DNA from: Myxococcaceae bacterium
Lineage (GTDB): Bacteria > Myxococcota > Myxococcia > Myxococcales > Myxococcaceae
Length of the DNA: 46,390 nucleotides
Assembly (NCBI GenBank): GCA_019694595.1
Contig: JAIBBQ010000028.1
Location: forward strand, 1 to 46,390
Direction of reading: 5' to 3'
Part shown: piece after piece, positions 1-46,390 of the stretch
How positions within the stretch are numbered: position 1 is the stretch's first letter
Layout of the letters: each line of letters starts with the position of its first letter
The notes under the pieces: model-generated
What the model was told of the DNA's origin: nothing
What the model saw: only the letters and a program-made list of their open reading frames with translations
Databases searched by the model: none
Translations under genes and position numbers: made by a program

Positions 1-392
1 AACAGCGCAGTGATGAGCTTGCCGCGCGTGCCGAGGTCGAGCTGGTCGATCGACTTCAGCCGCAACGGCCGCAGCGCCTTGAGCACGCCCTCGAGCGGCT
101 GCTTCTGGCCGGCGTAGTCGGCCTTGCTGAGCGCCTTCTCGAGCGCGGGGAGCTCGGACACCACCCGGAAGGTCGATCCACCGGAGTCGCCGTCGCGGTC
201 ACGCCTGCCCCGCCCGCCCTTGCCGTCGCGCCCGCGCCCACCGCCGCCACGCCCACCGTCACGGCCGTCGCGCCCACCCGGGCCGCGGGGACCACCACGG
301 CCACCAGGACCACCGCCCGGGCCACCGGGACCACGACCATCGCGACCGCCGCGGCGATCGCCGCGCGGGGGCTGCTGCTGTCCGTCTTGCAT
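1..392 (-). CDS. Partial gene after gltH, Arg/Gly-rich N-terminus (possible gltI)
   Basis: This is the first 130 codons of a minus-strand gene that runs off the left edge. The ATG at 392 has a GAGGAG ribosome site a few bases upstream. Residues 1 to about 75 are almost entirely Gly, Arg, Asp and Pro, with many RGG and GRD repeats. A normal-looking, probably helical segment then begins around FRVVSELPALEKALSKADY. It lies 67 bases after gltH on the same strand. In Myxococcus xanthus the gliding cluster continues after gltH with gltI and gltJ, so this could be the start of a gltI equivalent. That is inferred from position only; I do not recognise the sequence. The disordered RG-rich head could bind nucleic acid or acidic partners, which is also inference. 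Confidence 0.6.
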   Translation of the reverse strand, partial: MQDGQQQPPRGDRRGGRDGRGPGGPGGGPGGRGGPRGPGGRDGRDGGRGGGGRGRDGKGGRGRRDRDGDSGGSTFRVVSELPALEKALSKADYAGQKQPLEGVLKALRPLRLKSIDQLDLGTRGKLITAL

Positions 393-459
393 GAAACGAC
401 TCCTCGAAGGCTTTCCGATCGGCGCCCCCGAAGGAGTCGGGGCGACGCGGCCAGCGCTT

Positions 460-1104
460 CTAGAAGGCGTAGCGCAGCATGGGCGTCACCGCAAAGCCGA
501 ACGACGCGGTGAGCACCTGGGCGTTGAAGACCGCTTCCAACCCGATGGAGAAGTGACGCAGCTTGGTGAAGTACTCGAAGCCCGGGCCGGCAAACACCAG
601 CACGTCGGGCACCGGCAGCAGCGCGCGCGGCTGGTAGATGACGTACCCCGCCCCCGCGCGAATGTAGAACCAGCTGCGCTTCACGTCCTGGCTGTCGTTG
701 AGGCCCACCAGGCTCAGGCGCGCGGTGAGGCCGGGAATGAACTCGGTGTAGTCGCCCGACGCGCGCGGCGCGCCGCTCACCGGGTCCTGCGACTTGCCGG
801 TGTAGTCGCTGCCGGCGCGGTTCGCGGTCGCCTGCGCGAAGAGCGCCAGGCTGAAGCGCTCGCCGAAGTCGTAGCCGAACTCCACGCGCGCCGCCTGCCC
901 CAGCAGGAAGTAGCGCGCCGAGCCGTCACCCGCGGGCGGGTTGATGGTCGCCCACAGCCCGGCCGAGACGGCGAGGTGCAGGCCGCGCTCGATCTCGTTG
1001 AAGGTCGTCGCCTCGCGGTCCTTCGCCACCTTCTCGGAGGCGGCCTTCTCCTGAGCGAAGGCGGTGACCGAGGCGAGCAAGCACAGGGTGAGGACGCGGC
1101 GCAT
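460..1104 (-). CDS. gltH: Outer-membrane gliding motility protein GltH (CglE-like)
   Basis: A 214-residue exported protein with a signal peptide (MRRVLTLCLLASVTAFAQ) and then alternating polar/hydrophobic strands rich in Gly, Tyr and Phe. It ends in the aromatic residue of LRYAF, as outer-membrane beta-barrels do. Size, predicted barrel and position directly after gltG match GltH of the M. xanthus Agl-Glt complex, also called CglE, whose defect can be rescued by contact with wild-type cells. Its expected role is in the outer-membrane part of the focal-adhesion motility machine. It is 184 bases downstream of gltG, wide enough for its own promoter, but I see no convincing one and no strong ribosome site. 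The identification relies on synteny and fold type. Confidence 0.7.
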   Translation of the reverse strand: MRRVLTLCLLASVTAFAQEKAASEKVAKDREATTFNEIERGLHLAVSAGLWATINPPAGDGSARYFLLGQAARVEFGYDFGERFSLALFAQATANRAGSDYTGKSQDPVSGAPRASGDYTEFIPGLTARLSLVGLNDSQDVKRSWFYIRAGAGYVIYQPRALLPVPDVLVFAGPGFEYFTKLRHFSIGLEAVFNAQVLTASFGFAVTPMLRYAF

Positions 1105-1288
1105 GGTGGCGGGAAACTACTCGTGTTTGCGCGCGCTCGAAAGCGCATTGCGCGTGGGCCGCCGGAGGGTCAACGGCGCGGCAGCCACGGCCCGGGGTGA
1201 GCCTCGCCGCCAGGCGTGCTCCCCGGCCGACGCACCTGCCCCTTCCCGCGCGAGCCCCCTGGCCCGCGCGGCACGGCTCGGGCCTCGG

Positions 1289-3178
1289 TCAGCCGCCCGA
1301 CTGCTTGAAGATGAACGGGTAGGTCACCACCACCACACCGCCACCCTTGGGCTTGGGGAAGATCCAGGTCTTCACGCGGCCCGCGACGCAGGTCTCGAGC
1401 TCCGCGTTGTTCACCGTGGACTGGGCCACCGACGAGGTCGCCACCGAGCCCGAACCCGTGATGACGAACTTGATCGCCACCTTGCCTTCGAGCTTCGGGA
1501 ACCGGTTCAGCTGGCTCTCGTAGCAGTACCGGATCTGGCCGCGGTTGGCGTGAATCACCTTGCGAATGAGCTCCTTGTCGAGCGAGCCCATGACCGTCGG
1601 TTCCGACGAGGTGATGCCGATGTCCACGTCCTTCTTGCCGCCGAGCACGCCGACGCCGGTGCCGTAGCCGCCGGTGCCTCCGCCGCGGCCCTTGGTACCG
1701 ATGCCGCCGATGCCGATGGTGTCACCGATGCCGCCGCCGCCCGAGCCCGACCCACGCAGGCCGAGACCACCGAAGCCCTGGGCGTCACCCGCCGCGGCGC
1801 CGAACATGTTGCCCATCGCGCTCTTCAGCTCACCGCCCAGGCCCTGGTGGCCGAAGATGGTGGAGATGCCGCTGTTGGCGCCGCCGCCGAAGACCTTCTG
1901 CACCAGCAAGCGGGCCTGATCCTTGTTGTTCGGGTCGCCCTTGGGCGCCGCGTGCGCCGAGCGCTTGGGCGCTTCCTTCTTGCCCATCTGGCCTTCGTCG
2001 CCCTTGTGCTTCTGCGCGATCTCGCCCGAGTCCTTCTTCTTGTTGAAGCGGTCGAGGCTCTTCTGCACCTCGGGCGGCTTGATGAGCAGCTTGGCGATGC
2101 GCGCCTGGTTGCCCGACAGATCGTCGGCCAGGTCGTCGCCGTCCGCGTCGCGGTTGAGCGCGGTGATCACCGCCGCCGCCCCGAGGAAGAACATCACCAG
2201 GAAGATGTTGAGCACCGTGAAGTCGATGGTGTCGGTGAACGGCACCAGCACCGCCTTGGGCTGCGGCTGGAAGAACGCCTCCAGCACCACGCCGCCCAGG
2301 TCGACCCAGACGAAGTCGTCGCCCTGCAGGGTGATCGAATAGCCGTCGCCGTCGGAGCTCGCGGCGCGGGTCTCCTTCGCCTGCGCCAGCGTCATCACCT
2401 CGGCCCCGCCGCGGCGCTGCAGCTCGCCCTTCATCTTGCTGGTGAAGCGAACGACCGCCCCGTCCTTGCCCTGGCGCGCGGCGACGAACGACGGGCCGCC
2501 GAGCTTGCCGTCGCCCATGGGGAAGCTCACCCCCTGCGCGGTGCCCACGGTGTACGAGCTCTCGCCGTTCGGCGAGAAGTACTGGGTGGCGACCATCTGA
2601 TCGCCCCACATCATGCGGATCTCGAGCCCCAGCGGGCCCGAGCCCTTGCGCATGCGCGGCCGCACGCGGGCAATCTCCCCCGTCGCCTCGTTGCGCACCG
2701 GAGCGGGCGCCGCCGGCTCGTGCGCCGGCACCGCGGGCTGCTGCGGCATCGCCGCGCGGATCTGCTCCGCCGCCACCTCGATGGTGGGGGTGTGCGTCTG
2801 GGTCACGTCGGAAGGCCCGACCATCGTCGGTGCAGGCGCGTCGCCCATTGGGTTCGAGGAAGTGACCGCGCCCTCGCCGGTCTTCTCGACCTTGATGGTG
2901 GTGCCGCCGATGCGGATCTCGTCGCCGAAGGACAGCGCGCCCTTGGTGGTCACCCGCTTGCCGTTGACGAAGGTGCCGTCGACGCTGCCCATGTCGATGA
3001 TCGACAGGCCGCCGTCGGGAGCCACTTCGATGACCGAGTGAATGCGCGACGCCTTCTCGTCATCGAGGCAGAGGTGCGCCGACGAGAGCCGGCCGATCTT
3101 GATGATGTCGCGGTCGTATTCCTTCGCGACCACCAGCTGCTCACCCTTGAACACCTTCAGCGTCAACGGCACGGCCAC
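1289..3178 (-). CDS. gltG: Gliding motility protein GltG: FHA domain, one TM helix, TonB-like C-terminus
   Basis: A 629-residue inner-membrane protein. Residues 28-96 form an FHA domain (GR at 29-30, SRIH at 44-47, a DGTFVNG stretch near 67), which would bind phosphothreonine in the cytoplasm. One membrane helix lies at about 321-341. A Gly-rich stretch follows at 468-514, then the C-terminal domain of the AgmX/PglI type, TonB-like, from about 535, with the YCYESQL motif and paired cysteines 552 and 597. FHA-TM-TonB is the published architecture of GltG, thought to reach from the cytoplasmic motor side into the periplasm. The GTG start at 3178 has an excellent AAGGAGG site. It is 90 bases after gltF in the same run. 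Confidence 0.88.
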   Translation of the reverse strand: MAVPLTLKVFKGEQLVVAKEYDRDIIKIGRLSSAHLCLDDEKASRIHSVIEVAPDGGLSIIDMGSVDGTFVNGKRVTTKGALSFGDEIRIGGTTIKVEKTGEGAVTSSNPMGDAPAPTMVGPSDVTQTHTPTIEVAAEQIRAAMPQQPAVPAHEPAAPAPVRNEATGEIARVRPRMRKGSGPLGLEIRMMWGDQMVATQYFSPNGESSYTVGTAQGVSFPMGDGKLGGPSFVAARQGKDGAVVRFTSKMKGELQRRGGAEVMTLAQAKETRAASSDGDGYSITLQGDDFVWVDLGGVVLEAFFQPQPKAVLVPFTDTIDFTVLNIFLVMFFLGAAAVITALNRDADGDDLADDLSGNQARIAKLLIKPPEVQKSLDRFNKKKDSGEIAQKHKGDEGQMGKKEAPKRSAHAAPKGDPNNKDQARLLVQKVFGGGANSGISTIFGHQGLGGELKSAMGNMFGAAAGDAQGFGGLGLRGSGSGGGGIGDTIGIGGIGTKGRGGGTGGYGTGVGVLGGKKDVDIGITSSEPTVMGSLDKELIRKVIHANRGQIRYCYESQLNRFPKLEGKVAIKFVITGSGSVATSSVAQSTVNNAELETCVAGRVKTWIFPKPKGGGVVVVTYPFIFKQSGG

Positions 3179-3268
3179 GTGAAGCCTCCTTGGGGCAAGA
3201 GCGCGTAACTGGTCAGAACCGCACTGAGCCCATCGGGTTGGACACCGCCCGGCAGGCTGGGTTCCCGG

Positions 3269-3511
3269 TTACAGCTCACCCACCGACTGCATCACCTTGT
3301 CTTTGAACTCTTCGCGAATCTTGATCAGGTTCGAGTGCTTCACCGTCTTGCGCGCCTCGACGTACTCACCGTCGGGCTTGGTGAGATCGCCTTCGATGGT
3401 GTCGTCTTCGAAGTTGTACTCGGTCGTCTTCTTGTAGGTGACGTTGCCCTTGTCCTGGGCCAACGCGCCAAACGCGAAGAGCAACGCGATCGCAGCCGCA
3501 AACGCCTTCAT
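3269..3511 (-). CDS. gltF: Small periplasmic gliding motility protein GltF (CglF-like)
   Basis: An 80-residue protein with a clear signal peptide ending near FGALAQ. The mature part of about 60 residues is acidic in its first half (FEDDTIEGDL) and basic toward the end. It sits between gltE and gltG, where M. xanthus has the small periplasmic protein GltF, also called CglF, and its size fits. The ATG at 3511 has a GGAGG site. The molecular role of GltF is not well defined; it is taken to help connect inner- and outer-membrane parts of the motility complex. There is no recognisable enzymatic motif. The call rests on size, signal peptide and gene order. Confidence 0.75.
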   Translation of the reverse strand: MKAFAAAIALLFAFGALAQDKGNVTYKKTTEYNFEDDTIEGDLTKPDGEYVEARKTVKHSNLIKIREEFKDKVMQSVGEL

Positions 3512-3633
3512 GGTGTGGCCTCCTTCGACGTCCCTTTGGAAACCGACTCGATGCTACCACCGCGGCGCGAACTACCAACTCGAGCGCCGGCGCTTCCTCT
3601 TTCGTGTGGGCGCAACACCCACCCCGCCCTGCC

Positions 3634-5166
3634 CTAGAGCGGCTCGTCGGGCTCGTCGCCCTTCTTCTTGGGCGCCGGCGCGGGGGCGGCCGCCGGAGCT
3701 GGGGCCGCGGCGGGCTTGGCCGCGTCCTTCTTCTTCGGGGGCGGCTGGCTTTCTTCCGCCGAGACCGGGGGAGTGTCCTTGTCCTTGTCCTTGCCGGCCG
3801 GCGCAGGCGCCTTCGCCGCGTCCTTCCCGCCGCCCTTGGCCGAGTCGAGCTGCTTCTTGAGCTCCTCTTCCTTCTTGGCCTTCTCCTCGGCGGCGGCGGC
3901 GTCCTCGGCCTTCTTGGCCTCGGCTTCCATCTTCGCGGCTTCCTCGGCGGCCTTCTTGTCTTCCTCGCGCTTGGCGAGCACGGCTTCCTGGTCCTTGATC
4001 GCGTCGTAGACCGGGTGGTTCGCCGCGAGCGAACCGTCGCCGCCCTTCGCCTGAATGTACTGGCGGTAGTACTCGAGCGCCTTCTCCGGCATGCCCTTCG
4101 CCGCGAGGATGAAGCCGCGGTTCAGGTACAGCTCCGGCATGTCGCTCCTGGCCTTCTGCGCGAGGTCGTACGTGGCCATCGCCTTGTCGTACTCACCCAT
4201 GCCCTTCTGGGCGACGCCCAGGTTGAGCAGCGCCTCGGCGTTGTTGCCGTTGGCCTGGAGGATCTTGCGCAGGCTCTCTTCCGCGCTGCCGTAGTCCTCC
4301 TGCGCCAGCGCCATGCGCGCGAGCTCGTAGTGCGCCGGCAGGAAGTCGGGCCGCGCCTCGATCGCCTTGCGGAACTGCGCGCGCGCGCGCACCGGGTCCT
4401 TCTCCAGCATGGCGATCTGCCCCAGGAGGTAGAGGACCTCGGGGTCGCCGTCGTCGAGCTTCATCGCCTTGAGCGCCACCAGCTTGGCGAGCGAGAGCTG
4501 CTTCTGCTCGAAGTAGGCGCTCATCAGCACCTTGTAGGCCTGCAAGGTGTGCGGGTCGCGGAACAGCGCGTCCTTCGCCAGCTCGATCGCCTTGTCGAGC
4601 TCTCCGCGGCGGCGGTGGATCTCGGCCAGACGCGCCCGGCTCCCCGCGTCGTCGGGGTACTTGGCGAGGATCTGCTCGTAGATCTGCACCGCCTTGGCCT
4701 CGTCGCCGCCGTTCTGCGCGATCACCGCCAGGTTCTGCGCGGCCTGCACCAGCGACGGCTTCCGGTCGAGCGCTTCCTTGTAATAGGCGACCGCGTCCTT
4801 GACCTTGCCCTGGCGCTCGGCGAGCACGCCCAGGTTGTAGGTCGCTTCCGCGAGCCGCGAATCGGCGTCGGCCGCGGCGGCGAACTTCTTCTCCAGGCCC
4901 GCGTAGTCGTACGTCTTCGCCTTCTTCTGCGCCTCGTACGCCTTGGTGGCGTCTTCGAAGGCGAGCTTGGCCTTGGTGTTGATCTGCGGCTGCCCGTCAC
5001 CCGCGGGGGCGGCAGCGCTCGAGCTGCTGCTGCGCTGCTGCGAACCGCGCTGCGGCTGGGCGGTCTCGGTGCGCTCCGCGCTCTGGGTGGTGGCGCAGCC
5101 CAGCGCGAAGAGCGACGCGCCGGCGAAGATCGAGAACCACCGGCTGCTGGTCGAGGTGCGGTTCAT
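3634..5166 (-). CDS. gltE: TPR lipoprotein GltE (AglT-like)
   Basis: A 510-residue lipoprotein. The lipobox cysteine is residue 24 (LFALGC) if translation starts at 5166. An in-frame ATG at 5190 would add eight residues and lie inside gltD, whereas 5166 has GAGAGG upstream and gives a sensible signal peptide, so I chose 5166. Residues about 90-390 are a run of tetratricopeptide repeats. A Lys/Glu/Ala-rich helical stretch (about 395-445) and a Pro/Ala/Lys tail follow. GltE (AglT) in M. xanthus is an outer-membrane-associated TPR lipoprotein needed for adventurous gliding. The gene begins 10 bases after gltD stops. Its last residues, GDEPDEPL, closely match the end of GltD. Confidence 0.88.
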   Translation of the reverse strand: MNRTSTSSRWFSIFAGASLFALGCATTQSAERTETAQPQRGSQQRSSSSSAAAPAGDGQPQINTKAKLAFEDATKAYEAQKKAKTYDYAGLEKKFAAAADADSRLAEATYNLGVLAERQGKVKDAVAYYKEALDRKPSLVQAAQNLAVIAQNGGDEAKAVQIYEQILAKYPDDAGSRARLAEIHRRRGELDKAIELAKDALFRDPHTLQAYKVLMSAYFEQKQLSLAKLVALKAMKLDDGDPEVLYLLGQIAMLEKDPVRARAQFRKAIEARPDFLPAHYELARMALAQEDYGSAEESLRKILQANGNNAEALLNLGVAQKGMGEYDKAMATYDLAQKARSDMPELYLNRGFILAAKGMPEKALEYYRQYIQAKGGDGSLAANHPVYDAIKDQEAVLAKREEDKKAAEEAAKMEAEAKKAEDAAAAEEKAKKEEELKKQLDSAKGGGKDAAKAPAPAGKDKDKDTPPVSAEESQPPPKKKDAAKPAAAPAPAAAPAPAPKKKGDEPDEPL

Positions 5167-5176
5167 GGAGTGCCTC

Positions 5177-8100
5177 TCAGAGCGGCTCATCGGGCTCCTC
5201 TTCCTTCTTCTTCTTCTTCTGCGCGGTCTGCGGCGCGGGGGCGCTCTTGGCGGCGGGCTGCTCGTCGAGATCCTTGGGCGGCTTGTCCTTCAGGTCCGAC
5301 GTGTCGCGCGCCACTTCCTTGCTCGCCGCCTTGATGTCGCCGGTGGCGATGGCGCCCGCGCTCGACGTGGTGGGCACCGCCTGCACCGAGAGGAGCAGGT
5401 CCTCGCCGATCGACGTCAGCTTGCCTTCGGGCATCTTGAGCTCGGCGACGTCCTCTCCCATCTTGGGGAAGCGCTCCGGCCGGTACTTGGTGCGCAGGTT
5501 CTCGAGCGCCTGGGTGGTGCAGGCGTTGAACACGTCGAGTTCCTGGCTCTTCTGTACCGCTGCGGTGAACGCCTCGGCCGCCTTCTCGCGCACCGGGGGA
5601 AGCTGCTGCTCGAGCTGACCCTTCACCTCGAACTCCAGGTCGTCGGTCATGCCCTTGGGGCGCGGCGGGTGAATGAGCGTCTCGGCGAAGTTGTCGTACG
5701 CCATGCCGATGCGGGTCAGCGCGCAGATCGCCGGGTCGGCCGACTTGAAGGTGACCGTCTGGGTGTACATCTTCTGCACGCCCTCGAGCGCCTTCGCCTT
5801 GTCGGTGATCGAGTTCTTGAACTCGCCGACGTTGGCCAGCTTCGACCACTTGAGCCGCATCTTCTCGTACTTCTTCCAGTCGTCTTCGTTGTGGAGGAAG
5901 TGCGCGCGGGCCACCGCGTCGAGCGCGGTGATCTCGAGCGCGCCCTTGGTCTTCTTGGGCAGCTTCTCGTGGTAGTCGAGGATGCGGTCGAAGATCTTCT
6001 TCGCCGCGCCCTTGTTCTTGATCTTGTCTTCGTAGATGCCGGCGATGCGGCCTTCGGCGGTCAGGAGCTTGTTGGGGTCCTTGCCATACTTCTTCTCGTA
6101 CTCTTCGAGCTGCTTCTGCGCCTTGCCGTACGCGCCGTTGCGCTCGTGCAGGTCGACGATCGACAGGAACACCGCTTCCGCGTCCTTCGACTCGCCCCAC
6201 AGCTCGAGGTAGTGCTCGCGGTTGCGCAGCGCGGCCTTGTACTGCCCGAGCCCGTCGCGGAACACGCCGGCGTTGAAGAGCGCGATCTGCGCCTTCGACT
6301 CTTCCCAGACCTGGCCGTCTTTCTTGTCGTCGTCGGCCGGGGCCGCGGCGGCCTTGGCGCCCTTCTTCCCCGCCTTGGCCGGCGCCTTCGCCGCCTTCTT
6401 GCCGCCGCCGTTGAGGCTCTTCTCGTACTGCGCCGCGTACGCCTCGTAGCCCGCGGCCGCGTTCTCGAAGTCGGCCACCGCGTCGTAGCCTTCGGCGAGC
6501 GCGAACAGCGTCTGGGGCACGAACGAGCTCTTGGGGTACCCCTGGATGATGCGCTTGCGCGTCTCGATCGCCTTGTCGAGCTGGCGCGCGTTGAAATAGT
6601 CGATGCTGGCGTTGAAGAGCGCCTTGTCGGCGATCTCCGACTTGGGGAACTCGGTGACGAACGCGATGTACGCGTCGGCTGCCTTGCCGAAGTCCTTCTT
6701 CGCCTCGAGCTGGTTCACGAGCTTGAACGCCGACTGCTCGATGAGCTTGGCCAGGTCCTCGCGGAACTTGCCGGTGGCGAGCTTGTCCTCGCCGTAGAAC
6801 TTGCGCGCCCACTCGTTGACCTTCGCCCAATCGCCCTGGAGGTTGTACGAGTCGAGCACCAGGTTGGCCGCGATCTCACCCGCGCGGTCGCCGTTCTCGA
6901 ACTTGTAGTCGGGGTGCTTGAGCGCGATCTCCGCGAAGCGCGGCACCGCCTGCTCGAGGTCGTTGTAGTCGTAGTAGATCTTCGCGGCCTTGTAGGCGAT
7001 CTCGACCTTCTTATCGCCCGCCGGCACGTACTTGAGGTAGCGCTCGCACGCCTCGAGCAGCGACTTCTTCTCGGCCGGAATGGTCAGCTTCTTGTTGGGG
7101 TCGGTGACCGCTTCCGGCTTGAGCTTGCCGGAGCTCTCGAGCCCCTTCACCACCTGGTCGTTGGCGAGGATCGCGTTGTACGCGGCGTTCACCATCCACT
7201 TGCACAGGGGGCCCTTGGGCTTGCCGTTCTCGTCCTTCTCCGGCGGCGCCTCGCACTTGTCCTTCCGCTTGATGTCCGTCTCGAGCACGATCGTGTACTG
7301 CTCGGCGGCCTTGTCGTACTTGTTGAGGTTGTCGTTGAGGAGCTCGGCCCAGAAGAAGCGCAGGTCGTACGCCTTGTTGTTGTCGGGGAAGAGCGTCAGG
7401 TAGTCGGCGTAGACCTCGTTGGCGAAGCCGAAGGTCTCGTCGTCGCGGGTCTTCTTGGCCTCGTTGTGCCAGTTGACCGCGAGGTTCGAGATGGTGCGCT
7501 CCGAGAGCTCCTTCGCCTCCTCGAGCACGGTGACGTCCTTGGGGTCCATCGGCTTCTTCGCCGCGCCCTTCACGTCGTCCATGATCTTCACCAGGCGGCG
7601 CACCTGCTGCACCGTCATGCGCTTGTTCCCGGCGCGCATCACGCAGTCGATGATCTTGCCCTGGAAGCCCGGCGCCTCGGGCGCGGTGGGGCGTTCCTTG
7701 ATCAGCATGTCGAAGGCGAGCGCTGCTTCCTTGTCCTTGCCGTCTTCGTAATAGAGGCCGGCGAGGCCCTTCATCATGTTGCGCAGGTCTTCGGGCTTGG
7801 TGCTGGGGAGCTTGGCGAACCGCTCCTTGCCTTCGTTCGGGTTGCCGGTGATGAGCCGCGCGTAGCTGCGCACGTAGTCGGTGCGCGCTTCGCGAACCAG
7901 CCCCTGCCGACCGCCCTTCGCACCCTTCTTGCCTTCGACTTCCTCGGTGCCCTGGATCTCGGCGTACAGCATCACCGCCTTGTACTGCTCCATCGCCTTC
8001 TCGTAGTCGCCCAGGTTGAAGTAGCACCAACCCTGCTTGTAGAGCGCGTAGCCGTAGACCGCGTTCTCGGGGAACTTGGCGGCTTCCTTGTACGACGCGA

Positions 8101-8830
8101 GCGCCTTCTCGATCTGGTCGCGCTTTCCCTTGGAGCCGTTGAAGTAGTACTCGCCGAACGCCAGGTGCGAGTCGGGCAGGTACTTCGACTTGGGGTACTT
8201 CTCGATGAGCCGCTTGTATGCGGTGAGCGAGCGGCGCTCGTCGCCCATCTCCATCAGGTTCTGGCCGAGGAAGTAGAGGACTTCGTCGGTGCGGGGGAAG
8301 TCTTTGTACTTCTGGACGATCTCCGTGTACTGCTCGACGGCCAGGCCCGCGGGCTCCTTCGCCGCCTCGACGAGCTTGTCCTTCTCCGCCTTGATGCGCT
8401 CCATCGCCGCCTTGTCGCCGGCGTTCATCGCGCGGATGTAGTCGTCGTCTTTCCGGTTGGCCTCGAACAGCTGGTAGCGCGATTCCTCGAAGTAGAGCTC
8501 GCCCAGGCGGAAGAGCAGCTTGGGCATCTCTTCCTTGTCCTTGCCGCCGTTGAGCTGGATGATCCGCTTCAGATCCTCGATCTGCTCGCGGCGCTTCGAC
8601 GCCACCTGGCCTTCGACGCCGAGGCGGAACTGGTCGTACTGCAGCGCCGGCGCCGCATCGGTCTTCTCCTTCTTGCGCGTCACGTCGCCGGCCAGCGACT
8701 TGTCCGGCGCGATGCTCGTCGACTTCTTGCCGAGCTCCGCGTCCTTGGCGGTCTTCTTCTCTCCCGCCTTGTCCTGCCCGAACGCGACCGCGGATGCGGT
8801 CAGCGCCAACACGATCAAGATTCGCCGCAT
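5177..8830 (-). CDS. gltD: Large periplasmic TPR protein GltD (AgmU-like)
   Basis: A 1217-residue exported protein starting with a signal peptide (MRRILIVLALTASAVAFGQ), then many TPR-like helical hairpins from about residue 60 to 1100, including YEKAMEQYKA and LDKAIETRKRII. A Lys/Ala-rich insert lies near residue 810. The C-terminus is low-complexity and Lys/Glu-rich, ending EEEPDEPL. Size and position as first gene of the run match GltD (AgmU), the large periplasmic TPR protein seen in moving helical tracks in M. xanthus. The reading frame stays open far upstream, but the ATG at 8830 has a GAGAG site and creates the signal peptide. The gene is preceded by 125 bases holding an 11-bp palindrome. 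No promoter is obvious. Confidence 0.9.
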   Translation of the reverse strand: MRRILIVLALTASAVAFGQDKAGEKKTAKDAELGKKSTSIAPDKSLAGDVTRKKEKTDAAPALQYDQFRLGVEGQVASKRREQIEDLKRIIQLNGGKDKEEMPKLLFRLGELYFEESRYQLFEANRKDDDYIRAMNAGDKAAMERIKAEKDKLVEAAKEPAGLAVEQYTEIVQKYKDFPRTDEVLYFLGQNLMEMGDERRSLTAYKRLIEKYPKSKYLPDSHLAFGEYYFNGSKGKRDQIEKALASYKEAAKFPENAVYGYALYKQGWCYFNLGDYEKAMEQYKAVMLYAEIQGTEEVEGKKGAKGGRQGLVREARTDYVRSYARLITGNPNEGKERFAKLPSTKPEDLRNMMKGLAGLYYEDGKDKEAALAFDMLIKERPTAPEAPGFQGKIIDCVMRAGNKRMTVQQVRRLVKIMDDVKGAAKKPMDPKDVTVLEEAKELSERTISNLAVNWHNEAKKTRDDETFGFANEVYADYLTLFPDNNKAYDLRFFWAELLNDNLNKYDKAAEQYTIVLETDIKRKDKCEAPPEKDENGKPKGPLCKWMVNAAYNAILANDQVVKGLESSGKLKPEAVTDPNKKLTIPAEKKSLLEACERYLKYVPAGDKKVEIAYKAAKIYYDYNDLEQAVPRFAEIALKHPDYKFENGDRAGEIAANLVLDSYNLQGDWAKVNEWARKFYGEDKLATGKFREDLAKLIEQSAFKLVNQLEAKKDFGKAADAYIAFVTEFPKSEIADKALFNASIDYFNARQLDKAIETRKRIIQGYPKSSFVPQTLFALAEGYDAVADFENAAAGYEAYAAQYEKSLNGGGKKAAKAPAKAGKKGAKAAAAPADDDKKDGQVWEESKAQIALFNAGVFRDGLGQYKAALRNREHYLELWGESKDAEAVFLSIVDLHERNGAYGKAQKQLEEYEKKYGKDPNKLLTAEGRIAGIYEDKIKNKGAAKKIFDRILDYHEKLPKKTKGALEITALDAVARAHFLHNEDDWKKYEKMRLKWSKLANVGEFKNSITDKAKALEGVQKMYTQTVTFKSADPAICALTRIGMAYDNFAETLIHPPRPKGMTDDLEFEVKGQLEQQLPPVREKAAEAFTAAVQKSQELDVFNACTTQALENLRTKYRPERFPKMGEDVAELKMPEGKLTSIGEDLLLSVQAVPTTSSAGAIATGDIKAASKEVARDTSDLKDKPPKDLDEQPAAKSAPAPQTAQKKKKKEEEPDEPL

Positions 8831-8903
8831 GATCTCTCGTTCCGCCTGTGGGCGGCCGCAGCACCTGCTCTCAAATGCTGTCGGCAACCGGGCAAGACTC
8901 CTC

Positions 8904-8914
8904 GGGAAATTCCC
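8904..8914. promoter_or_regulatory. 11-bp palindrome upstream of gltD
   Basis: GGGAAATTCCC is a perfect palindrome around a central A, in the 125-base gap between the UDG stop and the gltD start and about 75 bases before the gltD ATG. It could be an operator for the gliding operon. There is no second copy nearby and no clear -35/-10 pair, so support is weak. Confidence 0.2.
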
Positions 8915-8955
8915 TTTGCTGCGGAGCGGATTTTGGCCCTGCGGTTCCTCAGGCG

Positions 8956-9615
8956 TCAAGCAGCGCGTAGCGCGCGCGCAAGAATGTCGTCGAACATCGC
9001 AGCCGTCAGGCGGCCGGTCTGCGTGTTCTGCTGGCTCACGTGGTAGCAGCCCAGCACCGTGGGGAACCCCGCGCGGGCCACCTCGGTTCCATGCCCGAAT
9101 TTGGGCCGTGGCCGCGGGTGGTCGAGCGCCTCGAGCAGCTGGTCGAAGGCCAGCGCCCCCAGCGCCAGCAAGACCCGGGGCTTGAGCAGCTGGAGCTCCC
9201 GGTGAAAGAACGGCCGGCAGGCCTTCACTTCGTCGGGCGAAGGCCAGTTGTCCGGGGGCGCGCAGCGCACCGGCGCGAGGATGTAGGCGCCCTTGAGCTT
9301 GAGCCCGTCGTCGCGCGAGGTGCTGTGGGGCTGGTTCGCGAGAGCGAAGCGGTGGAGCCCCGCGTAGAGGAAGTCGCCCGAGCGGTCGCCGGTGAACATG
9401 CGCCCGGTGCGGTTGGCGCCGTGGGCGGCCGGGGCCAGCCCGACGATCACCAGCTTCGCCCGGGGGTCGCCGAAGCCCGGCACCGGCCGGCCCCAGTAGG
9501 TCCAGTCTCGGTAGGCGCGCCGCTTTTCCCGCGCCACCTGCTCGCGCCACGCGACCAGCCTCGGGCACGCGCGGCACCCGGCGATCTCCTTCGACAGCGC
9601 CTCGAGCCTGGTCAT
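8956..9615 (-). CDS. Uracil-DNA glycosylase, family 5 (UDGb type), Fe-S
   Basis: A 219-residue DNA-repair enzyme removing uracil and other deaminated bases. It has an N-terminal CxxC (residues 14 and 17) and two further cysteines in the PVRCAPPDNW and KACRPFF segments, fitting the four-cysteine [4Fe-4S] site of family 4/5 enzymes. The active-site motif GLAPAAHGANRTGRMFTGD has the family-5 form, lacking the acidic residue of family 4. The second motif, YHVSQQNTQTGRL, is present near the C-terminus. The ATG at 9615 overlaps the stop of the upstream gene (ATGA), so it is translationally coupled to an envelope-protein operon. It is the last gene of that run, upstream of gltD. Confidence 0.9.
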   Translation of the reverse strand: MTRLEALSKEIAGCRACPRLVAWREQVAREKRRAYRDWTYWGRPVPGFGDPRAKLVIVGLAPAAHGANRTGRMFTGDRSGDFLYAGLHRFALANQPHSTSRDDGLKLKGAYILAPVRCAPPDNWPSPDEVKACRPFFHRELQLLKPRVLLALGALAFDQLLEALDHPRPRPKFGHGTEVARAGFPTVLGCYHVSQQNTQTGRLTAAMFDDILARALRAA

Positions 9616-10394
9616 CGCCGCCCCACCCCGAGCGCCTCGAGCAGCTTGCGCGTGCGCACGCTGCGCGCCGGGTCGGCGCCCAGGCGGACCCGCAGCTCGA
9701 GCGACGGGTCCTTCGCCAGGAGCGCGGTCACCACCCGGGGCTCCACCTCGGGCGGCACCTCGAGGACCGAGCCCGCGGCGCACGGAAAGGCGGCCAGCGC
9801 GTCCCCCGCCGGAACCGGCAGCACCAGCTCGAGCGCCTGCCCCGGCTGCTGGGTGGTGCAGGCGGCCGGCCACGGCTCGGTCGGCGCGCTCACCACGAAG
9901 CGCCGCCCGGGGAGCTGGCGGAAGGCCCCCCACTGCAGCAGGTCGACCTGCGGCGGCGGGGCCCACGACAGCCAGGTGGGCCGCCAGCGCGAGAGCTGCG
10001 CCGCGTCGGCGCCGTCGAGCGGCCCGCGGAAATTGAGCGCCACCGGGCGGCTGGTCGCCAGCGCGGGTCCGACCCGACCCGGCGCGAAGTCGAACCACAG
10101 CCCTGCGCGAGGCACCCGCGAGAGCTGCTGCAGGTCGGCCGGCTTGAGCGGCGCGCGCAGCTGCACCCACGCCCGCTCGAAGCGTTGCAGGGTGTCGATC
10201 ACCGATTCCTTGAGCGTGTTGCCGTCGGTGGTGAGCCAGAGCGTGACCCCGGGCCGCGCCAGGAGCCGCAGGTGATCGGAATCCAGCGCCTCGGCGGCCA
10301 CCACGTGCAGCCGCAGGACCCCGGGCGGCAGCTGCTCGAGCGCGGTGCCGGCGTCGGCCGCGGCGAGCAACAGGCCCAGCCCCAGCGCGATCAC
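9612..10394 (-). CDS. Unknown secreted protein, 260 aa
   Basis: I do not recognise this protein. It starts at a GTG (10394) that overlaps the stop of the permease gene as GTGA, and its own stop overlaps the UDG start as ATGA. The first 20 residues are hydrophobic (IALGLGLLLAAADAG), suggesting a signal peptide. The mature part has repeated strand/helix-like units (for instance GVTLWLTTDG, FERAWVQLRAPL, RAGLWFDFAP) and many Leu, Pro and Trp, with two cysteines in the second half. This could be an alpha/beta fold, but no catalytic motif is visible. Codon use is like its neighbours. Its place between a membrane permease and a DNA glycosylase gives no clear hint of function. Confidence 0.7.
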   Translation of the reverse strand: MIALGLGLLLAAADAGTALEQLPPGVLRLHVVAAEALDSDHLRLLARPGVTLWLTTDGNTLKESVIDTLQRFERAWVQLRAPLKPADLQQLSRVPRAGLWFDFAPGRVGPALATSRPVALNFRGPLDGADAAQLSRWRPTWLSWAPPPQVDLLQWGAFRQLPGRRFVVSAPTEPWPAACTTQQPGQALELVLPVPAGDALAAFPCAAGSVLEVPPEVEPRVVTALLAKDPSLELRVRLGADPARSVRTRKLLEALGVGRR

Positions 10395-11569
10395 GGCCCG
10401 GGCGCCAGGTAGAACGGCGTGCGCCGGTAGCGCATCAGCACCACCTTGAGCGCCACCTTGAGCGTCGCGGTCGCCGGCACCGCGAGCAGCACCCCCGCGA
10501 ACCCGAAGAGCTCGGCGAAGGCGAGCACCGCGATGATCACCGCCACCGGCGGCAGCCCGACCTTGGTGCCCACCACCCGGGGGGTGATGAAGAGCCCTTC
10601 GAGCAGCTGCGCCAGCAGGAACGTGCCCGCCACCACCGCGAACTGCCACGGCCCCTGCCAGCTCAGCAGCACGGAGATCACCGCCAGCGACGCGCCGACG
10701 CCGGTGCCCAGGTACGGCACCATGTTGCCGAAGCCGGCGATGAGCCCGATGACGATCGCCATGTCGATGCGCGCGATCGACAAGCCCGCGCTGTAGATGA
10801 CCGAGAGGATCGCCCCCACCGTGAGCTGCCCGCGCACGAAGGCCGACAGCACGTCGTCGACCTCGCCGAAGCGCCGCTCGAGCAACGGCAGCGCGCGCCG
10901 CGGCAGGAGGTTGCGCAGCCGTTCCACCAGCACCGGGTAGTCGTCGAGGAAGAAGAAGGCGAGCACCGGCACCACCAGGAGCCCCAGCACCGACGCCACC
11001 ACGCTCGCGGTGTTGCTGGCGAAGCTCGCCACCAGCTTGGCCGCCGCGGGGCCCGCTTCCTTGAGCAGGTCCGAGGCCTCGTCGCTCAGCTGGCTCGCCC
11101 GCTCGCGAATCAGGGTGGGCACCGAGATGCCGAAGGTGCGTTCCACCCACGGCACCAGCTGCACGCCGGCGGCCCTGATGAAGTCGGGCAGCTTGGCGGC
11201 CTCGTCGCGGAAGACGGGAATCAGGTACAGCCCGAAGCCGGTGAGCGCCACCACCAGCCCGGCGAACACCAGCGCGGTCGCCCGGGTGCGCGGCATGCGC
11301 CGCTTCACCAGCGCGGTCACCACCGGGTTGAGCGCGTAGGCCAGCGCGAGCGCCAGCATCACCGGCACCGACACGCCGCGCACCAGCGACAGCAGGAGAA
11401 ACAGCGCGCCGATGCCGCCCACCACGCCGGCCGCCCAGCCGAGGTCGATCTTGCGCGCCAGCGCCTCGGGCAGCCCCGAGTTCTCGTCGGCGGCCACGGG
11501 CCCCATGGGCACCGTCGTCGCCGTGGTGGGTACCACCGCCTCCGTCGGGGCCGAGGCCCCCGGGCTCAC
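10391..11569 (-). CDS. AI-2E family transporter (UPF0118/PerM-like permease)
   Basis: A 392-residue polytopic inner-membrane protein. After a short Thr/Pro-rich cytoplasmic head, there are two to three helices near residues 45-125, a long soluble stretch (about 135-230), and a helical C-terminal half with the family features LAFFFLDDYP, GFGNMVPYLGTG and ITPRVVGTKVGLPP. These identify the AI-2E/PerM exporter family. The family name comes from E. coli TqsA; other members move Na+/H+ or have unknown substrates, so quorum signalling should not be assumed. The GTG at 11569 overlaps the stop of the FecR gene as GTGA. The reading frame is open far upstream, but that region overlaps the FecR gene. 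Confidence 0.88.
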   Translation of the reverse strand: MSPGASAPTEAVVPTTATTVPMGPVAADENSGLPEALARKIDLGWAAGVVGGIGALFLLLSLVRGVSVPVMLALALAYALNPVVTALVKRRMPRTRATALVFAGLVVALTGFGLYLIPVFRDEAAKLPDFIRAAGVQLVPWVERTFGISVPTLIRERASQLSDEASDLLKEAGPAAAKLVASFASNTASVVASVLGLLVVPVLAFFFLDDYPVLVERLRNLLPRRALPLLERRFGEVDDVLSAFVRGQLTVGAILSVIYSAGLSIARIDMAIVIGLIAGFGNMVPYLGTGVGASLAVISVLLSWQGPWQFAVVAGTFLLAQLLEGLFITPRVVGTKVGLPPVAVIIAVLAFAELFGFAGVLLAVPATATLKVALKVVLMRYRRTPFYLAPGP

Positions 11570-12294
11570 GGGCCCTGCTTGGCCAGCCACTTGGAGAACG
11601 CGTCGTTCTTGATCTTCTCGTCGAGCTCCGCGGCCTCGAAGAGGTCGGCGCCCACCGCCTGCGCCTCGCCGGCCTGGAGCTGCACGAAGATCTTCTCCCA
11701 CTCGTCGGCGCTGACTTCCTGCGGGCCCTTCACCTCGACGTGCCCGCCCTTGGGCGCGGCGCCCTTGAGCGTCTTGGCGATCTTCGCCGAAGGGTTCACG
11801 CGCACCACGCCCTCGACCACGCGAATGACGGTGGCCGGCTTGCGCGCCTTGGTCTTGGCGCCCTTCACCAGGGTGTCGGCGTCGATGCGGAAGATGGTGC
11901 CGCGCACGCCTGCGACCGCGCGCTCGGTCTTCACCTCGTACTTGGCGCCGCCGAGCAGCTTCTTCACGTGGGTCCACAGCGCGCCGGACTTGAGCGTGCC
12001 CAGGAAGCTCTTGCAGTCCTGGCCGTCGAACTGCGCGTCGTCGATGTAGAGCTCGGCCTTCTCCGACAGGGCGATCTGGCTGCCGTCGTTGAGCTCGAGC
12101 TTCAGGTTGCCGCCCGGGCCGACCTTGAGCGTGTCCTTGAGCTCGACTTCCGTGCCGACCGCGAGGTCGACCGGGGCGCCGCCTTCGGGGGCGCGGGTGG
12201 CCTTGCCTTCGAGCACGGCGATCTTGCCGATCGACGCCAGGGCGAGCTGCGGCATCAGCAGGGTCAGCGCCATCACCAGGGTTGCACGCTTCAC
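11566..12294 (-). CDS. Exported FecR-domain protein
   Basis: A 242-residue exported protein. The signal peptide (VKRATLVMALTLLMPQLALAS) is followed by a FecR domain: a start resembling GKIAVLEGKATR, then VGTEVELKDTLKVGPGG and LELNDGSQIALSEKAELYI, and later VAGVRGTIFRI. FecR domains occur in ferric-citrate anti-sigma regulators and in many stand-alone periplasmic proteins. There is no membrane anti-sigma segment and no sigma factor nearby, so a periplasmic scaffold or binding role is more likely than iron regulation. The GTG at 12294 has an AAGGAG site and overlaps the preceding stop as GTGA. Two cysteines are present, too few for heme or metal clusters. Confidence 0.82.
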   Translation of the reverse strand: MKRATLVMALTLLMPQLALASIGKIAVLEGKATRAPEGGAPVDLAVGTEVELKDTLKVGPGGNLKLELNDGSQIALSEKAELYIDDAQFDGQDCKSFLGTLKSGALWTHVKKLLGGAKYEVKTERAVAGVRGTIFRIDADTLVKGAKTKARKPATVIRVVEGVVRVNPSAKIAKTLKGAAPKGGHVEVKGPQEVSADEWEKIFVQLQAGEAQAVGADLFEAAELDEKIKNDAFSKWLAKQGP

Positions 12295-12635
12295 GGTGTC
12301 TCCTTCGGTTGTTCCGGCGCCCGCGTCAGCTCGGCCGACAGCACGGCCCGGGCACCACCGCTTTCTATCCACGTTTCCCACGGCGCGAAGCCAGGTTTCT
12401 TCACCTCGACGTGGCGCCAGCCCGCCCCCCACACCGGCAGGCGCTCGCCCACCGCGCTGCACTGCCCCACCGGCACGCCGTCGATCGACACTTCCGCGTC
12501 CGGAGGCTGGCACCGCAGCACCACCGCCCCACCCCGCGCCTTCGACTGCGCGAGGCCTTCGCCTGCCTGGTCGAACAGCTGCGGCGCGGGGCGCGCGGCA
12601 CAGGCGCACCCCAGCACCACCGGCCAGACCTTCAC
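12291..12635 (-). CDS. Small PEGA-domain envelope protein, probable lipoprotein
   Basis: A 114-residue protein with a PEGA-like domain: CQPPDAEVSIDGVPVGQC and VEVKKPGFAPWETWI show the PEGA pattern of a small beta domain common in bacterial surface proteins. The GTG at 12635 overlaps the preceding stop as GTGA. The beginning, MKVWPVVLGCACAA, has a lipobox-like LGC at residue 10, but the hydrophobic part is unusually short for a lipoprotein signal, so anchoring is uncertain. It is sandwiched between a FlgT-like protein and a FecR protein in a tightly coupled chain. PEGA domains often sit on proteins contacting the wall or outer membrane, which agrees with an envelope assembly role. Confidence 0.7.
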   Translation of the reverse strand: MKVWPVVLGCACAARPAPQLFDQAGEGLAQSKARGGAVVLRCQPPDAEVSIDGVPVGQCSAVGERLPVWGAGWRHVEVKKPGFAPWETWIESGGARAVLSAELTRAPEQPKETP

Positions 12636-13822
12636 TTGCCGAGCGAGAGCTCGACCTTGTTGTTCATCAGCCCGGTGACGTTGATCTTCTTCTTCTTCAC
12701 CGACTTGGTCTTGAGCACCGAGCCCAGCTCCTTGGCGGTGCCGGCGTAGGCGAGCGTGTACTCGACCTTGCCGCCCGAGAAGTCGCCGGTGGTCACCTTG
12801 GTCACCTTGTCCACCGCGCCGAACGCCTTCTCGAGCTGCTCGACCATCTCCAGGTCGGGAACGCCGGTCACCGCCACGGTGACCTCGTTGCCGTTGACGT
12901 CGGCGTTGCGCAGGTACTCGATGACCGGCTTGCGCAGCTCGCTCACGATGCGCGGGGCGTCGGCGGCGCAGAATTCCTGCGCGACTTCCTTGTAGCCCAC
13001 GACCTTCTTGCTCATCGCCATCATGCGCTTCTGGTCGATCTCGCCCGCGACCTTGGCGAGCTGGGTGCCGGTGCGGGTCTCGAACATCGCGAGGTCGTAG
13101 CTGCCGGTCACGAAGAAGAGGATCTGCTTGCCCTTGTCGTCGAGCTCCGGGAGCGTGCCCGCGCCCGGCGGCACGTAGCGGAAGCTCGCGGTGCCGTAGA
13201 CGATGTAGTCGACGTCGCTGCGCTTGGTGATCTCCTTGGCGTCCACCGCGCCGTTCGAGACGCCCGCGCTGATCTTGATGGGGCCGTCGCCGGTGCTCTT
13301 CTCGTCCTTGATGGTCCAGCCGTCGCGCTTGAAGGCGTCGGTGATGACGGTGGGCAGGATCTCGCTCTTGGTGCTCACGCCCTTGGAGTCGATCGACTGT
13401 TCCTGCACGGCGATCAGCACCTTCTTGAACCCGAGCTTGCCGATGAGCATCTGCACCGCGGCGACTTCCTTCTCGAGGTCGGAAGCGACGATCTCCGCCT
13501 TCACCTTGACGGTGACGACCTTCTTCTCGACCTTCTTGTCGAGCACGTCGTACTTCTTCACGAAGCCCAGCGCCTTGGTGCTGACCTGGTCCATCAGCAG
13601 GCTGCTGTTGCGGGTGACCGTGTCGGCCTGGACGATGACGCCCGCGGCCTGCTCCACCGCGGTGCGCAGCGCCTGGGCCTTGGCTTCCTCGAAGGCCTTC
13701 TCTTCCGTGCCGCTGCCGACCGCGGCCTGGCCGGTGGCTTCCTGGGTGACGATGTTGGCTTCCGCGGCGAAGGCCGCGCTGGCCAGCACCACCGAGACGA
13801 CGCCGAGCTTGAGTGCGTTCAT
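12632..13822 (-). CDS. FlgT-like envelope protein
   Basis: A 396-residue exported protein (signal peptide ending AAFAAEA). Residues about 25-110 look like the FlgT N-terminal domain, with a TEEKAFEEAKAQALRTAVEQ helix and then GVIVQADTVTRNSSLLMDQV and a strand pair. Residues about 130-270 resemble the TolB-N-like middle domain (KVLIAVQEQS, DVDYIVYGTASF). The C-terminal part has two small alpha/beta units and is Lys-rich. FlgT of Vibrio forms the periplasmic H ring of the flagellar motor; here there are no flagellar genes. It follows an LPP20/FlgP-like gene after 23 bases. I see no strong ribosome site before the ATG at 13822. The family call is by eye and needs a profile search. Confidence 0.65.
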   Translation of the reverse strand: MNALKLGVVSVVLASAAFAAEANIVTQEATGQAAVGSGTEEKAFEEAKAQALRTAVEQAAGVIVQADTVTRNSSLLMDQVSTKALGFVKKYDVLDKKVEKKVVTVKVKAEIVASDLEKEVAAVQMLIGKLGFKKVLIAVQEQSIDSKGVSTKSEILPTVITDAFKRDGWTIKDEKSTGDGPIKISAGVSNGAVDAKEITKRSDVDYIVYGTASFRYVPPGAGTLPELDDKGKQILFFVTGSYDLAMFETRTGTQLAKVAGEIDQKRMMAMSKKVVGYKEVAQEFCAADAPRIVSELRKPVIEYLRNADVNGNEVTVAVTGVPDLEMVEQLEKAFGAVDKVTKVTTGDFSGGKVEYTLAYAGTAKELGSVLKTKSVKKKKINVTGLMNNKVELSLGK

Positions 13823-13845
13823 GGGTCTTGAGGGTTCCGGTGGTT

Positions 13846-14745
13846 TCAGTTGAGGACGATGACGACCTTGCCCTGGGACAGGTAGCTGGCGTCGGACTCG
13901 ATGAGCTTCTTCACGTCGGCCTCGGCGAGCGCGAGGTCGACCCCGTTCGCCTTCGACGCCTTGAGCACCAGCGGCTTGTCGCCCGCCTTCATCGACTTCT
14001 TCGCTTCCTCGAGCGACTGCACGTAAGACGCGACGCCGCTCGACTTGCGGGCGTCGGCCGACAGCGAGTCGACCGAGTAGACCGGCTTGCCGGCCGCGTC
14101 GAGCAGCCGGGGCGCCAGCGCAGGGGTCACCTTGAGGCCGCGGGCGTCGATCACCAGGCCCGTGGCGTGGTCGCCTTCGGGGGCCTTGGCCACCGCGGCA
14201 GCCTTCGGATCGGCCGCCTTGGGGTCAGCCGCCTTCGGGTCGGCAGCCTTGGGGTCGGCCGCCTTCGGGTCCTTGCCTTCCACCTTGGCCGGGGCCGCCG
14301 CGATGAGCTGCTGCGGCGTGGGGTCGGGGTCGACCACCTCGGTCAGGAGCGCCAGCGGGGCCTCGATGTCGACTTCGACGCCGCCGTCGGCGTAGTAACG
14401 CTTGCCGGCCACGCGGTAGCCGCGCAGCAGGCCTTCGACGCGCGCCTTGACCTTGTCGTCGGCCATGGCGTCGCTCATCTTCTTGGTGCCGTCGATCTGG
14501 ATGCCCTGCACCTGCGCGAGCAGGTTGCGCATCGCATCGACCAGCGCCGCGCGCTCCGCGCCGAGGCGGGCCTTCGCGGGGTTGGTTTCCTTGAGATCGG
14601 GAGCCCCGGCGCCGGTCGCCCGGACCAGCTGCCCGCCCCAGTTCACGCCCGGCGCCTGCTTGGCGTCACCGGTGAACTTCTTCTCGTCCGCCGCCTGGGT
14701 GACCAGGGGCAGCGCAACTGCACACAACCAGACGAGTCTTCGCAC
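13846..14745 (-). CDS. LPP20/FlgP-like exported protein with DPKAA repeat
   Basis: A 299-residue exported protein (MRRLVWLCAVALPLVTQA signal). The N-terminal domain (about 40-135) has the LPP20 pattern: KARLGAERAALVDAMRNLL, VQGIQIDG, VKARVEGLLRGYRV, DGGVEVDIEAPL. A linker made of five DPKAA repeats follows at about 159-183. The C-terminal domain begins TGLVIDARGLKVTPALAP and ends QGKVVIVLN, a domain often paired with LPP20 in deltaproteobacteria. FlgP of Vibrio and Campylobacter is an LPP20-type outer-membrane ring protein. There is no lipobox cysteine here. The GTG at 14745 has GGAGGG seven bases upstream. A good promoter lies 56-84 bases upstream, making this the first gene of the seven-gene operon. 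Confidence 0.7.
   Translation of the reverse strand: MRRLVWLCAVALPLVTQAADEKKFTGDAKQAPGVNWGGQLVRATGAGAPDLKETNPAKARLGAERAALVDAMRNLLAQVQGIQIDGTKKMSDAMADDKVKARVEGLLRGYRVAGKRYYADGGVEVDIEAPLALLTEVVDPDPTPQQLIAAAPAKVEGKDPKAADPKAADPKAADPKAADPKAAAVAKAPEGDHATGLVIDARGLKVTPALAPRLLDAAGKPVYSVDSLSADARKSSGVASYVQSLEEAKKSMKAGDKPLVLKASKANGVDLALAEADVKKLIESDASYLSQGKVVIVLN
14197..14271 (-). repeat. Five 15-bp tandem repeats encoding DPKAA
   Basis: Five in-frame 15-bp units encode the Asp-Pro-Lys-Ala-Ala linker of the FlgP-like protein. The Pro codon alternates CCG, CCC, CCG, CCC, CCG between units. This suggests duplication of a 30-bp two-unit block rather than single-unit slippage. Confidence 0.85.
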
Positions 14746-14800
14746 GAGTGACCCTCCGAACCTTGTGACCTGATGAGCGAACGAGGAAAAGCCCCGTGCG

Positions 14801-14829
14801 ATTCAACGGTCCAGGGTCAGAGGTGTCAA
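14801..14829 (-). promoter_or_regulatory. Promoter for the FlgP/FlgT-like operon
   Basis: On the minus strand TTGACA (14829-14824) is followed, after exactly 17 bases, by TTGAAT (14806-14801). The -35 is a perfect sigma-70 consensus and the -10 keeps its first T and the final AAT. Transcription would start near 14793, leaving a leader of about 50 bases before the GTG at 14745. The -35 overlaps one arm of an inverted repeat. Confidence 0.5.
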
Positions 14830-14863
14830 GGGACCAGGGAATTCAATTCGGTCCCCCCTTGAC
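14825..14863. promoter_or_regulatory. Inverted repeat overlapping the -35 of the FlgP/FlgT-like operon
   Basis: GTCAAGGGACC (14825-14835) pairs with GGTCCCCCCTTGAC (14850-14863): eight outer and three inner base pairs with three extra C on one side. One arm includes most of the TTGACA -35 box, so it could be a repressor or activator site. As RNA it could equally be a terminator hairpin for the PilZ gene ending at 14897. No T-run follows, which favours a protein-binding site slightly. Confidence 0.4.
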
Positions 14864-14881
14864 TCCGTCGCCCTACATGGG

Positions 14882-14896
14882 CCCACCCCGGGTGGG
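14882..14896 (-). terminator. GC-rich hairpin abutting the PilZ stop codon
   Basis: CCCACCCCGGGTGGG can fold into a six-base-pair stem with a three-base loop immediately after the PilZ stop codon. There is no U-tract, so it is at most a stabilising or Rho-assisted 3' end. Confidence 0.35.
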
Positions 14897-15217
14897 TCAG
14901 GTGCCCTGCTGCACGAACGACTCGATCATGCGCTTGTGGCGCTCGGTGAGGAGCGTGAACTTGATGCCCGAGCCTTCTTCCTCGAGCTCGCACCACTCAC
15001 GGACGATCTCGCCTTCGGCGTAGATGACCTCTTCGCTCCCCGGGAGCTGGAACTGCAGGCCGACCCGCTTGCCCGACAGCTCGGGCTCGATGAGGTGCGA
15101 GAGGCCGACGCCTTCGCGCGAGATGTCGGACGTCCGCGCCATGTACGGCACGCCCGCCACGTACTTGTTCAGGTAGATGTCCAGGGGCACTCGGCCGTGC
15201 TTGCGCTTCTCGCTCAT
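14897..15217 (-). CDS. PilZ-domain protein (c-di-GMP receptor)
   Basis: A 106-residue single-domain PilZ protein. Both cyclic-di-GMP motifs are intact: RxxxR in KRKHGRVPL near the N-terminus (residues about 4-8) and DxSxxG in DISREGVGL about 30 residues later. It should therefore bind c-di-GMP and relay it to a partner, in myxobacteria usually motility, polysaccharide or pilus control. The ATG at 15217 has a GGAGG site; the frame extends 17 codons further upstream, but without a ribosome site and into the predicted leader. It is a single gene with its own promoter and a leader hairpin. It lies between the peptidase gene and the FlgP-like operon on the same strand. Confidence 0.88.
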   Translation of the reverse strand: MSEKRKHGRVPLDIYLNKYVAGVPYMARTSDISREGVGLSHLIEPELSGKRVGLQFQLPGSEEVIYAEGEIVREWCELEEEGSGIKFTLLTERHKRMIESFVQQGT

Positions 15218-15254
15218 GGTGTGACCTCCGCTGCGTTTGGCCCCGCCGAGAACA

Positions 15255-15275
15255 ACCGCTGCGTGCAACAGCGGT
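15255..15275 (-). promoter_or_regulatory. Perfect hairpin in the leader of the PilZ mRNA
   Basis: ACCGCTG and CAGCGGT form a perfect seven-base-pair stem around a seven-base loop. It would lie about 11-31 bases after the predicted start of transcription and about 40 bases before the PilZ ATG. It could stabilise the mRNA or serve as a regulatory hairpin. It does not match any riboswitch I know, including c-di-GMP riboswitches. Confidence 0.45.
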
Positions 15276-15292
15276 GCGGCGAGATGGAGCGA

Positions 15293-15320
15293 AGGCTACG
15301 GGCGTGTGAGGCCGGGTCAA
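15293..15320 (-). promoter_or_regulatory. Promoter for the PilZ gene
   Basis: On the minus strand TTGACC (15320-15315) is followed after 16 bases by TAGCCT (15298-15293), fitting the relaxed TAnnnT -10 common in myxobacterial housekeeping promoters. Predicted start of transcription is near 15286, about 70 bases before the ATG at 15217. An A/T-rich patch (AAAATT) precedes the -35. Confidence 0.45.
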
Positions 15321-15345
15321 TTTTCTGGGCTGTTTCTTGGGCGAA

Positions 15346-15362
15346 GGGGCGGCAAGCGCCCC
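15346..15362. terminator. GC-rich hairpin downstream of the metallopeptidase gene
   Basis: GGGGCG and CGCCCC form a six-base-pair stem with a five-base loop. It is nested in a wider imperfect inverted repeat whose outer arms are TTTTCTGGGC (15321-15330) and GCCCAGAAG (15366-15374). It lies 70-110 bases after the stop at 15431. No clean T-run follows on the minus strand, so termination is only suggested. Confidence 0.3.
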
Positions 15363-15430
15363 CAGGCCCAGAAGAAAAACGGCATCGGAAAGTTGCGCAG
15401 CCTCCGGAGGTGCGCCCTCTTCGATGGTGA

Positions 15431-17464
15431 TCAGTTCGACGCGGGTCTGCCGAGCGCGGCGGTGGTGGCGCGCAGCAGCGGGCCCGCACTCACCGGCTCA
15501 CCCGCGGCGTTCTTCATCCACAGGTCGGGGGCCACCGAGCCGAAGCGCGCCATGCGCTCGAACTCCGGCCCGAGCTTGCCGGCCTTGCGCACCTGCTCCT
15601 CGATCTGGAACGCGATCAGGTGCCCGAGCGGGTAATTGAAGAGGTACAGCGGGTAGCTGATCATGTGCGAGTAGATGCCGAGGATCGCGGTGTCTTTCCC
15701 GCCGAGCACCGGGGCGTAGTACTGGTTCCACACCTGGCGAGAGAGCGCGACGGTCGCCTCGCGCAGCTCCTTGGGGGTCGCCTTGGGGTGCTCGTACATC
15801 CAGTGCCAGACGCCCACGTCGACCAGGGCGACGCCGGCGATCTCGAACGTCATCCAGAAGTCGTTGAGCACCCGCAGCCGCTCGGTCTCGGCGTCGGGCT
15901 TGGCCTGGCCGAGCAGCTCGAGGTCCTTCGCCTGGAACACGAAGGCCAGCGCCTCGGTGAACGCGGTGTTGGGCACGCCGGACAGCAGCGTGTGATCGAC
16001 GTCGTAGAGGCTGAACACCTGCTCCACGTTGTGGCCGAGCTCGTGGACCGCGATGTTGTAGCCCTTGTAGTCCATGCCGTCCTTCCCCACGCGGGTGCGC
16101 AGGTGGGGAAAGTCACCGCGGCGGGCCGACTGCAGCGCGTGCCCCTGCCCGCGCGCGGGGTCGACCTTGATGCGGTCCGCGAGGTACTGCGCCCGGTCGG
16201 CCGCGAAGCCGAGCTCCTTGAGAATCCGGGGAATGTCCTTCGCGAAGGCGTCGGCGGTGGGGTAGCGCTTGCGGGTCAACGCATCGAGCTTCTCCTCGCT
16301 GATCGCGCCGCGCGCCACGAAGCCGTTGAACCACAGGTCCTGCGGCTCGAGCGGCCGGCCGAGCTTCTTCTGGATCTCCGCGCCCACCTGCCCCACCAGC
16401 GGGCTCTTGAGCACCTCTTCCAGCAGGCCCTTCACCCGGGCCTCGGGCATCTCGGCGCCCAGCGCAAAGGCCCGCTCGATGGCGGTCGGCGTGGCCGGTG
16501 CGTACGGGTCGGCGAGCCTGGAGGCGGCGAAGTTCGCCCACAGCTTCTGGTAGCGCACGTCGGCCTCGGCCTTGGCGTCGGTGGTCACCGGCCGCTTGGG
16601 CGCGTCGGTCTCGAGCTCGGCTTCCGGCGTGGCGGTCACCGCGTTGGTGAACGGGTTCCAGTCCACGCGCGGGTTGTCGATCACCGCCGCGGGAATGGTC
16701 TGGGTGACGATGCGCTCCATCACCTTGACGATGGTGCGCTGCTTGGCGAGCCCGTCGGCGTCGGCGTAGTTCGCCTTGAGCTCGTCGCGCAGGTTCCAGT
16801 GGCTGATGAGCCGCTTGCCCTTCGGGAACAGGCGGGCGCCCTTCTCGTCGACCAGGTGGTGCATCCACACGTTGTAGTCGGCGACGTAGAGGTCGCCGGC
16901 CGAGGTGGCCGCCGAGATGCCCGCCTGGATGTCGCCGGGAATGCGGCGCGCGAAGCGACCGGTGAGGCGCGCCTCGGCCCACTGGCGCCGGGTCCACCCT
17001 GCGCCCTCGGCGGTGCGCTGGTCGAGCGTGGACACCGGGAAGTTGAGCAGCGCGGCGAAGGCGGCCTTGGTACCGAAGAGGTCCTCGGTCACCCGCGCCG
17101 ACGGATCGTAGGCCGCGAAGAGCGGGTCGACCTTGAGCTGGGGCCCGAGGTCGAGCTCGCTCGCCTTGCGGCACTCGCGGCCGATCTCCAGCATGTGCCC
17201 GTCGATCTGCTCGAGGTTCGCCTCGTAGCGGTCGAAGAGCTTGTCGAGCTCGGCCTGCTCGGAGACGAAGTGCTCCTTCACGAAGGCCGCGAGGTCGCCG
17301 TCTTCGGCCTTCCACAGGGACTGCACCTGCTTGAGCCCCTGCTCCACGCGCGCTCGGGCGGCCTCGCCGTGTTGCTTCACGAGCTCGGCGGACAGCGCCT
17401 TCAGGTCGACGGCGGGCGGCTTCTTCGCAGGGGCGGCCATCAGCACCACGCAGAGCAGGAGCAT
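15431..17464 (-). CDS. Secreted zinc metallopeptidase (HELGH, M3/M2-like gluzincin)
   Basis: A 677-residue exported protein with a short signal peptide (MLLLCVVLMAAPA) and a mostly helical body. The zinc site is VHELGHNVEQ, about two-thirds along, and FTEALAF supplies the likely third ligand Glu, 25 residues after the second His. HExxH plus a distant Glu in a helical protein is the gluzincin plan, as in families M2 and M3. The exact family is not clear to me. An ACE-like peptidase is encoded 0.4 kb upstream beyond a cold-shock gene, and the two may be distant relatives. The start at 17464 has only a weak AAGG site. Probable role: cleaving peptides in the periplasm or outside the cell. Confidence 0.75.
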   Translation of the reverse strand: MLLLCVVLMAAPAKKPPAVDLKALSAELVKQHGEAARARVEQGLKQVQSLWKAEDGDLAAFVKEHFVSEQAELDKLFDRYEANLEQIDGHMLEIGRECRKASELDLGPQLKVDPLFAAYDPSARVTEDLFGTKAAFAALLNFPVSTLDQRTAEGAGWTRRQWAEARLTGRFARRIPGDIQAGISAATSAGDLYVADYNVWMHHLVDEKGARLFPKGKRLISHWNLRDELKANYADADGLAKQRTIVKVMERIVTQTIPAAVIDNPRVDWNPFTNAVTATPEAELETDAPKRPVTTDAKAEADVRYQKLWANFAASRLADPYAPATPTAIERAFALGAEMPEARVKGLLEEVLKSPLVGQVGAEIQKKLGRPLEPQDLWFNGFVARGAISEEKLDALTRKRYPTADAFAKDIPRILKELGFAADRAQYLADRIKVDPARGQGHALQSARRGDFPHLRTRVGKDGMDYKGYNIAVHELGHNVEQVFSLYDVDHTLLSGVPNTAFTEALAFVFQAKDLELLGQAKPDAETERLRVLNDFWMTFEIAGVALVDVGVWHWMYEHPKATPKELREATVALSRQVWNQYYAPVLGGKDTAILGIYSHMISYPLYLFNYPLGHLIAFQIEEQVRKAGKLGPEFERMARFGSVAPDLWMKNAAGEPVSAGPLLRATTAALGRPASN

Positions 17465-17481
17465 CGAAGGGACCTTCGGCG

Positions 17482-17529
17482 AGGGGGAAAATGAAAACGC
17501 CTGGCCCTTCTTGCGAAGGTCCAGGCGTT
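17482..17529 (-). terminator. Rho-independent terminator of the cold-shock gene
   Basis: AACGCCTGG (17496-17504) pairs with CCAGGCGTT (17521-17529), and an inner CTTC/GAAG extends the stem around TTGC. On the minus strand the hairpin is followed by TTTTCATTTT, a good U-rich tail. It lies 26 bases after the cold-shock stop codon and just before the metallopeptidase start, so the two genes are probably separate transcripts. Confidence 0.85.
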
Positions 17530-17554
17530 GTTCAACACCCGAAAGACGAGATCG

Positions 17555-17758
17555 TCAGACGGCGCGAACGTTCTGAGCCTGCAGACCCTTCGGCCCGCGG
17601 GTGACGTCGAACTCCACCTTCTGCCCCTCGGAGAGGGTGCGGAAGCCGTCCATCGAGATCGCAGTGTGGTGGCAGAACACGTCTTCGCCGCCCCCGTCCT
17701 GCGTGATGAACCCGAAGCCCTTCGCATCGTTGAACCACTTCACAGTGCCAGTTGCCAT
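17555..17758 (-). CDS. Cold-shock protein, CspA family
   Basis: A 67-residue single cold-shock domain that binds single-stranded RNA or DNA and melts secondary structure. RNP1 (KGFGFI, residues 13-18) and RNP2 (DVFCHH, about 26-31) are present; Cys replaces the usual Val in RNP2. The frame extends upstream to a GTG at 17833, but the ATG at 17758 gives the standard family start [10 protein letters not shown]. It has its own candidate promoter and a strong terminator, so it is probably monocistronic. A leader of roughly 48 bases is predicted. Confidence 0.97.
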
Positions 17759-17812
17759 TGTTGCTATCTCGTCCTTCTTTGGTGCGATGCCCTCGTGATT
17801 GAGGACGGCGAC

Positions 17813-17842
17813 CTCATATGGGGGAAGGGCCACGGATGTCCA
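17813..17842 (-). promoter_or_regulatory. Candidate promoter of the cold-shock gene
   Basis: On the minus strand TGGACA (17842-17837) and TATGAG (17818-17813) are separated by 18 bases. Each matches most of the sigma-70 consensus. The leader would be about 48 bases. The GC-rich surroundings make the TATGAG patch stand out. Confidence 0.35.
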
Positions 17843-17905
17843 CCCCCAGGGCCCGCGGTGATCCGCCCGTGAGACTTCAGCGGGCGGCCGACAAGCCGCG
17901 GTGCG

Positions 17906-19735
17906 TCACCAACCGCACTTCGCGCCGGCGTTCTGCTTCTTCAGGTACGCGCGCAGCGGCTCGAAGTACTCGAGGATCGGGGTGGCATCCATCTGCTTGG
18001 AGCCGGTCATCGCGTAGAGCGCGTCGGGCCACGGCTTGCTCGCGCCCATCGCCAGCATGGCCTTGAGCTTCGCGCCCGCCTCGCGGTTCCCGTAGATCGA
18101 GCAGGTGTGCAGCGGGCCCTGGTGACCGGCCGCCTGGCACATCGCCTTGTGGAACTGGAACTGGAGGATGCGCGCGAGGAAGTAGCGCATGTACGGCACG
18201 TTCGCGGGGATGTGGTACTTCGCGCCCGGGTCGAAGAACTCCTCGCCGCGGGTGCTCGGCGCCGCGACGCCCTGGTACTTCTGGCGCAGCGCCCACCAGT
18301 GCGCGTTGTACTGATCGGGCTTCACCTTCCCCGAGAACACGTCCCACCGCCACTGGTCCATCATGCGGCCGAAGGGCAGGAACGCGATCTTCTCCAGCGC
18401 GTCCTTCATCTGCAGGTTGATGAGGCCGCGGTCGTCCTTGGGCACTTCCTTGAGCAGGTTCAGCTTCTTCAGGTACTCGGGGGTGATCGACAGCGTGAGC
18501 GCGTCGCCGATCGCCTCGTGGAAGCCGTCGTTCGCCCCCTGCTGGAAGAGCACCGGCATCTTCCAGTAGTTCATGAAGTAGTAGTCGTGCCCGAGCTCGT
18601 GGTGCACGGTGACGAGGTCTTCCTCGTCGATCTTGATGCACATCTTGATGCGCAGGTCGTTGCTGAAGGTCACGTCCCACGCGCTGGCGTGGCAGACCAC
18701 GTCGCGGTCCTGCGGCTTCTTGAACTGCGAGCGTTCCCAGAAGGTGGCCGGCAGCGGGTCCATGCCCAGCGAGGTGAAGAAGCTCTCGCCGAGCTTCACC
18801 AGCTTCTTCTCGTCGTACTTCTGCTTCTGCAGCTCCTTGGTGACGTCGAGGTTGGTGACGCCCTTGTACGGCTCGACGAGCGGGTAGACGTTGCTCCATT
18901 CCTGGGCCCAGAGGTTGCCGAGCAGGTGCGCGGGAATCGGGCCGGTGTCGCTCACCTTGCCGGGGTACTTCTTCGCCAGCTGGGTGCGCACGTAGCAGTG
19001 CAGGTCGTCGTAGAGCGGCTTGAGCTGCTCGTAGAGGCGGTCGGTTTCCTTCTCGAAGGCCTCCGGCGCCATGTCGTAGCCGCTGCGCCACAGGTCGCCC
19101 ATGTCCTTGGCGCCGATCTCCTTGGCGCCTTCGTTCGACAGCTGCACCAGGCGCTCGTAGAGCGGGCGCATGTCCTTGGAGATGGTGTGCCAGCCTTCCC
19201 AGGCCTCGAGCTGCTCGTCGTAGCTGCCGCCCTTGGCGAGCACCGCCGACAGCTGCTGGATGTCGCGGCACTTCTTGGGGTCGGGCTCCTTCCCCGGCTC
19301 GACGCCCTTGCAGAACTTGCCCTTGCCGTACATGCCTTCGAGCTTGGCGGCGAGGTTGGCCAGCTCGGTACGCTTGTCGGCGTCGCTCGGCGCAGGCAGC
19401 GACTGCGAGACGCGCAGCAGATACAGCATGCGCTCGGTGTCGGGGTCGAGCTTGAGCCCCTTGAAGCGGAACGAGTCCTTGATGGCCTGGGTGACGTACG
19501 CCATCACGTCGTCGTTCATCGCCGCCGCGTTCCGCTCGGTGTCGTCGGTGATGTAGGTCGACTTGATCCACTCCGCGGTCGAGCTGCGGACCCAGAGCTT
19601 CGCCAGGTCCTTGTTCACCTTGGCGACGAAGGCCTTGGCCTCTTCCACGGTCGGCGCGGGAGCGGCGGGAGCTGCGGCGGGCGCCGCCGCAGGAGCGGAG
19701 ACGAGTACGGCCACCACGGAAAGGAGCGCGTGCAT
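17906..19735 (-). CDS. Peptidyl-dipeptidase A, ACE-like (family M2)
   Basis: A 609-residue secreted zinc dipeptidyl carboxypeptidase. An Ala/Pro-rich stretch follows the signal peptide (MHALLSVVAVLVSAPAAA). The catalytic motif VHHELGHDYYF and the third zinc ligand in FHEAIGD, 23 residues after the second His, are exactly as in family M2 (angiotensin-converting enzyme). Other ACE landmarks are the WAQEWSNVYPLVEPY region, the CHASAWD segment and the C-terminal PYMRYFLARILQFQFHKAMC block. Bacterial ACE-like enzymes remove C-terminal dipeptides and probably serve nutrient peptide breakdown in a predator. It starts 10 bases after the kinase gene ends, so it is probably the last gene of the accA-hisC-cmk transcript. 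No ribosome site is clear. Confidence 0.93.
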   Translation of the reverse strand: MHALLSVVAVLVSAPAAAPAAAPAAPAPTVEEAKAFVAKVNKDLAKLWVRSSTAEWIKSTYITDDTERNAAAMNDDVMAYVTQAIKDSFRFKGLKLDPDTERMLYLLRVSQSLPAPSDADKRTELANLAAKLEGMYGKGKFCKGVEPGKEPDPKKCRDIQQLSAVLAKGGSYDEQLEAWEGWHTISKDMRPLYERLVQLSNEGAKEIGAKDMGDLWRSGYDMAPEAFEKETDRLYEQLKPLYDDLHCYVRTQLAKKYPGKVSDTGPIPAHLLGNLWAQEWSNVYPLVEPYKGVTNLDVTKELQKQKYDEKKLVKLGESFFTSLGMDPLPATFWERSQFKKPQDRDVVCHASAWDVTFSNDLRIKMCIKIDEEDLVTVHHELGHDYYFMNYWKMPVLFQQGANDGFHEAIGDALTLSITPEYLKKLNLLKEVPKDDRGLINLQMKDALEKIAFLPFGRMMDQWRWDVFSGKVKPDQYNAHWWALRQKYQGVAAPSTRGEEFFDPGAKYHIPANVPYMRYFLARILQFQFHKAMCQAAGHQGPLHTCSIYGNREAGAKLKAMLAMGASKPWPDALYAMTGSKQMDATPILEYFEPLRAYLKKQNAGAKCGW

Positions 19736-19745
19736 GCGCGCGCGT

Positions 19746-21278
19746 CTAGGGCACCGACGGCAGCGTGTCGAGCACGACTTCCTTCTTCACCACCCCGTCG
19801 CGGGGCACCACCACGTCGAGGCGGTGCCGGGCGCCGTCGGGGCCCACCAGCGTCAAGGTGGCCGGGCCGGCCGACAGGTAGAGGTCGACCACCGGGGTCG
19901 GCCCCAGGCTCTGCTCACCGAGGTACACCTGCGACGGAGGCCTCGACTGCAGACTCACGCGCCCCACCCCCACCGACGGCGGCGGCGGCGGCGGCGCGCG
20001 ACGCACCCACACCGCGGCGGCGATGCCCAGCGCCAGCGCGAGCAGCGCCACCACCGCGAGCCCGGCGCGGCCGAGCCGCGGCGGCAGCTCGGTGGCCTCG
20101 CCGACCTGCGAGAGCTTCATTTCCGAGCGCGGGCCGGGGGGGCGCGGGGGCGTCAGGTGGGGCGAGAAGCGGTCGGTGGGGTGGGTCGACGGCTCGTCGA
20201 GCGCGGCGGCCGGCACCGGCAAGACCTCGGTGGCCAGCGGGGCGCGGGCGCGGCGCAGCCGGGGCGCCTCCGCGGTGAAGCCCGGCCTGCCGGGCCTGGT
20301 GCCCACCGCGTGGGGCTCGTCGAGCGTGCCCATGCGGCTCAGGAGCGCCGCGATCTCGGCGCGGCGCGTCGGGAAGCGTTCCCGCAGGTACGCCGCGCGC
20401 TGCTGGGGGGTGAACGGCTCGACGCCCGCCCCGAGCAGCGCGTCGAGGAAGGCGCCGGCGTCGGGAGTCCGCCGCTCGGGCTTGCGCTGCAGCGCGCCGA
20501 GCACCACCGCGTCGAGGGCGGCGCTCACTTCCGCGTTCAGGCTCGACGGCGTGGGAATCGGCGCCTCGTACACCGCCGCCATGTCCGCCGCGGCGCGCCC
20601 GCGGTGGAACAGCTTGCGGCCGGTGAGCAGCTCGTGGAGCACCGTGCCCAGCGAGAAGACGTCGCTGCGCTGATCGACCGACAGGTCGATCGCCTGCTCG
20701 GGCGACATGTACGCGGCGGTGCCACGCACCATGCCGGCCACCGTGCGCCGCGCGCTGCCGACCGCCTTGGCGATGCCGAAGTCGAGCACCCGGCCGACGC
20801 CGTCGAAGTCCACCATCAGGTTCTTCGGCGTCACGTCGCGGTGCACGATGGGCGGCACCCGGGCGTGGGCGTGCGCGAGCCCTCGCGCGAAGTCCTGCAC
20901 CGCGCCCACCACGAAGCCCAGCGGCAGGCGAGCGCCCTGCTCCCGCACCAGCGTGCTCAGCTCGTCGACCGTCGCCCCGCGGATGAACTCGATGACCAGC
21001 AGCACTTCGTCGTCGGCCACGTCGAGGTCGAGCACCCGGGCCACGTTGGGGTGGTCGAGCGACACCGTCAGCCGCGCCTCGTCGATGATCGCGCGCAGCG
21101 CCTTCTCGTCTTCGCGCTCTTCCTCGAGGATCCGCTTGAGCACCACCGGGGTGAAGGCGTGGGGGCCCGCGCGGGGAAAGGCGAGGAAGATCTCCGCCAT
21201 GCCGCCGACGGCCAGCCGGCAGAGCAGGCCGTACTTGCCGAGATCCTTGCCGGTGTAGGCGTCAGCGACGAAGGGCAT
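19746..21278 (-). CDS. Membrane Ser/Thr protein kinase with PEGA-like periplasmic domain
   Basis: A 510-residue Hanks-type kinase. Residues 15-280 are the kinase domain: Gly loop AVGGMAEIF (23-31), Lys48 in VVLKRI, HRDVTPKN (146-153), DFG (166-168) and the SPE motif (192-194), so it should be active. A Pro/Arg-rich juxtamembrane stretch leads to one membrane helix (about 404-425). Five or more prolines follow, then a small beta domain (438-505) resembling PEGA, probably sensing the periplasm or wall. The ATG at 21278 lies 17 bases inside the upstream BNR gene, so the two are translationally coupled. The substrate is unknown; the neighbouring cyclase and FHA-containing GltG are conceivable partners, but nothing here shows that. 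Confidence 0.93.
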   Translation of the reverse strand: MPFVADAYTGKDLGKYGLLCRLAVGGMAEIFLAFPRAGPHAFTPVVLKRILEEEREDEKALRAIIDEARLTVSLDHPNVARVLDLDVADDEVLLVIEFIRGATVDELSTLVREQGARLPLGFVVGAVQDFARGLAHAHARVPPIVHRDVTPKNLMVDFDGVGRVLDFGIAKAVGSARRTVAGMVRGTAAYMSPEQAIDLSVDQRSDVFSLGTVLHELLTGRKLFHRGRAAADMAAVYEAPIPTPSSLNAEVSAALDAVVLGALQRKPERRTPDAGAFLDALLGAGVEPFTPQQRAAYLRERFPTRRAEIAALLSRMGTLDEPHAVGTRPGRPGFTAEAPRLRRARAPLATEVLPVPAAALDEPSTHPTDRFSPHLTPPRPPGPRSEMKLSQVGEATELPPRLGRAGLAVVALLALALGIAAAVWVRRAPPPPPPSVGVGRVSLQSRPPSQVYLGEQSLGPTPVVDLYLSAGPATLTLVGPDGARHRLDVVVPRDGVVKKEVVLDTLPSVP

Positions 21279-22548
21279 CGCGCTTTTTCGACCTGCGGCG
21301 TGCGAGGACGGCGAGGAGCACCGCGAGCACGGGCCCCGCCGGGCCGGGCGCGCCGCAGCCGCAGCCCTTGGGCGTCACCGGCGGCGTGGTGCCGCCGTCG
21401 GTGCCCGGCGTGCCGCCGTCCGACGCCAGGCCGCCGTCGAAGCCGGGGAAGCTCGCCTGCACCACCGGCCACACCGCCCCGCACTTCTGCGCCACCGAGG
21501 ACCCCGCGGGGCACGCCAGCACGCCCTGGATGTCCTTCCACCGCAGCACGCCGGTGAGCCCGGGCGCAGCGGGGTCTCCGCGGCCGAGCACGTAGCCGTC
21601 GAGATCGTTGTCCGCGCAGGCGTAGTACGCGCCCGGCGCCACGCCGACGCAGGCGTTGCGCTTCGGGGCGTTCAGCGCGGCGAAGGTGCGCCCTTCGTCG
21701 GCCGAGCGGTAGAGGTGCTCGAAGCTGGCGGCGAAGGCGAGCGCGCCGTCGCTGCTGAAGGCGGCGGAGTTGAACGGCTGGTGCTCTTCCTGGACCACGG
21801 CGAAGGTCGAGAGCCCGTCACCGCTGCGCACCAGCACGCTCAGGTTGCCGGGGTCGTCGTTGACCGCCAGCAGCACCACGTCGGGCTTGGTGGGGTGCAC
21901 CGCGAGGATCCGCAGCGGGCCGTGCACCGGCACCAGCGTCGTCACCTCGGTGCGGGTGAAGCCCGTGCCCCCGGTGTCGCTGCGCAGCACGAAGGTGGTG
22001 CCGCCGTCTTCGTACCACCAGGCGCCGCCGTACACGCGTGACGGCTGCGACGGCGCGGCCACCACGTCGGTGAAGAAGAGCACCTCGCTCGACTGCCCGG
22101 TGTCCTGCCAGGTCTGCCCTTCGTCGGCCGACACCCGCACCGCGTTGGTGACGCCGAACTTGCCGCTGCTCGCCACCAGCCCCGCCGAGGTGAGCGCCAG
22201 GCCGCGCGCGCCCACGTCGGCGAAGGCGGGCACCGCGGTCCAGGTGCACTGCTGGTCCTTCGACTGGGCGAGGCCGAAGATCGACCCGGTGAAGGTGGTG
22301 CCCGACGGCAGCGTGACCGAGGTGGGAATCTGCCCCGCGCCGTAGCCGATGGCTTCCTCGCAGAGGTAGCTCCAGCTCGCCCCGCGATCGCGGCTCACCA
22401 GCAGCCCGAAGCTGGTGCCCACGGTGAGCTCGTCGGGGTGGCCCGGCCGCACCGAGACCTCGAGCGTCTGCGGCAAGGCGCCGTGGGCCCACGCCGCGGC
22501 GGCGCAGAGGACCACGGCGCAGGAGAGGACCCGGTTCACCGCGCGCAT
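21262..22548 (-). CDS. Secreted BNR-repeat protein with MYXO-CTERM tail
   Basis: A 428-residue exported protein. A signal peptide ends near AWAHGA. A beta-propeller-like body follows, with Asp-box signatures SRDRGASW, SADEGQTW and RSADEGRTF, as in sialidases and Ycf48-like proteins. A Gly/Asp/Thr-rich linker leads to a C-terminal sorting region: CGCGAPG, a hydrophobic helix (PVLAVLLAVLA), then RRRSKKR. That tripartite tail is the MYXO-CTERM signal, recognised by a myxosortase for anchoring to the myxobacterial surface. No sialidase catalytic residues are evident, so it is more likely a binding or structural propeller. It begins one base inside the cyclase stop (TGATG). Confidence 0.85.
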   Translation of the reverse strand: MRAVNRVLSCAVVLCAAAAWAHGALPQTLEVSVRPGHPDELTVGTSFGLLVSRDRGASWSYLCEEAIGYGAGQIPTSVTLPSGTTFTGSIFGLAQSKDQQCTWTAVPAFADVGARGLALTSAGLVASSGKFGVTNAVRVSADEGQTWQDTGQSSEVLFFTDVVAAPSQPSRVYGGAWWYEDGGTTFVLRSDTGGTGFTRTEVTTLVPVHGPLRILAVHPTKPDVVLLAVNDDPGNLSVLVRSGDGLSTFAVVQEEHQPFNSAAFSSDGALAFAASFEHLYRSADEGRTFAALNAPKRNACVGVAPGAYYACADNDLDGYVLGRGDPAAPGLTGVLRWKDIQGVLACPAGSSVAQKCGAVWPVVQASFPGFDGGLASDGGTPGTDGGTTPPVTPKGCGCGAPGPAGPVLAVLLAVLARRRSKKRDALRR

Positions 22549-23744
22549 CAGACCCCAGAGCGCCGCGCGGGCGCAAAGGTCCGCAGCGGCTGGGCCTTGC
22601 CCTTGACCGTCATCGGCTCGAGCTCCCGCCAGGCGTAGCGATCGCCCACCTGGGCCTGGGCCGATTCCGTCACCAGGATCGTCGAGCCGGCGGCCTTGGT
22701 GAGGCCTTCGACGCGAGAGGCGACGTTCACCGTGTCTCCGATGACGGTGAACTCGCGGCGCTCGGCGGGACCGATCTCGCCCAGCGTGGCCGGCCCGGTG
22801 TGAATGCCGATGCCGATCTGCAGCGCTTCCCTGCCCTGGCGGGCGCGCTCGGCGTTGAGCTGCTCCAGCGCCTGCAGCATCTCGAGCGCGCACTCCACCG
22901 CCTCCGCGGCGTGCCCGGGGAGCTTCTGGGGCGCGCCGAAGTACGCCAGGATCCCGTCGCCCATGAACTTGTCGACGTTGCCCTGGTGGCGCTCGACGAC
23001 CTCGACCATGCGGCTCAGGTAGTCGTTGAGCTGGGCCACCACCTCGCGGCTGTCGAGCGCCTCGCTCATCGAGGTGAACCCGCGGATGTCGCTGAAGAGC
23101 ACCGTGATCTCGCAGCTGCGGCCGGCCGTGACGGTGACCCCTTCCTCGGCGATCAGCTGGGCCACCGCGGGCGAGAAGTGCCGCGCCAGGTTGGCCACCT
23201 TGCCCACCAGCGCCACCACCCGGGTGGCGAGGTAGGCGGCGGCGCCGGTGGTCATCACCACCATCGCCCCCGAGCCGATGAACCACGAGCGGTCGGGCGC
23301 GCTCTGGGCCAGCAGCAGGAACTGCACCGGGAGCACGACCAGCCCGGTGACCACGATCACCTTGCGGCGCAGCGTCATCAGCGCCAGCACGATGAGGAAG
23401 CAGAAGATCGCCACCGCGAACATCGCGTTGGCCAGCGCCTGCGCCGAGCCCGACACCCGCTGCCACTCGATGAGCGCGAGGAGCGGCACGTCGAGGAAGG
23501 GCACGCTCCACGCGGTGGCGCGGGCGCTGCGCTGCCCGAGCTGCCCCAGCACCGCCAGGCCGATGGCGAGGCCCAGGTCGGCCAGCGGGCGGGCGGCGTA
23601 GGCCACGAAGTCGTCGACCGAGGAACTCGCCGCCGCCACCGCGGTCACCAGCACCGCCGCGCCGAACAACCGGGTGCTGCGCAGGAGGCCGGCCATGCGC
23701 AGCCGCTCGGCCTCGAGCGCCCGCCGGGTCCCGGCGTCGAGCAT
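22548..23744 (-). CDS. Membrane adenylate cyclase, class III
   Basis: A 398-residue inner-membrane cyclase. About five or six hydrophobic segments (residues 25-175) precede the catalytic domain (about 208-370). FSDIRGF (217-223) and FMGDG (260-264) supply metal-binding Asp219 and Asp263, and Lys259 plus the [10 protein letters not shown] motif (about 335-344) fit ATP as substrate. This should make cAMP. There is no HAMP or PAS domain; sensing would be through the membrane part. The ATG overlaps the cmk stop by one base (TGATG), and the next gene starts the same way. It sits between a nucleotide kinase and a surface protein/kinase pair. Confidence 0.92.
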
Positions 23745-24439
23745 CAGCGCGCGCTCCGGGCCGCGACCACCTCGCGGATCCTCGCTTCCAGCAGGTGCAC
23801 CACGTCGGACAGCGGGAGCGCCGAGGAATCGACCCGCAGCGCGTCGGGCGCCGGCTTGAGCGGCGCCACCTCGCGCTCGCTGTCTTCCTTGTCGCGCTTC
23901 TGCTGCTCGTTGAGCACGTTGGCGAAGGGCTGTTCCTTGCCCTTCTCGAACAGCTCCTCGTAGCGCCGGCGCGCGCGAACGCCGGGGTCGGCGAAGAGGA
24001 AGAACTTCACGTCGGCGTCGGGAAACACCACGGTGCCGATGTCGCGCCCTTCGAGGATCGCGCCCTGCCCCGCCTGGAGCGCCAGCCGCCGCTGCAGATC
24101 GAGCAGCCCGTCGCGCACCACCTTGCGGCTCGAGACCTGGCTCGCGGCGAGCGAGTTCTCGGGGCTGCGGATGTCCTGGGACACGTCCACCCCGTCGAGG
24201 AACACGTGGTTGTGCTCGCCTTCCACCCGGAAGGTGATGGTGAGCGTCGCGAGGAGCGACCCCAGCGCCGCGTCGTCGTCGAGCGCGAGGTTGCGGCGGC
24301 GGGCCGCCAGCGCGACGCACCGGTAGATGGCGCCGGTGTCCACCAGCGAGAAGCCGAGCCGGCGCGCGAGCAGCTTGGACACCGACGACTTGCCCGCGCC
24401 TGCCGGGCCGTCGATGGCGACGATGAGCGGCCGGCTCAC
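23744..24439 (-). CDS. cmk: Cytidylate kinase
   Basis: A 231-residue cytosolic (d)CMP kinase that makes CDP/dCDP for nucleic-acid and lipid synthesis. The P-loop GPAGAGKSS lies near residue 11, followed by DTGAIYR, and [19 protein letters not shown] is the family signature. The C-terminal [16 protein letters not shown] fits the lid/CMP region. The start is a GTG at 24439 that overlaps the hisC stop as GTGA. The family is usually near rpsA in many bacteria; here it is fused by overlaps to hisC and a cyclase. Confidence 0.96.
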
Positions 24440-25530
24440 GTCTTCAAGACCTCGCGCAGCGCCGTCACCAGCCGCTCGTTCTCGGCGGGGAGCCCGCACG
24501 AGATGCGCAGCGCCTGGGGCCAGCCGCTCCCCGGCACCGGCCGGGTGATCACGCCCTTGCGCAGCAGCGCCTCGAACACCGGGCCCGACGGCCGGCCGAG
24601 GTCGGCGAAGACGAAGTTCGCGTGGCTGTGCGGCACGGGAATGCCGAGGTCCTTGAGCGCTCCTTCGAGGAAGCGCAGCCCTTTCCAGGTCAGCTCGCGC
24701 GATGCCTTCACGTGCGCGGCGTCGTCGAGCGCGGCCACCGCCATCGCCTGCGCCATCGAGGTGAGGTTGAACGGCATGCGGGTGCGGTTGAGGTACCCCA
24801 CCAGCGGCGCCTGCATGATGCCGTAGCCCACGCGCAGCCCGGCGAGCCCGTAGATCTTCGAGAAGGTGCGCAGCACCAGCACGTTGGGCCGCGCGCGGTA
24901 GTAGTCGAGCCCGTTGGGGTACTCGGGCCAGTCGACGTACTCGAAGTACGCCTCGTCGAGCACCACCAGCGTCTCGGGCGGCACCTTCGCCAGGAAGGCG
25001 TCGAGTTCGCTCTTGGAGAACGCGGTCGACGTCGGGTTGTCGGGGTTGGCGAGGTACACCAGGCGGGTCTTCGGCGTCAGCGCCGCGGCCATGGCCTCGA
25101 GGTCGTACCGGTAGCCGCTCTTCATCGGCACTTCGCGGAACCTGCGGCCGTGCGACTGGAGCGCGACCTTGTACATCATGAAGCTGCCCGCGCTGAGCAG
25201 CGCCTCGTCGTCGGGCGTGGTGAAGGTGCGGATCACCAGCTCGATGATCTCGTTGGACCCCGAGCCGACGAAGACCTCGCTCGCCGAGACGCCGAGGTGC
25301 TTGGCCACCGCGTGCACCAGGCTGAAGTTGGCGCCGTCGGGGTACAGGTGCACCTTGTGGGCTGCGGCGTCGGCCAGCGCCAGCGCCTTCGGCGACGGGC
25401 CGAGCGGGTTCTCGTTGGAAGCGAGCTTGATGGGGTTCTTCACCCCGTATTCGCGCTCGGTCTCCTCGATGGGCTTTCCGGGGACGTACGGCTTGAGCGT
25501 CTCCACCCACTCGGGGACCAGGGGCCTCAT
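24436..25530 (-). CDS. hisC: Histidinol-phosphate aminotransferase
   Basis: A 364-residue PLP-dependent class II-type aminotransferase converting imidazole-acetol phosphate to histidinol phosphate. Family marks are [12 protein letters not shown] (36-47), NPDNPT (162-167), [10 protein letters not shown] (about 191-200) and the PLP lysine 225 in [16 protein letters not shown]. The ATG at 25530 overlaps the accA stop (ATGA). No other histidine genes are nearby, so it could also act on aromatic 2-oxo acids, as some HisC proteins do. Confidence 0.94.
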
Positions 25531-26507
25531 GCGCGCTCCGCGGCTCCGGCGAACACGCCCATGGCGCGGAACTTCCGGTACCGGTCCGCGACCAGGGCGC
25601 TGGGCTTGAGGACCCGGAGCTGCTGGAGATGTCGCCGCAGGGCTGCGCCCACGGTCTGCGCGGTCGCCGCCGGGTCGCGGTGCGCGCCGCCCGCGGGCTC
25701 GGGCAGCACCTCGTCGATGACCTCGAAGGCCTTGAGGTCCTTCGCGGTGAGCTTGAGCGACTCCGCCGCCCGCTCCGCCTTGGAGGCGTCGCGGTAGAGG
25801 ATCGAGCTGCAGCCTTCGGGGGAGATCACCGAGTAGGTGCTGTTCTCGAGCATCAGCACCCGGTTGCCGACGCCGATCGCCAGCGCGCCGCCGGAGCCGC
25901 CTTCGCCCACCACGGTGGAGATGATGGGCACCTTGAGCGCCGCCATCACCTCGAGGTTGACGGCGATGGCCTCGGCCTGGCCACGCTCTTCCGAGCCGAT
26001 GCCGGGGTACGCGCCGGAGGTGTCGACGAAGGTCAGGATCGGCCGCTCGAAGCGCTCGGCGAGCTCCATCAGGCGGCGCGCCTTCCGGTAGCCTTCCGGC
26101 CTCGGCATGCCGAAGTTGCGGACCATGTTCTCCTTGGTCGAGCGCCCCTTCTGGTGGCCCAGCACCAGCACCGGCTGGCCGTCGAAGCGGGCGAAGCCGC
26201 CGATGAGGGCCGCGTCCTCGGCGAAGGCGCGGTCGCCCGCGAGCTCGCAGTAGTCGGTGAACAGCGCCTGGACGTAGTCGAGGAAGTACGGCCGCCCCGG
26301 GTGCCGGGACAGCTGCACCCGCTGCCAGCGGGTGAGGTCGGTGAAGATCTCCGACTGGAGCTTCTTCGCCTTCTTCTCGAGCTTGCCGATCTCGGCGGAC
26401 ACGTCGACCGAGCCGGTGGCGGACAGCGCCTTGAGCTCGGTGATCTTCTTCTCGAGCTCGATGATCGGGCGCTCGAAGTCGAGCGCATGCGTGGAGAGCA
26501 AAGCCAT
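25527..26507 (-). CDS. accA: Acetyl-CoA carboxylase carboxyltransferase subunit alpha
   Basis: A 326-residue subunit of acetyl-CoA carboxylase, which transfers the carboxyl group from biotin to acetyl-CoA in fatty-acid synthesis. Motifs are typical: an N-terminal helical stretch, GHQKGRSTKEN, FGMPRPEGYRKA, TSGAYPGIGSEERGQAEAI, GEGGSGGALAIGVG and SPEGCSSILYRD. The frame has an earlier Met, but the ATG at 26507 begins the conserved LDFERPI region, with a weak AAGG site. accD is not in the window. It is the first gene of a seven-gene overlapping or tightly spaced run ending with the ACE-like peptidase. Confidence 0.97.
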   Translation of the reverse strand: MALLSTHALDFERPIIELEKKITELKALSATGSVDVSAEIGKLEKKAKKLQSEIFTDLTRWQRVQLSRHPGRPYFLDYVQALFTDYCELAGDRAFAEDAALIGGFARFDGQPVLVLGHQKGRSTKENMVRNFGMPRPEGYRKARRLMELAERFERPILTFVDTSGAYPGIGSEERGQAEAIAVNLEVMAALKVPIISTVVGEGGSGGALAIGVGNRVLMLENSTYSVISPEGCSSILYRDASKAERAAESLKLTAKDLKAFEVIDEVLPEPAGGAHRDPAATAQTVGAALRRHLQQLRVLKPSALVADRYRKFRAMGVFAGAAERA

Positions 26508-26571
26508 GGAGTGCCGCCCTTGAAGCACCAACGAAGGCGCCCCCACAACTGCAAAACACCCACGCGCCGCG

Positions 26572-28509
26572 TCAGGCGGCCTTGATCTTGGCGGGCACGC
26601 TCAGGGCGTACCACGAGGTGCGGAACGCCTTGAGCTCGCGCAGCCCGGCCGGGTGACGGCCCAGCGCGGGCGCCACCGTGACCTGGAGCCCGATCTTCTT
26701 CTCGAAGGCCTTGGCGACCGCGAGCTCGTTGTTGCGGCGTTCCTCGGTGACCGGACAGGTGGTCTTGGGCAGCACCCGGTTCACCAGCACGCGCTCGACG
26801 GGGAGCTTCTTCGCCTTGAGGTACTCGACCAGGCGCTCGACCGGCGGCATGGCCAGTTCCTCGCCGCGGGTGACGACCACGAAGCGGCACTCGTTGGGGT
26901 TCAGGATCGCCGCCTCGAACCGCTGCACGTGCTTGAGGATCGCCGCCAGCTCGTCGGCCATGGGGCCCAGGCCCTTGGCGCGGTACTTGGTGAAGATCGC
27001 CAGCACGGTGGTGAGCCACTGCTTGGCCACCGCGGGCAGCTCGAGCAGCCGCATGGTGTTGCCGGTGGGCGCGGGGTCGATGACGATGCGCTTGAACCGT
27101 TCCTGCACCAGCGCGTCGGTGACGGTGGACATCGCCGCCAGCTCGTCCATGCCGGTGGGGGCGAGCTCCCAGAGGTTGCGCACGAGCTCGCGGTCGAGCG
27201 CGAACTCCTGGCCCTTCTGCTCGGGCCCGAAGGCCGCCTCGGCGCGCTCCTTGAACTTCTTGCGCAGGTTGCCGTACCAGGTCGCGAAGTCGATCTCGCG
27301 CGCGTACAGGCCCTTGGTGCCCTTCACCTGGGTCTCGGTGTCGGTCAGCCGGCTCAGCAGCACGTCGGACAGCGAGTGCGCGGGGTCGGCCGACAGCAGC
27401 AGCACCGGCCCTTCCTTCTCGGTCAGGGTCACCGCGGCGGCCGCGGCGCAGCTCGACTTGCCGACGCCACCACCACCCACGAAGAAGAGGAAGCGGGTGG
27501 GCGGCAGCGGAGGCGCCGCGATGGGGGGCATGCCCGGCGCGCGGACCAGCGCCGGCGGGCCTTCGGCCGCCGAGAACGCGAGCGCCTTGGTTTCCTTGCC
27601 CGACGCCCAGTCCTTGCCGAACTTCTTCACCTCGTCGAGGCCGCGGGGGCCGACGATGCGGCGCTGGAGCAGCTCGACCGGCACGCCGAGCGACTGGAAC
27701 TTGCGCACGTGGGGCGCCTGCAGGCCGCGGCGGTTGGCGACCTCGCGGCTGTCCTTCCCGTCTTCGATCTGGTCGGCGATGATCCGCGCGATGGGGATGT
27801 TGCGCTCGCGCAGCTGGGTGAACAGCCAGCGCACCTGCGCCTCGGGCACCGGCTCGGCCAGCGCGCAGAGGTGGAAGCCGAAGCGGGCCTCGTCCTTGAT
27901 GAAGGCGGTGACCGACTCGCAGCGCTGCGCCAGCACTTCGAGCTGGCCGTCGCCGCGGGGGGGCGGCGTCTTGCTGCCGGCGCGGGGCGGCTTCTCGCCG
28001 CGCTGGAGCGAGATGAGCTTGCGCAGCAGCACCGCGTGGTCGAGCGCGCGCACGGTGTGCGAGGCGCCCAGGCCGTCGACCACCACGCGGTCGAACTGCT
28101 TGGTCTCGATCAGCTCGACGAGGTGGAAGAGCGCGGCGACCTCGCCCAGGTTCGAGGCGTAGGCCTCGAGCAGCTTCTTCACGTCGTCGTCGGCGAGCAG
28201 CTGGCTCTTGAGCACCTTCTCGGTGAAGGCGGCCTTCACCTTGGCGGCGAGCGGCTCGGCGAGCGCCGCGTGCTCGAGCTCGCTGGCGAACAGCCCGCCG
28301 GTGCCCTTGCCGGGCAGGAGCTTGGTGGGCTTGCCCGAGAGCTTCTTCTTGAGGAGATCCGACAGGCCGCCGTTGGAGTCGAACGAGGTGAGGAGGATCT
28401 TCTCCTTGCCGTTGGTCTCCAGCAGGTTGAGCGCGAAGGCCGTGGAGAGGGTGGTCTTGCCCGCACCGCCCTTGCCACCGAACAGATGCAGAACCTTCGT
28501 CTCGCTCAT
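26572..28509 (-). CDS. Tandem ArsA/Get3-like ATPase
   Basis: A 645-residue cytosolic protein of two ArsA-type halves. The first half has a deviant Walker A GGKGGAGKTT (11-20) but FDSNGGLSD in place of DPAHSLSD, and DGLGASH in place of DTAPTGH. The second half has Walker A VGGGGVGKSS (344-353), lacking the signature lysine of the KGGVGKT form, but keeps DPAHSLSD (375-382) and DPAPTGNT (478-485). No arsenic genes are near, and I do not see the Cys pattern of an arsenite site. It is closer to a Get3-like or polar-assembly ATPase of unknown cargo. The ATG at 28509 is preceded by a leader with a bulged hairpin. Confidence 0.85.
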   Translation of the reverse strand: MSETKVLHLFGGKGGAGKTTLSTAFALNLLETNGKEKILLTSFDSNGGLSDLLKKKLSGKPTKLLPGKGTGGLFASELEHAALAEPLAAKVKAAFTEKVLKSQLLADDDVKKLLEAYASNLGEVAALFHLVELIETKQFDRVVVDGLGASHTVRALDHAVLLRKLISLQRGEKPPRAGSKTPPPRGDGQLEVLAQRCESVTAFIKDEARFGFHLCALAEPVPEAQVRWLFTQLRERNIPIARIIADQIEDGKDSREVANRRGLQAPHVRKFQSLGVPVELLQRRIVGPRGLDEVKKFGKDWASGKETKALAFSAAEGPPALVRAPGMPPIAAPPLPPTRFLFFVGGGGVGKSSCAAAAAVTLTEKEGPVLLLSADPAHSLSDVLLSRLTDTETQVKGTKGLYAREIDFATWYGNLRKKFKERAEAAFGPEQKGQEFALDRELVRNLWELAPTGMDELAAMSTVTDALVQERFKRIVIDPAPTGNTMRLLELPAVAKQWLTTVLAIFTKYRAKGLGPMADELAAILKHVQRFEAAILNPNECRFVVVTRGEELAMPPVERLVEYLKAKKLPVERVLVNRVLPKTTCPVTEERRNNELAVAKAFEKKIGLQVTVAPALGRHPAGLRELKAFRTSWYALSVPAKIKAA

Positions 28510-28547
28510 GGTGCTTCGCCTTTTGTCGGAGTCGGCCCGACTGCAAA

Positions 28548-28578
28548 CCCGGGAAGGGGCAGAATCCTTCCCCCCGGG
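28548..28578 (-). promoter_or_regulatory. Bulged inverted repeat in the leader of the tandem ATPase gene
   Basis: CCCGGGAAGG (28548-28557) pairs with CCTTCCCCCCGGG (28566-28578), giving ten base pairs with a three-base bulge and an eight-base loop, about 40 bases before the ATG. An A/T-rich patch with TTGACT (28626-28621, minus strand) lies upstream, but I find no convincing -10. It could be an mRNA hairpin controlling translation or a protein site. Confidence 0.35.
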
Positions 28579-28674
28579 CACACGTGAAGGGCGCGGACTG
28601 TCCTCGAAAATAGGGGTAAAAGTCAAGCGAGGTCGGGGATTTTCGCGGCCATCCCACGCCTGCCTACATGCCCG

Positions 28675-30900
28675 TCATCCGTAGCGTTTTCGGACCAGGA
28701 AGACGATGGCATCACGGGCCGAAGGGTCGGTGTACCCGTACCGCTGGCACATCGCGTCGAGGGTCTGCCGGACCTGCCCCTGCTCCTTGGCGCTCAAGGC
28801 GCCCTTCTCGTCGGACAGGTACTTGAGGATGTTCTCGACGTTGCGCTGGAGCTGCCGCTTCCGCTCGTCGTGGAAGTGATCTTTCAGGCGCTTGAAGAGG
28901 TCGGGGAAGATCCGCGTGAAGTCGATGGCGCCGTCGGGGTGGTCGATCTTGTGGGCGCCCACGGCCGCGATGAGCCCGCGGCGGAACTCGCCGGCGTCGT
29001 CGCCCTTGGGCATCACGTAGCCTTCGAACTCGGCCATGCGGCCTTCGTCGGGCTTCTCGGTCGCCCCGGTGTGCTTGTTGAAGATCTTCTCGCCCTTCAC
29101 CCAGTGCGAGACGAGCTGCAGGTAGCGCTCGAAGAGGTCCTTGTACTGGCCTTCGGAGATGAGGCCCATGGAATCGCGGACCTCGTGGTCGACCAGGTCG
29201 AGGTAGTCGTTCTCGACCGCGGCCACGAACTCGGTGTGGTCGTGGTAGCCGTCGACGACTTCCTGCTGCAGGAACTCGTAGACGGTCTTGTCGAGGCAGA
29301 GCGCGCGCAGCTCGGCGAAGACCGCGAGCGGGTGCAGCCCGTCGTGGTCGGCGCTCTGGGCGGCGTTGAAGAGCGCGGTCTTGATTTCCCGCGCGCTGGC
29401 GCCGCTGCGGCCTTCGTAGTTCGGCCAGCTGTCGGACTCCTCGTAGAGCCCCTGGGCGTGCTTGCGCAGCTCGTTGGCCTGGGCGAGCGTGAGTCGCTCG
29501 GGGGCGGTGCCGTCCTGGTAGAGCGCGAGCTTCTCGAGCGGCGAGAGGCGCTCGATGAGCGGCCGCACGTCGGGCGGGTAGCGCTCGGCGATGGGCTTCT
29601 TCAAGCGGGTGAGCACCGCCCACATCGCGGCCACCCGGGTGGCGTGGGGCGCGACGTGGCGGCCGACGGTCTCGTGGGTGACCTGGGCGTCGTAGATCTC
29701 CTGCTCGAGCTTCCAGCGGCGCAGGTACGGCACCCGCACCAGCTCGATGCGGCCCTTGAACGACGCGAAGTCGGGCAGCTCCTTGAAGGCCGCGAGGTGC
29801 TTCTCGTTGGCGCTGGCGATCAGCACTTCGTCGAGCTGCAGCGTGAAGTGCTCCAGCGACACCTCGCCGGTCTCGCTGGCGCCGAGCAGGTACTTGAAGG
29901 TCTCGAGCGGCCGCTTGAGCAGGTCCGAGTACTCGATGAGGCCGCGGTTGGCGGACACCAGCGGGCCGTGCGGCTCGTAGAGCACCACCGACTGCAGCGC
30001 GGGTGGCAGGTTGGCCTGGGTGCGGTCGGCGGTGATCTGGTGGTAGCCGGCGTCGACGCTCATCTGCGGCTCGACGGTGAAGGTGGCGGTCTGGTACCGG
30101 CGCGAGACGTAGAAGCGCTCGACCTGCACGTGGCGCAGCACCTTGAGCCAGTCGCCGTCGTTGGCGGCGAGCAGCGCGTCGAAGATGCGCTTCGACTTGT
30201 GGGACAGCTCGCCTTCGAGCAGGTACTGCGAGCAGACGAAGTCTTCGCCCTTGGCCTTGAGCGCGGGCTCGAGCAGCGCCTTGCGCTCGGAGCGGGGAAT
30301 CAGGAACAGCGGGTGCTCGCGCAGCGGCGAGGTGATGCGCACGTCGATGAACTCGGCCTCGAGGTGGGCGTAGGTGGCGAGCGCGCCCTTCTCGCCGCCC
30401 TTCTCGCCGCCGAAGCCGATGGCGCCCTTCACCAGCTTCTCGGTGGGGAAGACCCAGTTGAACGTGTACAGCGCGCCGTCGGGGCTCTGCGAGTAGCGCT
30501 CCATGCCGCGCTTGAGCGCGTCGACCAGGCTCGACTTCGCCGAGCCGTTCGGCCCGTGCAGCAGGATGAGCTTGTTGATGCGCCCCGAGCGGGTGAAGTT
30601 GCCCAGCAGCCGGTAGATCGCGTTCTGGACTTCTTCCTGGCCGGCGACCTTGCCGTCGCGCTGGCCTTCGGGCGCGTCGAAGATCTTGAAGCGGCGGATC
30701 TTGCCCGACGGGTGGCTCACCTGCTCGGTGCCGAACGAATCGATGGCATCCTTGAGGTACTGGGCGGCGTTGCGCGCCTGCGCGCGCGGCCGCTGCAGGA
30801 ACAGCTGCAGGTATTCCTCGAACGAGAGGATGGTGCGGTTCTTCGCGAAGTCGCTGGCGACCTCGGTGCCGACCGACTGGATGAAGCTGCGGGCGTCCAT
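28675..30900 (-). CDS. prkA: PrkA-type AAA+ serine protein kinase
   Basis: A 741-residue protein of the PrkA family: an AAA+ N-terminal part and a kinase-like C-terminal part, linked in other bacteria to starvation and sporulation. The Walker A reads GPNGSAKSS (116-124), with Ala where canonical P-loops have Gly just before the Lys. Further family stretches are TFNWVFPTEKLVKGAIGFG, YEPHGPLVSANRGLIEYSDLLKRPLETFKYLL and SLEHFTLQLDEVLIASANEKH. It is a little longer than the usual 640-690 residues. The normal partners (YeaH/DUF444 and SpoVR) are absent. It is divergent from the next gene across 92 bases. No strong ribosome site precedes the ATG at 30900. Confidence 0.92.
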   Translation of the reverse strand: MDARSFIQSVGTEVASDFAKNRTILSFEEYLQLFLQRPRAQARNAAQYLKDAIDSFGTEQVSHPSGKIRRFKIFDAPEGQRDGKVAGQEEVQNAIYRLLGNFTRSGRINKLILLHGPNGSAKSSLVDALKRGMERYSQSPDGALYTFNWVFPTEKLVKGAIGFGGEKGGEKGALATYAHLEAEFIDVRITSPLREHPLFLIPRSERKALLEPALKAKGEDFVCSQYLLEGELSHKSKRIFDALLAANDGDWLKVLRHVQVERFYVSRRYQTATFTVEPQMSVDAGYHQITADRTQANLPPALQSVVLYEPHGPLVSANRGLIEYSDLLKRPLETFKYLLGASETGEVSLEHFTLQLDEVLIASANEKHLAAFKELPDFASFKGRIELVRVPYLRRWKLEQEIYDAQVTHETVGRHVAPHATRVAAMWAVLTRLKKPIAERYPPDVRPLIERLSPLEKLALYQDGTAPERLTLAQANELRKHAQGLYEESDSWPNYEGRSGASAREIKTALFNAAQSADHDGLHPLAVFAELRALCLDKTVYEFLQQEVVDGYHDHTEFVAAVENDYLDLVDHEVRDSMGLISEGQYKDLFERYLQLVSHWVKGEKIFNKHTGATEKPDEGRMAEFEGYVMPKGDDAGEFRRGLIAAVGAHKIDHPDGAIDFTRIFPDLFKRLKDHFHDERKRQLQRNVENILKYLSDEKGALSAKEQGQVRQTLDAMCQRYGYTDPSARDAIVFLVRKRYG

Positions 30901-30992
30901 GGCTCGAGCTTAAGCGCTGGGCCCACGGCGTTGGCAGTTTCGGTGAGACGGTGTGCGCAAAGCGCGCCTGGTTGTGGCAGCGTGCCGGCGCG

Positions 30993-33746
30993 ATGCGTCG
31001 CTCTGCCCTCGCCTTCCTCGCGCTCGCGCTGTCCGCCTGCCCGACCCAGAACTCGCTGCCCTGCGCGAAGGACGCCGAGTGCCCCTCGACGCTGCGCTGC
31101 CGCTCGGGCGCCTGCGGGCCCATCTGCCTCGACGACTCCGAGTGCGGCACCGCCCAGGTCTGCCAGGGCGGCACCTGCCAGCCGCGGCCGGAGTGCGTGA
31201 AGACCGAGGACTGCGCCACCGGCTTCAGCTGCACCGCGGGCAAGTGCGCGTGCACCGGCGACTCGGCGTGCCTCGCCAACCAGACCTGCCTCAACGGACA
31301 GTGCATGACCCGCAAGCCGTGCACCGCCAACGCCGACTGTGCCGGCAGCGGCGGCCGCTGCGAGCTGACCCAGGGCCAGTGCCTGCCGGTGTGCCGGCTG
31401 GGCTCGGACTGCGCGCCGATGCTCGACCCCCGGGTGGCGCTCGCCATCTACAGCTGCCTGATGGGCACCTGCACCCGGCGGTGCCTCAACGATCAGACCT
31501 GCGGCATGTCGGGGCTCATCTGTCAGGGCGGCCTGTGCGAGGCGGCTCAGTGCAAGACGATGAGCGACTGTCCGATGAACCAGTACTGCACCAGCGCGAA
31601 CTTCGGGCGCTGCGCCGAGTACACGGTCTGCACCTCGTCGGATCAGTGCGACAAGGACCACGAGTGCCTCAAGTTCCCGTCGGGGCAGTGCCCGCCGGGC
31701 TTCGACTGCTCCAAGTCGATCTGCCAGGAACGCCAGCGCTGCGTGATCGACGGCGACTGCGTGCCGGCGGCGACCACCGCGAACCCGATGCCGGCGCAGA
31801 ACGGCTACTGCTCCGGCAACCACTGCCGGCCGGCGGTGAAGTGCAGCGGTGCGTCGTGCGCGGCGGGCTTCGAGTGCGTGGCGTCGCTGTGCGTGCCGGC
31901 GGCCTGCCGGGGCCACGCCGATTGCACCGGCGGCCAGTTCTGCGTCGAAGGCAAGTGCGCCTCGCCCCCGCCCGACATGGAGTACAGCATCCTGCAGCTC
32001 ACGCCCCTGCACGCGGTGCTCGAGGTGGGCGACGTGCTCCAGCTGCACCTGGTGGGCTTCGGCCTGGGCGGGGTGAGCAGCCCGGTGCCGAGCGCGAAGT
32101 ACGACGTGCTCGACGACCAGGGGCAGCCGTCGAGCCTGGCCACGGTCACCACCGGAGGGCTGGTGACGGCGGTCGGCCCCGGCACGGTGAAGATCCGCGC
32201 CAGCGTGACGGCGTCGGGCGCGCCGCCGAAGGACATGGTGCTCGCCATCTACCCGCACGTGACGAGCGGGCGGCGGGTGCTGGTGCTGCGCGACTCCACG
32301 CACCAGGGCCTGTCGGGCGTGGCGGTGAAGGCGTGCCTGGCGAGCGACTGCAGCGCGCCGCTCGAGGCCACCACCGACGCGATGGGCGTGGCGAGCTTCC
32401 CCGCGCTCGGGGCGGGCGCGATGCACGCGGTGGCGATCTCGCCGGCGGTGCGCACCGGCGACGGCCTGCCGCTCCTGGAGCGGGCGACCGCGCTGTCGGT
32501 GGAGACGGCGGACCTGGTGCTGCCGCTGCGGGAGAACCCGGTGCACGCGGCGGCGGGCTTCAACGCCACCATCGAGTTCGGCTCGGTGCACAGCTCGGGC
32601 ACGTACTGGGTCGGCCTGGGCGCGAGCAGCATCGGCGACCTGCCCGAGGTGAAGCTGGCGGAGATCCTCGGGGAGACGTTCCAGGTGGAGATCCCCGGCG
32701 TGGGCCAGAAGGTGCCGGTGCCCGGCGCGGTGGTACTCTACACCTCGCCCGGCTTCGGGATTCCGCAGGAAGTGAAGGGCAAGTCGCTGGGGCTGGGCCA
32801 GGCCGGCGAGGTGCGCGGCGGGGTGGCGTTCGCCGGGCGCGGCGAGCTCGACCAGGCGGCGCTGCTGCGCTCGACGCAGCTACTCGGGTACGTGGGCGCG
32901 TTCGACTACGCGGTGGTGCCGCCCTATTCCATCGCGTCGCTTTCGCGGGTGGCCGACACCGCCGACGTGGACAACGACGGGCTCTGCAGCAACGCGGGGC
33001 GCTGCCCGATGGGTTCGGAAGAGGTGCCCGACTACGCGCAGTTCCCGATGCTGAACTTCGCGCCGCAGCGCGAGCAGCAGCGTCGCAGCGAGATCGTGCT
33101 CCCCAAGCTGCCGTCGACCGCCGACCAGGTGGTGGTGGCGGCGGTGGAGACCACCAGCGAAGGCGGCGCGCTGCCGCTCGGCTTCTCGGCGGTGACGCCG
33201 GGGCCTCCGGCGGGCGACGGCACGCGCACCGCGGCGCCCTTCGTGCTGCGCAGCGGCGCCCCGTACTTCGGCGTCGAGGTGTCGACGCCGGGCGTGTGGG
33301 TGCTGGCGGGGAACAACGCGGGCACGCTGGTGACGTCGCGGCTGACGCGCGGTCCGACGCTGCCGGCGCGCATCCTGGTGGCGCCGATGATCCCCGGGCC
33401 GGGGGCGGGGTCCTACGCCGCGGCGACGCGCACCTTCGGGCCGTCGCAGCCCGACTGGGCGAGCGCGTACTCGAGCGGTGGCGAGCTGGCGCGGGTGACC
33501 ATCACCGGCAGCCAGAATCGCCACGTGGTGTACCTGCCGATGGTGGCCGGCCAGGGCACCTTCGCCCTGCCCCAGTCGCCCGCAGGGCCGGGGACCGACC
33601 CGCTCGGCGAAGGCATGCCGAGCCTCGACGTGGTGGCCTTCGACCTGGTGGGCAGCTCGAGCGCCGACGACGCCTTCGACCTCGCCGGCGCGCACCTCGA
33701 CACGCTCATCTCGGTGGTCGACGGGTACAGCAAGAGCTCGAAGTAG
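30993..33746 (+). CDS. Large Cys-rich lipoprotein with Ig-like domains
   Basis: A 917-residue lipoprotein. The lipobox is ALSAC with Cys16 when starting at the ATG at 30993, which fits better than the upstream ATG at 30951. Residues about 20-330 are a chain of short cysteine modules of the form CxxDxxC...C..G.C (for example CVKTEDCATGFSCTAGKC), each about 25-40 residues and disulfide-like. A Big2-type Ig-like domain follows (EVGDVLQLHLVGFG ... TVTTGGLVTAVGPGTVKIRA), then a carboxypeptidase-regulatory-like fold (GLSGVAVKACLASDC), and several hundred residues of beta-rich sequence I cannot name. It is probably a surface adhesin or binding protein. It is divergent from prkA. Confidence 0.85.
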   Translation: MRRSALAFLALALSACPTQNSLPCAKDAECPSTLRCRSGACGPICLDDSECGTAQVCQGGTCQPRPECVKTEDCATGFSCTAGKCACTGDSACLANQTCLNGQCMTRKPCTANADCAGSGGRCELTQGQCLPVCRLGSDCAPMLDPRVALAIYSCLMGTCTRRCLNDQTCGMSGLICQGGLCEAAQCKTMSDCPMNQYCTSANFGRCAEYTVCTSSDQCDKDHECLKFPSGQCPPGFDCSKSICQERQRCVIDGDCVPAATTANPMPAQNGYCSGNHCRPAVKCSGASCAAGFECVASLCVPAACRGHADCTGGQFCVEGKCASPPPDMEYSILQLTPLHAVLEVGDVLQLHLVGFGLGGVSSPVPSAKYDVLDDQGQPSSLATVTTGGLVTAVGPGTVKIRASVTASGAPPKDMVLAIYPHVTSGRRVLVLRDSTHQGLSGVAVKACLASDCSAPLEATTDAMGVASFPALGAGAMHAVAISPAVRTGDGLPLLERATALSVETADLVLPLRENPVHAAAGFNATIEFGSVHSSGTYWVGLGASSIGDLPEVKLAEILGETFQVEIPGVGQKVPVPGAVVLYTSPGFGIPQEVKGKSLGLGQAGEVRGGVAFAGRGELDQAALLRSTQLLGYVGAFDYAVVPPYSIASLSRVADTADVDNDGLCSNAGRCPMGSEEVPDYAQFPMLNFAPQREQQRRSEIVLPKLPSTADQVVVAAVETTSEGGALPLGFSAVTPGPPAGDGTRTAAPFVLRSGAPYFGVEVSTPGVWVLAGNNAGTLVTSRLTRGPTLPARILVAPMIPGPGAGSYAAATRTFGPSQPDWASAYSSGGELARVTITGSQNRHVVYLPMVAGQGTFALPQSPAGPGTDPLGEGMPSLDVVAFDLVGSSSADDAFDLAGAHLDTLISVVDGYSKSSK

Positions 33747-33749
33747 CGC

Positions 33750-33848
33750 TCAGCCCGGGCGCCAGGCATCGGCGCCCGGCGTGGAGTCGACCTCGAGCTC
33801 GCCTTCGACCGTGCTGGTGTACCGGGTGCCGATCGGAACGTGGGCCAT
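33750..33848 (-). CDS. Possible 32-residue small protein
   Basis: A short minus-strand frame between two plus-strand genes. The ATG at 33848 has GAGGGG five bases upstream. The product (MAHVPIGTRYTSTVEGELEV and 12 more residues) is hydrophilic and acidic, and almost every codon ends in G or C like real genes here. Against it, any frame in this DNA can look GC3-rich, and its 3' end coincides with a perfect hairpin. The frame can be extended to 33941. Function unknown. Confidence 0.35.
   Translation of the reverse strand: MAHVPIGTRYTSTVEGELEVDSTPGADAWRPG
33755..33779 (+). terminator. Perfect GC-rich hairpin after the Cys-rich lipoprotein gene
   Basis: CCGGGCGCC and GGCGCCCGG form a perfect nine-base-pair stem with a seven-base loop, starting eight bases after the stop codon at 33746. 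There is no T-tract, so it is a probable but non-classical terminator or 3' stabiliser. It also overlaps the end of a possible small minus-strand gene. Confidence 0.5.
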
Positions 33849-33982
33849 GGGTGCCCCTCGTTTCGAGTTCGGACCGAGCGCCCCGGAACCGTCACCTCGC
33901 CGGCGTGGTTGCTGGCGCGCCGGGATGACGCCCGAGTTCAAGGCGCTTCGCCTGCCGCCTGGACGGGGTAAGGTCGCCGACC

Positions 33983-35518
33983 GTGAATCGGGAACCGATC
34001 ATCGGCATCGACCTCGGCACCACCAACTCCTGCGCGGCGATCGTGGACGGCGACGTCAACGGCGTGCCGCAGGTGAAGCTGATTCCGTACAAGGGTGGCG
34101 ACTACACGATCCCTTCCATCTACGCGGTGGACGACAAGGGCAACGAGCTCATCGGCTACGAGGCCAAGCGCCAGTGGCAGCTGAACCCTCGGAACACCAT
34201 CTACGGCGCCAAGCGCCTGGTGGGCCGCACGATGAGCAGCGACATCGTCGAGCAGATGCGGAAGACGGTGCAGTACCAGGTGCGACCGAGCGAGGACAAC
34301 AAAGAGGTCGTCATCGACGTCGCCAAGAAGTCGCTGTCGCTGCAAGACGTCTCGGCGCGCATCCTCAACAAGATCCGCGACGTGGCGTCGAACCACCTCA
34401 AGGTGGCGGTGAACAAGGCGGTGGTGACGGTGCCCGCCTACTTCTCGGATCGCCAGCGTCAGTCGGTGAAGGACGCCGGCAAGCTGGTGGGCCTCGAGGT
34501 GGTGCGGATCATCAACGAGCCCACCTCGGCGGCGCTGGCGTACGGCGTGGGCCGCCACCTGAAGAAGACGGTGGTGATCTACGACCTGGGCGGCGGCACC
34601 TTCGACGTGTCGATCATCGAGATCCGCGATCAGGTGTTCGAGGTGAAGGCCACGGGCGGCGACATCTTCCTGGGCGGCATCGACTTCGACAACGCGATGA
34701 TCGTGCACATCTTGAAGGAGTTCAAAGCCAAGACGGGCATCGATCTGTCGACGGACCCGGTGGCGATGCAGCGGATCAAGGACCTCGCCGAGCGCACCAA
34801 GATGGACCTGTCGACGCGCGAGGAAGCGCCCTTCAACATCCCGTTCATCACCATGACGGCGCAGGGCCAGCCGCTGAACATCGAGATGAAGTTCACCCGG
34901 AAGCTGCTGGAGCAGCTGACGGTGGACCTGGTGGACCGCACGCTGAAGATCGTGGCCAAGGTGCTGGTGGACTCGGGGCTGTCGACCCAGGCGATCGAAG
35001 AGGTGATGCTGGTCGGCGGTCAGACCCGCATGCCGATCGTGCAGGAGCGGCTGACCAAGTTCTTCGGCAAGGCGCCGTCGAAGTCGGTGCACCCGGACGA
35101 GGCGGTGGCGATCGGCGCGGCGCTGTACGCGCACTCGCTGAGCGACGACACCAACCTGAAGCTGCAGCTGCTCGACGTGATCCCGATGGCGATCGGCCTG
35201 GAGAAGGCCGACGGCGGGTTCCACCAGGTGTTCCCGCGGAACTCGTCGATCCCCAACGCGAAGCAGATTCGCGGCACGACCAGCCAGGCGAACCAGACCG
35301 AGCTGATCATGCGCATCTACCAGGGCGATCACGACGCGGCGAAGGAGAACGAGCAGCTCGGTGAGTTCACCTTCTCCGGCATTCGCCCTGCCCCCGCGGG
35401 CCAGGAGCAGATCGAGATCACCTTCGACGTGAACGTCGAAGGCATCCTCACCATGATGGCGAAGGACCCGGCGAGCGGGAAGCAGCTGAAGACCACCGTT
35501 CGCGTGACCCAGAGCTGA
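33983..35518 (+). CDS. Short Hsp70 (DnaK-like) without the C-terminal lid
   Basis: A 511-residue Hsp70 family chaperone. The nucleotide-binding domain is complete: IGIDLGTTNS (7-16), IINEPTSAALAYG, VIYDLGGGTFDVS, and VGGQTRMPIV. The hydrophobic linker LKLQLLDVIP and the beta substrate-binding domain follow, ending KTTVRVTQS. The helical lid of canonical DnaK (about 130 residues) is missing, and the gene stops cleanly at that boundary, so this is a natural short form rather than a frameshift. Binding would be less tightly gated. The GTG at 33983 has an AAGG site. No dnaJ or grpE is adjacent. M. xanthus has several DnaK homologues, including motility-related SglK; equivalence cannot be decided here. 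Confidence 0.93.
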   Translation: MNREPIIGIDLGTTNSCAAIVDGDVNGVPQVKLIPYKGGDYTIPSIYAVDDKGNELIGYEAKRQWQLNPRNTIYGAKRLVGRTMSSDIVEQMRKTVQYQVRPSEDNKEVVIDVAKKSLSLQDVSARILNKIRDVASNHLKVAVNKAVVTVPAYFSDRQRQSVKDAGKLVGLEVVRIINEPTSAALAYGVGRHLKKTVVIYDLGGGTFDVSIIEIRDQVFEVKATGGDIFLGGIDFDNAMIVHILKEFKAKTGIDLSTDPVAMQRIKDLAERTKMDLSTREEAPFNIPFITMTAQGQPLNIEMKFTRKLLEQLTVDLVDRTLKIVAKVLVDSGLSTQAIEEVMLVGGQTRMPIVQERLTKFFGKAPSKSVHPDEAVAIGAALYAHSLSDDTNLKLQLLDVIPMAIGLEKADGGFHQVFPRNSSIPNAKQIRGTTSQANQTELIMRIYQGDHDAAKENEQLGEFTFSGIRPAPAGQEQIEITFDVNVEGILTMMAKDPASGKQLKTTVRVTQS

Positions 35519-35574
35519 CGCTCGCGCCTCGCGCCGTCGGCCGTTGGTGCAGTCGTGCTGCCGAGGGGGCTGCC

Positions 35575-37155
35575 GTGAACCGAGCTGCGATCGTGGGCGC
35601 CGTGGTGCTGCTGGGCGCGGTGGGCTGCGCCGGCGGAGTCTCCGGAGGCACGGGCGGTGGTGGTGGGACTGCTTCCGGTGGCGGTGCGGCCTCGTCTGGC
35701 GGTGGTTCTTCCTCGTCTGGCGGAGGTGCCTCCTCGTCTGGCGGAGGTGCCTCCTCGTCTGGCGGAGGTGCCTCCTCGTCTGGCGGAGGTGCCTCCTCGT
35801 CCGGCGGCGGTGCGGCCTCGTCGGGCGGTGGCGCGGCCTCGTCGGGCGGTGGCGCGTCCTCGTCCGGCGGCGGTGCGTCCTCGTCCGGCGGCGGAACCTC
35901 CTCGTCCGGCGGCGGTGCGTCCTCCTCCGGGGGCGGCACCTCGTCCTCCGGCGGCGGCGCTCCGGTGGATGCGGGCTGCGTCACCTGCCCAGCGAACCTC
36001 TTCGTCGACCCGAACGGCGGCAGCTGTGTTCGTCACCCCGACGGCGGCGTGTACGTCGACGCGGAGGCGTGCGGCTCGCTGCAGGCGGCCTTCAGCGGCT
36101 GTCAGCCGGGCGACTTCATCCGGGTGAAGGCGGGCGTGTACGCGGCGCAGGCGGTCTCGGGGGTGAAGGCCAGCCCCGGGTGCGTGATCGCCGGTGAGCC
36201 CGGGGCGGTGATCGGGCCGCTGTCCACCTCGGCCACCTTCGTGACCATCGCGAGCCTGACCGTCGATGCGGGCAACGGCCACGCGGCCGACGGCTGGCGC
36301 AACAGCGGCAACGACGTGACGGTGCAAGACCTGAGCATCCGCGGGGCGTACGCCTCGGTGGGCCTCTCCGGGAGCCGGGTCACCTGGCGCGGCGGCGAGC
36401 TCGGCACTCCGGGCCAGACGGGCGGCGCGCGGTCCTGCAACTCCGCGGACACCGAGCCCGTCGAGATCGCGAACGCCGACCACGTGCTCATCGACGGCGT
36501 CACCTTCCACCCGCAGAACTCCGACCCCACGCCGTGCGCGGGGAGCTCGAACGGCTTCCACCTCGAGATGGTGCGCATCGACCACGACACCAGCGTGCTG
36601 ACGCTGGAGCGCTCGACCTTCGAAGACGGAGACCACTCGAACACCGCGAGCGTCTTCATCACCAACGTCAACGGTGACCCGGGCGACCCGACCCAGCTCA
36701 CCTTCCAGAACAACTTCTTCGGCAGCGCCGACAACACCTCGTTCTCGGTGCACCAGAACGTGTCCAACTGCTCGACCTTCACCTGGGCGTACAACACGTT
36801 CCACAACACGCCCGGAGACCCGACGGCGAACGGCTGCAGCACGTCGGCCGGCATGCGCTGGGTGGGAAACCTCGGCCCCTGGCCGGCCTTCTATTCGTGC
36901 GCGGGGACGCACGTGCGCAACCTCTGGCAGGACCAGCAGACGTTCAGCTGCGGCAGCGACGGCGTGCAGATCGGCACGCGCTACGGCTTCAACGCGCTGG
37001 GGCTCGACGGCGGCTTCCACCTGCAGGCGGGGTCTCCGGCCATCGACCGCGGCGAGGACGGCGGCTACTGCCTGGGTGCCCTGGGCGCGCGCGACCACGA
37101 CGGCACCGCCCGCCCCCGAGGGGCTGCATGCGACGTGGGCGCCCACGAACGCTGA
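35575..37155 (+). CDS. Lipoprotein with Gly/Ser repeat linker and right-handed beta-helix
   Basis: A 526-residue lipoprotein. The GTG at 35575 has a GAGGGGG site; the lipobox ends AVGC at Cys18. Residues about 19-130 are a flexible (GGGASSS)n linker encoded by a 21-bp tandem repeat. The remainder looks like a parallel beta-helix: short repeated strands such as FVTIASLTVDAG, DVTVQDLSIRG, HVLIDGVTF and LTLERSTFEDG. It ends GTARPRGAACDVGAHE, the pattern of choice-of-anchor-Q type proteins. Such helices often bind or cut polysaccharides, but I see no lyase residues I can name. Its stop is three bases from the stop of the convergent lipoprotein gene. Confidence 0.85.
   Translation: MNRAAIVGAVVLLGAVGCAGGVSGGTGGGGGTASGGGAASSGGGSSSSGGGASSSGGGASSSGGGASSSGGGASSSGGGAASSGGGAASSGGGASSSGGGASSSGGGTSSSGGGASSSGGGTSSSGGGAPVDAGCVTCPANLFVDPNGGSCVRHPDGGVYVDAEACGSLQAAFSGCQPGDFIRVKAGVYAAQAVSGVKASPGCVIAGEPGAVIGPLSTSATFVTIASLTVDAGNGHAADGWRNSGNDVTVQDLSIRGAYASVGLSGSRVTWRGGELGTPGQTGGARSCNSADTEPVEIANADHVLIDGVTFHPQNSDPTPCAGSSNGFHLEMVRIDHDTSVLTLERSTFEDGDHSNTASVFITNVNGDPGDPTQLTFQNNFFGSADNTSFSVHQNVSNCSTFTWAYNTFHNTPGDPTANGCSTSAGMRWVGNLGPWPAFYSCAGTHVRNLWQDQQTFSCGSDGVQIGTRYGFNALGLDGGFHLQAGSPAIDRGEDGGYCLGALGARDHDGTARPRGAACDVGAHER
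35674..35961 (+). repeat. 21-bp tandem repeat array in the lipoprotein linker
   Basis: About 14 consecutive 21-bp units encode the heptapeptide linker. Four adjacent units (35716-35799) are identical; units on both sides differ at a few positions, mostly synonymous or Ser/Ala/Thr changes. Period and frame (7 codons) mean gain or loss of units keeps the gene in frame. The array is also open on other frames, creating false long ORFs. Confidence 0.95.
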
Positions 37156-37158
37156 GCG

Positions 37159-38082
37159 CTACGGGGTTCCGCCGTCGGGCGCCCAGTGCGCGATGCGCTC
37201 GAGCCAGGACTGGCCGCCGCGCCCGTCGCGCACCACGAAGGTGAAGCGCACGTCCTGCTCCACGTCGTCGGACTTGGGCTTCCACTGGGTGCGGTGGCGC
37301 TCCGACAGCCCGCTGAAGTCCACGCCGCCGGTCTCGTTGGGGCTGAACTTTCCGGCGGTGGCGTACCAGGCGATCTTCCACGACTCGACCAAGTGCACCG
37401 GCTCGAGCTTGAGGCTCGGCACCACGTACGGCTCCTCGGCGTCGGTGAAGTCCACCGGCAGCATCACGAAGGGGCCGGCGCCGCTGAGGCTGAGGCCCGC
37501 GTCGGCTTCCCAGGGCTTGCCGTCGAGCGTCATGCCCGGCAGCTGCGGGGTGACGTTGACCTTCATCTCCGGGAAGAAGCGGCAGCTGAAGACCATCAGC
37601 TTCTGGGCGTAGACGTCCTCGGTGCCCGCGGTGAGGTGAATGACGATGGGCACGCGCAGGCCGCCGAGGCCCTTGAAGGTGTCCTGCTCCAGCACGCCCT
37701 GCAGCAGGAACTTGTCGGCGAGCTGCTGCGCGCCCAGGCGCATCGGCAGCGTGAGCTCTCCGTCGTGCGCCTCGCCCTTGCCGAGCACCACGAACTCACC
37801 TTCGTTGTTGCACTGCAGGTCGCCCTGGTCGGCGCAGGCGCGGACCTCGTAGGCGATCGCCCGGCCCATGCCCTTGGGGTCCGCGATGCGCCAGGTGACC
37901 TGCAGCTCCTGGTTGAAGGTGGCGAACAGCTTCAGCGGGTCGTCGAGCGAGCACTGCTCCGCCATCACCTCGGGCGGCTCGATGCGCACGCCGAGCACGC
38001 GCAGGTCGACCACCTGGCTGGGGTCGTCGGTGGGGCCGACGCACGCGGCGGCGAGCAACGTGAGCAGGAGCGCGCGGCGCAT
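37159..38082 (-). CDS. Lipoprotein coupled to the TonB-dependent receptor
   Basis: A 307-residue protein with a lipoprotein signal (MRRALLLTLLAAAC, Cys14). The body is beta-rich with several extracellular-style cysteines (EQCSLDDP, RACADQGDLQC, FSCRFFPEM) and ends WLERIAHWAPDGGTP. I do not recognise the family. The ATG at 38082 overlaps the receptor stop by one base (TGATG), so the two are made together. Lipoproteins paired with TonB-dependent receptors often sit on the outer surface and capture the substrate, as SusD or TbpB do; that role here is inferred from context. Confidence 0.8.
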   Translation of the reverse strand: MRRALLLTLLAAACVGPTDDPSQVVDLRVLGVRIEPPEVMAEQCSLDDPLKLFATFNQELQVTWRIADPKGMGRAIAYEVRACADQGDLQCNNEGEFVVLGKGEAHDGELTLPMRLGAQQLADKFLLQGVLEQDTFKGLGGLRVPIVIHLTAGTEDVYAQKLMVFSCRFFPEMKVNVTPQLPGMTLDGKPWEADAGLSLSGAGPFVMLPVDFTDAEEPYVVPSLKLEPVHLVESWKIAWYATAGKFSPNETGGVDFSGLSERHRTQWKPKSDDVEQDVRFTFVVRDGRGGQSWLERIAHWAPDGGTP

Positions 38083-40727
38083 CAGAAGCTCCCCTTCACG
38101 CCGAGGATCGGCAGGAACGGAATGCCCGGCACCTCGTATTCCTGGCGGAACCGGTAGTCGTAGAAGCTGCCTTCGACGTTCTTGATGTTGAGGATGTTCT
38201 GCACGTCGAGGAACAGCCCGAGCGACCAGCTGTCGAACTGGAAGGTCTTGTCGATGCGCACGTCGAGCTGGGCGAAGTCCTTCACCCGGGCCGAGCGCGA
38301 GGCGCCGAGCTTGATGGCGAAGCTGTTCGCGTCGGCGCGGTACTCGTCGTACCCGGTCACCAGCGGGCTCTTGGGCCGCCCCGTCACGTAGCGGAAGCGC
38401 GAGCCGATCTCGAAGCCGTACGGCAGCCGCACGCTGCCCACCACGGTCAGGATGTGCGTCTGGTCGAAGCTGGTGAGCACGTACGGCTTGTCGCTGCCCG
38501 CGGTGCGCTCTTCCGAGCGGGCGAGCGTGTACGCCACCCAGCCGAAGAAGCGCTTCGACACCTCGTGCCGCAGCATCACCTCGAGGCCGTACGCGCGGCC
38601 GAGGCCGTCGTTGGCGAAGCGCTGGCTGGTGACGCTCCCGTCGGGGTTGGTCACCGTGGGCCCGGGCGAGCTCACGTTCTCGAAGCGCCGGTTGTAGAAG
38701 CCCGTGAGGTCGACGTTGATGTAGTCGGTGAAGCGGTGCGAGACGCCCAGCGACGACTGGAACGCGCGCTCGTGGGTCAGCGACGGGGTACCGAACGGCG
38801 GCGGCTCCATGTCGGTGGCGGACGGCGGCTGGGTGTAGAGGCCGATGGAGCCCTTGAGCGCGGTGGACTCGAGCAGTTCGTAGCGCGCCCACAGCCGGGG
38901 GTCGAAGGCGTGGCGCGTCTGGCCGTCGAGCAGCGCGTGCGAGGCGCGCAGGCCCGGGGTGAGGGTGAGCTTGCCGATCTTGAGATCGGTCTCCAGGAAG
39001 ATGGCGCCATCGAAGGAGTCGAGCTGGCGGGCGACGCGCTGGGACTCGACCTTCGGCTCGGCGCCGGGGAACGGCACGTACTGGTTGCCGGACAGCACCG
39101 GCAGCTCCGCCGAGCCGGCGATGCGGTCGAACACCGTGTCCACACCCGCGCGCACCGTGAGGTGGCTGTTCACCTCGACCGCGAGGTCCTCGCGCAGGCC
39201 GACCTCGTACTCGTCGGCGCGCACGCTGGAGGCGCCGAAGCGCAGCGTGCCCAGGTCGTAGCCGAGGTACGGCGTGGTCTTCAGCGAGACGTTGCCTTCG
39301 CGGTAGTTCCAGGTGCCCACCACGCGGTGGAAGGTGGTGTGGAAGTCGACGTTGACGTCGCGGTTGCGCCCGCCGCCGGTGGCGACCAGCTGCAGGGCGT
39401 CGTCGGAGCCGAAGGCCATCACCGAGCCGGTGGAGCGGGTCGGCTCGCCGCGCTTGCCGCCGAAGTCGGCGCGGGCCTGGTAGTCCCAGTACCGCGGGAG
39501 GATGAGCAGCGAGCCGCCTTCGGGGTCCTTCGGCAGCACCAGCGGCAGCAGCGCGTCGATGTAGCTGCGGCGCACCGCCGCGGCGACCGAGACCGAGTCG
39601 GTGATCGGCGCCTCGAAGAAGAGGCTGGTGTCCTGGAGGTCGATCTTCGCCACGCCGTGGTACGTGTCGGTGGCGCCCTTGCGCGTCGCCACGTCGATCA
39701 CGCCGCCCACCGCGCGGCCGTAGCGAGCGCCGAAGCCCCCGGGGAAGAAGTCGATGCGGTCGAGGAACTCGCTGTTGACGACCGAAGGCCCGCCGCCCAG
39801 GTGGTAGAGGATGGGGATCTCGACGCCGTCGAGGAAGGTGAGCGTCTGGTCGGGCTGCGCGCCGCGGACGATGAGCTGCCCCGAGAGGAACGGGGCGCGT
39901 GCCACGCCGGGGAAGTTCTGGATCACCCGCACCGGATCGCCGAAGGAGCCGGGGATCTTCTGCAGCTCGTTGCGGTCGAGCGTGCGCCGCACGACTTCCT
40001 TCTTCTCGCGCTCGGCGCGCACCACCGTCTCGTACCCCTGGGTCTTCGGCCGCACGTAGTAGACGACCTCGCGCTGCTCGCCCCGCTCCAGCTTCTCGGT
40101 GGTGAGGAACGGCTCGTGCTCGCTCGCCACCACCTGCACCGCGCAGGGCCCGGCGTGCAGCGGCAGCTCGAAGAACCCTTCGGCGTTCGACAGCGCGTCG
40201 ATGAGATCGGGCTGGTTGGTGCAGCGCACCGTGGCGCCTTCGATGCGGGTGCGGCTCCCGCGGCTGACCAGGCGGCCGAGCAGCTTGGCGTTGGGCGGCG
40301 GCGGCCCGGCGTCCTGTCCGGCGTCGGGCGCCTCGGGCTCGACGCCCGCGTCGGCCACCCGCAGCACGAAGTGGTACGTGTATTCGACCTGCACCGCAGC
40401 GGGCGTGCCGTCGAGCTCCGCGGGGCTGAAGCGGAAGCGCTTCACCGCCGCCAGCGCGGCCTCGTCGAAGCCATGGCCGACCGCCTCGAGCACCTCGGCG
40501 TCGGGCACCGAGCCGTCGGCGCCGATGGTGATCTGCATGCGCACGCTGGCGGTGAGCCCCTGGGCCAGGGCGTCCGGCGGGTAGTCGGCGTCGACGAGCT
40601 CGAGCAGCTCGGGAGCCTTGGTGAGCACCGGCACGTGCACGCCCGCGTCGACCTCCACCACCTTGGCGCCTTCGTAAGCGCCGGCGGGAAGGCCGAGGAC
40701 GAGCAGGCAGGCAGCGAGGAGCCTCAC
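38082..40727 (-). CDS. TonB-dependent receptor carrying an N-terminal TonB C-terminal domain
   Basis: An 881-residue outer-membrane receptor. After the signal peptide (VRLLAACLLVLGLPAGAYEG), residues about 38-122 match the TonB C-terminal fold (YPPDALAQGLTASVRMQITI, DEAALAAVKRFRFSPA). A Pro/Ala linker follows, then a carboxypeptidase-regulatory-like domain (147-225), a TonB-box-like ETVVR, the plug (about 245-350; IRG-type LIVRGAQPDQTLTFLDGVEIP) and a barrel ending in Phe (LGVKGSF). The GTG at 40727 gives the best signal peptide; the frame extends to 40802, across the Trm112 start. Substrate unknown. It is divergent from the Trm112-like gene and co-translated with a lipoprotein. Confidence 0.9.
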   Translation of the reverse strand: MRLLAACLLVLGLPAGAYEGAKVVEVDAGVHVPVLTKAPELLELVDADYPPDALAQGLTASVRMQITIGADGSVPDAEVLEAVGHGFDEAALAAVKRFRFSPAELDGTPAAVQVEYTYHFVLRVADAGVEPEAPDAGQDAGPPPPNAKLLGRLVSRGSRTRIEGATVRCTNQPDLIDALSNAEGFFELPLHAGPCAVQVVASEHEPFLTTEKLERGEQREVVYYVRPKTQGYETVVRAEREKKEVVRRTLDRNELQKIPGSFGDPVRVIQNFPGVARAPFLSGQLIVRGAQPDQTLTFLDGVEIPILYHLGGGPSVVNSEFLDRIDFFPGGFGARYGRAVGGVIDVATRKGATDTYHGVAKIDLQDTSLFFEAPITDSVSVAAAVRRSYIDALLPLVLPKDPEGGSLLILPRYWDYQARADFGGKRGEPTRSTGSVMAFGSDDALQLVATGGGRNRDVNVDFHTTFHRVVGTWNYREGNVSLKTTPYLGYDLGTLRFGASSVRADEYEVGLREDLAVEVNSHLTVRAGVDTVFDRIAGSAELPVLSGNQYVPFPGAEPKVESQRVARQLDSFDGAIFLETDLKIGKLTLTPGLRASHALLDGQTRHAFDPRLWARYELLESTALKGSIGLYTQPPSATDMEPPPFGTPSLTHERAFQSSLGVSHRFTDYINVDLTGFYNRRFENVSSPGPTVTNPDGSVTSQRFANDGLGRAYGLEVMLRHEVSKRFFGWVAYTLARSEERTAGSDKPYVLTSFDQTHILTVVGSVRLPYGFEIGSRFRYVTGRPKSPLVTGYDEYRADANSFAIKLGASRSARVKDFAQLDVRIDKTFQFDSWSLGLFLDVQNILNIKNVEGSFYDYRFRQEYEVPGIPFLPILGVKGSF

Positions 40728-40794
40728 GGCCGCGTCATGTAGCGGGCGCGCGCTGGAAAGCAACCGCCTTGGGGCATAGAAGCGCCGACGCGCC

Positions 40795-41031
40795 ATGCCC
40801 ATTCACCCCACCCTGCTCGAGGTGCTGGCCTGCCCGGAAGACAAGGGCCCGCTGCTCTACTTCCAGGCGGAAGGGCTGCTCTACAACCCGCGCAGGCGCC
40901 GCAAGTACCGGGTGGAAGACGACCTGCCCATCATGCTCGTCGAGGAGTCGACGCTGGCGAGCGAGCAGGAGCACGCCGCGCTCGAGGCCAAGGCCCGCGC
41001 CGAGCACGTGGCGCTCAACTTCACGCCCTGA
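40795..41031 (+). CDS. Trm112 family protein (UPF0434)
   Basis: A 78-residue protein with the bacterial Trm112-like layout: MPIHPTLLEVLACPEDKGPL, then LLYNPRRRRKYRVEDDLPIML, a conserved ending to the core domain. Only one cysteine of the usual zinc knuckle is left, as in many bacterial members. Trm112 proteins activate methyltransferases in eukaryotes; the role of the small bacterial ones is not established. It starts 67 bases from the divergent receptor gene and stops nine bases before the convergent DUF1552 stop. Confidence 0.88.
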   Translation: MPIHPTLLEVLACPEDKGPLLYFQAEGLLYNPRRRRKYRVEDDLPIMLVEESTLASEQEHAALEAKARAEHVALNFTP

Positions 41032-41040
41032 CGGCGTTCG

Positions 41041-42606
41041 TCAGACGCCGAACCAGGGCAGCTTCTCGCCGGCCACCGCCCACACGGCGTCAGGGTGCGC
41101 CGCGACCGAGCCCACGGTCGGCCCGGAACCGGAGCCGCCGTACACGTCGCTGGCGAGCGGGCGGGCGCCGTAGCCCTGGTTGGTCGACTCGCCCCACTCC
41201 GAGCGAGGCACGCCCATGGCCTGGAGGATCGACCCGTAGAGCTGCTGGATGGTGAGCCCGAAGCGCACCCCGTCGCGCGGCGTGGAGCCGAGGTTGCGGT
41301 AGTCGAGGAAGTTGCCGGTGCGGACCGCGCCGTCGGCGCCGCCGAAGGTGACGAAGACCCGCCCGGAGATGCCGTGGTCGGGCTCGCCCATCTCGCTCAC
41401 CGGGAAGATGAGGCTGCGATCGAGCAGCGTCTTGCCGTCGGTGTCGGTGATGGCGTCGAGCTTGGCGGCGAGCGGCACCACCACCTCGCTCACCACCTTG
41501 CGCGCGGCTTCCACGGCCTTGCCCTGCGCGAGCGGATCTCCCGCGGCGAAGTGCTCGATCTGGTGGTGCCAGTCGGCGGTGTCGCCGAACGAGAAGAGGT
41601 TGTAGTTCGTGTAGCAGACGGCGACGCGGGTCAGGTTGCACTGCAGCGCCGCGACCAGCACGTCCTCGTAGCTGCGCAAGGTGGCGACGTGCGACGCGGA
41701 GCCGGCGGCCTCGCCGGCGGGCTGGAGATCGGCGGGCGCGCTCGGCTTGCCGGGGCAGCTCAGGGTGCCCACCACCTGCTGACGCCGCTCGATCTCCGCC
41801 AGGTGCTCGACGTGCTGGTCGAGCCGCAGCTTGTCGCCCGACGAGAGGCGCGCGTCGCCGCGCAGCTTCTTGAAGCTCTCCGAGACGAGGTCGACCACGC
41901 TCTTGCGCGGCTTGGCGGTGGGCGCGCCGGGCACGAAGCCGCCGAAGAGCTGCGAGTACAGCTGGTAGGCGCTCTTCACCTGCTCGCTGCCGAGGCCGAC
42001 GATGCTCCCGTTGCGCGAGGCGTAGCTGGGGGTGCCTTCGTACGGGCCCGAGCCGAAGAGCACCGAGCGGCGGGTGCCGCCGAACGACGGGTAGAAGCTC
42101 GGCGAGTCGGCGAGCACCTGGTCGATGGAGCGCCGGTAGTAGTCGGGCCGCGAGAAGCCCTGGCCGACGCCGAAGTTCCCCAGGTGCATCGAGTTGTGGG
42201 TCCAGCTCCCGGAGTAGTCGCAGCCGCGGATGACGTTCGCCTTGGCGATCAGCGCGTCGGTGAGCAGGCCGCTCGAGGTGGACAGCACGTCGCTGACGCG
42301 CATGACGCCACCGCTGGCCGAGCCCTTGAGCTGGGTGCGGCGGATCGAGAAGCCGGCGTAGTCCTTCACCTCGGCCACCGGCAGGCCCGACGGGCAGTAC
42401 GCGTCGCCGCGAATGGTGCTGTTGGGGAAGCAGTAGGCGAGGAAGATCTTCCGGTTCGCCGCCGCGGTCTGCGCCTGCGCCTCGGAGAGGAGCGACGGCA
42501 GCACGGGAATGGCGAGCAGCGCGCCGCCCGCGCCCTTGAGGAGCCACCGCCGGCTGAGCGGCGTGCCCTGCTGCGCGATGACGTCGGGAAGGTCTCGAGC
42601 CTTCAT
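41041..42606 (-). CDS. Tat-exported DUF1552 protein
   Basis: A 521-residue protein with a twin-arginine signal (SRRWLLKGAGGALLAIPVLPSL, residues about 18-39) pointing to export folded, perhaps with a cofactor. The body fits DUF1552: FLAYCFPNSTIRG at the start, DYSGSWTHNSMHLG, the helical SFKKLRGDARLSSGDKLRLD region, and DWHHQIEHF then SEMGEPDHGISG near the C-terminus, rich in His, Asp and Glu that could bind metal. The function of DUF1552 is unknown. The ATG at 42606 overlaps the DUF1592-type lipoprotein stop (ATGA). Such pairs are frequent in Planctomycetes and Myxococcota. Confidence 0.85.
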   Translation of the reverse strand: MKARDLPDVIAQQGTPLSRRWLLKGAGGALLAIPVLPSLLSEAQAQTAAANRKIFLAYCFPNSTIRGDAYCPSGLPVAEVKDYAGFSIRRTQLKGSASGGVMRVSDVLSTSSGLLTDALIAKANVIRGCDYSGSWTHNSMHLGNFGVGQGFSRPDYYRRSIDQVLADSPSFYPSFGGTRRSVLFGSGPYEGTPSYASRNGSIVGLGSEQVKSAYQLYSQLFGGFVPGAPTAKPRKSVVDLVSESFKKLRGDARLSSGDKLRLDQHVEHLAEIERRQQVVGTLSCPGKPSAPADLQPAGEAAGSASHVATLRSYEDVLVAALQCNLTRVAVCYTNYNLFSFGDTADWHHQIEHFAAGDPLAQGKAVEAARKVVSEVVVPLAAKLDAITDTDGKTLLDRSLIFPVSEMGEPDHGISGRVFVTFGGADGAVRTGNFLDYRNLGSTPRDGVRFGLTIQQLYGSILQAMGVPRSEWGESTNQGYGARPLASDVYGGSGSGPTVGSVAAHPDAVWAVAGEKLPWFGV

Positions 42607-44453
42607 GGTGCGGTCACCCGGTGACGGAAGCCCTGCGACATCACACTGGCCTTGAAGACGTCCTTGAGGCTCTTGCCGGAGCGGGCCAGCGTCTCCAGCT
42701 CCGACAGACGGCAGCCGTCGGCGGCGGGGTCTTCTTCGGCCTTCTGCGCGGTGAAGCGGAAGAGCTGCGCGGAGAGGCACGCTTCGAAGCGGCCGGAGCT
42801 GGCGATGCGCTCGGTGAGCTCCTTGGCGTCGGCGGCGACGGCCTCGGTGCCGCCCACGTGCGGAGACGCGGCGGTCTTCACGTCGAAGGTCTTCAGCGCC
42901 TTGCCCTGGTCGTCGTACGCCGTCTCCCGGCTGCGCTCGCGGCCCAGCGGGTCGAAGTCCTCGGTCAGGTACCCCAGCGGGTTGATGAGCGTGCGGTGGC
43001 AGCCGAGGCAGACCGAGCCGCTGACCTCGGTGAGCCCTTCGACCTTCTGCCGGCTGCTGAGCACGTCGGTGGTCTGCAGGGTCGAGTTGGCGGCGCCGGG
43101 CGGTGGAGCGCTGAGCACGTCGCAGAGCACCGCGGTGCGCAGGCGCACGCCCTTCTTGATGGGGTTGGTCTCGAAGCGGCCGTTGGCGGTGAAGCCGACG
43201 CGGGTGATGAGGCCGGCGCGGCGGGTGCCGGCGGGCGCGGGCGCGGTGGCGCTGCCGTCCCACGGCTGGGCGCCGTAGAGCGCGGCCACCTGGGCATCCC
43301 TGGTGTACACGGCGGTGTCGGTGAGGAAGTCGCGGGTCCCCGCGCCGGTGTCGAAGGCGTGGCGCGCGGCGCCGAGCAGGTCCTCGACGATGCCGGGCCG
43401 CGTGTCGTGGGTGGGCGCGGGCCCTTCCATCGCCACTGCGCGGTACGCCGGCACGGTGAGCTGGTCGGTCAGGTCCACCGCGCCGCGGCGCACCCAGAGC
43501 CACTGGTCGAAGAACTCGTCGCGCACCGCCTGGGCGCGCACGTCGGCGAGCAGGCGATCGACCTGCGCCTCGTAGCCCGCCTCGGTGTCGAGCGCGCCCG
43601 AGGTCGCGGCCGCCCACAGCGCGTCGTCGGGGGGCTCGTTGGTGAGGTGAAACGACAGGCGGCTGGCGAGCGCGACGCCGGTCAGCTGCGCGCTGGTGTC
43701 GGAGAGCGCAGCGCCCCGCCCTTCGACCAGGAAGGTGAAGGCGGGCTGGGCGAGCAGCGCGGTGAGGACGTCGGCGAACACCACGGCTTCTCCGCCGTCG
43801 CCGCGCGCCGCGTCCGCCGCGGAAGCGATGAGGGCCGCCTGCTCGGTGGTCATGGTGCCGCGCAGCACCCGGGGCCCAAGGCGATCGACCAGCGTCCGCG
43901 CGCAGGTGACGTCGTTGGCCGCGTTGCCGTCGCTGGCACAGGCGCCGAAGATCGCCGTGCGCTGCTGGGCCGTCGATGCCAGGGACTCCGCCACCGCGCG
44001 CGCCACCGCGAAGAGCGCGTCGGCCTGCTGCTGCGAGAGCTGCTGATCCGAGCGGGTGAAGCCGTGGGCGCCGAAGCTGTTGGGCGCGACCTCCACGTCG
44101 TCGGGGTACAGGGCGAGCTTGGGGGCCGCGGCGGCCAGCGCGGCGGTGGCCGTCGCCGGCGCGAGCTGCTGGACCGCCAGCCGCAGCGTGTTCTGGTACT
44201 GCACCTTGCTCAGGCGCCGCAGCGGCAGGTCCACGGCGGTGCGCGCCGGGTCGCACTTGAACCGCAGCGGCGCAGGAGTGACCGCCCCATCGCCGCCGCC
44301 GGCAGTGCCGCCACCCAGGCCCGGAAAAGGCTGACCGCCACCGGCGCTGGAGTTCCCCGGCCCCATTTCCACCGCGCGCCACGGCTCGGCGACGTCGATG
44401 GCGGCATCGCAGCCGGCCAGGGTGCCCAGGAGAAGGATCGGGAGTCGACGCAT
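42603..44453 (-). CDS. DUF1587/1592/1588/1585-type lipoprotein with CxxCH
   Basis: A 616-residue lipoprotein (lipobox LAGC, Cys15), starting at an ATG with GGAGG five bases upstream. A Gly-rich linker is followed by the domain series typical of these proteins: DLPLRRLSKVQYQNTLR (DUF1587-like, about 75), helical middle segments including SRLSFHLTNEPPDDALW (DUF1595/1592-like), then GRFETNPIKKGVRLRTAVLC and VCLGCHRTLINPLGYLTEDF (DUF1588-like). The last holds C482xxC485-H486, a c-type heme motif. An ending like LETLARSGKSLKDVF fits DUF1585. Function unknown; a surface redox or polymer-degrading role together with the DUF1552 partner is inference. Confidence 0.85.
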   Translation of the reverse strand: MRRLPILLLGTLAGCDAAIDVAEPWRAVEMGPGNSSAGGGQPFPGLGGGTAGGGDGAVTPAPLRFKCDPARTAVDLPLRRLSKVQYQNTLRLAVQQLAPATATAALAAAAPKLALYPDDVEVAPNSFGAHGFTRSDQQLSQQQADALFAVARAVAESLASTAQQRTAIFGACASDGNAANDVTCARTLVDRLGPRVLRGTMTTEQAALIASAADAARGDGGEAVVFADVLTALLAQPAFTFLVEGRGAALSDTSAQLTGVALASRLSFHLTNEPPDDALWAAATSGALDTEAGYEAQVDRLLADVRAQAVRDEFFDQWLWVRRGAVDLTDQLTVPAYRAVAMEGPAPTHDTRPGIVEDLLGAARHAFDTGAGTRDFLTDTAVYTRDAQVAALYGAQPWDGSATAPAPAGTRRAGLITRVGFTANGRFETNPIKKGVRLRTAVLCDVLSAPPPGAANSTLQTTDVLSSRQKVEGLTEVSGSVCLGCHRTLINPLGYLTEDFDPLGRERSRETAYDDQGKALKTFDVKTAASPHVGGTEAVAADAKELTERIASSGRFEACLSAQLFRFTAQKAEEDPAADGCRLSELETLARSGKSLKDVFKASVMSQGFRHRVTAP

Positions 44454-44486
44454 CGAGGCCTCCACACCTTGAGCAAGATCGGCGCC

Positions 44487-44520
44487 CGAAGTCGCATCGC
44501 GCCTCCCGGGCCTGACTTCG
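44487..44520. promoter_or_regulatory. Inverted repeat between divergent genes
   Basis: CGAAGTC (44487-44493) and GACTTCG (44514-44520) are perfect inverted copies, 27 bases start to start, in the 123-base gap between the DUF1592 lipoprotein and tatD. The spacing is close to two and a half helical turns. Could be an operator serving either gene; no clear promoter boxes were found. Confidence 0.25.
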
Positions 44521-44576
44521 CGACCTTGGCGGCCTGCTGGTGGTACATGCATGCACCAACTGGCCGGATTCACTGG

Positions 44577-45356
44577 ATGATCGACACACACTGCCACCTC
44601 GACGCCCCCCGCTTCGACGCCGACCGCGAGGCGGTGACGCAGCGTGCCTTCGCCGCAGGCCTCGAGGCCATCGTGGTGCCCGGCGTGGAGCCGACCCAGT
44701 GGCCGGCGCTTCTCGACTGGCCTCGGCGCGACCCGCGCATCGTGGTGGGCCTGGGCATTCACCCCCAGTTTCTCCCCGACCTCTCCCCCGCCGACGACGA
44801 CCGCGCGCTCGCGGAGCTCGACGTGCTGCTGGGCCGCGGGGGCGCGAAGGCGGTGGGCGAGTGCGGGCTCGACGGCCCCACGACGGAGCGCGTCCCGATG
44901 GATCGGCAGCTGGCGATCCTCCGCGCGCACTTCGCGCTCGCCCGGAAGCACCGGCTCCCGCTCCTGATGCACTGCCTGCGCGCCCACCCGCAGCTGCGCA
45001 CCCTGCTGGAAGAGGAGCCGGTCCCCGAGGCGGGGCTCTTGATGCACAGCTACTCGGGCTCGCACGAGCTGGTGAAGCGGTACGTGCAGGCGGGGTGTCA
45101 CTTCAGCTTCGCGGGCCCCATCACCTTCGTCGACGCGCGCCGGCCGCTCGATGCCCTGGCGGCGATCCCGCTCGAGCGGCTGATGGTGGAGACCGACGCG
45201 CCCGATCAAGCGCCCCACCCTCACCGGGGCAGCCGCTGCGAGCCGGCGCACCTGCCCCTGATGATCGACGCCGTCGTCCGGGTGAAGGGCCCGGAGGCAC
45301 GCGCCGCGGTCACCGAGAACGCCAGGCGCTTCTTTCGGCTGCCCGAACCGAAGTAA
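44577..45356 (+). CDS. tatD: TatD family metal-dependent hydrolase
   Basis: A 259-residue TIM-barrel metallohydrolase. Metal ligands are visible in order: HxH of DTHCHLD (residues 4-6), Glu in VGECGLD, His of MHCLRAH and MHSYSG, and Asp in ETDAPDQAP. TatD proteins are 3'-5' exonucleases involved in DNA repair, and some act on D-aminoacyl-tRNA. The frame has an earlier ATG (44547) that would add ten residues; the ATG at 44577 gives the usual MIDTHCHLD start. Neither has a strong ribosome site. It is followed by tcdA after four bases. Confidence 0.93.
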   Translation: MIDTHCHLDAPRFDADREAVTQRAFAAGLEAIVVPGVEPTQWPALLDWPRRDPRIVVGLGIHPQFLPDLSPADDDRALAELDVLLGRGGAKAVGECGLDGPTTERVPMDRQLAILRAHFALARKHRLPLLMHCLRAHPQLRTLLEEEPVPEAGLLMHSYSGSHELVKRYVQAGCHFSFAGPITFVDARRPLDALAAIPLERLMVETDAPDQAPHPHRGSRCEPAHLPLMIDAVVRVKGPEARAAVTENARRFFRLPEPK

Positions 45357-45360
45357 TGGG

Positions 45361-46215
45361 GTGGGCGTGACTCCCGACGTGCACCAGCCCCTGCCTCCGG
45401 CGCCCCCCGCGCCCCGCCCCTTCAAGCTCCACCGCCGCTTCGATCGGACCGCCCGGCTCATCGGCGACTCCGGCGTCGAGCGCCTGCAGCGCGCCCGGGT
45501 GCTGGTGTTCGGGCTGGGCGGCGTGGGGAGCTACGCGGTCGAAGGCCTGGTCCGCAGCGGCGTGGGTCACCTGACCCTGGTGGACTTCGACGTGGTGTGC
45601 GTCACCAACACCAACCGGCAGCTGCACGCCACCGTGAGCACCGTCGGCAAGTCGAAGGCGGAGCTGATGGCGGCCCGCTGCGCCCAGATCAACCCGGAGG
45701 TGTCGGTGGAGGCGCGGCAGGCCTTCTACCGGGAAGACGTGGCGGCGGCGCAGCTCGACGGCCAGTGGGACTTCGTGGTCGACGCCATCGACAACGTGAA
45801 GGCGAAGCTCAACCTCCTGCACGAGTGCCTGGCGCGCAAGCTGCCGGTCGTGAGTTCGATGGGCGCGGCCGGGCGGCTCGACCCCACGCGCATCCGCGTC
45901 GAGGACCTGTGCGAAACGCACATGGATCCGTTCGCCAAGGACATCCGCAAGCTCCTGAAGAAGAAGTACGGGCACGACACCAACGCGCCGACCGGCATCA
46001 CGGCCGTCTATTCCATCGAGCCGCGCCGCGACCCCATCGAGCTGCGGTACGACGACGCGACCGAAGGGTTCCTGTGTGTCTGCCCGCACGGCGAGAACGA
46101 GTTCCACTCGTGCGAGCACCGCAACCAGATCGACGGCAGCGTGGCCTTCGTCACGTCGGTCTTCGGCATGAACATGTCGGGCGTGGTGGTGCGACGGTTG
46201 GCCCAGGGCCGCTGA
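45361..46215 (+). CDS. tcdA: tRNA threonylcarbamoyladenosine dehydratase TcdA
   Basis: A 284-residue E1-like ATP-dependent enzyme that cyclises t6A37 to ct6A in tRNAs. The nucleotide-binding loop is VLVFGLGGVGSYAVEGLVRS (about residues 47-66). Further marks are LVDFDVVCVTNTNRQLHA, DAIDNVKAKLNLLHECL, SMGAAGRLDPTRI and FVTSVFGMNMSG. The start is GTG at 45361; a second GTG at 45367 is also possible, and neither has a clear ribosome site. It is directly behind tatD, so probably in one transcript. Confidence 0.93.
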   Translation: MGVTPDVHQPLPPAPPAPRPFKLHRRFDRTARLIGDSGVERLQRARVLVFGLGGVGSYAVEGLVRSGVGHLTLVDFDVVCVTNTNRQLHATVSTVGKSKAELMAARCAQINPEVSVEARQAFYREDVAAAQLDGQWDFVVDAIDNVKAKLNLLHECLARKLPVVSSMGAAGRLDPTRIRVEDLCETHMDPFAKDIRKLLKKKYGHDTNAPTGITAVYSIEPRRDPIELRYDDATEGFLCVCPHGENEFHSCEHRNQIDGSVAFVTSVFGMNMSGVVVRRLAQGR

Positions 46216-46253
46216 GGCCGCGGTTGAACATCGACGGATCTTTTGGAGGTCGC

Positions 46254-46390
46254 ATGAGCCGGACCCTGTGGGCAGCGGTGGTGGTGGCGGTGGGCTGCGC
46301 GGCCTGCGACGGCGGCGGCGGGAGCAGCGGCGGTGGCGCCGGCGCGCGTGGCGGCGGCGCAGCGAGCGCCGGCGGCGGAAGCGCGAGCGG
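46254..46390 (+). CDS. Start of a Gly/Ser/Ala-rich lipoprotein (cut by window edge)
   Basis: Only 45 codons are visible. The ATG at 46254 has a GGAGG site three bases upstream. The lipobox ends VGC (Cys15). After CAACD the sequence is a Gly/Ala/Ser linker (GGGGSSGGGAGARGGG), like the lipoprotein at 35575. The functional domain lies outside the window. Confidence 0.8.
   Translation, partial: MSRTLWAAVVVAVGCAACDGGGGSSGGGAGARGGGAASAGGGSAS

Follow-up and report, generated by a model that had tools for sequence, protein, structure and literature searches.

The 46,390-nt stretch of Myxococcaceae DNA analysed here (the window) raises the question of what relatives of two flagellar proteins, FlgP and FlgT, are doing at the head of a gene chain that lies directly upstream of gliding genes. 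The window is contig 51 of a draft genome (7.3 Mb, 99% complete) whose nearest named relatives are Myxococcaceae/Archangiaceae MAGs, and no paper on this operon was found in open-licence PMC text. An earlier note on the same DNA had proposed that the pair points to an outer-membrane ring-like assembly beside gliding genes in a non-flagellated bacterium. That interpretation stood in part: the structural kinship to FlgP and FlgT and the conserved neighbourhood held, whereas the non-flagellated premise and the gliding link did not.

A coupled chain headed by FlgP-like and FlgT-like genes

The minus strand carries, in order, genes for PilZ, FlgP-like, FlgT-like, PEGA and FecR proteins, an AI-2E permease, a secreted protein and a uracil-DNA glycosylase superfamily (UDG) protein, followed by gltD, gltE, gltG and cglE (Table 1), and the gene places previously given for the chain proved correct. 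From the FlgP-like gene to UDG the chain is truly coupled: overlaps of 4 bases (GTGA or ATGA) occur at five junctions (FlgT/PEGA, PEGA/FecR, FecR/AI-2E, AI-2E/9612-gene and 9612-gene/UDG), and a gap of 23 bases separates the FlgP-like from the FlgT-like gene. Pfam matches bear out the PEGA, FecR and AI-2E assignments made in the earlier note. The secreted protein that it had left without a family matches nothing in Pfam or NCBIfam. The FecR protein additionally shows weak LipL45/Lsa33 matches, far under cut-off. Downstream, gltD probably opens its own unit, because it is preceded by a 125-base spacing from UDG and by a promoter-like match (1 found in the region vs 0.1 expected).

Table 1. Features of the chain and of the adjoining gliding cluster, with window positions and the basis of each assignment
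Feature	Position	Strand	Basis and remarks
PilZ-domain protein	14897..15217	-	PF07238, 1.5e-11; upstream neighbour kept in Myxococcaceae loci (synteny)
FlgP-like secreted protein	13846..14745	-	LPP20/SHS2-type domain ~33-138, low-confidence repeat linker, Tp0624-D2-type domain ~195-299
FlgT-like / LipL46-type secreted protein	12632..13822	-	FlgT_N 28-112; TolB/PelC/CsgG-type middle domain ~130-305; C-terminal domain 312-394
PEGA-domain protein	12291..12635	-	PF08308, 24.1 bits (cut-off 20.8); lipobox-like VLGC by eye
FecR-domain secreted protein	11566..12294	-	PF04773, 2e-12
AI-2E family permease	10391..11569	-	PF01594, 1.6e-54
Secreted protein, no recognised family	9612..10394	-	Coupled to AI-2E and UDG genes by 4-base overlaps
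Uracil-DNA glycosylase superfamily (UDG), last gene of the chain	8956..9615	-	PF03167, 6.1e-29
Sigma-70-like promoter match, between UDG and gltD	8930..8959	-	Consensus match only; sole match in the region
GltD-type TPR protein, start of gliding cluster	5177..8830	-	
GltE	3634..5190	-	NF033758, 520.5 bits (cut-off 225)
GltG	1289..3178	-	NF033760, 907.5 bits (cut-off 650)
CglE gliding protein (GltH position)	460..1104	-	NF033755, 141.3 bits (cut-off 70)

The first protein pairs a FlgP-type domain with a Tp0624-D2-type domain

The proposed kinship of the first protein to FlgP was upheld by profile and structure comparison. Its Pfam LPP20 match lies below cut-off (E 0.0012), and phmmer against the PDB returned FlgP-type chains at 1.2e-5 to 2.3e-3. 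A profile built from 51 relatives placed Treponema Tp0624 first, over both domains (7.6e-18), and FlgP-type chains next (8.3e-16 to 5.6e-8), including the lipoprotein chain 9hmf_C of the Campylobacter flagellar scaffold entry 9hmf (8.3e-16) and FlgP of 8z5n (5e-10). The structure model (pLDDT 83.4) aligned to Tp0624 with Z 20.9 over 225 residues and to Lpp20 with Z 10.2, so that, as modelled, the best relative across both domains is the D1-D2 half of Tp0624. As far as the available text of PMC5104382 goes, the D1-D2 pair occurs in nearly 50 proteins from varied bacteria, the D2 fold was new at the time, no function was assigned, the third domain of Tp0624 is OmpA-like, and the word FlgP is absent.

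Although D1 and D2 of Tp0624 (PDB 5jir, Treponema pallidum) both align with it, the window protein stops after D2, lacks the OmpA-like D3 and heads an operon with a FlgT-like gene. It shares the SHS2-type domain with FlgP of Campylobacter/Vibrio flagella and with Helicobacter Lpp20, but differs from them in its extra D2, in its location away from flagellar genes and in not being a lipoprotein by sequence (by eye, the N-terminus has a signal peptide and no lipobox Cys). Ring formation in the SHS2 fold has been tied to an insertion that follows the SHS2 helix and precedes the second strand (PMC12222027, the parts available). The corresponding region is present and aligns to the 9hmf chain almost gap-free, but the monomer model predicts a helix there (97-107), not a beta-hairpin as in FlgP rings.

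The second protein resembles FlgT in its first two domains

The suggested kinship of the second protein to FlgT was also upheld by structure comparison. It has a Pfam FlgT_N match of 29.6 bits against a cut-off of 28.8; the best Foldseek match of its model (pLDDT 84.8) was FlgT (1.2e-9 and 1.9e-9); and VIA-align gave FlgT at Z 11.3, followed by HpaA, PelC (10.7) and TolB (10.6). The FlgT alignment has an rmsd of 18.6 over 218 residues, and the two domains are therefore set differently in the model and in FlgT. As in Vibrio FlgT (PDB 3w1e, 8z5n), an N domain is followed by a middle domain, but the C-terminal part of the protein is unaligned, the protein occurs without flagella, and the FlgT_M and FlgT_C Pfam domains were found neither in it nor in any of 50 relatives (E up to 0.001). 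FlgT_N was present in 47 of these 50, FlgO in 3 and CsgG in 2. A profile of the 50 matched the FlgP-type chain 9hmf_C (2.3e-4), FlgT (6.5e-4), LpoB (5.5e-3) and FlgO (7.5e-3), and the FlgP-like and FlgT-like profiles match each other in their first domains. At the place of the ring insert, the FlgT-like model has a predicted hairpin (63-71, 74-83). The resemblance to PelC, CsgG, GNA1162, LptE, TolB and LpoB is confined to the fold of the middle domain, at a sequence identity of ~6-16%.

A second likeness is to LipL46 of Leptospira (NCBIfam NF033164), which 46 of the 50 relatives match (E up to 0.001, best 2.3e-24); the window protein itself, in contrast, has no NF033164 match and no lipobox. 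In a relative from another phylum (locus L090), residues 23-348 aligned to 34-359 of the 413 model positions at 76.7 bits, against a cut-off of 400. In Leptospira, LipL46 is described as a lipoprotein of the outer membrane that is in part exposed at the surface (PMC2698987, in its available part), which fits an outer-membrane-proximal location. Adhesion data for LipL46 give no mechanism for the FlgT-like protein.

Gene order, fusion and loss across phyla

The pair was counted in a phylum sample of 156 genomes, each at least 90% complete, with weak rows dropped before counting. Ten of 87 FlgT-like rows were dropped as weak, partial or cross-matches (G073, G097, G099, G106-G109, G130, G158 and G163), as was 1 of 128 FlgP-like rows (G039); in seven genomes, FlgT-like matches with E between 1e-3 and 1e-4 proved to be cross-matches to the FlgP-like ORF and were rejected. 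The dropped rows G163 and G158 may be real. This left FlgT-like genes in 77 genomes, FlgP-like genes in 127 and FlgI in 35. In all 74 genomes with both members the pair are neighbours, with a median gap of 35 bases and a largest gap of 601, a conservation far above chance. Together with the gene order kept in Myxococcaceae, this confirms the conserved neighbourhood expected by the earlier note.

The FlgP-like profile fetched at least 79 loci. Among the matches listed, the Myxococcaceae order is PilZ, FlgP-like, (FlgT-like), PEGA, (FecR), (AI-2E), (UDG), and the Desulfobacterota order is FlgP-like, TPR/SLH lipoprotein, FlgT-like, GNA1162, CsgG, PEGA, FecR; the latter is complete in at least seven distant records (L090, L091, L092, L094, L095, L099 and L101). 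The pair with PEGA and/or FecR recurs, again among the matches listed, in Desulfobacterota and other phyla. The CsgG protein of L090 also carries FlgT_C (30.0 bits, cut-off 27), which is below cut-off on the CsgG protein of L095 and was not found on those of L099 and L101. Five genomes from a single family (G047, G051, G075, G076 and G077) have the FlgP-like and the FlgT-like match in the same open frame, and on translation L029 and L040 each yielded one protein in which FlgP domain 1 continues into the FlgT-like protein with no signal peptide between them.

A tree built from neighbour genes shows three changes of the FlgT-like gene in Myxococcus and Corallococcus and four changes of FecR, which mostly tracks the FlgT-like gene; the exception is a Corallococcus locus (L077) in which FecR is retained and the FlgT-like gene is gone. 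The labels were set by hand, and the incomplete loci L045, L051, L080, L083 and L107 were left out. The two genes thus tend to be lost together, in three losses, and as there are only three independent loss pairs, significance is out of reach.

A proposed envelope scaffold and its main rivals

We propose, at roughly even odds (probability about 0.5), that the chain encodes an outer-membrane-proximal envelope scaffold in which two SHS2-type proteins are joined by PEGA and FecR proteins, and that this scaffold depends neither on flagella nor on gliding. The FlgP-like and FlgT-like proteins would be secreted and act as one unit, binding each other through their two related SHS2-type domains. The pair would sit under the outer membrane, with the PEGA lipoprotein as its holder and FecR as a partner of the FlgT-like protein; in Desulfobacterota, the TPR/SLH lipoprotein beside the pair could serve as a peptidoglycan anchor, in company with GNA1162 and the CsgG-family protein. 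The whole would act as a static scaffold in the periplasm, serving the outer membrane or a surface structure. By analogy to FlgP, FlgT, PelC and CsgG the pair may oligomerise, and ring formation is plausible. TolB and LpoB, which have the same middle-domain fold, are not known to form rings, so the fold does not show a ring, and we do not claim ring formation from it alone. The scaffold model does not account for the AI-2E permease and the UDG encoded in the chain.

The main rival, which we consider unlikely, gives the chain a role in export or surface display: the AI-2E permease would move a small molecule or lipid across the inner membrane, and the FlgT-like protein, through its middle domain of PelC/CsgG/LptE type, would guide it to the outer membrane. 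Among the matches listed, the permease belongs to the chain in Myxococcaceae and in four distant records (L088, L089, L106 and L109), the middle domain is near PelC, CsgG and LptE by fold, and Desulfobacterota clusters contain a CsgG-family protein; but the permease is absent from many clusters (for example L090-L095), and neither a beta-barrel nor a CsgG gene was recognised in the chain of the window.

We hold it improbable that the system regulates peptidoglycan synthesis or the constriction of the outer membrane in the manner of LpoB or TolB. The LpoB profile match (0.0055) and the TolB fold match (Z 10.6) speak for such a role, as do the SLH domain of the TPR lipoprotein in other phyla and the OmpA-like D3 of Tp0624 (PMC5104382, available text), but the fold behind these matches is common to many proteins, Pfam gives no LpoB match for the window protein, and no penicillin-binding-protein gene was seen nearby.

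The pair persists with and without flagella

The source genome was said to be without flagella, which its own gene content contradicts. FlgI is encoded on contig 360 (1.1e-126), beside FliG, FliF, FliE, FlgC, FlgG and FlgH in a basal-body cluster, and a flagellin on contig 85 (5.1e-41); the description of a non-flagellated bacterium is accordingly rejected. Foreign contigs, a possible origin of these genes in a draft genome, are an unlikely source, since G+C and tetranucleotide use of the flagellar contigs fit the window (tetranucleotide r 0.97) and 12 further members of the family in the sample of 156 genomes have FlgI. FlgI also recurs in sister genera.

These flagellar genes bring up the reading that in this lineage the two proteins encircle the flagellar LP-ring as an H-ring or basal disk. 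The folds resemble FlgP and FlgT, the source genome has no second LPP20 match and no other FlgT_N match above cut-off, and 10 of the 11 genomes with gltD near the operon have FlgI, ten genomes that we read as one clade. Yet the pair does not lie on the flagellar contigs of the draft genome, and the relatives lack FlgT_M and FlgT_C as described above. In the phylum sample, moreover, 52 of 77 FlgT-like genomes have no FlgI (25 do), and 10 of 35 FlgI genomes lack the FlgT-like gene (25 carry it), a weak association (Fisher p 0.004 per genome, uncorrected for kinship). By genus it is gone: FlgT-like genes occur in 22 of 27 FlgI genera and 35 of 48 FlgI-free genera (p 0.57), which in the same table corresponds to FlgI in 22 of 57 FlgT-like genera and 5 of 18 others. 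FlgP-like genes likewise show no tie to FlgI (FlgI is absent from 100 of the 127 genomes with a FlgP-like gene, p 0.47). We therefore regard an H-ring or basal disk as a poor candidate. Of the 127 genomes with a FlgP-like gene, 53 have no FlgT-like gene, so there is no strict mutual dependence between the two.

Among 60 relatives, source genome included, 33 have the FlgT-like gene, 45 the FlgP-like gene and 18 FlgI. Of 26 genomes picked by locus (from the at least 79 loci), 12 have FlgI; three isolates (Pyxidicoccus fallax, Hyalangium versicolor, Corallococcus CA053C) carry the set but no FlgI, and M. xanthus AM003 also has no FlgI. That a tight chain is kept by many bacteria even without a flagellum points to a general cell-envelope role. 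In the gammaproteobacteria checked in PMC6375700, by its available part, full FlgO/P/T sets occur only with sodium-type motors; that part does not mention the family studied here.

Proximity to the gliding cluster is local

The earlier note had placed the chain beside a gliding cluster, and the glt genes are indeed real and directly downstream: GltE, GltG and CglE exceed their NCBIfam equivalog cut-offs, and GltD is described in a table of PMC3169522 (seen in part). The association itself did not extend far. In 11 of the 33 FlgT-like-positive relatives, source included, gltD and the FlgT-like gene are no more than 12 kb apart; in the other 22 it is non-adjacent, some of these on contigs too short to decide, and one genome without a usable GltD place (G055) was counted as not adjacent. 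GltD presence (59 of 60 relatives) says little, as TPR paralogues also give matches. The locus of the model glider M. xanthus holds FlgP-like, PEGA, AI-2E and UDG genes together, with no FlgT-like gene or FecR there, and most Myxococcus among the matches listed also lack the FlgT-like gene. The G1 cluster list in Table 1 of PMC3169522, in the portion available, names no FlgP- or FlgT-like gene. It is thus very improbable that the pair are accessory parts of the Agl-Glt gliding machine: their genes immediately precede gltD-E-G-cglE on one strand in the window, are close to gltD in 10 further family genomes and mostly have the same arrangement at L046-L058, L075 and L086 (among the matches listed), but gltD probably starts its own unit, the FlgT-like gene is missing from M. 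xanthus, and carriers exist in other phyla. The gliding link looks like a local accident of gene order.

Discussion

On our best reading, the envelope complex is old. More tentatively, and with considerable doubt, the operon could be a living relative of the envelope complex that supplied FlgP and FlgT to the H-rings and basal disks of flagella: a ring-like outer-membrane scaffold that needs no flagellum and spans several phyla, whose pieces (FlgT_N, the TolB-type middle domain and the FlgT_C found on the L090 CsgG-family protein) would have been joined in flagellar FlgT. In the parts of PMC12222027 available, the basal disk is regarded as comparatively ancient and FlgP as coming from a broad family, and that work is said to lay a foundation for tracing the origin of the motor's new proteins. 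A conserved operon that encodes proteins of both the FlgP and the FlgT type, and that occurs whether or not a genome has flagella, offers a concrete non-flagellar comparison, and it ties Tp0624, LipL46 and Lpp20, whose roles are unknown or poorly known, to one system amenable to study in harmless soil bacteria. Whether the H-rings and basal disks of flagella have such a relative outside the flagellum thereby becomes testable.

Variation among relatives of the FlgP-like protein

In the FlgP-like protein, the linker that joins one domain to the other consists of PKAAD-type repeat units, and we observed that its length varies across relatives. Among distant records, two from Nitrospirota (L096 and L100) carry several FlgP-like genes in tandem together with the TPR/SLH gene, and in L090, a Desulfobacterota locus, an FlgT_C domain is present on a CsgG-family protein. 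The neighbourhood of the peptidase M2 and the 677-aa protein, which has no family assignment, is conserved.

Coordinates of the features (window unless a record is named)
Feature	Position	Strand	Remark
FlgP-like protein, linker	14190-14275	-	
677-aa protein	15431-17464		
Peptidase M2 (angiotensin-converting-enzyme family)	17906-19735	-	E 2.6e-225
ORF with ArsA-type ATPase stretches (n = 2)	26572-28626	-	
TonB-dependent receptor	38082-40802	-	TonB_C domain at N-terminus, before plug
CsgG-family protein, L090	4651-5619		
Tandem FlgP-like genes with TPR/SLH gene, L096	6781-10795		
Tandem FlgP-like genes with TPR/SLH gene, L100	1-3344		

One record fetched with the FlgP-like profile (L068), titled Comamonas sp. 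KCTC 72670, falls within Myxococcus in the tree of neighbour genes; this assembly is probably mislabelled or contaminated.

Follow-up and report, generated by a model that had tools for sequence, protein, structure and literature searches.

The stretch of DNA analysed here (the window) comprises 46,390 nucleotides of a Myxococcaceae bacterium (GCA_019694595.1, JAIBBQ010000028.1:1-46390). Its minus strand carries a gene for a TonB-dependent receptor of 881 residues (38082..40727, with a GTG start at 40727, a TGA stop at 38082 and a third-position G+C of 0.97), followed by a gene for a lipoprotein of 307 residues (37159..38082, minus strand) whose start codon overlaps the receptor stop in a TGATG (38080..38084, minus strand). 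The receptor consists of a predicted signal peptide (residues 1–17, MRLLAACLLVLGLPAGA; 40677..40727, assigned by sequence inspection), a TonB C-terminal-type domain (residues 48–122; 40362..40586), a weakly matched CarboxypepD_reg-like domain (residues 151–217; 40077..40277), a TonB-box-like ETVVR (residues 233–237; 40017..40031), a plug domain (residues 250–343; 39699..39980) and a beta-barrel (about residues 361–881; 38085..39647), all on the minus strand.

The N-terminal domain belongs to Pfam family PF03544 by both sequence and fold. It matches the family model with an E-value of 2.9e-15 (56.9 bits against a cutoff of 24.6), and was also recovered in the genome scan, in the structural model and in the domain tree. 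The NCBIfam model TIGR01352 ('TonB family protein') covers the same stretch with 54.6 bits, the solved TonB domains 6i97_D and 6fip match it with E-values of about 1e-4, and its conserved block begins at T36-K-x-P39. A Pfam search of the receptor at E 0.1 returned no STN domain, with TonB_C found in that place instead, and an STN-type signalling receptor was therefore ruled out. Thus, the TonB C-terminal domain that the earlier note placed before the plug is real, and is neither an ordinary STN domain nor an unrelated fold. The CarboxypepD-like domain described after it is present as a match of 20.4 bits, below the Pfam cutoff of 32.3, and shows strands in the model. The ETVVR stretch is likewise present and is conserved among the 37 aligned receptors (E in 30/37, T in 28/37, V in 29/37, V in 35/37 and R in 26/37), as would fit a TonB box preceding the plug. 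The plug matches PF07715 above cutoff (E 3.8e-8), and the barrel was assigned from the strand pattern of the model and from a fold search, in which plug and barrel together match BtuB:TonB (2gsk), Cir, FusA and FepA. The receptor thus has the plug-in-barrel arrangement of TonB-dependent outer-membrane transporters.

The receptor was modelled with AlphaFold2 as a single chain from a shallow alignment of 37 receptors (mean pLDDT 82.5). The extra domain adopts a TonB-type fold (mature residues 18–103, pLDDT about 88), and is followed by a disordered linker (mature residues 106–124) and the CarboxypepD-like sandwich. ETVVR lies within a second disordered stretch (mature residues 212–226, pLDDT below 50) that forms no strand, and in this single-chain model the fused TonB domain does not pair with the TonB box of the receptor. 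With the box region disordered and strandless, the intramolecular binding of the box envisaged earlier finds no support in the model. In the receptor alignment the mean column entropy is 1.47 for the fused domain, 1.39 for the plug and 1.96 for the barrel. The fused domain is therefore conserved about as well as the plug and better than the barrel, a figure that is partly biased because the TonB domain contained one of the two search patterns, with the other in the barrel.

The lipoprotein has a signal peptide and a lipobox ending in Cys14 (LAAAC, with Val at position +2; 38041..38082, minus strand). The cysteine is kept in 34 aligned homologues, and the lipobox is followed by a family motif, (V)DLRVLG..EPPE. 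No family in Pfam or NCBIfam matches the protein. Its model is of very high confidence (pLDDT 94.3, pTM 0.91) and predominantly beta apart from a pair of short helices, and a Foldseek search gave no informative fold match, returning only generic Ig-like beta-sandwiches (transglutaminase, RbmA and MAdCAM-1) with TM-scores below 0.35. Several paralogues, including those next to two further receptors of the host (L015 and L016), carry an additional 80–90 or so C-terminal residues that are absent from the window copy. A TonB-box-like ETVV near the start of the L016 lipoprotein was considered and dropped, as it is not conserved. A lipoprotein starting at the TGATG is thus borne out; together with the TonB_C and plug matches and the lack of an STN domain, the lipobox-bearing product overlapping the receptor stop confirms the original observation.

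Two search patterns, one in the TonB domain and one in the barrel, were run against 84,980 species genomes and yielded 56 related loci. By record name these belong to Myxococcota or to MAGs labelled Deltaproteobacteria, save one labelled Comamonas. The latter (L046; BNCN01000015.1, Comamonas sp. KCTC 72670) contains a complete exbB-exbD-tonB-receptor-lipoprotein locus, with a masked stretch in tonB, and its receptor branches inside Myxococcus; the record is probably mislabelled or a mixed assembly. The TonB_C domain is found in all 56 loci (in L067 as judged by eye), a figure that is partly biased because one of the search patterns lay in that domain. In each of the 54 loci with sequence at that position, a lipoprotein gene directly follows the receptor gene, an order like that of SusC/SusD, and it mostly starts at the receptor stop.

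The same association is seen at the level of whole genomes. Strong receptor matches (E below 1e-100) occur in 133 of 145 Myxococcota genomes, and the lipoprotein is present in 130 of these 133, as against none of the 12 genomes lacking a strong receptor match (Fisher p 4e-15, which is only nominal because the genomes are related). For the best 40 receptors among the genomes, the lipoprotein gene adjoins in 40/40. The lipoprotein gene is therefore a true phylum-wide partner of the receptor gene, as the earlier note had supposed for this one locus. Among the full-length matches listed across the phylum, the alignments start at or near the beginning of the model. Chance or an annotation artefact is excluded, as the arrangement recurs in 56 loci and in 133 genomes. 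In one family, f2 (genomes G062, G073, G096 and G056), some members are missing both receptor and lipoprotein while their close relatives retain both, and such genomes are natural tests of the role of the pair. When plasmid records beyond Myxococcota were searched, the receptor aligned only with receptors over parts other than its TonB domain (Bacteroidota, Leptospira), and the domain alone gave only stand-alone TonB or unannotated matches. One of these distant receptors, on the Leptospira interrogans replicon NZ_CP020413.2 (L133), has a CarboxypepD-like domain but no TonB domain by Pfam; it precedes a small gene and then exbB-exbD, a comparable pairing of receptor and motor genes outside Myxococcota.

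Of the 56 loci, 18 have tonB immediately upstream of the receptor gene, together with exbB-exbD where the contig extends that far. Myxococcus, Pyxidicoccus, Nannocystis and Sandaracinaceae are represented among these 18; ExbB and ExbD were both confirmed with Pfam in L057. In one additional locus, L069, exbB-exbD is located after the lipoprotein gene. Judged from gene order, this linkage supports probable energisation of the receptor by ExbB-ExbD-TonB. On the receptor tree, the tonB-linkage label requires 4–5 changes, and thus the exbB-exbD-tonB-receptor-lipoprotein layout either is ancient and was lost in places or arose repeatedly. The statement that no ExbB/ExbD is nearby is true of the window, where tblastn detected neither gene near the receptor, but it is misleading because many relatives are encoded right after exbB-exbD-tonB. 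In the host (7.3 Mb, 394 contigs), a canonical exbB-exbD-tonB cluster is present on a contig other than that of the window (C15; L017), with a second TonB on C392. The host genome contains 14 TonB_C matches, three of which are on receptors (the window gene, L015 and L016), and each of these three receptor genes is directly followed by an overlapping gene of the one lipoprotein family. Outside the receptor gene, the window contains a further weak TonB_C match (1304–1495, minus strand), which closes a large open frame with similarity to AgmX/PglI-type tails.

In the phylogeny of 67 TonB-type domains, those of the receptors are set apart by a branch with support of 98/93, and are placed weakly (83/51) beside the main myxobacterial TonB clade, which includes the TonB of the host itself. 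The domains of a second fused type (L113/L131) lie outside the receptor-domain group, so that the fusion of TonB to a receptor may have occurred more than once.

The window receptor groups with the tonB-linked Myxococcus receptors with support of 100/100, including that of M. xanthus AM003 (L055, 52.8% identity). It shares 36.6% identity with a second Myxococcus copy, with which it does not group. In M. xanthus, MXAN_0819 is described as a 'biopolymer transporter' (PMC6617876), MXAN_0820 as TonB and MXAN_0821 as a TonB-dependent transporter (PMC6434023), an order that fits exbD-tonB-receptor. The TonB encoded in L084 is 266 residues long, the same length as MXAN_0820, for which the reported TonB fragment ends at residue 266 (PMC6434023). 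With locus tags matched by order and length, MXAN_0821 is very probably the orthologue of the window receptor, and the gene after it that of the lipoprotein. The window receptor and its lipoprotein, unlike the MXAN_0819–0821 locus, are unlinked to Ton genes. An attempted deletion of MXAN_0821 was unsuccessful (PMC6434023), and the M. xanthus counterpart of the window receptor appears to be essential. For predation, a transcriptome study named two likely Ton complexes, MXAN_0819–0821 being one (PMC9548883).

The closest match to the domain arrangement is the myxochelin receptor MxcH, whose family model (NF038079) starts with the same TonB C-terminal-type domain. Residues 38–138 of the window receptor match positions 1–101 of the 792 in this model with an E-value of 1.5e-27, better than that of TIGR01352 for the N-terminal stretch. 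Membership of the MxcH family was rejected, since the match covers the N-terminal domain only and reaches 96 bits against a cutoff of 925; unlike MxcH, the window receptor includes an additional CarboxypepD-like domain, its barrel is of another type and it is paired with a lipoprotein. Two other receptor types, L129 (G005:C71) and L131 (G140:C5), match PF03544, PF07715 and PF00593, as well as MxcH over domain plus plug (positions 1–245 of the model for L131), which indicates that MxcH also has a TonB-domain-plus-receptor layout. Both have an N-terminal TonB domain, with no CarboxypepD-like domain detected, and L129 adjoins an exbB-like gene. The idea that a TonB domain on a receptor is exceptional is therefore not supported, since the placement recurs in MxcH and in two or more further receptor types of myxobacteria. 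No publication on fused TonB-receptor proteins was found in the open literature searched. A census of 34,893 receptors distinguished five N-terminal layouts, none of them with a TonB domain (PMC6434023); this census required PF00593 (PMC6434023), which has no match in the window receptor, so that the family would go uncounted there. The fusion itself is thus already known from MxcH, and what is new is its setting, with three copies in the host, a lipoprotein family and the linkage to Ton genes.

SusD is a helical, TPR-like protein. The SusC/SusD and RagA/RagB systems of Bacteroidota resemble the window locus in having a CarboxypepD-like N-terminal extension, a TonB box, a plug, a barrel and a partner lipoprotein gene, but SusC is without the TonB domain and, in contrast to SusD, a largely beta fold of Ig-like sandwiches is predicted for the window lipoprotein. 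Assignment of the lipoprotein to the SusD family was rejected, since it has no Pfam match and its Ig-like, largely beta model finds only weak counterparts by fold. Oar (MXAN_1450) is also a myxobacterial receptor with a CarboxypepD_reg extension and a TonB box; however, its reported N-terminal extension is CarboxypepD_reg without a TonB domain, and it is a different receptor at a different locus. The fused domain shares its fold with the C-terminal domain of the TonB of ExbB-ExbD-TonB systems, and the host TonB (L017) is similar to it in sequence. In contrast to this motor protein, the fused domain comes without an inner-membrane helix or a proline-rich span, and has a motif of its own, PAE[VL]DG, after the second helix.

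The architecture, the co-inheritance of the lipoprotein, the frequent linkage to exbB-exbD-tonB and the conservation of the domain lead us to read the two genes as one unit. Our preferred reading, which we hold tentatively, is of a Ton-dependent transporter/lipoprotein unit orthologous to the tonB-linked locus of M. xanthus, in which the TonB copy may act in the periplasm as a docking module. In an ancestor, a duplicated TonB C-terminal domain, plausibly from the tonB directly upstream, would have been joined to the front of the receptor. Energy would reach the transporter conventionally, through the binding of TonB to the ETVVR box. The fused domain would keep the open beta-strand edge that is used by TonB boxes and by TonB-domain dimer partners, and could pair with the TonB tip or with the TonB boxes of neighbouring receptors, holding or selecting the right TonB. 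The lipoprotein would sit in the outer membrane beside the barrel as a substrate-handling or lid-like partner. In FusB, a TonB homologue, a single strand edge is contested by the TonB box, a dimer partner and the cargo (PMC13253070), which by analogy offers a precedent for docking by the fused domain. Weighing against this reading are the disordered box region of the AlphaFold2 model, the location of exbB-exbD-tonB on another contig of the host, the weak placement of the fused domains next to the TonB clade and the partial bias in the conservation figure.

The fused domain might instead be auto-inhibitory, binding the TonB box of its own or a neighbouring copy by strand addition and keeping the receptor silent until ligand triggers displacement by TonB. 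This is unlikely, though the TonB C-terminal fold is retained, the box is conserved and the two disordered linkers (mature residues 106–124 and 212–226) are long enough. The strandless box in the AlphaFold2 model argues weakly against it, as a single chain modelled from a shallow alignment carries little weight here, for pairing within or between copies. An affinity for peptidoglycan has been proposed for TonB C-terminal domains, and the fused domain, being periplasmic and flexibly linked, might tether the receptor to the cell wall, or position its periplasmic part, without contacting TonB. We regard such an anchor or spacer as rather improbable: the sequence tests run gave no pointer to wall binding, and the tonB link in 18 loci favours a Ton-related role. 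Equally improbable, in our judgement, is that the domain binds an incoming or outgoing periplasmic protein or peptide, as FusB binds ferredoxin. The TonB-type domain of FusB does bind cargo at the TonB-box strand (PMC13253070), and Oar, a TonB-dependent transporter of M. xanthus, moves a protein (PMC6434023), but the FusB arginine pair (RRxxYP) is not seen among the receptor domains in the domain-tree alignment. That the domain is a roleless by-product of fusion is very improbable, since it is kept in every locus, the full-length matches listed begin at or near the model start and it is nearly as conserved as the plug, even though Oar functions in PopC secretion without its N-terminal extension (PMC6434023), a parallel indicating that N-terminal domains can be dispensable.

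Receptors of Ton systems are normally dispensable and carry no motor part. Here, a receptor family present in almost a whole phylum bears a copy of the force-transmitting tip of TonB, and is accompanied by a dedicated lipoprotein family and in many cases by a motor of its own. As a bolder extension of the docking reading, and a much less probable one, the TonB tip of the receptor may pair with the tip of a dedicated TonB, coupling motor, receptor and lipoprotein in an essential process (e.g. envelope upkeep) rather than nutrient scavenging, in nearly all Myxococcota. The family offers a route to finding which important process needs a TonB-driven transporter, and the probable M. xanthus member, which could not be deleted (PMC6434023), provides a defined place to study an extra TonB domain on the outer-membrane side. 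The receptor-lipoprotein unit, its link to the Ton motor and the likely essential orthologue are more interesting than the fusion alone.

Outside the receptor and lipoprotein genes, the window also contains adjacent DUF1552 and DUF1592/1588/1595 genes (41041–45461, minus strand), a gene pair mainly known in planctomycetes.
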